Both the position numbers and the translations under genes were made by a program. The notes under the pieces were generated by a model. It saw nothing but the letters and a program-made list of their open reading frames with translations. It did not search any database and was not told where the DNA came from. Positions 1-47,132 of a DNA stretch of 47,132 nucleotides are shown in pieces. The stretch's first letter is position 1, and each line of letters opens with the position of its first letter. This DNA comes from Fragilaria crotonensis (lineage: Eukaryota > Bacillariophyta > Fragilariophyceae > Fragilariales > Fragilariaceae), in contig JAKSYS010000505.1 in NCBI GenBank assembly GCA_022925895.1, forward strand, positions 1-47,132, in the 5' to 3' direction.

Positions 1-1671
1 CATCGTTCATGGACGCGTTCGGTTTCTTCATCATGCTCAATCTTCTCAATTTTTTGAAATAGGACATGCGATTTTCTTATTAGCCATATCACATGTTTGT
101 CGTAATTCTTACAGAAATTTGGTGCATCATATGACTAAGTCATAAGACATAAGATACCAGCATAGCATACAGCATATCATAGCTTCTGCCTGTAACGATT
201 TTGATTGCCGGTAAACGTCAGGAAGGGGCAATTCCAAATGCTACTGAAATAGCTTTTGAGCAAGTCCCGGCTCCCGGCTCCGACCGCATTCTGCAACGCA
301 GGGATTGAAGTATACAACCATCCGTCCCGGGAACGAAATACCGACGGTATTTCACCATTGCCCCAAAACTGGCCCACGATTGGTAAAGCACTCACCACTA
401 CTTCACAACCTATCTTTCTGAGTCCCTTTTAAAGATGAAAGTATAGCTTAGAACTTAGAACTGATAACCAGCTACCAGCTATCCAGAAATGTGAGAATGC
501 TTTACATAAGTTTGCAAACCTGCAAAAATGCGAAGAGTTCATCTCATGCACATAGCTACGTGGTATCACATATAGAGTAGTAACAAAGCCTGCTAGTGCA
601 GCTGAGTTGATTGAAACTGAACTGGATATACTTTGTTTGTGAGGATGAGTTCATCCTCTTCCTTTCAGCAGGGTACACTTTTGGTGTGAGATTGTGGGTA
701 GAATGCCACCCACCGATTCCTGCAGAAAAAAGTAGAACTTCCCTCTCTTTTCAATACCTTTCCTTTGCTATTGGCATCATGAGCTGGGTTCATCAATTGG
801 GCCTACTGTAATACTAGAGATGAAGTGGTAATTTTAACTATAAGACAACCTTCAACAGGGTCGTGAAATGAGGTAGCAGCATTGTGAATGGATAGCCTCA
901 ATTCCCTAAATTCTCAATCTACTGTACAGGAAACAATGCATCGATGTCCCTTTCTGTGAGCTACTTGAGCCTTAAGATCTTCTACAGCAAAAGTCTCACA
1001 GCCTTTGTGCATACCAAGCTATGGTGTGTTTGCACATGTATTTATTGCCATATGAGTATACTCAGAGTATCAGGTTGGTTGGATAAAGCAGCTAGTACTT
1101 TCAAAGCTATGATTCAGTAAAAGAATTCTTGATCTACTCATCAAAAGGGGCATTGCACAGGCTCCCAATGCAACTTCCAATGTAACTTGCATCATCTAGA
1201 TAATAATATGCATACTATGGTGCTAGTACCTGGTAGGACTTGGAACAAGCAATCATAGTATAACAATTCCTTTGATCCATCATGACAGCTCCTCAACAGT
1301 ATGCTCCAAACACAAAGCATTTGAAGAGTAGTTTTGAATTTTGGCTACCCATATTTGAAGGTAAAGCAGACGTAGTGATATGCACTTATGAACAATGTAA
1401 TGATTGCATGTGATTGCAACCATGTCAACAAGAGGGCCATGCACAGAAGTTGTTTGCAATGCAGGGAATGACGGCAATATTAAATTAATGAATTTGAACT
1501 TATTGGAAGCTTAACAGTATTCCAGTACTTCAATCAAGGGCCAGATTTGTAGATCTCCCTGGCTCATCCACATTGAAGCCAAGAATTTGGATCATGAATT
1601 CATAGCTTTTCAGCTTTTTGGGGGTATCAAACCCTCAACCTCACCACAGAGGCAAACAAAACAATACAGGT
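1..1671. other. Gene-poor stretch
   Basis: I see no supportable gene here. Open frames are all under 100 codons, overlap on opposite strands and show no recognisable domain. The DNA is AT-rich and unlike the codon-structured genes further right. It may hold decayed mobile DNA, but I found no terminal repeats or reverse transcriptase/transposase motifs. Confidence 0.5.
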
Positions 1672-1972
1672 GTAGCCAACTAAACAAGAATACATCATGC
1701 CCACAGGCAGTGACTATGTGCAAAAGAAACGGTGAAGATTTTGCTTCATCACCAAGTCCTCGTTTGAGGAACTTGGCAAGAATTACCCAAAAGTTCAACC
1801 TCGAGGAACTACAGATTGGCAAGATTCTTGGGAAAAAGGGCTTCGGAAATGCGTGGTAGCAACTGTGGGCCTTCAATATTGGGACACATCAAATGCGCGA
1901 GAAGGATGCTGTGCCCGATGCTGTTCCTGATGCTGTTCCTGACAATGGCTTGGAGAGAGGCATGTTTTGAGA
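1672..1972 (+). pseudogene. Decayed 5' fragment of a protein kinase gene
   Basis: The stretch can be aligned by eye with the start of the kinase gene at 23785. Both encode a segment close to LEELQIGK-LGK-GFG, the glycine-rich ATP loop, followed at the DNA level by matching blocks for the insert after the loop (GGGCCTTC-ATATTGGGAC, then AAATGCGC-AGAAGG). In this copy the frame ends in a stop right after the loop (1857-1859), and no catalytic loop or DFG segment follows. It is a truncated, mutated duplicate rather than a working kinase. The upstream part (1587-1671) stays open but shows no match. Confidence 0.75.
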
Positions 1973-2271
1973 TATCGTAAGCTGTTTTTCTTCTTTCTGA
2001 AACAGTAGTGATTCCTGGTACTGCATACAAGTACCGGTGCAAGTACAGAGGTCACCTCACAATTCATGCAGTGGGAGGATAAGCGTTGACTCTAGGTTGG
2101 TAGCCATGATGGATGCTGATGGATAATGAATGCGCTACAGCGTATAACTGGAAGATGCATGCATTTGATACACCACCCTGACTGCATTTACAGTTCTGTA
2201 GCATTAATCCGCACGCTAACTGCAGGAATTCGAATTGAAAACATAGTTTGTGCAGCAAGAGCATATCATGC

Positions 2272-3530
2272 CTAGATCCTGGCAGTCAACGAAATACGAA
2301 CTGCTCCCGGTGGAGCAAAGATTCGAGGGAAATTAATGCTTGACATGGAATTGTTGAAGATCCTCAACTCCGTGAGTTTAGCCAAGGATCCAAAAGTAAC
2401 CGGTAGGCTTCCTGTCAATGCATTATTGTCGAGATCCAACCTTACCAGTTGCGCCATGGAACCAAACGATCCTGGAATTTCGTCCACAAGCAAATTCTTG
2501 CTAAAGGACAGTCGCTGGAGTTTGGTGAGGCTCCCAATTGTCGAGAATATACTTCCGGTCAAATTGTTGTCATAAAGGTATAGACAAAGCAGCTTGGTCA
2601 GGCTTGCAATGGACGGAGGTATCGTCCCAGTCAAGCTAGTCTTGGCGAGAGACAAGTTCGTGAATAGCGTCAAACTGCCAAGGGAGGAGGGGATAATCCC
2701 TGTAATTGATTATCTTCGAGAAATAAATCAACAAGCTGTGTCAATGGTCCCAATGGACGAGGGGATGCTACCCCCGAGATCACGGTTCTCAATAACCAAT
2801 TTAGTGAGCTGGGTCAAGAGCGCAATCTCGCTTGGGATGCTCGTCCCGACAACAGCTGAACCGAAAGTGGTCAAAGTTATGCACGTGTTGAGAGACACAT
2901 CAAGGAAATCGCAGGCAACTTGCATCTGCTCGAGGGTGGATGGCTCCGCAGTCGGCCCTTGCGTTGGCGCGGATGAGGTGGCTTGCTGTTGTTTGATGGA
3001 ATTCGTAACAAGTACGACCACGACGATAATCACACCAACAAGAAAGATACTTCCGATGACAATCACACGATAGAATGTCTTCTGATGCCATTTGAGTGGC
3101 CTTTGTGTTTCATTGCTGACGACAACGCTATTGACGCGTTGAGCTTCCACGACGTCATATTCTTGAACAGCTTCAGCTTCAAGAAAGAGAAAACCACTTC
3201 CGGGTGGTGTGGATCTCAAGTTGTCTCCCAACACAACCCGTTCTTCAGATTCGGCTTGATTGTCTGCAGCGATTCCGTAAGGGGTATCCAAGTTCGACGG
3301 ATTGGCTGCTGCAGGCACTAGAAATGCTCCAGGAACAGCACTGATATCTTGATTAGTTCCATCAATGATTGAAGATCTTGGATATGATGCTGAACCTTCA
3401 ACAGGTTGCTGATGTTCGAGACGTGAAAGTTTTCTCTCGCCAAGTTGGTTTTTTTGCCTTCAGGCATGGGTGCCGACGGATGTACGACGACTGGATCATC
3501 TGAGGGAAATTCTTCTGCGAACTCTGGCAT
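2272..3530 (-). CDS. LRR single-pass membrane protein (diatom type), frame interrupted
   Basis: The protein starts with an acidic cytoplasmic-type region (MPEFAEEFPSDDP...), has one hydrophobic segment (VIVIGSIFLVGVIIVVVV, about 3000-3060), a Ser/Thr/Pro-rich spacer, and then leucine-rich repeats of the LTGTIPPSIASLTKL plant type. Together this is the layout of diatom LRR receptor-like proteins, whose ligands are unknown. I chose the ATG at 3530. From there the frame shifts once in a run of seven T (about 3450), and again between repeats near 2690-2750. The last repeats end at 2272 with no kinase domain. A second acidic stretch with the same D-L-P-E-E-F-P flavour lies at 3674-3895 and could be an upstream exon. 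The breaks may be homopolymer sequencing errors or real decay. Confidence 0.7.
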
Positions 3531-3673
3531 CCGATTCGCAGCTGCTTCCTTGCTCTTCTTCTCATCAGTTTAATTTCCTGCGTTCAAATTAATATTAGCC
3601 CTAGTCGGATTCGTTCCGTGAGCAACTTGTCGAGTGTCCTGATCTCCAAAACCGTCTGTTGCGCGACTACTGG

Positions 3674-3895
3674 TTACGGAGGCACGATCCGGTCTTCGGG
3701 AGGGAACTCTTCAGGAAGGTCATCACTACCAACACTTTTCCCCACGTTCCCATCCTTTTGAGACTCTTCATAGTCTCCATTCGGAGGAGGAAGCCTATTC
3801 ATGAAAAGGTTAGGTTGGTCAAAAGTCACGTGGTATTGACTGACTGGAAGAGAAACGCGCGATGATAATACGTGATGTACGAGTAAAACCTTCAT
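3674..3895 (-). CDS. Possible upstream exon of the LRR gene
   Basis: A 73-codon open stretch whose second half is acidic and proline-rich (SDDLPEEFPPED). It resembles the N-terminus of the adjacent LRR protein (EFAEEFPSDDP), so it could be an earlier exon or a partial duplication. There is no independent domain, and the splice pattern to 3530 is not clear. Confidence 0.3.
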   Translation of the reverse strand: MKVLLVHHVLSSRVSLPVSQYHVTFDQPNLFMNRLPPPNGDYEESQKDGNVGKSVGSDDLPEEFPPEDRIVPP

Positions 3896-4227
3896 GTTCT
3901 GATTTCTGAGAGAAGTAGGTATGTATGTGTTGATTCATTGCAGATATCAAGCGATGTTTTTAACTTAAAGATTTAGGAAGTCCGCTATGTTTTTATTGAT
4001 GAATGTTAAAATATTCTCTACCTGGCATACTATTTTTTATTTATATGATACAATAAGTATTTTGTAGTGTACTCCGAGTACTATGCACTATGCAAATATC
4101 TCTAGTAGTATGATAGTATGATAAATGAGAGTATGACATAGGTCTAGATGATACTGTAGTAGTAGATTGTTACAGACAGATTCGTCGAACTCCATCGCGA
4201 GAGCATCTGACAATCCACACAAGCATA
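3896..4227. other. Intergenic, left flank of Copia element
   Basis: AT-rich intergenic DNA with several imperfect TATGATAGTATGATA-like runs. No gene is seen. It ends in CAGGT (4228-4232), the left copy of the Copia target duplication. Confidence 0.6.
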
Positions 4228-4232
4228 CAGGT
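4228..4232. repeat. Copia target-site duplication, left copy
   Basis: CAGGT directly before the 5' LTR, matched by CAGGT at 23625-23629 directly after the 3' LTR. This pairing is what fixes the LTR ends as AGTTGAAACC...GTCTCAAGT. Confidence 0.85.
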
Positions 4233-4546
4233 AGTTGAAACCTACGCTGCACTGGACTGCGATGCCATCGTTGTACTGTACTACTGTGAGGTCATCCATC
4301 GAAATGTGAAATATGATACGCTGTACTGTCCGGTCTCTAACTAATTTCGTACGAGCTACCCGAAATGTCAAATGCCATTTGACACGTTCGACGAGTTTGT
4401 CGTTCATACGATCGAGTGCCGAATTTTACTGTAGCTTATAAATTCTCAGAACGTACTTTGTGTGAAACCTTCCTACAGTAATTTTCCTACGGTACTACGT
4501 ACTATTTTCTACGATTAGAGTATCATCTCCGGTGATAGTCTCAAGT
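4233..4546 (+). repeat. Copia 5' LTR
   Basis: A 314-bp direct repeat that I read as identical to the 3' LTR. It begins AGTTGAAACC and ends GTCTCAAGT. It should carry the element's promoter and RNA processing signals, but I could not assign a TATA box with confidence. Confidence 0.93.
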
Positions 4547-4871
4547 GGTTATTTTGCCCAATCTATAGGCTAACCCCCTCACGCTTCCTTCCAGGCAAGC
4601 CAATTCCTCTCTATAGGAATTCATTGTTTCCTTTCCAAGGACACCCAGGCTGATCCTTTCCAAGGATCTGTTTCCCGATTGCTCCGCAATCGCCTACGCT
4701 GCAGCTCTGAGTCAACTCCGTTGACTATTTTCTACTCTACGGTTTCCAACCTACAAGCAAGTCTCTCCGAGCGCCTAAGTTACCAACTAGGCTATTTATT
4801 CTACGTTTAAAAGCACGCCGTGCTAGTCCTACGCAAGACCTTCCCAAGTTCTTCTTCCTGATCTCTCCGAG
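4547..4871 (+). other. Copia untranslated leader
   Basis: This is the stretch between the 5' LTR and the first ATG of the gag frame, with no open frame of note. It should contain the primer-binding site (TGGTTATTTTGCCC begins at the LTR edge, but I could not match it to a specific tRNA) and the packaging signal. Confidence 0.6.
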
Positions 4872-7374
4872 ATGGCGTCTCCGACACCAACTTCTGACCC
4901 CGTCACCGCGTCCCCGACGCCACCTGTCTCCGACCCTATCGTCGCCTCTGATAGGCCCGATAAGCCCATTATGGGCAACATTGTCTCCCTTTCCAGGGAT
5001 GATTGGTCCGCTTGGACTGGCGGTAAGCCAGCTCCTGGTTGGGTCGGCCTCGATCCGAGCACCGCCGACGACATCACGTCACCAAACCAACTCCGACCTG
5101 TCCATGCCTCCGCCTCACAAAAGGGGTACAACTTTCGTCGTACCGGCATGACGACCCTCTTTACCCAAGCGAGCAGTCTCGTCGACTTCCAGAACGCCGT
5201 TTGGGACCATCTCGTCGACTGCGGGATGGACACCATCGCTTACCTCCCCGATCCCGAAAGCTCCTCCATGATGACGAACGTCGTCAGGAGCCACTCTCGC
5301 TACACCGTCGCGACAGCGAAGACTCTCAGCTCCCAGCAGATTCTTCGTTACGACAAGTACGACAAGTCGAACGACCTCGCCGCCACCAAGTTTCTTCTCT
5401 CGTCCCTTGATCCCGCTCTCATGAGCAAGATCAAAGAGAAAATGGACGACGATGACTCGTTTCACGTCGTCTGGCTCCAGCTCATCAAGACGATTCAGTC
5501 GACTTCGATCGAGCGTTTTGAAGACCTGAAGGCCGCGATCAAGGCTCGCCACCCGTCCCAGTACGCCGGCGAAAACCTCGAAGCCCTCGCTGCCGACTAT
5601 CGAAAGGACGCACGTGAGCTCACAACGGCAGGTCAGTATGATCACAACCTGACACTCACCATGCTCAAGACCTTTCTTCTGGCCGGCGGAGCCGGAAACG
5701 AAGACTTCCGCTTTCCTCTTCGTTCGACGAAGCAGCGGCTTGATCAGGCGCTCCTTGACATTGGATACAAGGAAAAGTCAGGCGCCCATGCTCACATGGT
5801 CGCTGAGAAATTGACGTTCCAAGATATTTGTCGCCAAGCTGAAGATGCGTACCGTACGCAATTTGACAGAAAGGAATGGCCTCCAGCGAGTCATGCACCT
5901 GATGTCCGAGCTCCGTCTGCGACGTTTGGCAATGTCGCAACTGCCCCAGCAGGTATCTCCCGAGCCGAGGTACTTACGTTGATTCAGTCCCAGGCATCCG
6001 GGACCGAAAGCGACAACGAAGAGGGCAATTGCCACAAGTGTGGAAAACCCGGTCACTGGGCGAACAAGTGTCGGAACTCAATCGTAAGTCGGATCGTCCT
6101 CCTCCTCTGGGTCCGTCAGGATCGCACCAACAAACATAAATCCTGGCGCACAATTCCACCACTTCCCGGAACTAGCAATTCCAAGAAAGTGAAGGATAAA
6201 ACCTTCAACTGGTGTGAGAAGTGTCGTCGTTGGACTGTCACGCACACGACCGCCACTCACACCGGTGGAGAACGTCGTCCTCCCGCTCCGACACCGTCGC
6301 CAAGGGCAAATCTCAGCATTTGGCGCCGGATCCCTCCGTTTGGTTCCTTGACTTCCCCGTCCAACCAAACGTCGTTCTCTTCTCGTTCGCTTTTAACCCT
6401 CATCCCAGGCGCGAACCCATGGCTACTTTTTGCTCTTTCCCTCGCTATCTGTGCCATTGTTCCTAATTTGGTTACTTTGGCTATCTATCTTGCGTCCGCC
6501 ATTCCATGGTCGACCATTTTGGCTTGGGTTGCCAACAACCTTCACCAACTTGTGCTTCATCAGCCAACGTTGCTGCTCGCCCCCACCGTTTGGATTGCTC
6601 TTCTCTTCATGTCTGTCTGGCCCCCGAAGTCCTTTTTGCAATCTCCTGTCGCTCCGACGGCTCCCTCGTCTCCTCCGTTCACGCGTCATCAACGTCGTCG
6701 CTTCTCGCGACTCCTCAAGAAGTCGTTCGCTCCGCCACGCTTCAATTCGGGTATTCGCGCCAACAAGTTGCATCGTTCCTATCCTCTACGTCTCCGACAA
6801 CAAGGCTATGTCGCATCGCGACCTCCCACGCTCGCTCAGCGCGACGACTTTCGTCACTTTGCGACTCTCAAAGAACGCGCACTCCGTCTTCAACGTCGCG
6901 CAGACAAGCTTCGCACCTCCCGTCGTTCTCCTACGTTGCCGCCTACCACAGGCCAAAAGGGAGAGGGAAACAGCAAATCCAAGCGTTCGTGCCCTCCCTG
7001 GTGTTCCAAACGCTCCCGTCCGTCGCCACGAACCGCAAAGTATTGCCCTGTGGCACCCGCCAACTCTCCCGACCCGTTCGCAATCGCTCCGCTCACGTTC
7101 CACCAACGCGCCGCCGCCAACAAGATCCTCTCTCACGTTCATCTGGCGTGCCATTCAACGCCGCTTCGCATGGCTCTTCAAGCTCCTGCACGCATGCGCG
7201 AAGCTCTCGGCCCCAAAGCAAACACGAGTCCCATCATTTGGGACTCGGGCGCCAGCATTTCCATCACTCCCGACATCTCCGATTTCGAAGGCCCCGTCAC
7301 GTCGCCTGGAACGATCACTCAACTCAAGGGCATCGCTAAGGGTCTCCAAATCAAAGGCCAAGGCGAAGTCACTT
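4872..7374 (+). CDS. Copia gag-protease part of the polyprotein (interrupted)
   Basis: The frame opens at ATG 4872. Residues about 90-350 form a helical Copia Gag. A CCHC zinc knuckle (CHKCGKPGHWANKC) starts at residue 387. A further Cys/His block (WCEKCRRW...H) follows at about 6210, then a strongly hydrophobic stretch (6415-6640), a basic region, and the aspartic protease motif WDSGAS with the catalytic Asp near residue 791 (7242). At codon 835 the frame runs into the nested transposon and stops at 7395-7397 after seven foreign residues. The original polyprotein resumes at 19599. The region just after the zinc knuckle (6075-6150) reads poorly in this frame, so a one-base error or spliced segment is possible there. 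Confidence 0.9.
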
Positions 7375-7387
7375 CATCTAAGGGCAC
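7375..7387 (+). repeat. Terminal inverted repeat, left end
   Basis: CATCTAAGGGCAC is the exact reverse complement of 19584-19596. Similarity stops after 13 bases. Confidence 0.9.
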
Positions 7388-7858
7388 CGATACGTAGGAT
7401 AAAAATATATCCGAAATCTTCGTTTTCAGAACGAGGTCTATTTTTTAACGTATATATTTAGCATTTTTGTTGTAAATCGTGTTGAGGTACGCACAGTTTT
7501 GCGTACTCCTGAGTATACAACAACGTAATCCTGATACATGCAATTCATATTCCTGAATACATTCTTCATCTTTATCAAAGAAGGACTCAAGTAAATACGT
7601 TTTATTACTGCATATACATTCACCTTAATAATACGTAAAACCCGATATCTGCTTTTCAGGTTGATGCTATTTATGACAAAGTGTTCCTGAATTGGCGTGA
7701 CGCGTTCTGCGGTGTATTATTATCATCTATCTGCAAAGAACTATGCGTCGTTAATAGTAACGGCTATTCATCTTTCTGAATCATTATAATGCATATTCCT
7801 AAAACCATCACATAACACAACGTTGTATCTCTCTAAAGCCACACAACACGACGCATTG
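7388..7858. other. Left subterminal region of the nested transposon
   Basis: AT-rich non-coding DNA between the left inverted repeat and the first gene. The hexamer TCCTGA occurs four times between 7507 and 7690 and might be a subterminal transposase-binding motif. It also includes an imperfect palindrome GGATAAAAATATATCC at 7397-7412. No gene is seen. Confidence 0.5.
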
Positions 7859-9322
7859 TTACAATGGCGTCATTTCGGGTCTACGATCGAACGCCTGACT
7901 CTTTCGAAGATCGTCGCGAGGTTTTCGCTTCTTTGCCCGTTCATTGTTAACCATGGGTGCGTGGGATGATTTATTCTTCTGACGCCGTTTCTGGTGAACC
8001 TTCAACAACTCCTGATTGAAGGCGTTGCCTCGCAACTGACGATCAACTTCCACAAGATCGTAAAGCTCGTTATATTTTGCAATGCCATCGTCAGACCATC
8101 CAATGCCACCATTGGCTTGCTGCTGGCGACTAACGCGCGAATGCGTATACTTCGGAAGCTGTCGCAAAAAGTGGGATGAATTCGTTAGGGTCGGGCGGGT
8201 TGTTCATTGGTCCACATTTACACACGAATAAAATCGTACTTACTGGCAGCTGTATTTCTGCTGCGTTATGCATCAAAGGCATCACCTGCATGTTTGTTCG
8301 TAAGCAGGTTGACTCGAGCAACAGTTGGCAAACCGCAATAATGACTCACCATCTGCTTTTCCATTTGTAATTCTGCTGCCCAACGCGCAGCGTAGTTGAC
8401 CAACACCAACAACATAAACGCTTCGTCACTAATGGTTAGAACATATTCCTGAAAATTGTCTTGATTGTCGCCACAATACTTGGCCATGAGGGCATCGTTG
8501 TTCCACACACTGCTAGAAACAATACAAGGGGCAAAGACATCCATCAACGCAATGTAATGGACCTGATTCTGTCGCATTTGTAGCATGTAGGCAATGTCGT
8601 CATCACTACCGGTAATCCTTTGGTAACCATTGATCTTGCCCGTTTCGCCATCTGTACAATCGGCATTTGTTAGTCACAAAAACAGCATGAGATCTTTTTA
8701 TTTGGATGGCACATACCTCGAAAACGTAAACGCATTGCTTTAATGCAGTTGTTGCGATGATTTCCCAAGAGTGCGTTTAATTTTCTTTCGTGTTTCGTGC
8801 CACCATTGCAAGTTTGTTTCGACAGACGAAACGTTGCAGTAATTACGCACCATACCACACACAGACTCCGGATTGTAATCATAGTCCCCATGCAAGTCAT
8901 CGTCAAAAAAATTTAACTCTCCGAAACAATTGGTGCTTCACGCAGCCTGTCACTAAAACCTGCAACTGTTTTGTCGACACGCTCAATGTCATATCACACG
9001 GGGCATGGCTTACCGTTGGTTGTAACATGTGCCCACCTACCGCATCTGTTTCAAATTGCACACACATCGGCAATGGTGAAACGCGTGCTTGACTTGTTGT
9101 GAGATCCGCCGTAATTGACGAAAAGCATCCATTTGATGCCGATGGTTGTGCACCACGTTGATGATGCTGCTCTGTGTTAGACGCTACTTTTATCGTTTGT
9201 TTTTCAGCAACCGCTGGAAGTTGAGCACTTGTCAACGAGGCAAGCAAAGCATTAGTCGGATCAATCTCCATGGTCCAGGCTTTGTTTGCAGCTGGTTTCC
9301 GATTCTGCGTTTTGCGTGACAT
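7859..9322 (-). CDS. Transposon-borne spliced gene, function unknown
   Basis: Five exons can be drawn with GT-AG borders: 9322-9014, 8916-8717, 8651-8350, 8285-8244 and 8158-7859, giving about 384 residues. The introns are 64-97 bp. The first acceptor is the least certain, and a one-base frame change near 8775 has to be assumed inside exon 2. The C-terminal exon has a segment GIGWSDDGIAKYNELYDLVE followed by a long Lys/Arg-rich tail. The W-x3-G-I-x3-Y-N pattern recalls Myb-like helical repeats in other transposon proteins, so DNA binding is a guess. I do not recognise the family. It faces away from the small gene at 9525, and the two probably share a 200-bp promoter. Confidence 0.6.
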
Positions 9323-9524
9323 TGTGCATTTTTGTGTCTATCCGTTCAAAGCCACCAGGTCTTCTTGCGTGTCATTTCGTATAAATGTGTTGTGGCATGT
9401 AAACCTTTACGTTACCAATGTACGGGCTACACAAGCTTTGAATTGTTATGTTATTTTACATGTCTGAAATCGAGTATTACAGTATTTAAAACTTGCTTCG
9501 TTTACACGTCTGACGTGACCGTTC

Positions 9525-10082
9525 ATGCCACCAAGAAATGGCAGCATCAATTTCAATTCCAGGGCCGCACTCATGCTAAGCCACATGGAACATGCAGACG
9601 TTGCATCTATCGATTCCGCCACACGTCAAGCAATCATGACTTCATCACCCGCTGTTTGCTCATCACCAGTCGGTTCCGTAAGTTTGTGTCAAGAATGCCC
9701 CTCACCGGATGAATTTCACTGTTTTGATCTTCGGTGCTTTGTCCAGCCACTGCCCGTCATTACATCACAGATGTTGGAGGCGTTTGCTGACGATATCGAA
9801 TACGTCAACGAAACCGTATCAAATTCATTCAAAGAAGACAACCAATGTCCACGCCATGCTAGACAAACAGAAATATCATTGATCAGTGGTTCCAAACCGC
9901 AATCAAAGCAAAATGTTTCCAAACCAAAATCGAATGATTCCATCTCTGTGTCTGTATCGCCGCCCAGCATACATTCCGAGAAACAAAACATGCCGTTTTT
10001 TCACTCTAACGAGTCGTATGCTTGTGATCATGGTACTTGTACCGCCCCAACGCCGTTGGCAAAGAAACGCAAGCTTCATTGA
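9525..10082 (+). CDS. Small transposon-borne protein with basic C-terminus
   Basis: 185 codons from ATG 9525. The protein is Ser/Pro-rich and low in hydrophobics. It has a small Cys/His cluster (CQECPSPDEFHCFDLRC, about residues 55-71) that could bind zinc, and it ends in KKRKLH, a plausible nuclear localisation signal. There is no family match I can name. It lies head-to-head with the spliced gene at 9322, inside the nested element, so it may be an accessory DNA-binding or regulatory factor. This is inference only. Confidence 0.45.
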   Translation: MPPRNGSINFNSRAALMLSHMEHADVASIDSATRQAIMTSSPAVCSSPVGSVSLCQECPSPDEFHCFDLRCFVQPLPVITSQMLEAFADDIEYVNETVSNSFKEDNQCPRHARQTEISLISGSKPQSKQNVSKPKSNDSISVSVSPPSIHSEKQNMPFFHSNESYACDHGTCTAPTPLAKKRKLH

Positions 10083-11066
10083 CGCGTGTTTTGTTGCGGG
10101 GTCAACGTTCACTGTTACACGATGATGCTGTACTAAGATGTCGAAGTACGAGGACTCCTCGATTGGTAGTACTGACTACTGACTGGTGGTGTCGCACTTA
10201 GGAGTGTGTACTACAGTACTGGAGTAGTACTCCACTACTCGGCATTAGATATTTTTTAAATCTCGTTAAATAGTCGTTAAAAAGACGTTATTTCGAGCGA
10301 TCTTGTTGTTGTTTGACAGCAAATGCACACAACCTGTCACCTTCAACAGCATACTTCACTCTCTCTTCACACCTTCCCATTGCCACCTCTTTTCTTCTGA
10401 ACACCTCCTCTTGATCACCACCATCTCATTGGTCTTATTTGTGTGAGTTCTGTGTTTGTGTTGTTGTTTTTCCCCGTTTATGAATGGACTTCATCATTTT
10501 GCTGTTGTGTGAAATCGTCTTGTAACCCGGATATACGAAACTGCCCAGTGCACGTGATTTCTCAATGTCGGTACAGTAGGTACCTACAGCAGTACAGTAC
10601 TGTAGCACAGTACCGCATAACTCCGTACGCAGTATTGTTCTACTGTATCAAGGACACAGTGTTTGATCAGCGCAACCACTTTTACCGTCCGGTGTATACA
10701 TTTCACACTCACTTCTCTTGTCCTACTTCACCACCTTTACAGTCCTTTGCTTCAACAAGCAACAAAGCAAGCAACCCTTTTCGAATACCATTGGTCATTC
10801 CTTTCGGAAAGACTTGTACCAAGAGTGGGGGCTTGGCGTTACATCTGTTTCTTGTGTGGACGCTGGTCACCTGGGGAATCTTGCTTTATTCATTTAAAGT
10901 AGTGTGTCCGCACGTCGTGCCTAACCAGCAAAGCACCTGAGACTTAGTGGACGTCCTTGAGGTTGTTGATTCAACAAATCCCGGTCATTCTCTAGTGACC
11001 GTCCCATTCTTGATACTTGTTCTTTGAAGAAAGGAAGATCAGCTACGAGATCCATTCAATTCAATT
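10083..11066. other. Upstream region of the GNAT/Ulp1 gene
   Basis: About 980 bp without a supportable gene. It is rich in GTACTG/CAGTAC palindromes (10150-10245, 10565-10640). An open stretch at 10443-10940 has no domain and a composition unlike the neighbours. The region probably holds the promoter and leader of the gene starting at 11067, whose ATG follows CAATTCAATT. Confidence 0.5.
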
Positions 11067-13871
11067 ATGTCGGTTAATACTGATGATGGATTGACAATAA
11101 TGGCAACTGCTGCATCGCACGCTGATGCAGCAGTTCGTCTTCTTTCAACTGCGGCAAATTCTCAATCAGTCAATGCTGCAGCTGTTGAGACAAGGGATAG
11201 TGCAGCAAGCAATGCTTCACAAGTACATCGAGCGGTGCATGCTCTAACCACGAATTCTCCTACTTTTGAAGGATCTTTACAATTAGAGACAGGCGAAGAG
11301 AAAATGGAATCATACACAGACACAGCTTCATCCAGTCTGGGAGCTAAAGCCCCCCAAAGTTTGTCATGCGACATGCCACTTTCTTCTTGGACATATCGCA
11401 CCGATGCGTACTGCTTCACTGGGCTGTCGGAGCTACAAAAATTGCCAAGTGATGGAAAGCATTCTCTCCGAGGTGTTGTGCAACGCTTTAAAACGATACG
11501 TCGAGTGGGTGTGTTCGAAACGCAATTAGAAAGATTTAAAGGATGGGGCACGGACTTGCGAATGTGGCGCTTTCTTGAACCGAACGAAGGCGATAATTCA
11601 AAGTGGCTCTACAATATCGTTGTTGTCGATCCCAGGGCAACAGTTTTTCATGTTGATAAAATGAAACATGCGGAAGCTTCCTCGGCAAAGCTTGAATTCT
11701 TTACAGGTCTTGCAAGAAAGTTTTATTTAACCATGTTTGAGGCAAATGAGGAGAATACCTACAAAATTGATCTGTCGCTGAATCGGGATACGACAGTTAT
11801 GTTATTGGCATCGAAAGTTGGAAGCAAGGACTTGCCCAAATCAACATTTTATTTACGCAAACACGTTCATGTCGTATCAGCTGCATCGTATCGTTCTGTA
11901 TGTCCTGATGAAAAAGATGATGACTCCAAGCCCTCTGGATCCATATCTCCGGCTACGTCTACGGCTCCAAAATCTGCGTCTTTGGACGACGCTGATAAGG
12001 AGACCAAGGAGACCAATGTCATGCTAACATGGTTGGCAGTTTCTGACAGGACACATCCGATGCCATCTATTGCTGCATCATGGCGTCGACAAGGGATTGG
12101 CCAGTTCATGTTTATACTCATTATCAAGCAATGTGCAGCATTCCAAGATGGAGTCAATATTGAAGTCTTTTTGCAATGCCATGAGCCGGGCGCATTCAGA
12201 TTTTACTGTATGCTGGGCTTCCAACGACTCAATTCTAATCACGACGATGGTTTCACATTGCTTCCACAGAAGTTGCAAGACGTCCTATTTGCAGTTCCAC
12301 CGAATAAGAGAAAGGGAAGTCATCGACAATCTACATTTTCATTCTGGGGTGATGATCCCGAACAAGTTGGGCAATCCGCCACTAAGTTGATGCACCTGGG
12401 CCACCAACAATTACGAACCGTGATTGAAATTGACGACGATGGATCTGTGGTGGTGTTAGAAGCAACGAAGGAAGGCCTGCAACTGGACGAAAATGTTCAC
12501 ATACCCTTGAAAGCTACGTGGTGTGAGTATCCACCACCACGTTTTGGACCGAATGGGATTCGACTGTCGTATTCAATTTCTTTGATTGAAAAGCTTCTCA
12601 AAGGACTTCCACGCATTCAAGAACTATTACCTCCAACCTATGCAAACCCTGTGCCTGCGACATCTCTTCCAGTCAAAGGTCACATATCGATATTGCGAAG
12701 GATCATACATAGCCACTCTGAAGGCACAACTTGGATGTCATCTAGTGAAATGGACTTGATGGTTGCAACTTTGATGCTCGACGGACGTTACGAAGATTCC
12801 GCTTTTGTAGTGCCGTTTAGTATTTGCGAAGGCATATCGATTGCCTTTGGTTCATACGTTAGGTATAAGAAGTTGTTGACGCAAGCCGCAACGCTTCAGG
12901 CAATGCTTGATGACGGAACTCGTTCCTTAGAAGACGTGGACGTGGTCGTTAGAGAGAATCTCGGACGTGAGGTTGCAGATGCATTGTCCGAATACAATAA
13001 TCACATGAGCAACCTTCTTGTCAAAGTTGTCAGTCGGAATCCTGGTTTGCTTCAACGAAGAATAATTGTGTTTCCATTTCGTGAAGGTCGCGACCATTGG
13101 TCTGCCACGTTTGTGTTCAATGCCGATTCCATTTTTGAAAGCAAAGAACAAAGCGACTCTTCGTCGAACACAGGGACAGTCCTGCGACCTTGCTTCTTTC
13201 GGTATTGCTCATTGCGCAATGATGGTACACGCAAGGTTGCATTAAATCAAGGTGTCATTTGGTTTTTGAACTTGTGTGCTTCCTACGAAATGCACATGAA
13301 GTCGAACCTGGGAAGTCAACGAATTACATTTATGGAACCTTTTGGATCAAATACTGAAGGAGACATGTTAGGGACCGATCTTTTCCCCGCACTGCGCGTC
13401 AACGAAGATGGATACTTCCCATTGCAGAGCGATGGCTACAATTGTGGTGTTGGTGTCTGTGCAACAATTGGAATATTGTTCCGTGAATTTCTCCCTCGAA
13501 ACGACGACTTCTTGTTTGATGATCTTTTTTCCAGAGCAAACATGCCTACTTTTTGTTGTGAAAACAGTGGCGAGATTTTTTGTCACATGCCGGTTAGCAT
13601 AATGACCAAGCTTCCAGGTAATGACGATGCAGTTGGAGCGAAGAAGAAAAAGGAGAAAGACTACCTTTCTTCAGTAAGAGAGCAGTGGTTTACTTTGTTT
13701 GATCGAATGGCTGAATTTCAATTTGTTGGAGGTCCATATATGTTGGACAAGAAAATGAACCAAACATTGCGTATGCTTCCACCATGGACTTACTTTCATG
13801 GCCTCGTGGTAAAAACGAATTATCTCAAGAGAGACAAAGGAGAAAGCTGCTCTTGTGCTCCGGCAGGCTAA
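11067..13871 (+). CDS. GNAT acetyltransferase + Ulp1/C48 cysteine protease protein
   Basis: 934 codons. The N-terminal 100 residues are Ala/Ser-rich. Residues about 325-395 hold a GNAT acetyl-CoA site: W339 then RRQGIG (R340-G345, the R-x-x-G-x-G loop), with FYCMLGF at about 380. From about 570 to 830 the protein fits the Ulp1/C48 (SUMO or ubiquitin-like protease) fold: DHW with His677, an acidic MEPFG segment where the triad Asp/Glu is expected, and LQSDGYNCG with Gln and Cys793. Such proteases cut ubiquitin-like tags from proteins; GNATs acetylate amines. A fusion of the two inside a transposon is unusual. The frame ends at 13871, but strongly coding-like sequence continues in the next frame (from about 13830), so the protein is probably longer than this. 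Confidence 0.8.
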   Translation: MSVNTDDGLTIMATAASHADAAVRLLSTAANSQSVNAAAVETRDSAASNASQVHRAVHALTTNSPTFEGSLQLETGEEKMESYTDTASSSLGAKAPQSLSCDMPLSSWTYRTDAYCFTGLSELQKLPSDGKHSLRGVVQRFKTIRRVGVFETQLERFKGWGTDLRMWRFLEPNEGDNSKWLYNIVVVDPRATVFHVDKMKHAEASSAKLEFFTGLARKFYLTMFEANEENTYKIDLSLNRDTTVMLLASKVGSKDLPKSTFYLRKHVHVVSAASYRSVCPDEKDDDSKPSGSISPATSTAPKSASLDDADKETKETNVMLTWLAVSDRTHPMPSIAASWRRQGIGQFMFILIIKQCAAFQDGVNIEVFLQCHEPGAFRFYCMLGFQRLNSNHDDGFTLLPQKLQDVLFAVPPNKRKGSHRQSTFSFWGDDPEQVGQSATKLMHLGHQQLRTVIEIDDDGSVVVLEATKEGLQLDENVHIPLKATWCEYPPPRFGPNGIRLSYSISLIEKLLKGLPRIQELLPPTYANPVPATSLPVKGHISILRRIIHSHSEGTTWMSSSEMDLMVATLMLDGRYEDSAFVVPFSICEGISIAFGSYVRYKKLLTQAATLQAMLDDGTRSLEDVDVVVRENLGREVADALSEYNNHMSNLLVKVVSRNPGLLQRRIIVFPFREGRDHWSATFVFNADSIFESKEQSDSSSNTGTVLRPCFFRYCSLRNDGTRKVALNQGVIWFLNLCASYEMHMKSNLGSQRITFMEPFGSNTEGDMLGTDLFPALRVNEDGYFPLQSDGYNCGVGVCATIGILFREFLPRNDDFLFDDLFSRANMPTFCCENSGEIFCHMPVSIMTKLPGNDDAVGAKKKKEKDYLSSVREQWFTLFDRMAEFQFVGGPYMLDKKMNQTLRMLPPWTYFHGLVVKTNYLKRDKGESCSCAPAG

Positions 13872-15527
13872 ACAAGCACCTCCAACAAACCCACCTTTCG
13901 TTATGGTAGGAAGTGTTGTGGATTTGACCACACCAACCAAAATGACGCGAGCAGGACATGCAGGAGTTGTCACGGACGTCACAACACCATCTGCTCATGT
14001 GCAGGGATCTGATACGAATAATGAATCAGACTTTGTGTTGCAAGATACAGACGATGAACAAGAATTTCAAGAAGCAAATTCAAGCAATGTCGACGGGTCC
14101 AGTAACGACTCAGCTTTTCGTTTAAAAAGCGAAGAAAAGAAACCAGAAATCGGGGATGTCAGGTTTGCATTCGTAACTCAAAGCCAAGTCAATGCCAATC
14201 CGTGGCTGAAAATGTTGCTGTTCAAACAGCAACATATTCAGCCATCAATGAATTAGGTGATGATGTCACAGCTGAAATTAGAGATGTCCATGCAGGCAGC
14301 GAAGTCCAAAATGAATTCGGTGATAATGTCATGCGTGAGGACCAAGATGAAAGTCATGATATGGACCAAGATGAAAATCATGATATTCACGAAACGATAG
14401 AAGTCACGAATGGTTTGGGTGAAAAGCAAGATGCTACCAGAGCCAGTGATGAAACTTCTGCCGTGTCCCCGCCATGTCATGAAACTACTGCGGACGATCC
14501 TAACAAGGTGACAGTAAAGTATTTGAAATCTTTCGATCCCAGACGTCTGCGAATACCCAAGCGGCCTTCAGAGGCAAAAGTGGATTGGATCAAAAGATTG
14601 AGACTTGGCTCTGATGATAACGAGGGATTCAAATCTTTAACAGAAAACCAAAAGAAAAGAGCAAGAAATTCCCGCAAAAAGCAAGTTGAGGAAGAGGAAA
14701 AACTTGACGCGATGGAAGCAGAGTACGAGGCTTCGTTGAGAAAGAAGATATGCACCCAATCTTTGAAATCTATTAAAAGCTTCCAAGACAAGTATCGAAC
14801 CGACCATGAGGAAGAAGAGCCTATGGTGAAACGCGATGCCGACTACGAACGTGAGCTCCAGCAATTCATTTCTGATAGTTTTGAGGCTTGGGGATGGGAT
14901 TCCGACGAAAAGCATGAGAACCTAATATCTACATGGGCAGCGCAACTACACAACCCCGACAATACCGAAAAGGAACAACAGTGGATACGCACTCTTATAA
15001 AGGCACTGAAGGATGAACGAGCCACATTCAAGAAGAAGCTTACCAAAGAGTTTATGTTTACCAGGCGTTCCATGGTAAAAGGTCTCAAATACGTGAGCAG
15101 AACCAACACTTTCAAGGCACGTTTGGTATTTTATGATGTTGATCCGGACAACAAAGATAATTTTATAGAACAGGAAGAGGAAATGCAGGTGGATGAAGCT
15201 TGGGTCCGTGATGAATTTTCCGAAGAAGATGTTCAGCATATTATTAATATGCGCCTTGACAATACTTGGATACAAGCTCCGCGGGACATCGAGGTGTGGA
15301 TCGGAAAACAAAAAATTGTTCGTGTGCGTTACACTGGACCTCGACAGATGCGCGTCATTGACAGTGAGGCAATGACAAAGTATTTGAGAGAGAAGCAGAA
15401 TAGACGTTCAAGTAGAGCTAGAGCGATTCGTCTGGCATTTAAGAAAAGACGGGCAAAACCTTTAAAGGAACAATCTTTGACGAAGAAGAAGATGACGAAC
15501 CAGAGCCTCGCAAAACGATCAATATAA
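13830..15527 (+). CDS. Charged linker region continuing the GNAT/Ulp1 gene
   Basis: Coding sequence continues in another frame from about 13830 to 14200 (acidic, Ser/Asp-rich) and returns to the original frame from about 14190 to 15527. The second part is 441 codons, very rich in Glu, Asp, Lys and Arg, with long helical stretches. It has a more folded segment at 15060-15380 (KGLKYVSRTNTFKARLVFYD, then VRYTGPRQMRVI) that I cannot name. Two one-base frame changes are needed to join it to the GNAT/Ulp1 part, and a third (about 15460) to join the next module. I see no good introns at these points, so indels (real or sequencing) are the simplest reading. Confidence 0.6.
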
Positions 15528-16213
15528 AAGAAAAGTGGGTCGGCAGAATGAACAATGGGAAAGAAACAGACCTTGACGAGACTTTTGTCAGGAAAAATTT
15601 CGGTGACGCCTTTGCTAATGAACTTAAGAGTTCGAAGAGAGGTTTCGTGGATGTTCCAGTTGGAGATTTTAAACATTCTCATCTGCATCTGCATCCTCAT
15701 TTGGAGGTTCCTGGTGCCCCGACCGTACGCTTCACACAGAAGGATGGCAAGGATTTGTGCGTGTCGAAATCGTTAGCTTCAGCTCTTCACTCACTTGGAT
15801 TTGAGAAAGAAGCCGCAGAAATAGATTTCTATGGTGAGGAAATCTTGAAAGGTGCTGTCGTTGATGCTCTTGATTGCGTGATGCTGCGTGCAAGGAAAAT
15901 TCTACCTAAGTGGATTGTTATTGACAGGATCCCTAAAAGTTTTGATTGGCAGAAAGATCTATTGGATGAGCGCCATATTTTGGTTGGTGTCTTGTACGCG
16001 TCTGACGGCAATTGTTCTCATGCGGTAACAATTCATGGAGGATTTGTGTATGACGCAAATGAAGTCGTTGCACTCCCGTTGTGCCAAGAGGCACTTGATT
16101 ATTGCACTTCAACAGCAGATGTGAAGAGTTCATTTGTTCGCTTTCGTCGTGGGTATTTCCTAAGGTACAAAGGGACAAAAAAGCACAAACTTGATCTGAT
16201 GACGCTTGCATAA
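15462..16213 (+). CDS. Papain-like Cys-His-Asp module at the end of the cargo gene
   Basis: Numbered from the ATG at 15548 (221 codons), though coding-like sequence in this frame already starts near 15462 (acidic FDEEEDDEPEP). Three spaced signatures fit a papain-fold peptidase: LCVSKSLASAL with Cys71 at a helix start, SHAVTIHGGFVYDAN with His158, and Asp169 (or the following Asn) as the third residue. OTU and C39-like peptidases share this order, but the D-G-N-C box of OTU is absent, so the family is open. It reads as the C-terminal domain of the same long protein as the GNAT/Ulp1 gene. The alternative is a catalytically dead structural domain. Confidence 0.55.
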
Positions 16214-16321
16214 GGAACTACAATCTATGTGAATGATTTACATTACGTATGACATTCATTTGATTGCTTTACATTAAGTTGATTGCTTTACATTAAGTTT
16301 GACATTTAATTTCTGATCTTA
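16214..16321. repeat. Short direct repeats between convergent genes
   Basis: A 19-base unit GATTGCTTTACATTAAGTT occurs twice in tandem at about 16262-16299, preceded by a diverged copy (GAATGATTTACATTACG). It lies between the stops of the protease module and the transposase, where termination signals of both genes are expected. Confidence 0.6.
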
Positions 16322-19108
16322 TTAATTTAAGTTGAATTCTGTGATGGATAGTGATAGAGTGGTAAACTGGGCGGGCCACTCGTCATACGGTTTTGTTACC
16401 AAAACTTTTGAATCATCATCCTTAATGGAAACCACAAAACAAGGGGAATCAATTGCGTTGGGTGATATGGTCAGGTAGGTGCTTGACCAACTCCATTCTG
16501 TAAATAAAACGGAATCAATGTGCGACCGTTTCATTGCTGCCTGAACAACCAAAGCAAATCGCTCCGGGTTGTTTGGATCGTCATCCAATACAACAACGGC
16601 AGCTAATCGACAAGGACAAATACTATCATCATTGAACTGGACATTCATCCAATCGTAGACAGCTCCGCCAGATTGGTAGGCAGGATGACATCGAAAAGTA
16701 TAAATGTGCCGCACATATTCAGTTGCAATGCGGACATGAAGACCAAAATGTTCAGTCAGAAACTCGAGCAATGCTGTTGGCAATCGCATCCGTTGAAGGT
16801 CAGTACAGCTATGCCATACCACTCGAGGCACTCAAAGACGCACGTCACGGTTGCAAACGTGGCGTGGCCAGACGTTTGCAAAATGGCAGATTCGGTTGTG
16901 TCGTCATCATCATCGCTGTTTACGTCGGAAACGCTTGAGTTATCGAAAACTTCATTGTCACCCCAGATACGTGTGTGAACCAAATTAATGATATGGGAGT
17001 CTGCAAGTCGTTGTGCAGATTGCAGTTCATACAAAATTCCTGCATGTCGTTTTGTGCCCGACGCCCAGGTCGTTTGGCTGCATAAATCAATAGCGATTCT
17101 GGTCGTTCGGCATTAAAGTTTCGTGGTGCCCCAAATCGTTCGATGTCATCAACAATGTGCAACAATTCATGAAACTTTGGAAATTTCCAACAATTTTCCT
17201 TCATTGCAGGGATATTGTTTTTACACAATTTTAATAACGCTTCGATCGACGAACGTGCCGATTGAATTGCGGTCGTGCTGTTGGAGCTGTCCCAAAATGT
17301 GTCCTGCATAAGCCAGGCATCAAAACAGAGAAGTGCTTCGAACACTTCAACAATGTTTTTCACAGTGGCAATGCTTCGGCGCTCAAACGTGTGGTCCAAA
17401 ATATCCCAGCCTTCATCATATTGAGACAAAATAACAAATAGAAAAACCAATCCGAGGCGTTCGCGCGCTGTTACCTTTGTTAGATTGGTCACTCCACGGC
17501 TAAAATCGGTAGCCGGATATTTTCTGCGATACGTTTGCCGGTGGCGGAGATGAAATTGAATTGCAAGATTGTCCAAAGCTGCTTTGCGAGATACCGGAAC
17601 ATTTTCTAACACCAAAAAGGTAACGTGCTCAATTAAACCTTTGCGAAATGCATGCATGGTTTCCACAGGAGTTGCACCAAAGATACCTCGTACATGATCA
17701 GCAAGCACTTCGTCTTGAAAGGCATTGTGCACTGCATGTTGCGACCACCGTACACGAATTGCCTTGTCGTCACTGGAGGCAATCATTGCCATTGGTGCGG
17801 CATACAAGTACCGACACGTAAAATAAGGAGAATCTAAATCTTCATAACTGACATTGCATGATCGACAGTGGCGTTGCACCTGCGGCGTGTGGGGGCCATA
17901 ACGACCACATAGAGCATCCCTTCTTGCATGTCTTGTATCACAAAAAGAATGCACGTAACAATATCAACATGAATAGATCCGGTTGGTCCTAATGGTAAAT
18001 GGACATTGCGTAGGCGCGAAGACGACGTCCGAAATGAGGATAGCACAACCTGTAACTGCGCATGATAGTTGCGAATGTTGTCACCAAGTTTGAATGTCTG
18101 ATTTTGCGCAGAAGAAGTTTTGGTTTTGGCAAGAATCCATGAAATCCCATGCGGGGATGGTGCGTCGAAATGGCTCAGCAAATATGGCAGGAGTAAACAT
18201 ATACGGTTTGAGTGAAAATCGGTCATTCCCGGTGACAGATGTACGATCAATCCATTGTATGATTGGGACAAAGAGTTGACGTTGAGGATTGGTAACAAGG
18301 CGTTGATACGCATCTTGATACACCTGACCGGACAAAGCTTCGCCTCGAACACCATTGGGACTGGTGTACGGTCGCAATGGGTCCTGCACATCAATAAGGA
18401 GATTTTCCTGGGTCATAATGGTTCGATTTTGTAACAATTGTAACAGTTGAGGAACAAAATCAAATGTTATGACATCACACGGAGGACCGTGTGGCACGTC
18501 AACCCTGCGTACAGATGGCAACAGCTGCGTGGCATTATTCATCATAGCATAAAGTCGATCAACATTCCTGCGATGTGTTTGCCTCCTTCTGGTTGAAAGG
18601 AAAAGCCGTCGGCGATGGCCGCACGTGCCCATGTTAGAATTGCTTCGAAAGCATAGTCCGGTGCATTCATATCATTCAGAAGTTTAAGTAGTGCCACAGT
18701 CCACTTTTGGTTTGTTGAGAATGGAAAAGAGACAGGCGGAGGCGGCACTGCACAAGATTGGTGTGGCACATTTGGTGGACACGGAACATGGTGAAAATTG
18801 CCGTCTTCAATTGGAAAAGCAGTTGATCCTGATGAAGAGAAATTGTCGTTTACAAAATCACAACGTAGCGGCACAGCGCGTTGAGAGCTTGCGTAGACGG
18901 CGTTAGCGTCTTCCGCCGCACGGTTTGTTGGGCAGGGCACCATAACGCAACTAGTGTCTAACGCGGAACCTTTACCTGCAGACATACGGGCACGAAAGAA
19001 ATGCCAACACGAAGTGGATTTTTGTAAATGCATTCCAAACGATTTCTCGCTTACAAACCGCCGACGGCGTCCGCTGCAGTGAGGATTGAGACAGACAAAA
19101 GATGACAT
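16322..19108 (-). CDS. Plavaka/CACTA-like DDE transposase (frame broken)
   Basis: It starts at ATG 19108 with a zinc finger (CLNPHC...FGMHL...C). Then come the conserved blocks of a large DDE transposase: W-A...F-x-F-P (18600), FDFVPQLLQLL, VPIIQWIDRTSVTG with a candidate first catalytic Asp at 18246-18248, the RNYHAQL block (18060), IQDMQEG with LCGRYGPHTPQVQRHCRSC (17860-17950), and PKFHELLHIVDDIERFG-PRNFNAE near the C-terminus, with a candidate Glu. The order and the QDMQEGD / FGAP-NF-AE motifs resemble Plavaka-type transposases; Zisupton/KDZ is the alternative. The frame changes at about 18555, 18115, 17927, 17050 and 16830, each keeping the expected motif order, so the gene is either assembly-damaged or a recently dead copy. 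Confidence 0.75.
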
Positions 19109-19196
19109 GACAAAAGAAACAAAACAATATCTCAGCAGCAATCGTGCAACCAGAAACGGATGCAAAGTGGCAATTAGTAACAAGGCGAAATACTGG

Positions 19197-19583
19197 TTGT
19201 GGTGGCTGCTCTATCAGGCAAAGGCAATCAGTGTGATAGAGTGCCATTATAAACCTGATCAGAGATTCAGATTCCTGAACTCACACTCGTAGTAACCGAG
19301 AACAAAAGCACAGATTTCATTAACAAAAATCACGGAATAATGAAATTGTTGCAGAAAATGAACTAAACGCGTAAAACTTGGTATCATTACGTACGTATGA
19401 GAATGATTAACTTCATACCCCGGCATATGTATTGCGTATGTAAGAAAACAATGAATAACGGCTTTTTAATTTACTCGGATTTACGCAAACACATCACCGA
19501 ATAACGAACGGAATACATACATATGTAGTTTAATTCATTTAAATGAAAAAAAACTTAAGTTAATAATGTTGAACCTCATCCTT
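19197..19583. other. Right subterminal region of the nested transposon
   Basis: AT-rich non-coding DNA between the transposase start and the right inverted repeat. One TTCCTGAAC motif (about 19271) resembles the TCCTGA hexamers of the left end. No gene is seen. Confidence 0.45.
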
Positions 19584-19596
19584 GTGCCCTTAGATG
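19584..19596 (-). repeat. Terminal inverted repeat, right end
   Basis: GTGCCCTTAGATG, the exact reverse complement of 7375-7387. It is followed by the second TT of the target duplication (19597-19598). Confidence 0.9.
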
Positions 19597-22500
19597 TTGG
19601 GCTGTCCACGATCAGCTCGGAAACCTTCGACTTCTCAAAGTTCCCGCGTTCCACGTTCCCAACATCAAAGTCCGACTCCTCTCAACGTCCAGTCTCCTCC
19701 AGACCTACCCTGACGAAACGATCACCATCGAACCGAATCGTCTGACGCTCAGTGGCGTCCCGAACGACGTCAACCGAGGACCCGTCACTGCAAACGTCAA
19801 CCCGCAGAACAATCTCCCAACGTCGGAAGCGTACAACGCAACCGATCCTTTCAAGGCCGCCGACGCTCTCGTTTCGATTGTGAACACCGTCCACGAAAGG
19901 AACCTCAACCTTAACGAAGCAGAGAAAGAATTGCTTCGTTGGCACTATCGTTTGGGCCACATCGGTTTCAAAAAGGTTCAATTTATTCTGCGTTCGGGTG
20001 TGGTGAGCAAGACAGAAGAGAGTCGACGATTGCAAACCGCTGCGTGTCGACTCACCTCGTTTCCGAAATGTGCCGCCTGCCAATACGGCAAACAGCACAG
20101 ACGTCCAATTCCCGGCACGACGCCTTCTTCGATTGTCAAAGACAGAGCATACGCTCTCAAAACGGACAATCTTCTCCCGGGTCAACGCATCTCTGTCGAC
20201 CATTTCATTTGCAGCACTCGCGGACGTCTACTTACCTCCGCCGGAAAGACCAAGCTTGACGATATGTATACCGGTGGATGTATCTTCGTCGACCACGCCT
20301 CCGGCTTCATTTTCGTCGAACATCAAGTCAGTTTGAACTCCCACGAAACTCTCAAGGCAAAAGAGAGCTTTGAGCGAATGTGTCGCAACACAGGAGTCAC
20401 ACCGCAAGAGTATCTCGCTGACAACTCGAAAACGTTTACGTCCTCTGAGTTCTCTCGCAACCTTTCCGACTTCCAGCAAGTCATCCGATTCGCTGGCGTC
20501 GGCGCTCACCAACACAATGGAATCGCCGAACGCAACATCCGTACAATCATGGCCATCGCAAGGACCATGATGTTGCATTCGGCCATTCATTGGCCGGACG
20601 TCGCCGATCCCACACTTTGGCCCCTCGCCGTCAAGCATGCTGTGTTCCTAGTGAACCACATGCCTGACCCACGAACTGGCCTTTCCCCACATGATGTCTT
20701 CACAAAGACTCGCTGGGAACAAAAGAAATTGATGGACGTCCACGTTTGGGGATGTCCAGTTTACGTCCTCGACAAAATGATCTCGGACGGCAAGAAATTG
20801 CCACGCTGGACTCCTCGTTCAACTCGCACCGTCAACCTTGGGTTCTCAGACAAACACGCCAGCTCGGTCCCTCTCGTCTTGAATCCTCAAACGGGGTACA
20901 TCACCCCACAGTTCCACATCGTCTTCGACGATTGGTTCGCCACAGTTCCCGCTTCCGCCGACGACCTTCCGAACTTCAACGATGATTGTTGGCAACGAAT
21001 GTTCCGCGACTCGACGTTCCAATACGTCCTCGACGACGAAGACGAAGAAAGGCTGATTGCTGGTTCCACCGACTACGAGCAAGCAAACGAACTGCTCTCC
21101 CAGATGCAACGCGTCGCAACCGCTCTCGACAACGCGACTCCTCCGCAGGTTCTCCCAGTCGCTCCGCCTCCGCTGTCAACTCCGTTGCCGCCTCCAAGGG
21201 AGCAAATTGCGACGCCACCACCAGTCGTTGTGCCTCCTCCCCTTGCCACTCCGTTGCTGACTCCAAGGGAGGCGACTCCGCAACCGCCTACGCCGATCGT
21301 GCCTCAACTCCCGACTCCAACTCCAGTCAAACTCTTCCCATCATCGCTGACTCCAATTCGTCCTGCGAACGAAAGCGATAAGGAAGTGAGCGAGCAACCA
21401 GTCGCTCCAAAGGCAACAAAAGCAAAGAGCACACCTGTTAAACACGAACCTCGTCGCTCCACTCGCAATCGTTCGGCACCTGTCCGCCTTGGATACGATG
21501 GACAACAAGGACATGGTTACATCGCCGAATTCGATGGAACCTCCCTCGAATGGCTTTACAATGAAGTTGCCGAGTGTCTTTCGCCACCTCCCTCGTCGTA
21601 TAAGGCAAGTGTCAGCGATCCTGACACTTTGAGCTTCAACGAAGCAATGGCCGACCGCGACAACATCGAAAAATGGCTGAAGGCTGCAAACGACGAAATT
21701 CAAAGTTTGCAGAAAAACGGTACATGGATCGAAGTGCCGATCACGGAAGCCAAGACTCGAATTTTGCCCGGTACTTGGGTGTTTCGTCGCAAACGTACTC
21801 CCGATGGTACTATCAGTAAGTACAAGGCACGCTACTGTGTAAGAGGCGATCTCCAAGAAAACGTTCAGGAGACTTTTGCCCCAGTCGTGGCTTGGAGTAC
21901 TGTACGGTTGTTCCTAGTTCTTTCACTAACTTTGAACTGGAAAACTTGCACCATCGACTTCAGCAGCGCGTTCGTTCAAGCCCCGCTTTCGGATCCAGTC
22001 TGGATCCATTTGCCTCGTGGATTCCACTCTCCGAGAGGCCACGCCACGTGCCTGCGACTTTTGAAAAGCCTCTACGGCTTGAGTGTGGCGCCACGACTTT
22101 GGTACCAACACTTGTCGGAGGCCTTGCGCGAGGAAGGCTTTAAAGCCTGCGCGAACGACCCGTGCCTACTCTACAAAGACACAATTATGGTTGTTCTCTA
22201 CGTTGACGACTTAGGTATTGCCTATCGCGACCAAAGCGACCTCGACAAGCTCTTCGCCAACCTGGAAGCGAAGAATTTGAGTTTCACTCGCGAGGGCACG
22301 TTTACTGACTTCCTTGGCATCAATTTCACTCGCGACGCTACGAATGGCACGCTCACGTTGACTCAGAAAGGCCTCATCCAGAAAATTAAGGAAGCGACTG
22401 GCATGTCCAACAGCAATTACAACTGGACTCCAGCCGCTCAGGCCGCACTTTTGGAATTGACCCTGATGGACCTCCCATGACGGAAACGTGGAGCTACCGC

Positions 22501-23202
22501 TCCATCGTCGGCATGCTCCTCTATTTATCCACAAACACTCGCCCCGACATTGCGTTTGCCGTCAGCCAGGTCGCCAGGTTCTGCCACAACCCGAAACGAA
22601 GCCATGCGTCCGCCGTCAAAACTCTCGTTCGATATTTGTTGCATCGCACGAGCGACATGGGCATGATTGTCAAGCCCACCGGCACCTTGAATCTCGACTG
22701 CTACGTCGACGCCGACTTCGCAGGCCTTCATGGCCGCGATCCCGATCGTTCTCCGACCTCCGCGAAGTCTCGAACTGGGTACATTATCACGCTCGGTGGA
22801 TGTCCCATTTTGTGGAAGTCTCACCTCCAAAGTGAAATTTCCTTGTCCACGCTTGAAGCCGAATACTCCGCTCTCAGCTCCGCGATGCGTACGCTCTTGC
22901 CTCTCCGCTCCATGCTTCAGGAAGTCGCCTCCGGCATCAAACTTCCTCGCACGTTCACGTCGACGATAAAGTGTCAAGTCTTCGAAGACAATAACGGCGC
23001 GCTTCTTCTCGCCGTGAACCAACGCATTACCAACCGCACGAAGTACTTCCAAGTGAAGTGGCACTTCTTCTGGCAGCACGTGCGTGATGGCACGGTCGCC
23101 ATCGTGAAGGTTGACACTCAGGAACAGTGGGCAGATTTTCTTACGAAAGGACTAAATCGTGAGAGTTTCGAACGCGTCCGCAAACTTGTCCAAGGATGGT
23201 AA
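19597..23202 (+). CDS. Copia pol: integrase, reverse transcriptase, RNase H
   Basis: The Copia frame resumes at 19599 in the frame broken at 7374. The order is: end of protease region; GAG-pre-integrase with the zinc-binding WHYRLGH and CAACQYGKQH; integrase catalytic core (SVDHF at about 20195, ADNSKTF at about 20415, HNGIAERN at about 20518, giving D, D, E); a long Pro/Thr linker (21120-21420); reverse transcriptase (VFRRKR, IDFSSAFVQAPL, YVDD at 22199-22210); and RNase H (LEAEYSAL, DNNGA) to the stop at 23202. One frame change in a T-run near 22453 separates reverse transcriptase from RNase H. The protein has all catalytic motifs. Confidence 0.93.
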
Positions 23203-23300
23203 CGGCCACCCAAACCCTTGTGTCTCTTGTTCAAACTGTAACCCTCGTTTGACTCGTATCTATTTTAACTGACGTTTCGTGATTTGTTTCAGCATTTATG

Positions 23301-23310
23301 GATGAAAGGG
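23301..23310 (+). promoter_or_regulatory. Polypurine tract
   Basis: GATGAAAGGG immediately upstream of the 3' LTR, where plus-strand DNA synthesis of LTR elements is primed. Confidence 0.6.
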
Positions 23311-23624
23311 AGTTGAAACCTACGCTGCACTGGACTGCGATGCCATCGTTGTACTGTACTACTGTGAGGTCATCCATCGAAATGTGAAATATGATACGCT
23401 GTACTGTCCGGTCTCTAACTAATTTCGTACGAGCTACCCGAAATGTCAAATGCCATTTGACACGTTCGACGAGTTTGTCGTTCATACGATCGAGTGCCGA
23501 ATTTTACTGTAGCTTATAAATTCTCAGAACGTACTTTGTGTGAAACCTTCCTACAGTAATTTTCCTACGGTACTACGTACTATTTTCTACGATTAGAGTA
23601 TCATCTCCGGTGATAGTCTCAAGT
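23311..23624 (+). repeat. Copia 3' LTR
   Basis: A 314-bp copy that I read as identical to 4233-4546, followed by the CAGGT target duplication. Confidence 0.93.
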
Positions 23625-23784
23625 CAGGTGTACTGGTACTTATGCTGCTACTCGTATGTGCTCCAAAGAAACGGCACATGTTGTCATGTGCGAAGCCAAA
23701 TATGAATCTTGAAACTTGATGTCCCACTGCACACGCATTTTTATGACATCATGAACATCTTATGAATAACAGGTAATTGCAACT

Positions 23785-25127
23785 ATGACAACAAAAGGGC
23801 CATCCAAAGAAGCGCTCCGCAAGGCAGGGAGTGACTATGCACAAAAGAAAACTGTAAAGATGTTCGCTAAGTCCATGTGTAAGGACCTCAGCGACGATTT
23901 CCCCAAGTTCAAACTCGAGGAACTTCAGATCGGAAAGTTCCTCGGTAAAGGAGGCTTCGGAACTGTCAAGGAAGTGCGGGCCTTCCATATTGGGACGCCC
24001 AAAATGCGCAAGAAGGGTGCTGGACCTGATCCTGTCGCTGACGATGACTTGGAGAGCCGCATGTTTATCGCCGAGCACTGCATTCGCAGCGGTGGTAAGG
24101 CTCGCTACGCTGTCAAATTCTTGAGTCCAGAAGTTGTCAATGACCCTGCAATGTACATTATGGGAATTACTGACATGGCTGTCGAAACTCGTTTCTTGTC
24201 GAGCACGGAACATCCAAAGTACGTTCACGCAAATTCATGCTCCATTTTTGATCTCTCGCTCTCAACCTATCAATCTCATTCCCCTTCATGTGACTCAGCA
24301 TTATCAAGATGCGCGCTATAGCTGAGGGCAACCACTTCTGCGAAACCTACTTTATTGTAATGGATCGCTTGTATGAGATTATGGACAAGCGAATTCAAAA
24401 CTGGGGAAGGGCCATCAGTCGCACGACTGGAATGATGGGCAAACTCGCGGACTCAAGGGCACAAAGGCGAAAGAGTTGCTTGAGGAAAGGTTGGTGATTG
24501 CGTTTGATCTATGTTCGGCTTTCAAGTACCTTCATGATCGACACATTCTCTATCGAGACATCAAGGTAAGCGGAAGGGTTGGCGAGTTACAATGACCTTT
24601 TCGCAACAAACCAAAGACTCACCCCACGAAAGCCCGAGAACATTGGTTTCGATGTCCGTGGAGATGTCAAGCTATTTGATTTTGGGCTCGCGAAGGAAAT
24701 CTGCAGCGATACACCTAGGATGAGCAACGGCACCTATAAGCTGACAGGTCAGACAGGAAGCCCCCGTTATATGGCTCCAGAGGTTGCAAATGAGTTGCCT
24801 TATAATGAAAAGTGTGACGTGTATTCCATGTCGATTTTGTTCTGGCAAATGATGACGTGTAAGGTTCCATTTGAAAACAACTCGGCCACATACATGAAGG
24901 AAAAAGTTTACAATGGCGATAAACGTCCCATAATTGAGAGGTCGTGGTCGGCTTCGACCAAGTTGCTGTTGCGACGAGGATGGACAAGTGATCTTTCGAA
25001 TCGATTCTCGATGCAAAACCTCGAGGAGATTTTGAAGAGGGAGATCACTGCTCTGCGCGGTGGTGATGCCACTGGTTTGGAGCATTTACGACGACGCTCC
25101 ACCCATGTTTACCATCGTCATCATTGA
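23785..25127 (+). CDS. Serine/threonine protein kinase
   Basis: Three exons with GT-AG introns at 24219-24298 and 24566-24632. The kinase fold is complete: glycine loop GKGGFGTV, ATP lysine in YAVKFL, the HPNIIKMRA segment rebuilt across intron 1, catalytic loop YRDIKPEN rebuilt across intron 2, DFG in LFDFGLAKE, GSPRYMAPE activation segment, and DVYSMSILFWQMM. The His of HRD is Tyr, which is common in some active families. A one-base change near 24452 is needed to keep the frame between KLAD and the following KELLEER helix. The family matches large diatom kinase expansions; its substrate is unknown. The fragment at 1672-1972 is a paralogue. Confidence 0.85.
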
Positions 25128-25830
25128 CACGGTTTTGTTTTGCCTTCGATTTGGCTTGTTCCTTGCTTGTTTTGTTGGCATTCTTTTTCAATTTTGACAA
25201 AGATTTTTTAGTATTCATCCAATTTCGCGCGATTTGAGCACGTAGGGATTGTTAAGTTCTATTGCATGCACGTGTACATAAAATAATTTTGCCTCAGTTT
25301 ACTACTATTGTTGCCTCCGTGAAAGTGCCTTGAGGAGAAGTGTCGCAGGTAATCGGAACGCAACTTCGTTGTCCTTATCTTACAAGTAGTATTGCTTAAT
25401 GCGCACGCGTCCCTGTGAGCAGCCTGGATTTCCAATGGTTATTCATATGTTTATGGAGTCGCATCCTCGAACCCTGAGGAACATTATTGCACTGGTAGTT
25501 GCACATGAACAGGAGTGTATAGAAAACTACAGGGCTCGGAAGGAAGCCGAGCACTCTAGATAGGGGACGACCGTTGTGCTATTCCAATAAAGCATTTGGT
25601 GACCTCCTGCATTCAACGTAATTTCAAATGAGGAATACAGACACTGAATAGATATTCACGGATTCAACAGATTCAATTGTGTCAACGTGACGAATGGCAG
25701 ATGATGCAAAGGCATTTTCACATCCGAGCTCCAATCCAGTTGATGCGCCAATCTTTTCGAGGCAAAGCTATCCACTTTCAGCACTACATCGTGGGGATGC
25801 AACGTGTTACGAAGCCGAGGGTGAAGGTAC
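25128..25830. other. Intergenic
   Basis: No gene is supported. 25205-25320 reads as typical 3' flank of the kinase. Both strands have short overlapping open frames only. Confidence 0.5.
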
Positions 25831-25833
25831 CTG

Positions 25834-26061
25834 GTGGATTGCAAGAAGGAGCTTGTCCGACAGCTGAAGAATATGCAGCACCTCTTCCCTATGAACAGTG
25901 TTTTCGTCGAGAGGAACGTGCGAATTGCAGGCGGCATGAGGGAGCAAGCCGGCGAACCAGCTTTCCTCCTCATTTCACTGGTACTGAATGGAACCCCAGA
26001 GTTAGCTGCCACACTGCGTAGAAATGCGATCGGTCCGACTTTGCCATTCAGAGCAGGGTGA
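25834..26061 (+). CDS. Possible small or partial gene
   Basis: 75 codons (LVRQLKNMQHLFPMNSVFV..., GEPAFLLISLVLNGTPELA) with an amphipathic, codon-structured look. It follows another coding-like stretch in a neighbouring frame (25700-25860). It could be the remnant of a gene whose 5' part is frame-shifted. I do not recognise it. The antisense open frame at 25656-26105 is the competing reading. Confidence 0.3.
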   Translation: MDCKKELVRQLKNMQHLFPMNSVFVERNVRIAGGMREQAGEPAFLLISLVLNGTPELAATLRRNAIGPTLPFRAG

Positions 26062-26124
26062 AGTGGTGTCCAATTAAACGACCCTTCCTCCAGCGATCGA
26101 TGCATGATTCGATTCTGTCGAACC

Positions 26125-27519
26125 CTATTTCACAAAGATACTTTTGTAGTTCTGCTCAATGGGACTATAGCCCTTCGGTCCTGCGCTACTGCAGAATCCG
26201 AATGATATGTCCTGGATAGTCAAGTTCGGCTTCACTCTGATTCTGGGGACACTGATTTCCTCCCCTCGCCAGTTGGCTTCCACGAGATGGCGTATACGAT
26301 ACCATTCGTAATAGAATTGTGAACAAATGGGCCGCACTGAGATGGGATCAACGCAATGCCAGGGTTTGAAACAGTTTGTCAAGTGAATGGAGTAAATGTC
26401 GTCAATATTCTTCTCACGACAATCCTCACACGTTTCTTGTTGTGTGATGCAAGGATAGGGTTTCGAAAAGGAAGCACCGGGTTTGTCATAGTGTCGTGGA
26501 TACGGAGCATCCGCCATGTTGTTGTAGATGCAGCGATCGAGCTCGACCGCTCCTTCTGGATGCAAGTGACTGTAGAACATGGCCGCCAATCCCTGGATGG
26601 TACCAGCTCCGTAGTAACCACCAAATGCTAACTTCCCACCCCAACCTTGCCTTACGTTGTAGAAACCTTCCAGAATAAGATCAATGTATTCCTGAAAGGC
26701 GGCCACATTGGGTCGCACCACCAGAAACCCACCCTGCACCCCAATTTGAGGCACTTTTCGATATCCAGGTTCGCTGATCATGCCATAGTCACGTGTAAAG
26801 AAGAAATCGATTTGTTTTGGAAGGTCCGTGGCATTGACCCACATGGCAGGAATGCGAGCACGTGCTGAGGCAACTTCCTTTCCATTCGTTGTATTTGCAG
26901 GCATGATCATGGCATCAAACAAATTGTCAAGAGGTTTCAATATAAGGCAGTCTAAATCCAGGTGTACAACCACTGGATATTGTGTCAAGGTGTAGGCGTA
27001 TAGTTTGAGCCATTCCCTTTCTCCACAACAACCGCTTTGATTGATGACATTCCGGTATGGGCCTCGGATCTGAGTAACATCGAATGGTACCTCTTTCATA
27101 AGGACAGTGTAGTTGAGGGTGTCAAGTATTTCTATACACTCGACAGCTTCAGGATGAACAAAGGCCACCATTTCATAGTCGTAGTGGGAGCCGCTATTTG
27201 GTGTTCGAATCGAGTTTAAATGAATCGAATGTTGGAGGACTGATGCTCCATCCATGACGAGCTCTCGTTTCTTGCAAGACGTGATGGAGACGGCATAGGG
27301 AATTGTAATGACACGTTGTTCTTCTGGAAGTTCCTCTTGCTGGGTCTGATTGACTTTCGGGAATTCGGGTGGCAAGAAGATCCAGTCGATCCCTATGGGA
27401 ACGAATGCTGACGCATTTCCAGCAGAAAGGCTCCGGTACGTTAAGAAGAACGGAGGTATCAAGAAGAGCGCCAGAAGGGCCACAAGTGGACCCCGTTGGC
27501 CTGGTCGATGTTTCGTCAT
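26125..27519 (-). CDS. GT8-like type II membrane glycosyltransferase
   Basis: 464 codons from ATG 27519. A short cytoplasmic tail, one membrane anchor (residues about 11-27) and a lumenal domain are the type II layout of Golgi enzymes. The nucleotide-sugar/metal site is HLDLD (Asp188, Asp190) followed by CLILKPLDNLFD. QGGFLVVRP at about 275 is the second conserved GT8 (glycogenin/GUX-like) block. A Cys pair cluster (CITQQETCEDC) near 370 suggests lumenal disulfides. Donor and acceptor cannot be told. The frame is unbroken and single-exon. Confidence 0.85.
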   Translation of the reverse strand: MTKHRPGQRGPLVALLALFLIPPFFLTYRSLSAGNASAFVPIGIDWIFLPPEFPKVNQTQQEELPEEQRVITIPYAVSITSCKKRELVMDGASVLQHSIHLNSIRTPNSGSHYDYEMVAFVHPEAVECIEILDTLNYTVLMKEVPFDVTQIRGPYRNVINQSGCCGEREWLKLYAYTLTQYPVVVHLDLDCLILKPLDNLFDAMIMPANTTNGKEVASARARIPAMWVNATDLPKQIDFFFTRDYGMISEPGYRKVPQIGVQGGFLVVRPNVAAFQEYIDLILEGFYNVRQGWGGKLAFGGYYGAGTIQGLAAMFYSHLHPEGAVELDRCIYNNMADAPYPRHYDKPGASFSKPYPCITQQETCEDCREKNIDDIYSIHLTNCFKPWHCVDPISVRPICSQFYYEWYRIRHLVEANWRGEEISVPRIRVKPNLTIQDISFGFCSSAGPKGYSPIEQNYKSIFVK

Positions 27520-27539
27520 TGGAGTGTGTAACAGCGGAA

Positions 27540-28384
27540 ATCTGAAATTCGAATTAATCGTTCGTAGACGACACCATGTACCATGTCATACCTATACTGT
27601 AGATATGTCGGCGTTGTCTATCAACTATCGATACTAGTACTGTACAAGTACTCGATACACACCAAGAAAACTTCCAGTTCACATCTCTTCATATCGGCAG
27701 GTCTGGCAAATGACGGCTTTAAACTGGATCGAAGGCAGCTATACTTTTCTTTCTGGACATTTCTGCGCTAAGAGTACTGTACTACAGTACAAGTACCATG
27801 GTCTTGAAGGCATGGGAGCAGTCGGACGGCAATAGTAATGACATACAGTATGTCGTATGTCGTATGTCGTACTGTAGTATGTCGTACTGTGTGGGTGCTC
27901 GGGAGACAAGTACCCGTAAAACTCTTTCGTTGAAGTACAACACTGTACCGGTACTGTCGGACCTTCGTCAATATTTGAAACCTGTCAAGAAGCTTTTTAC
28001 GATTATGCTATGTACTTTTTCAGAAATATGTCATATATTCAGTATTTTATTATTTTGTTCCCTTTCTAGTTGTAGATTTGGTCTCAATTCTCTCCTCTCG
28101 GAATCTTCACACGTGGAACCTACGACTATTTGTCTCAGCAGAATGAATTAGGCATACGAAGGACAGCACTCCCTGTACATCTGGTACAGTATCATACGTA
28201 CAATACTTGTCATCACGAGATGTGCAATCGCTGGGTCCTCAACTCTTGACATTAACGAAGACTTTTATCAAGAGCAATCCATTGATTCTCCTTCCTATCA
28301 TCTCTCCTTGTCACAGAGTCAACACTCATCACTACTGCAACTTCAGCACATTTCTACAACAATAACAACAAGTTCTTCTACAAA
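27540..28384. other. Intergenic with GTAC-rich and 7-bp repeat DNA
   Basis: The bidirectional upstream region of the glycosyltransferase (leftward) and SEC11 (rightward). It holds GTACTGTAC-type palindromes (27638-27800) and a short tandem of GTATGTC (27847-27870). No gene is supported. Confidence 0.5.
27847..27895 (+). repeat. 7-bp tandem repeat (GTATGTC)
   Basis: Three contiguous GTATGTC units, then variants spaced by GTACTGTA. It is one of three 7-bp-unit tandems in the window. Confidence 0.7.
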
Positions 28385-29085
28385 ATGATTAAGGATATGA
28401 TTGACAAGCAAGTGATGGAGCTGAAAAAGCTGTGGGCCAATAAGCGACAGCTGGCGTTTCAAGTCCTGAATTTGGCCATGATTGTCTTTTCGGCACTCAT
28501 GATTTGGAAGGGTCTCATGTTTCTTACCAAGGTATGTGGCAGTATCTGTGTGTTGAAGTATCGTTATGATGCATGGATTTGTTTGTGTGATGGTCTCGCA
28601 CGGGAATATGACTACAGTTGTATTCTCTATATGAAACACACTCACCGAACATTCAACGTTTTGTGAAATGACAACAGTCAGAATCTCCTGTTGTGGTGGT
28701 TCTCTCAGGATCGATGGAACCTGCCTTCCAACGTGGTGATATTCTCTTTTTGGATAATTCTGTACACAAGGTCAATGTCGGTGACGTGGTTGTCTTCAAA
28801 ATCAAAGACCGTGACATTCCCATTGTCCATCGCATCCTCAAAGTCCATGAAAAGCCCGATGGGGTCGTGGAACTCTTGACCAAGGGTGACAACAACCGTG
28901 TCGATGATCGAGGACTGTATGCACCCGGCCAACTATGGTTGCAGCGAGAAGATATTCTGGGCAAGGCGATTGGAACGTTGCGATACGTGGGTATGGTGAC
29001 GATTGCGCTCAATGATTACCCGGTACTGAAATATGTTCTGGTGGGCATGATGGGTTTATTCGTTCTCACGAGTAAAGAGAGCTAG
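28385..29085 (+). CDS. SEC11: Signal peptidase complex catalytic subunit SEC11
   Basis: Two exons (28385-28531, 28678-29085) joined at a GT-AG intron give 184 residues, the normal SEC11 length. An N-terminal membrane helix ([14 protein letters not shown]) precedes the catalytic core: SGSMEPAF with the nucleophile Ser, RGDILF, VHRILKV with the catalytic His, and [13 protein letters not shown] with the acidic residue of the Ser-His-Asp type found in eukaryotes. It cleaves signal peptides in the ER membrane. A C-terminal hydrophobic segment ([12 protein letters not shown]) closes the protein. Confidence 0.95.
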
Positions 29086-29256
29086 TAGTTATGCATATAG
29101 AACATGGGTCTTGGTTGAAACTGCGGTTCATGTACTGCCATCGCGTACTCCAAGGTGGTTGATCGAGGGTCTGGGTCTTATTGTATATCCGAGCACAGTA
29201 TACAGTCCCACTTCGTACTCAAAGTGTAGTATTGGGGTATTCATTGTATCAGCTCG

Positions 29257-30081
29257 TCAGAGAGTGAGCTTGACAGTCAAATCGTAGAGCGCAAGTCGTA
29301 GCATGATTTTGGATGGTGGCGATAGGTTCCGCGACGCTGTATTGGCTTGCACAAAGGATGGCATTTCCTGGACCGGGACAAAGAGAGTCAGTTTGTGGTC
29401 AAGCGCTTCCAACAATTCCTTGACTAGTTGTTTGGGTGGGCTGGCAGCCTCAAGTCGTATGGATAGGAATGCTTCGAGCAAGAGAAGTAGATTAACTACC
29501 AGGGTATCGATATCGCCATTTGGATTCGTGTCCGTGACGGGCACGACGACTCGATCATGATAGATGTTGTCGATTAAACGACCCACGGCTTGGATAAGTC
29601 GTGCTGTCATGTCGTTTGGTGACGTCGACGATGATGACTGTGCCATGCAATGCCACAAGGAGCAAATAGTCTTGGTTTCATATTGCAATGTCCGGTCAGA
29701 AAACCAACTGTGCAGCCAATCTTGATCCGAATGGAGCAAATGGCGCGCAATGTGCGCTGCAATACTGGAGAATCGTGCATTGTCGTTGTAATTGGCATTG
29801 ATATCAATGACTGATGATTTTGTTGCCTTTGTCATTGCCGATAGAGCAATTTTGAGCATTTGATCAACGTGTTCCTTGTCGCAGGTGGATGATAATGGCA
29901 CGGATGCTGTCTGAAGCAGATTTCGACAAAATGGTGGAACAATTGAATCACACGCGGATGCAGAAGGCACAATCTTTTGTCGCTTGCGATGATTCTGACG
30001 GTTTCGCAGTACCACAAACGCAAGAGCTGTCTTGAGTGTGGCTTGTTCTTCGTTGCTGAGGCACGAGGTTGTCGTTGTCAT
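29257..30081 (-). CDS. Hypothetical helical protein
   Basis: 274 codons from ATG 30081 with an intact frame. Composition and spacing of Leu/Ala suggest an all-helical fold with Ser/Thr-rich loops; a basic patch (RNRQNHRKRQK) lies near residue 30. There is no signal peptide, membrane helix or motif I recognise. It is convergent with SEC11 (172 bp apart). Confidence 0.65.
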   Translation of the reverse strand: MTTTTSCLSNEEQATLKTALAFVVLRNRQNHRKRQKIVPSASACDSIVPPFCRNLLQTASVPLSSTCDKEHVDQMLKIALSAMTKATKSSVIDINANYNDNARFSSIAAHIARHLLHSDQDWLHSWFSDRTLQYETKTICSLWHCMAQSSSSTSPNDMTARLIQAVGRLIDNIYHDRVVVPVTDTNPNGDIDTLVVNLLLLLEAFLSIRLEAASPPKQLVKELLEALDHKLTLFVPVQEMPSFVQANTASRNLSPPSKIMLRLALYDLTVKLTL

Positions 30082-31270
30082 ACTTCAAGATTACAAACAG
30101 TGCTCAGCCAAAGTGCAGATTGCAGAATGCAGAATGCAACAAGCAATGACTTACGCCATGTACAGTGCAAATTCACGTGGGACTCGGGCATGGCGGCAGC
30201 GATTGGATTGGGCTACTTAGTAGCTTACATGACTTCTACGTGCTGTGACATATTGACCGCCTATGTTCCTATGCGAGTAATTGCGTTGAATATCAGCTCA
30301 GTCCCACTTCGCTGCAGTCCCCCATCCCCCCCCCCCAAACCAAAGCCAGACCGTAACGCAAATCGAGGTATGAGATTGTACTGTTGTTCTACGGCTATAC
30401 TGTACATGTCCTCAATTCATCCAACGAGTGTCCTATTAAATGGAATCCTTCATCTAGTCACAGTACACTAAAGGGCAAAGGGCAACGCTTGTTTTCGGTG
30501 TCAATCACATGTCGTACTATCGTACTCATGTCCATAAGTATATCAAAGAATCGCATGCTCTCAGTTACTTTCCGTCAAAATGTCGTTGGTGTTGATATCT
30601 TTTGAATACACACGCATATTGGCGGTCCAGCTGTATTAAAACGCATTGCTGCGGGCTGCGACCTGCGACCTGCGACCTGCGACCTGCGACTACCAGTAGT
30701 TAACGTCAATCCGAGATGCGACCAGTGGCCAACATCCGGGATTGTCGCGTGGCCTCTTCATCTGGATCAATCCATGTGTTTACCGTTCACTTACCAGTAC
30801 TGCATGAATACACCCGACAGTTACTTGTACTCTACAAGATCAGCCACCCATGTAATCACACACATTCTTGACAATACAGCCAGAATTCCAGCAACACATA
30901 TCATGAAGCCAAGAAGCTCACACTCTCTACCTCAAGCCGCTGTTGGCCCTCGGCCATCTAAACGATACAACCCTCTTCCAACTATACCGACCCTGGAACG
31001 AACTGCTGTCAATCGTGATGCTTCTCGCTTGCCACATCAAGGTGCCGTTGGCCGTGGCAACGATACCACGAACAAACCATACAACCCTGTCCCCAGCAGC
31101 ACATTCCGAACGAACAGCAGGAAAGTTCACGCGGAATGTTGATCGATTTCAATGACTCGGAGTGCTATTGGAACGAAGGAACATTTGATAAGATTGGCAA
31201 TTCGAAAATAAAGCAAAATAGAGTTTGATTCGCTGCTCAGGTATACCTTTGCAGCCACTTAGAGTGCATG
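30082..31270. other. Intergenic with a short 7-bp tandem
   Basis: About 1.2 kb. At 30655-30692 the unit CTGCGAC repeats five times. Open stretches at 30774-31142 (plus) and 30927-31130 (minus) overlap each other and have no domain, so I do not call either. A run of about 12 C lies near 30330. Confidence 0.5.
30655..30692 (+). repeat. 7-bp tandem repeat (CTGCGAC)
   Basis: Five head-to-tail copies of CTGCGAC, upstream of no clear gene. Confidence 0.8.
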
Positions 31271-33157
31271 TCACTTCTCTAGTATCCGAGTCACTTTCAG
31301 AATGTACAAACAACAGCTTTTGCATAAAAGGTCTTTTACCCCTTCTACTTCGTCAGACTCTACGAAAGAATTTGTTCCAAGCTCCGAATCCACATGTAAG
31401 AAGGCGCATCCCCGGTCACGTTGGCATGTGCTGAGATGATACGCCATACAATGTTGAGAATGATACTTCTTCCATTCTGCCAATTGATCATCCCGTGACA
31501 GTGTCTTCAGCTTGGCAACGACGGCTTTCGACGGTACCAAGGCACCGACACGCAAATAAAAGTCCAAATCTGTCTTCCCCTCCCGTTTGGCCTTGCGAAT
31601 CATGCGTTCTTCGAATCGCTTTCGCTTCCCCTCCTCGTGTTTCTTTTTCGCCAAGGCCTCCTTTTCTCGAATAGCCTTCTCCTTGTCATACTGAAAACTG
31701 CCAGGGTCGCGTTGATACGATTGGACTTGATTGACGATCCGTTGCACATCCTCCAGCGTCGGTGCAGCAACACAGTCGTCCATGAGCTGATATTTCGTCA
31801 ACTCATCACGGAGCATGCGACGAATGTGAAATACTACAGTCCGAATCGCAATGGGGTGCAGACGAACCAAATCCAAATACTCATTTGCCAAATTCACTTT
31901 TTGACTGGCACATGCCACCAGATCCGCCAAGGAGATTTGTGTGGAAGGGGCGAGTGATGGTGAAAGGACGTGATCGAATTCGCGCAACTGCGTCACAACC
32001 TTTTCTTTGCCGTCTAGCTTTTTCTCCTCTTCCTCCGTCAACGACTCTCCCCGAGTCCGTTTGGCTTCTATCAATTTGATGTTACGAAGTTTCTTTTCCA
32101 ATTTGCGCTTCTTTTTCAAGTCTGTACACGGCTCCTTCGATAACAATGACGAGTCGGCGTTTGACGCGCCGAAATTTGGAATTTCAATCATTTTGTCCAT
32201 GTCCGTCCCATATCGCGGCAGAAAAAGAGCAGGATTGTCTAGAATCCCTTCGGCGCTCATGACACCATTGGCCTTGGTAGATTCCAAGTTCTTTTGACAA
32301 TCTTCAAAGGTTTTAACATTTCCATTGGCAATCAATCGAACATGTGGCAGTCGTTCTCGAATTGCTGTAATCTGTTCCAATAGTGCTGGTCCATCCCGAG
32401 CCCCCGGTCCCTTCCGATCCCACGTGGCCCGGTAGCGCGCATGAATGGCAATCCATGACGCACCAGCGTCATGTAACTGTTGTACTAGTTGGATGGTTTC
32501 GTCGAGTGTATCCAACAATCGAATCTTGACGCAAATCGGCGTGTTCGGTACCGCTTGGACAGCGGCGGCAATCATGGCACATATCAACGGTCGATCCTCT
32601 GGTCCCAACAAATAGGATCCGAAATGACCCATATGTGCTGTTCGTTGTGGACATCCCAAATTCAAATCAATGGCATCGCAATATGGCGCGGCCGCCATGG
32701 CAGCCTTGGAAAAGTCCTCGGGAGTATTGGCGCTGAAATGACAAACGAGCGGTCGATCTTGATGAGTATTAATCGTACTGTTATTGTTCGAAGTAACAAG
32801 ACCCAATTCGGATCGCCGGTAAGTTTCATCGTTTGCAAAGCGCGCAGCATCCATCATGGGTGTATAGGCCAGAGTTGCACCATACTTTCGACACAGTAAC
32901 CGAAAGGCAAGTTCAGAGGCACCCACCATGGGAGCAAGAATGTATCTTAAATCAGGGAGATTCTTTGTTTGTGGTTGTTCGTTGGAGTGCAATGTCTTTT
33001 GTCGTTTGCCATGGCCATCATCGGCGTCGTTACTAGTACAATGTTCCTTGGATCGCGATCGTTTCTTCTCCTTCTTCGCCTCTCTCTTTAGTTTCTTCAA
33101 CGCTTTTCGTTGCTTGCGCTGTTCGGGACTTTCATTAGCGTCAGGATGTGATGCCAT
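31271..33157 (-). CDS. DUS1: tRNA-dihydrouridine synthase, DUS1 type
   Basis: 628 codons from ATG 33157, frame intact. A Lys/Arg-rich N-terminus (probable nuclear signal) precedes the FMN-binding TIM barrel (about residues 70-330): LAPMVGASE, then DLNLGCPQR with the catalytic Cys169, VKIRL, HARYR, IANGNV. LNLGCPQR and GHFGSYLL match DUS1 (which modifies D16/D17 of tRNA) rather than DUS3. The C-terminal third is charged and ends in a likely CCCH zinc finger (C-x7-C-x5-C-x3-H). In yeast, CCCH fingers sit N-terminally in DUS3, so this placement is notable. A Lys/Glu-rich insert after the barrel (about 340-390) is also long. Confidence 0.9.
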   Translation of the reverse strand: MASHPDANESPEQRKQRKALKKLKREAKKEKKRSRSKEHCTSNDADDGHGKRQKTLHSNEQPQTKNLPDLRYILAPMVGASELAFRLLCRKYGATLAYTPMMDAARFANDETYRRSELGLVTSNNNSTINTHQDRPLVCHFSANTPEDFSKAAMAAAPYCDAIDLNLGCPQRTAHMGHFGSYLLGPEDRPLICAMIAAAVQAVPNTPICVKIRLLDTLDETIQLVQQLHDAGASWIAIHARYRATWDRKGPGARDGPALLEQITAIRERLPHVRLIANGNVKTFEDCQKNLESTKANGVMSAEGILDNPALFLPRYGTDMDKMIEIPNFGASNADSSLLSKEPCTDLKKKRKLEKKLRNIKLIEAKRTRGESLTEEEEKKLDGKEKVVTQLREFDHVLSPSLAPSTQISLADLVACASQKVNLANEYLDLVRLHPIAIRTVVFHIRRMLRDELTKYQLMDDCVAAPTLEDVQRIVNQVQSYQRDPGSFQYDKEKAIREKEALAKKKHEEGKRKRFEERMIRKAKREGKTDLDFYLRVGALVPSKAVVAKLKTLSRDDQLAEWKKYHSQHCMAYHLSTCQRDRGCAFLHVDSELGTNSFVESDEVEGVKDLLCKSCCLYILKVTRILEK

Positions 33158-33780
33158 GCTGTGTGCGTGTTCTTATGCGGCGAAAGATGGGGGTGTAGTG
33201 TGTGGAGTGCTCTTGGTCGAAAACGGTGACATGTGCCTTGGGCATCTGTCTCACCGTCAAGAAATGATCGAACTTCTGCAATCGGTTGGTTCTGCCTTCT
33301 CCATCCCATCGACTCCCGCGAACTCGGGCGCCGAGAATCCCTGTCAAGATGTACAATGTACATGTACTCGTACCGGCATATTGAGTACACCGTCGGGGTA
33401 CGATGTACTCTACTGTATGACTGTTGTTGAATTCTACAGTATGATGAGTCCAGCGGTACAGTACTCTTGTACTGAGTAGAGTATGCAAAGTTACGTATCC
33501 CAGTGTACTGGAGTACAAGTACTTGTAGCCATTTGTACGCCTATGCAGAGGTGATACGGTAGCATAGTGTACTCGGTACTGTTCTGAACACGATTTTTCC
33601 GACTGAAGGTTTGACGATCTGTTTTTGTGTGTGTGTGACACGAAACACGATGTGACACCCTTGCTTATACTTGAATCAAGTCTGTAGTCGCAACTCGTTA
33701 CAGGCATCAGCGTTCCTTTCACACGCACCCAGAACTGCGTACAGGACCAGTACACAGACTACTGAGATGATAATCATCAT
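33158..33780. other. Intergenic with GTAC-rich palindromes
   Basis: The upstream region of DUS1. Between 33345 and 33580 there are many GTAC-centred palindromes (TGTACATGTACT, AGTACAAGTACTTGT). No gene is supported on either strand. Confidence 0.5.
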
Positions 33781-33822
33781 GAAACTCTGTATGCTTTCTT
33801 TGTTGCTTTCAGTAGGCGATCC

Positions 33823-34788
33823 AGCTCAAAAGCACTGGAAATTGCCGTCATTGGTGCCACTCAGACGACTGATGAAGCAGTCCAACAACTGCATGCTCGC
33901 GGCATCGAGTGTAACATTTTAGTTCGCAAGACCTTGCCTTCTGCGGAGGAACTTCCGAAATCGACAAAAGAGTCTGCAACAACTACTCTCACGAAAAGCC
34001 AAGTAGTGGCACATCTCTCGTTGAAGGGAGTTCACATTGTGGAGGGCGATGTGACCGACCTTGAATCCCTCCACACTCTGTTGGATGGCTGTACGGCTTG
34101 TTTGGCACTCTTTGGGGCAATTCGAAGGAGTCGACTCAGCGACTTGTGGAATCCCACCATTGGTGATACCGATCCGACACATGCCAAGGCTGTCAACTAT
34201 CAAGGTGTCGCCAACATAATACAAGCAGCCAAGGCGAGCAAGACATGCAAACGAATTGTCCGGATTACTGGCAAGGGAGAAACACCAACAAGTTTCTTTT
34301 CCATCCTCATCAATATGTTGGGGAGCATGGCCAAGGCCTGGAATTATGAAGGAGAACGATTGCTACGAGATCAACAAGACGTTGACTATACCATCATTCG
34401 ACCAGGCATCATGTCGGAGAAGGGACCTGAGGGAAGTTATAGCTTGACCTTGGCCGATGACGGAGGTGACTTGCCTGTTTCCAAAATTAGCTACGCTGAT
34501 ATTGCCACTCTCTCGATTGAATGCCTCGCCTATCCCAATGCCGCCCGGAGCACATTGACGGCCATGACCAAGGCGATCACGACAACAACAACAGAGGACA
34601 CCTTAACAACAACGCCTACTGCTGATTCGTATGCGCCCTTGTTGCAAATGGTCCAACCAGACCGTCGAATTTTTCCCACCAACATGCTGGAACAACATTA
34701 TGCGGCAGTCCGCAACACTCTGTACGGATTGGGGGTTGCGGTGTTGGTACTATTGTCTGCTGTTGGCCGAACGATTCTAGGATTATAG
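33823..34788 (+). CDS. NmrA-like / atypical SDR NAD(P)-binding protein
   Basis: Coding sequence in the frame of 34788 extends back to about 33815, giving KALEIAVIGATQ, a Rossmann-fold dinucleotide loop, then a pattern typical of NmrA-like proteins: EGDVTDLESL, the NYQGV...NIIQAA segment, VRITGKGE and YTIIRPGIM. A hydrophobic tail (YGLGVAVLVLLSAVG) could anchor it in a membrane. The start is unclear: an ATG-led signal-like stretch (MKLCMLSLLLS, 33780) is one frame off, with an acceptor-like CTTTCAG between, so an upstream exon or one-base error is likely. The substrate is unknown; related proteins act in plastids, some with sugar nucleotides or chlorophyll. Confidence 0.7.
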   Translation, partial: SSKALEIAVIGATQTTDEAVQQLHARGIECNILVRKTLPSAEELPKSTKESATTTLTKSQVVAHLSLKGVHIVEGDVTDLESLHTLLDGCTACLALFGAIRRSRLSDLWNPTIGDTDPTHAKAVNYQGVANIIQAAKASKTCKRIVRITGKGETPTSFFSILINMLGSMAKAWNYEGERLLRDQQDVDYTIIRPGIMSEKGPEGSYSLTLADDGGDLPVSKISYADIATLSIECLAYPNAARSTLTAMTKAITTTTTEDTLTTTPTADSYAPLLQMVQPDRRIFPTNMLEQHYAAVRNTLYGLGVAVLVLLSAVGRTILGL

Positions 34789-35071
34789 TAACATTGGGAT
34801 TGTCTGGAGGATGGTGTTTGTTTTATATTATGTAATCATGATGTAGTTACAGGTTACCACCTATTCGGTTTCAACATGAGTAGGCGCTGTGCGTGTTTGG
34901 TTCGTGACTAAGAGGCGGTACAATGAAAGCTAAGGTATATACTGAGTACTCGAGTACGATCACGATGTCATAAATCGATGATCAATGGTCACGAATGGTA
35001 TGACAGTTATCGAGCAGAAGGCGCTTGGGGAGTGAAATACAGAGATGTGTGAAGACAGGCGAAGCATATTT
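34789..35071. other. Intergenic, convergent 3' ends
   Basis: The region between the stops of the NmrA-like gene (plus) and SQD2 (minus); it should contain both polyadenylation sites. Nothing else is seen. Confidence 0.5.
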
Positions 35072-36726
35072 TTATGCTTCCGCAGGCTTCGCCTTGTGCT
35101 CACCAAACACAAACTTCCCCACAGCCTTTTTAAATTGTTTGTATCTCATGCGCAACAACCGAAACAGGAACACCGTCCGTGGTTTGCCGTACCCTTCAAA
35201 AGCCCTTGATCTAAAATTTCTCATTGCCTTGGTATATTGCACATTCCTCAAAACCGACGTGGCCGCCTCCCATCCCCATCGTTCAGCTTCCGTACGCGCT
35301 GCCTTGCCGAGCGCCTCGCGGAAGGGCTTGTCTTGTTGCAATTTGGACAAGCGCGAAACAAAGGCGTCGGTATCCCCGGGTGGACATAGGTAGGATGTTT
35401 TGCCGTTATCAATCAAATCGGGAATACCGCCGGCAGCAGCGCCCACAACGGGAACGCCGCTGGCCATGCTTTCCAAAACGACAAAGCCTAATGTTTCACT
35501 GTCCGAGGGCATGACAAAGGCGTCGGCGCTGGCAAAGGCAGCACTCAAATCGTCGCCGCAATTGGCCAGTAAATACAGTCTTGGTACCCTTGAACCATTC
35601 TTTGAGTTCACCTTCCTGCGGACCCTTGCCAACGACGCAGAATCAGGCATTTGGCATTTTCTCAACATAGCCTTAACGTCCTTGAGACGTTTCTCGGCTC
35701 CGAGTCGTCCGACGTAAACCATTAAAAAGTCATCGACGTTTCCATCACTCATGCGACTCCTCATTTCCATCGATTTAAACTTCGGATGGAATCGTTCTGT
35801 ATCAATTCCTTTTCGCCAAACTTCAACATTTTGAATTCCATTTTCAGTCAATTCTTGTTTCATTTGGGGACTGGTACAGAGCGTTAGGTCGGCGCGATTG
35901 TGCGCCAAGCGCAACAATTCCCAACAAATGGATTCAATGGCAGGAATGAAGGAAAGGTAATTCTTGCCGTACGACGGCAAGTGGGTGTGATAGGACATGA
36001 CGAGGGGAATTTTATTAATTCGGGCGTAGAGAATGGCTGCGAATAGCAAAAAGCCACTGCTCGTGTCAAGAGCGGGAAAGAGGGGATGAAGGAGAAGTGA
36101 GTGAAACGTGCGTGACTACGGCGAATTGAATTGAATTGAATTTTGACCTCCAACCGAATACTCGGAGGAATGCAAACTCCTAAAGCGGGTAAACAAGTCG
36201 ACAGTCGATAATCGATAGTGCAGGGTCAATAGAAAATAGTATACGTACGGAGAAGTGACATGAATCAAATCGGGTTTGCGTCGTTCGATGATTGCGGCTC
36301 CCTTGGCTTCAGGTAAATCAAAGGTGAGGGATATTTGATTGTAAAGGGGGAACGTGAAGCCCAATGTGTGCTCGATGGGAAAGCCCATGAAGCTTTTCGG
36401 CAAATCGTGGGCAGGTGTCTTGGAATCGACAGTCAAGACGTCCACATTGTCTCCAGCTTTCTTTAAAATTTCAGCATTTCTTGGAATCGATTGGCGTAAC
36501 CAGAAACGTGTGTAAAGGGAGTGGGTTCGACCATGAGACATATATTTCGAGGAGGTTTGCTCCTGAGAGGAGGAGCATCGGCTTCGCCTTTTCCTTTGGC
36601 GAAGCGCAATGACGAAGCGCTACCGCTAATCGCAGCAGACATCATCAGAGGCGTCGACGACGACGGAGCGGTAAAGGCTTCGACAGAGAACAGCAAAGTG
36701 AACAGGGCAACGACACTCCAATTCAT
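35072..36726 (-). CDS. SQD2: Sulfoquinovosyltransferase (sulfolipid synthase), plastid
   Basis: GT4-family enzyme that transfers sulfoquinovose from UDP-sulfoquinovose to diacylglycerol, making sulfolipid of plastid membranes. The N-terminus (ATG 36726) is a signal peptide ending EAFTAP, the heterokont plastid-import motif. Exon 1 (to 36249) carries FTHVSGYANR and DLIHVTSP. After a 192-bp intron (36057-36248) follow VMSYHTHLPSYG, HNRADLTLC, KGIDTERFHP, VYVGRLGAEKRL, and the donor site MPSDSETLGFVVLESMASGVPVV. Frame changes near 36480, and a shifted window at 35565-35642 whose other frame reads GKGPQEGEL, indicate indels. Family identity is strong. Confidence 0.9.
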
Positions 36727-37755
36727 GGTTGATGTTGGCGTTAAATGCCTTTAAAGGTTCGATGATTCGATGGTTCTCGGCCAAAGACTCGAGTTTACTA
36801 GTCGTAACTCAATGAGCAGCAATGCGATTTGAACTTAGAATCTCGCCTTCAACTTCGATCCTCACCGAAGATGTAAAAAAAATGCGGTGCAAGGCGATGG
36901 TCCATACTTGACCTGCCGGTGCGCCATAGATAAGAAACCCTCGTTGAGGCGATGACGCGCGGGTTTGTGGATAATCAAGGGCAATAAAAACAGGACATGA
37001 GCTCTAGTCCGTAGACTCGATTATGCGTCACATATGTGTCACCACTCACCACCGAAGGATGTCAGGTTGCCAAGTGGAACTGAGAAGATTCCATGTGTGG
37101 TGAAGATGTGAAAGGAAGATTCGAAGGAACCGTGGTCCATCGCTCCGTATACCTGGTACTACCGGTAGTACCAGGTACCAGATACTGTACTGGTACTCGT
37201 ACCTATGCATTATGCATACTCGTATTTCGTGCTCGATGCAGGTGCCAGGTACCAGTACAACTGGAGTACTTGTACTCCAGTACTAGCACGTTTATAGTTT
37301 ATACTCCAGTACTGGTACTGTAATGTCTATTTCATCCGCTCACATCCCCATGTCTGCACTGCTACCCCGCCAGTGTAATGCGAACCCTGCACCCAGGATC
37401 CAGGATGACTGGATCATACAGTACCTGGTACCTGGTACCTGGTACATGGTACCTGGTACCTGGTACCTGGTACCTGGTACCTGGTACCTGGTACCTGGTA
37501 CTGTACCTGGTCCACAACACTGGTACAGGGAAGCTAAAGGGTACATAAACCATAAACCATCCAACGTCCATCGTATCAGGACGAGCACTCCAGTACTATA
37601 GTACCTCATTGTCGTCATGCAGATGAGGGCTGTGAATAGCTCACATCATCATCATAACTACATATCACCCACGGCTATAGTCAGAGCATTCCAATACATA
37701 ACATAGTTCCATCACCAAGCTCCTAGAACAGTTAGAACTAAGGGTTTGATATCTC
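36727..37755. other. Intergenic with minisatellite
   Basis: About 1 kb between the SQD2 start and the PPOX end. No gene is seen. Open frames at 37340-37618 come from the GGTACCT tandem and are artefacts of its period. GTAC-centred palindromes fill 37140-37320. Confidence 0.55.
37420..37507 (+). repeat. 7-bp minisatellite (GGTACCT)
   Basis: About 12 copies of GGTACCT, each containing the palindrome GGTACC, with one A-for-C variant (GGTACAT). This is the largest of the window's 7-bp tandems. Its self-complementarity allows hairpins on either strand. Confidence 0.9.
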
Positions 37756-39470
37756 TCACCGACTCATTTCCGCAGCAGCCTCGGGAGATGTCACGGACGA
37801 TGCCCCTCCGGTCAGATCCAGATATTGTTTGACAATCTTGGCTTGGTCATACCCAAACGTGACGCAATCCGGAAATGCAACCCCGGAACGGTAATTCCCA
37901 CACACCCAAAGTCCAGCAAGTTTCGCTTCTGCTGCTTCCAATTCAGAAATCAACTCCAAATGGCCCAATTCGTATTGTGGAATCGCCGTGGGCCAAAGTT
38001 TCAAACCCAACACCTTGGGTGCCAGCGCATCTGGTTTCAACAGCACATCGCGACATCCCTTGTCAACTTGGGCAATAATCTCATCGTGACTTAGTTTCGA
38101 AAGTTCCACATCGCGAGATCCACCAATGTAATTCAACAACAGATTGTAGTCGGATGGACACCGGCCAGGAAAAGCGAGGAACTCCACAGGGTACCAAGTG
38201 TGCGGACACCTTCCGATCGAGGATTGAGACTGCAAAGCCGGGAGGTTTTGGAGATTGCCAAAACCATTGGCGAGTTCAACGTCCTTGAAGGAAGATTTAG
38301 GATACGCTACCGTGACGGCTGCGACGGGAGGTGGTAAATGCCGATGCGGTTGATTTCCGAACGAACTTTTTCGAAAATGGGCTTGGATTCTGGCATGACG
38401 GGGGCAAGCACGTCGGAGAGAATGGGCGGGAACGGTCGAAACAAGTGCCTTGGCTTGGACAGTTTGAATTCCAGAAGGAGTTTCAAACGTGGCTTCGTAG
38501 CCATCACCCGATTTGACGATGCTGGTGACCTTCCATTCCAAATTGACCTTCTCCTTAAGTTCTGCCGCAATTGCATTCGGAAGAGTCGAAAGGCCTTCTC
38601 GGAACGATCCAGGATTACCATATTCAAATTCCACCCACGCTTCATCTGGTGGATCGGCCTTGCGTTCCTTGGTCAGTTCCACTTGTCGCTTGAGTCCACC
38701 ATAAAAGATAGCACCAAATTTGTTCCAATCTAACGAGTATGAAATCTCTTCGATCCTCGCAATTTTGGGAAGTGCTGCTTTCATGGAGAGTGTTTCAGGA
38801 TTCCCAGCGTAGACTCCGGACACGAAAGGGTCAATGCACCGCAGGAAGACTTCCTCGCCGAGAATGCGGGTGACCCATTCTCGTATAGTTTCCTCCTTGG
38901 GGGGAGGAGGTGCGTGTCCGAGAAAGGCACCAATTCCGGCCCGAATGCGACCGGGCCAGGAGAGCAATTCACCGGCCAATGCAAATTTCAAAACTCCATT
39001 CGGACCAAAGACTAATTCCAACTGACCCTGTGCGCCCTTACCGCCTTGTCCCTTTGGGAGAGGATGGAGTTTGCCGTTGTGATTGACCCACGGAGGCAGC
39101 GATTCGTCGGCAAATACAAGTTGATCGTCGATTCCGAGTTCATGTGCGATGCGTACGATACTTGGTTGTGTCGCAAATGAGTTTGGACCTTCTTCCCAAA
39201 TGAATCCGTCGGGTGTTTTGTGAGATTTGACATTGCCTCCGAGGTAATCCCTGGCTTCCGCAAGGATAACGTCGACACCGGCCCGATGAAGATTGTGAGC
39301 AAGTGTCGAACCCGATATACCGCCGCCGATGACGAGGCATTCGACTTGTTTGTCCGCTGCCAAGGATGTGGTCGAACTTGGCGACGATACCAAGTCAATC
39401 GGACTGAGGCGAACGCAGCACCTGAAGGAAGAGCGAGGAGCAGCACGAGCGAGGATTGAATGAAATGCAT
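37756..39470 (-). CDS. PPOX: Protoporphyrinogen oxidase, plastid
   Basis: FAD enzyme oxidising protoporphyrinogen IX to protoporphyrin IX, the last common step of haem and chlorophyll synthesis. From ATG 39470 a signal peptide ends in GAAFAS, a heterokont plastid-import motif; the frame shifts by one base near 39410 into the mature enzyme. The FAD site is VIGGGISGS; DGFIWEEGPNSF, IREWVTRILGEEVF, DPFVSGVYAGNP and YPPVAAVTVAYP-like blocks are typical of the plant-type enzyme. Two windows are in the wrong frame here (about 38335-38425 and 38168-38228), while the alternative frame gives the expected sequence (RSEGVRTLGTLWSSSLF), so compensating indels are evident. Confidence 0.92.
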
Positions 39471-40778
39471 TGCAGTGATCTACCGTCTATTGAGCGTCTC
39501 GTTTGCCTCCTACCAAGGGGATGCTAAATGCAGAGTGCACAGGGAAGAGAGACTTCACAAGGTGCATTCACACACATTTTAGCCCACACATCGAGGAAGG
39601 ACAAATCTTCGTCACCCTCGGAGCTTGCGGGCTGAGGACGCGTAATCTGGATTCCACCTGGAGTTCAACAATCGGAATCCGTATCATCTGACATGCTGGT
39701 TTTCCAAGGAACACCGTTAGAATTCAGATGGGCACAAAACGAAAATCCAAACGATATGCAGACAAAATTACGAAAATGTCGAGCCGTTATCGGCTTCGAT
39801 TTATCTTGCATATAGTGTCCCATAGAGAGTCGCATCTTCATGTTCTTCGGACACCTGCACAGCCTGCACCTTCTCATCTTCATCGGTGCAGGTATGCATA
39901 TGACATACTGTCGTACAGGTGTCATGTACATACTAGTAGTCGAGGAGTCGATTTCGTCGTTGGAATTAGTACTAGTGCAGCGCAACTCTACAAAGGCGAG
40001 GTCGGTGGGAGTGGGGTTTTGGGGCTTGTTGAACTTTTTTGAAAAAGCCGAGTTCATCGTTCGCAGCTTGCAGAGTGCAGTACCGGTACAAGTACGCCGT
40101 TCTTCCCCATGATTGCAACCTGCCACCATCCTTTGTGATCGATCCTGTCGTGGAAGCTATCGTTGTCACTTGCCACCCGTTGTTACATATCGCATCTCAT
40201 CAAAATGCATCCGACGGACTCATATCGTAGATCAGAGGTTTATTCTCCCTTGTTGGTCTTGTTTTCATCGTCAATACAAACGAACAGGTGAGCATTGGCT
40301 TTTCCCTGACTGTGCTTAGACTGTGAGAAGCATTATTATGCATAATTGAATCAACCCACACAAAGGTTGGAAATCTCGTATGCTCATTGAATACCTGAAG
40401 CCTACCGGAGTATCGTCAAATTGTGCCGACTCCTAGTAGGTCTACAGTATTTTCGTTTCCAAATCGGAACGCTTTCTCATTCGTTGGAAGAGGACCAACC
40501 CTGACATGAGTCCTGGTTCCTCGTTGGTGACACATTTTCGCTGACACCCAAGTTCGCACGCCCATCGTTTCATCCGTGGGACCCGATTTTGGCACTTCCA
40601 TTTCCAACGTCATTGCGGATAGACGATAGACATCTACGAGTCAGCAGGTCTTATACGTGTATATATGCAGTCACAAGGCTCTCGTTTGGTTTTTTGTCGC
40701 GTTCCCCACCTCGTTTTCGTCCATGAACGCAAATCTCCCCTCCAAAGCACACAATACCTTACCGATTATACATCAAAC
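39471..40778. promoter_or_regulatory. Shared upstream region of PPOX and GPI
   Basis: 1.3 kb between two divergent plastid-enzyme genes. No supportable gene. A TATATATG element at about 40655, roughly 115 bp before the GPI start, could be its TATA box. GTACC/GTACT palindromes lie at 39890-40095. Confidence 0.4.
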
Positions 40779-43163
40779 ATGATACGACGACGACTCACCC
40801 CTCGATACTATCTCTTTTTTGTTTGCTTCAGTTTTACAACGCCTGGAATCTCGGCCTTCTCATCGAGTCCACGGACTGGTACTGGGAGATATAGGAGTGT
40901 TGGTGAAAGAGCGGGTGAAAGGAGTCTGTTACGAATCGCATCGGAAGATGTTGAACAAAATCGAGTGCAAGATGCTCACAAGAATTTGGAGATGCAATTG
41001 TCAGAGGATATGGACCACAGTTCGGATGCTCCAACCTTTGACTCTTACAATGAACTGGAACTCGAATACGAAAACGAAGAATCGCTTGTAGAAATCGATG
41101 AACAGACTCTCAATTTGAGAATCCAACTCCCACAACGACTAGTGAAGCCTGGCGTTGGTTGGAAACACCACCATGAAGCAACCTTGAGATTGTTTCGTGG
41201 CAATGGTGAGGAGGTCGAAACCGAACAGGACGAGCCCGAGCCTGAAAAAACACCATGGTGGCAACCCAGTGTCAAAGTTTTCAAACAGTACATTATGAGA
41301 CCGCACTTGGTCTCATCGACAGCGGAATGGAAACGCTTGCAAAAACACGCCCAGGAGATTAAAAGACACATCTGCGAGATATGCTGCAAGACAAGGAGCG
41401 CTGCGATTCCTTCTTTGTGCAAGAAGATGGTGTATACGTGGACTATTCTCGTCAACGAGCCACTCGGAAACTATGGATTTGCTCTTTCAGCTGGCGGAGA
41501 AACAAGATTTGAAAGGCAAGATTCGGGCCATGGTGCAGGGTGAGAAAATTAATTTTACAGAAGAACGAGCTGTCTTGCACACGGCACTGAGGGCAGACAG
41601 GAGCCAAATTGAACAGTCTTTGTGGACGATATGGATGCAATTCAAGAGTGCACGATGTGCTAGACGACATTAAGTGCTTCACGGATGGTGTTCGATCTGG
41701 TACTATCCTCAGTTGCACTGGTAAGCGACTTCGGAATATTGTGTCGGTGGGAATCGGAGGAAGTTATCTGGGTCCTGAGTTCTTGCACGAGTCATTAAAA
41801 ACGGAACCGGAGGGTATCAACGCGGCACTTGGTACAGCCTGCGGTTTCTGAGCAATGTCGATCCTGTCGACGTCGAACGCACCTGCGCCGACCTGGACCC
41901 AGAAGAGACACTTATCGTGATCGTTTCCAAGACATTTACAACGTCAGAAACCATGTTGAATGCACGAACCATGCGGCAGTGGCTCTGGGACTTTATGGGC
42001 AACGACAAGGAAGTTGTGAGGAAACACGTTGTTGCCTGCGCCTCCATCTCGTCGATAGACAAGGTTGCAGAATTCGGTATCGACACGGAGAATTATTTTT
42101 TCCGGTTCTGGGATTGGGTTGGTGGTCGCTACAGCGTTTGCAGCGCCGCTGGAGCCGTCCCTATTAGCCTGCTCTACGGCTACGATTTGTTTGAGAAATT
42201 TCTTCAGGTTCGTCGAGAAATCAATTGGGGTAGATGCTGTGTACAATGCAAGATGGCTTACATTCTCGTTCCTTTTTCAGGGCGCTCGGTCGATGGATCA
42301 GCACTTTGTGAATGCTCCGTTTGAGACGAACATTCCGGTGATTTTGGGCCTGCTGGGTGTGTGGAACATGTCTTTCCTGGGGTACAATACCCGTGCTACA
42401 CTGCCATATGGCCAGGCTCTCCTGAAACTTCCTGCCCATATTCAGCAGCTGGACATGGAGTCAAATGGAAAATGTATGACCAAACACAATATTGAAGTGG
42501 ACTATCCTGTTGGTGAGGTTGATTTTGGAGAACCTGGTACAAATGGTCAGCACTCGTTTTATCAATTGCTACATATGGGTCAAACAGTTCCTGTGACTTT
42601 ATTGGGTTCGTCCAATCACAACACGACTTATGCCTCGATGGCGAAGAGCTCTCATCGCACGATGAATTGATGGCCAATTTTTTGCACAACCTGATGCCCT
42701 TGCCAATGGCAAGACAGCGGATGAATTGAGCCGAGGGTTGCCCCGAGGATATGATTCCCCATCGGTCCTTCAAAGGAAACCGACCGAGCAGCTCTTTGCT
42801 CCTCCCAAATTGACCGCCTATGCAACTGGACAGATTCTCGCCATCTACGAGCATCGCACCGCTGTGCAAGGATTTATTTGGGACATCAACTCCTTTGACC
42901 AGTACGGAGTCGAATTGGGAAAGAAGTTGGCCATTGAGGTGCGAGACCACCTGAAGGAGGCGAGAAAGGTTGATGGAAAACAAGAAGTGGACGCCGGAAG
43001 TCCCGCGACCAGCCGAATCTTGAATTACTACATTCAGAACAGTAAGAACTCTGTGTTCAATGAGAGCGATTCGGGTGGATTGACGTCGGTAACAAGAAAG
43101 ACTCATCGTGATCTTTGCCCTCCGTCTGACCATAACCTGGGTGGTCACAACGGAAGGTTGTAG
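40779..43163 (+). CDS. GPI: Glucose-6-phosphate isomerase, probably plastid
   Basis: Interconverts glucose-6-phosphate and fructose-6-phosphate. I prefer the ATG at 40779: it gives a signal peptide ending ISAFSS, a heterokont plastid-import motif, followed by a 60-70-residue acidic stretch before the enzyme. The core shows [36 protein letters not shown], and the [19 protein letters not shown]-terminal signature. One intron is clear (42208-42280, between KFLQ and ARSMDQHF). The frame changes near 41365, 41470, 41645, 41835, 42585, 42690 and 42740, every time with conserved GPI sequence continuing in another frame. The last 40 residues are not typical. Confidence 0.9.
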
Positions 43164-43230
43164 TGTTCATAGAAACAAGGCTTAAGTTTCGTGCCTATCT
43201 GTTGCTGAGTAGGGTGTTTATGTAGGAATC

Positions 43231-45010
43231 TTAAAATGGGGCGGTCTCAGATGCATGATCGGTTGTCAACTCAATAGTTGGGACGGCATACAGCATGTCA
43301 ATTTTTGTGTCGTCCTCAGGAATACCCAACACCACCAAACGCGGAATCAAGGCAACGTCAAGATCGTCCTGACATCGCTTGAACCCTTGCTCCCTTCAAC
43401 CATTCATACTTGGCAATGGATCCCCAATCATCACTGTACAACCACATGGCGCGATCAAAACAGGGCCTCGCTTGGTCAAACATGCCGACACCAGCGAGAT
43501 AGAATGCAAGTCGTTCGTTCGCCAGTCCTTCCATATGAAGCCAACTCCTTTCTGCCATGGCGCTGATTGCTCGTTTATACGCAACTATAACGTCATCAGG
43601 TCTTGAGCTTCTTTTCGCCGCCAACTTGTGCGCCTCAAGAAAACTCAGAAATGGTTTGCCATTTGGCGACAGCTTTAGCGTCGCCAAAGCCTTAATGGTA
43701 TTGCGCGCACTCTTCGAGTGACAACGATCACCTGTGATGCGGTATAGTTCATAACCAACACTGGATGCAAAAATACCACTGATACATATTGTTGTGACTA
43801 CGTGAGGAAGTGTCAGCAACAGCCGCAACTTACCCAAAGTGGTAGGCGAGCTGTAACTTGTGTACCAAAATATCCACAGCAATGATGTGTTGTTGGCCTC
43901 ACGAGCATATTCTAGGTATTCAGTCTCATCGATCATCTCGCCATTCAACACCAACAGATCACTCCAGGCCGATGGATGCATTCGAAGGTTGAGAACAAAT
44001 TGAAAGACCGGCGAAACCCAGTGCAACAACGATTGGTGCCCAAATTCGCACGATCGTCGGTACGCAGGCCGCAGAACAGCCTCGACAGCTGCCAGATTTT
44101 CTCCAATAAAGCATCGTTGCGAAACACTATTGAAGCAGGAAATGACTGCATACACCACATCACCAACGTTGAACCCATCCTCTATAGCCCGATCGAATGG
44201 CCCCAACATCTCGATCGGCTCACGCCAGTGCGATGCAAAGCAATTACAGAGGACAGTTGTGGCACATGATACCTCTTTAGATCTGACCTTTCCCAATATT
44301 GCCAAGGCCAATTTCCCGATGCGATAGGCATGTGCGTGGTTCCCCATGGCAACATTCAATGTCGCGTACATTGCGAGCACCGGTGGACTGAAAGGCGACA
44401 ATCCGTGAGATAGGGTTAGCTCAACAGCAACGAGAACATAGAATGTCAGCTCCTTGGTTGCACTCTTTTGTCCACAGTAGCAGCTCCCACAGAATAGTAA
44501 CCGAACGGCAGCCATCTGTAAATCATCGCGGACAGCGGTCTTCAAAAGAATTTCGCGGTCAGTTGTGTTTCGCATCGCCTGCGTCACCTTGAAAAGTTTG
44601 AACAACACATGGCTGATCGATATCTTAGAAGGCACTTTTACCCCAAGGATGTTGAGAGTACGATTGACAGTGGCAATAGTGGAGGCAATATCGCTAGCAG
44701 CCATACGCGCCTCAACTTGAACGAGCAACAGGACGACCTTGTCATTAGGCAGGTTGCAATGCATCAATGCATCCTCCAATATGGTTGTGGAAGCGTCAAA
44801 GTTCCCAACAATCAACTCCACTTTAGCAAGAGACGCGGCTACTTCAAATGCAAGATCATGATGGTCCACCCACTTCGCTTCTGGATCGAGCATTTCGTGA
44901 GCACGGCGTAGAAAATCGGCTGCATCAACAAACCACCGCTTATTAGCTAGTAGAATTCCTTTTTTGAAAGAATTGAATGAACTGAGATGTACACCAATGA
45001 CAAAATGCAT
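43231..45010 (-). CDS. TPR-like helical protein related to trifunctional kinase/ATPases
   Basis: 550 codons from ATG 45010, all helical repeats. Segments such as FKKGILLANKRWFVDAADFL near the start and NERLAFYLAGVGMFDQARPC then LYSDDWGSIAKYEWL near the end match the TPR-like middle region of large proteins that combine a Ser/Thr kinase, an AAA ATPase and a sensor or cyclase module, known from cyanobacteria and diatoms. Neither the kinase/ATPase nor the sensor part is present. A coding-like tail continues in another frame past the 43358 stop to a stop at 43231-43233. An in-frame stop directly precedes the ATG, so this is a fragment, a split gene, or a gene whose 5' exons I cannot see. Confidence 0.65.
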
Positions 45011-45037
45011 TTAGATGCCTACTGGTAAGTTACTTTA

Positions 45038-45325
45038 TTGAAGCAAAACGCTCATGATTCGAAACACATCATCGTGGAACCTGAACGTTTTCACCCTTTG
45101 CCTCAATGGAAGCGAAAATCTCTGGGCTCGGAAAAACGAACTCGTCCAGCACTCTCCGTTCCAAACGTTAAGATTGCTCCTGACGACGAATTTCAGTACG
45201 AAATACTGGATACTGAATTTTATTCTACTGCAATGATTAGCCCGTACAACAATGCACACCACTCCGGTAAACAGTACAGCCTACATGTTGCGTTTTTACC
45301 ACTGTCGTACAGGAATTGCATCTAA
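45038..45325 (+). CDS. Possible partial gene, function unknown
   Basis: 95 codons with a soluble, charged composition (HPLPQWKRKSLGSEKRT, VPNVKIAPDDEFQYEILDTE). It looks more codon-structured than its surroundings, but no domain is recognised. It begins 28 bp upstream of the divergent TPR-like gene. It may be chance. Confidence 0.25.
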   Translation: MKQNAHDSKHIIVEPERFHPLPQWKRKSLGSEKRTRPALSVPNVKIAPDDEFQYEILDTEFYSTAMISPYNNAHHSGKQYSLHVAFLPLSYRNCI

Positions 45326-47132
45326 CTCCGAAAAAGCAATCATTGGTTTCATGTCATCGTTTTAGATAATGATCATTTACTCACACATGCATTGCTTGGC
45401 ACTTAGCCTCTCCCTTCAGTGTATACCTGTGTTTTTGGGTGTTTGCTACTCACCACGCAGGAGCCTTACGCATTCATGGATTATTCATTTTCATATTAAC
45501 TCACAATTGGTCATCTGTACATCCAACAGACCTTGAAATCCTATTAGTTGCAGTCAAAGGGTTGTCAAACACCGTCATTCAGAATAGCTTTGTACTTAAT
45601 TTGGTGGGTAAAGGAGGGTGGTCGCTTGCCTTGTCACCGAATCAAAGCCTTTCCTTGATGATCACTAGATAGGTCTGCCCAATTCCTTGGCCCATGTATG
45701 ATGCCACCATCAATACCATGGGTAATCGTGATCAGGACTGTTGGCTTTGGCATAGCAAGATGCAACCCTGCTGTGGACAGGTTCTGTGAATTAAAGAGGT
45801 ATGAAATTTGTGCCAAGTGCATTTCTGATGGCATGTGAGTTATACTTGCAACAAGTTGTGCGTTTTCTGGCTAATCATGGATGACAATGTACAGTGCATA
45901 AGCTAATAATGTCGCCCAGTTGATGTGTGCTGGTGCAAGTCAATTGACTTCATACAATTGGTTGCTAATTGTCAATTGGTCTTTGCTCACTCACCAATGC
46001 TCTTCTTGCAACCACCAAATGCATTACCGGCCTTGTTATTGTCATTGGTGTTGAATCCTTGTTGTCAAAACACGCATTCTGGAGTGAACTGATAGTGCCG
46101 TGGTAAATTGCATGCTGGGTGATGTTCTGGAAATTCTCTCTCCTGTCTCATTGCAGTCTTACAGATCTTGCTAGCTCCACTCTCTTCATCAGGAAACTTC
46201 TGCCACTCCTCCGGTGAGAAGAATTGTGTCGCTCCACTGCTGCTTCAGCAATGGTGGCTGATGATGTCCAGTGTTCTCGTTGTAAAGAAATCATGAGGCT
46301 CAACATGAACAAATGCAATAAGATCAATGCTTGCATCATCACTCCCTACTCGTGTTTGTATTTATGTATGCCTGCATGTAGAGAAACTGGGGATCCATGA
46401 AGGCTTCAAACTGTCACTTGGTGAGAGTTAAGTGCCAACATCCCATTAGCGCTTGTTCCAAGATTCATTCCGCTTCATCTTCAGAAGCACATTCAGGACT
46501 TCTTGTCAAGCCCCTCTGAGCAAACGGTCATCGATACCATTGATGGAGATCAAAACCTCTGATGTAAAGGGAACAATGAGATATCTCCATGATCAACTGA
46601 CATGCTCCTGGTTGCTGTTCCTCCCACCAACTAGCACTTCAGAATCATGATTTGATTGTTTTCAACATCTTTGTTGTTGTTTTTATCACGTACTAGGTAG
46701 TTCCTTCATCAAACATGGTATCAATCATGTTGTTCTTGTTGACCTCATTTTCTTGCTGCTCTTTATAATCCATGATGATATTGCTGCGTGCTCTTGTGAC
46801 AAGTTACTAACTGTGAGAAGAATTGGAATGAAATGAGAGTGCAACTCATGAAAGGGCGCTTCATGTTGTGTTTATTTGCCAAAAATTGTCTCAACAACCA
46901 CACCATGATATTGGAATAACACACCAACCCATCAATCAATGTCAAAACTGGATTAAATAAGCCTAAAGTGAAGAGCAATCCTTGGTACGCAGCAACTAAG
47001 CCAGGAAGGTAATCTCATTGTTGTCATCAAAAGATGATCTTCATGTTTTAGTCCATAAACCCGTGATTTTAAGCTTACTACAATGTATTTGCCCTACAAA
47101 TTTTCTGCACCTCAGATTGTTAGAGGACAAAA
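45326..47132. other. Gene-poor stretch
   Basis: 1.8 kb with only short overlapping open frames and no motif on either strand. Its composition resembles 1-1671. No tRNA, repeat array or transposon end was found. Confidence 0.5.

Follow-up and report, generated by a model that had tools for sequence, protein, structure and literature searches.

Structure of the insertion and its Copia host

A 12,222-bp DNA transposon occupies positions 7375-19596 of a contig of Fragilaria crotonensis; the whole stretch analysed, 47,132 nucleotides, is called the window here. The element begins with the 13-bp sequence CATCTAAGGGCAC, ends with its reverse complement and is flanked by TT on both sides, as an earlier reading of the DNA (the sequence-only reading) had claimed. 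Between the ends lie genes A, C and D and a possible gene B. The features are listed in Table 1.

The element is inserted in the reading frame of a Copia host. After removal of the element, the joined flanks were translated as ...KGQGEVTWAVHDQLGNLRLLK, and the Copia frame stayed open through E-V-T-W-A-V-H-D-Q, in agreement with the earlier proposal. The Pfam matches right of the insertion, RVT_2 (E 5e-37) and GAG-pre-integrase (E 1.7e-10), indicated a Copia-type host. Left of the insertion, a zinc knuckle was 0.2 bits short of the Pfam cut-off.

The 177-bp joined Copia flanks were used as the query against the genome, and the best 40 of 52 candidates were scored. The junction was uninterrupted in 37 of these 40 matches, of which 34 covered the whole query and 3 more spanned the junction. 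Native carriage of the element sequence by other Copia copies, a possibility raised by the sequence-only reading, was thus not found. The best empty site among the matches listed was 99% identical to the joined flanks (contig C387). Nesting in a repetitive Copia frame offers an exact empty site for study. Of the other 3 matches, two were the halves on either side of the window insertion, and the third was a right half on contig C17.

The C17 copy occupies the same Copia site as the window copy, and its contig begins inside the element (C17:1-9000). Aligned over 2,309 columns, its right flank showed 19 mismatches and 31 gap openings relative to that of the window, whereas each of 8 other Copia copies had at least 66 mismatches in about 1,600 columns. 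A second independent insertion at the same site was dropped because the C17 flank was far closer to the window than those copies, and the two were counted as one insertion (allele or duplicate). Farther right in the window, at 31271-39486, ordinary host genes for a dihydrouridine synthase, an NAD(P)-binding protein, a glycosyltransferase and an amine oxidase were observed.

Table 1. Features of the window and complete copies of the element in the genome
Feature	Position	Strand	Length	Evidence or remark
Copia host, portion left of insertion	4827-7374	+		frames, empty sites, Pfam
Target site duplication TT, left copy	7373-7374	.		flank sequence, pair analysis, empty-site comparison
Left 13-bp terminal inverted repeat	7375-7387	+		sequence; genome 13-mer search
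Gene A, small protein of unknown fold	8266-9322	-		exon 1 about 9322-8717, exon 2 8651-8266
Possible gene B	9525-10082	+		family-1 copies only; weak case
Gene C, large accessory protein	11067-16213	+		indel-broken in window copy; uninterrupted in relatives
GNAT-like domain of C (WRRQGxG acetyl-CoA motif)	12069-12254	+		profile match; Pfam in relatives
C48/Ulp1-like domain of C, tentative	13035-13520	+		bounds approximate; His 13095-13097, Cys 13443-13445
Papain-like C-terminal domain of C	15683-16186	+		Cys 15758-15760, His 16019-16021
Gene D, Plavaka-type DDE transposase	16322-19108	-		broken by indels in window copy; Pfam, alignment
Right 13-bp terminal inverted repeat	19584-19596	-		sequence; genome 13-mer search
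Target site duplication TT, right copy	19597-19598	.		flank sequence, pair analysis, empty-site comparison
Copia host, pol portion right of insertion	19599-22480	+		frames, empty sites, Pfam
Complete copy, window			12,222 bp	duplication TT
Complete copy C2			12,219 bp	duplication TA
Complete copy C87			12,223 bp	duplication CA
Complete copy C733			12,216 bp	flanks ta/aa, no matching duplication
Complete copy C5			10,578 bp	duplication TT
Complete copy C872	C872:88763-96397		7,635 bp	duplication TG
Complete copy C61	C61:77789-85248		7,460 bp	duplication TA
Complete copy C589			7,023 bp	duplication CA

Copies in the genome and recent activity

The genome searched comprised 62.1 Mb in 881 contigs. 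The published F. crotonensis draft is described as 61.85 Mb in 879 contigs with organelles removed, assembled by Canu from MinION R9.4.1 reads and polished with Pilon (PMC9476933). The 13-mer occurred 20 times, 10 on each strand, against 0 and 0 occurrences of the reversed-13-mer control and about 1.6 predicted from base composition, which excluded ends arising by chance. Sixteen of the 20 occurrences formed 8 convergent pairs with a spacing of 7.0-12.2 kb, that is, 8 complete copies (family 1). The other four were single ends on C17, C55, C106 and C664. Perfect 2-bp duplications, whose sequence varied between copies, flanked 7 of the 8 complete copies (chance about 4e-8). The suggestion that a genome search for the same 13-bp ends would confirm a family was borne out.

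The window, C2 and C87 copies differed pairwise by 4, 2 and 3 substitutions over an alignment of about 12,205 bases and by 23-29 indels; most indels were single-base, and about half lay in homopolymers. So few substitutions between copies with three different duplications pointed to recent activity. Recent transposition together with residual nanopore errors would give these differences. About 120 substitutions separated C733 from the three copies. The C5 copy was a mosaic (L003-L004): its left 6.2 kb was 4 substitutions from the window copy, and its right 4.3 kb was 8% diverged (348/4,327), which suggests that subfamilies have recombined or undergone conversion.

The C61 and C872 copies were 97-98.5% alike and retained the ends together with parts of D and A as remnants, with other repeat sequence inside. 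Since their duplications differed, the shortened, non-autonomous element moved as such. A 252-aa frame in both copies was considered as cargo and set aside as part of another repeat with at least 150 matches (best 150 of 485 candidates). In the window copy, the frames of A, C and D were all broken, and these breaks may be residual nanopore indels or real. Given the breaks, the window copy is a candidate rather than a demonstrated active element. The 9-mer TTCCTGAAT was found twice near the left end (7550-7692), with its core once on the right (about 19265-19280). These occurrences were too few for a claim of subterminal repeats; the motif is a possible candidate for a transposase binding site.

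The transposase and its partner genes

In the C5 copy (L003:1188-4094), the frame of gene D ran uninterrupted for 969 codons, about 937 from the likely start. The Pfam search of this protein matched PF18759 (Plavaka) with E 4.9e-12 and 46.1 bits (cut-off 26.3), over profile positions 85-321 of 325, and found no other domain above the cut-off. The protein search with D gave 109 relatives with identity up to 88%, and PF18759 was precomputed for 90 of them. In the alignment of 19 D sequences, D321, D427, C452, H681, H685 and E705 were invariant; in some rows, C449, where the C(2)C motif begins, was substituted. D321, D427 and E705 are candidate catalytic residues by our own assignment. The DDE residues, together with the C(2)C and H(3-4)H motifs that lie between the second D and the last E, agreed with the motif description published for Plavaka and CMCT relatives (PMC12730594). 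The dN/dS of D was 0.145-0.153 for C5 against five copies, which amounts to one comparison because the five are mutually close. By this measure, D is under purifying selection. A partial Plavaka transposase next to a DDE_Tnp_1_7 transposase was also observed in a virus-collection contig (IMGVR_UViG_3300049043_000356, 3147-7915), which is either a virus or a misfiled eukaryote contig.

The product of gene C is about 1,750 aa long, and the gene was a single frame in relatives P0113 (1,790 aa) and P0115 (1,735 aa). Single C sequences gave no Pfam match above the cut-off. The GNAT acetyl-CoA motif is R/Q-x-x-G-x-G/A. In the corresponding columns of 28 C sequences, R was present in 26, R in 24, G in 27, and G or A in 28. 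The profile of this region matched NAA50 (E 5.2e-5), and the domain thus showed both the motif and the profile similarity of GNAT. Pfam GNAT (Acetyltransf_10) was found in 5 of 10 C members (best 2.9e-5), with the window sequence itself under the cut-off.

The catalytic set of C48/Ulp1 peptidases is His, Asp, Gln and Cys. In the C48-like region of C, residues H, W, N, Q, D and C were invariant in 28 of 28 rows. The full catalytic set was absent from this alignment: His, Gln and Cys were present in all 28 rows, but the position that we take, by the Ulp1 motif, to be that of Asp was Cys in 27 rows and Asn in 1. Peptidase_C48 (PF02902) was matched in 3 of 28 C members (best 0.0016). The E-value of Pox_A6 (best 0.0011, 2 of 28 members) was close to this, and the C48 match alone therefore proves little. 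The C48-region profile matched no Ulp1/SENP structure in the PDB; all 10 matches were to TCP-1 eta (best E 0.0051), lay in another stretch and were taken as chance. Matches to Pox_A6, NIF, Csc2, a DUF and other Pfam entries in one or two C members were scattered and were likewise taken as chance.

The C-terminal domain of C fits a papain fold, with Cys at a helix start, His, and Asp/Asn; its profile matched no PDB sequence. The putative catalytic residues of C were invariant over 28 and 32 sequences. The dN/dS of C was 0.50-0.71 in three comparisons of family-1 copies, indicating only mild constraint. Relatives of C were sought in a virus collection, and none was confirmed there.

Gene A, which is small and conserved, has a GT..AG intron at about 8716-8652, as seen from the intron and flanking exons compared over 7 copies, and further introns are possible. 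Exon 1 was frame-shifted in the window assembly copy, and exon 2 was 51-57% identical in 3 aligned relatives. Between C664 and family 1, dN/dS was 0.17 for exon 1 and 0.25 for exon 2. No Pfam match was found for gene A. The frame of gene B was open in the window, C2, C87, C5 and C589 and broken in C733, with dN/dS of 0.38 (C589) and 0.77 (C664). Gene B was unmatched in the other loci searched and in Pfam.

At least 45 D loci were obtained from the best 47 of 641 candidates, a lower bound biased to close relatives. The locus count was based on 71 of 71 D matches, 45 of 65 C matches (best 43 of 198 candidates), 71 of 103 C-terminal matches (105 of 105 candidates scored) and 72 of 106 gene A matches (best 150 of 172); those omitted were mainly second pieces of listed loci and weak A matches. 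Among the matches listed, C lay within 8 kb of D at 44 of the 45 loci and was convergent with it at 43, and A lay within 14 kb at 38 loci, on the same side as C at 26 and beyond D at the other 12. With the C matches but not the C-terminal ones, C was found at 28 of the 45 loci, 27 of them convergent. The only D locus lacking C among the 45 was C30, where D had just 35% identity with the query. Outside family 1, the identity of the listed D matches to the query was mostly 35-68%. The constant pairing indicates that C is not cargo acquired once. The "unusual cargo" of the sequence-only reading accordingly has to be replaced by a conserved transposase partner. Since C is kept convergent beside D across diverged families, it probably serves the element. 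The second gene order, with A on the D side, was seen for example at C361:124400-129426, C156 and C647; two of these 12 cases were the broken region of C106, where the order is ambiguous.

Two further families were bounded. Family 2, with ends CATCTAAGGGGGCA, comprised C686 (11,632 bp, duplication AA) and C449 (11,633 bp, CA), and both copies, which were located without using the duplication, had one of 2 bp. Family 3, with ends CATCTAA, comprised C147 (TA), C131 (TA) and C874 (CA); its search demanded an equal 2-bp flank and a CATC start, so its duplications are not independent evidence. In the family-3-type end search, 7 of 12 loci were without convincing ends (C872b, C620, C140, C69, C347, C2b and C253). 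The gene order A, C, D was common to all five family-2 and family-3 copies.

Classification, possible roles and comparison with known systems

The most probable explanation of the locus, with a probability of about 0.9, is that a cut-and-paste DNA transposon of Plavaka type, related to CACTA and carrying three genes, inserted here recently in F. crotonensis. The DDE transposase encoded by D would recognise the CATCT..AGATG ends and insert with a 2-bp stagger, as expected from the biochemistry of its family. Gene A is perhaps a DNA-binding partner, which is a guess. The likeliest role of C would be to act on host chromatin or on SUMO/ubiquitin-like marks, resulting in escape from silencing or in post-transposition repair. 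VANC/KIU of VANDAL (PMC13317346) and Ulp1/OTU of Ginger1 (PMC2836005) are precedents for such a role. Any one specific role of C is a candidate to which we give slightly less than even odds.

EnSpm/CACTA elements proper have ends starting with 5'-CACTA. It is very improbable that the element is an ordinary EnSpm/CACTA with Plavaka merely as a label. The CA..TG termini are compatible with both, and Plavaka transposases are described as related to EnSpm, with C(2)C and H(3-4)H common to the two (PMC12730594). Against this, Plavaka alone passed the Pfam cut-off, the three bounded families had ends CATCT..AGATG rather than CACTA, and the duplication was of 2 bp. For fungal EnSpm, 5'-CAC..GTG ends and a 3-bp duplication are reported (PMC12730594); neither this combination nor CACTA was found in families 1 and 2. 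The proposal of a CACTA/Plavaka type with 2-3 bp duplications was therefore upheld by the Pfam match, the termini and the 7 of 8 copies with 2 bp.

The other alternatives concern C. Passenger genes are usually lost. A gene copied without benefit to the element, whether passenger cargo or a captured former host gene, would fit the mild dN/dS inside family 1 and the single C sequences without a Pfam match, and capture of Ulp1 domains by plant transposons is described in a review (PMC13317346). The presence of C beside D at 44 of 45 loci among the matches listed, although most D sequences outside family 1 are so diverged, and the invariant putative catalytic residues both argue against it, and we regard it as improbable. 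A somewhat better case, still unlikely, is that C works in transposition itself, by processing or stabilising the transposase or by recruiting repair, and not on silencing. The constant C-D pairing agrees with this, and for Ginger1, whose transposases bear OTU or Ulp1 domains, the authors propose a repair role around transposition (PMC2836005). However, C and D are encoded separately and on opposite strands, and C61 and C872 moved without C or D matches among the matches listed, both proteins possibly being supplied in trans. A distinct Plavaka branch in diatoms and relatives, with a three-gene core and with a GNAT acetyltransferase and two different cysteine-protease-like domains in one anti-silencing or mark-stripping protein, is proposed tentatively, at clearly less than even odds. 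If true, this would amount to a counter-defence system of transposons with a composition that has no earlier description. The conserved partner protein C is a concrete, testable candidate for how a microalgal DNA transposon handles host silencing or repair.

The open literature on Plavaka was consistent with the sequence-only suggestion of an undescribed family: the listed items also mentioning diatoms concerned, by their titles, a green alga and a mushroom, Repbase being outside this scope. In the open literature on transposons with Ulp1, acetyltransferase or cysteine protease, no such gene combination appeared in the titles and abstract starts listed, subscription papers lying outside this scope. 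Plavaka, treated mainly in fungi in the literature seen, is extended here to a diatom whose one genome holds several families and near-identical young copies.

Fungal PlavakaB likewise has a Plavaka transposase, 2-bp (to 3-bp) duplications, a CATC start and C(2)C/H(3-4)H, but its ends are CATCA..TGATG, and those of PlavakaA are TGT..ACA with 2-bp duplications (PMC12730594). Neither pair of ends was found in the three bounded families. By description, the diatom ends are closest to PlavakaB and not identical, and the element is filed as Plavaka with the lineage left unassigned. Some fungal Plavaka families carry a TET/JBP dioxygenase, in contrast to the GNAT/C48-like/papain-like partner in the diatom (PMC12730594). 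The EnSpm-Plavaka of Auxenochlorella is also a Plavaka of a microalga, a green one, and its insertions are polymorphic between haplotypes (PMC12633428). Ginger1 resembles the diatom element in bearing Ulp1 or OTU cysteine protease domains, to which C is likened; there the domain is fused to a Gypsy-integrase-like transposase, and the available text gives OTU or Ulp1 per protein, never both (PMC2836005). Arabidopsis VANDAL (Mutator) belongs to another transposase superfamily, and no GNAT or papain-like domain is mentioned in the available part of the source (PMC13317346). It also has separate accessory genes, VANC/KIU, of which KIU has a Ulp1 domain (PMC13317346) and VANC is reported to counteract silencing (PMC13317346, PMC10398659, PMC5735166).
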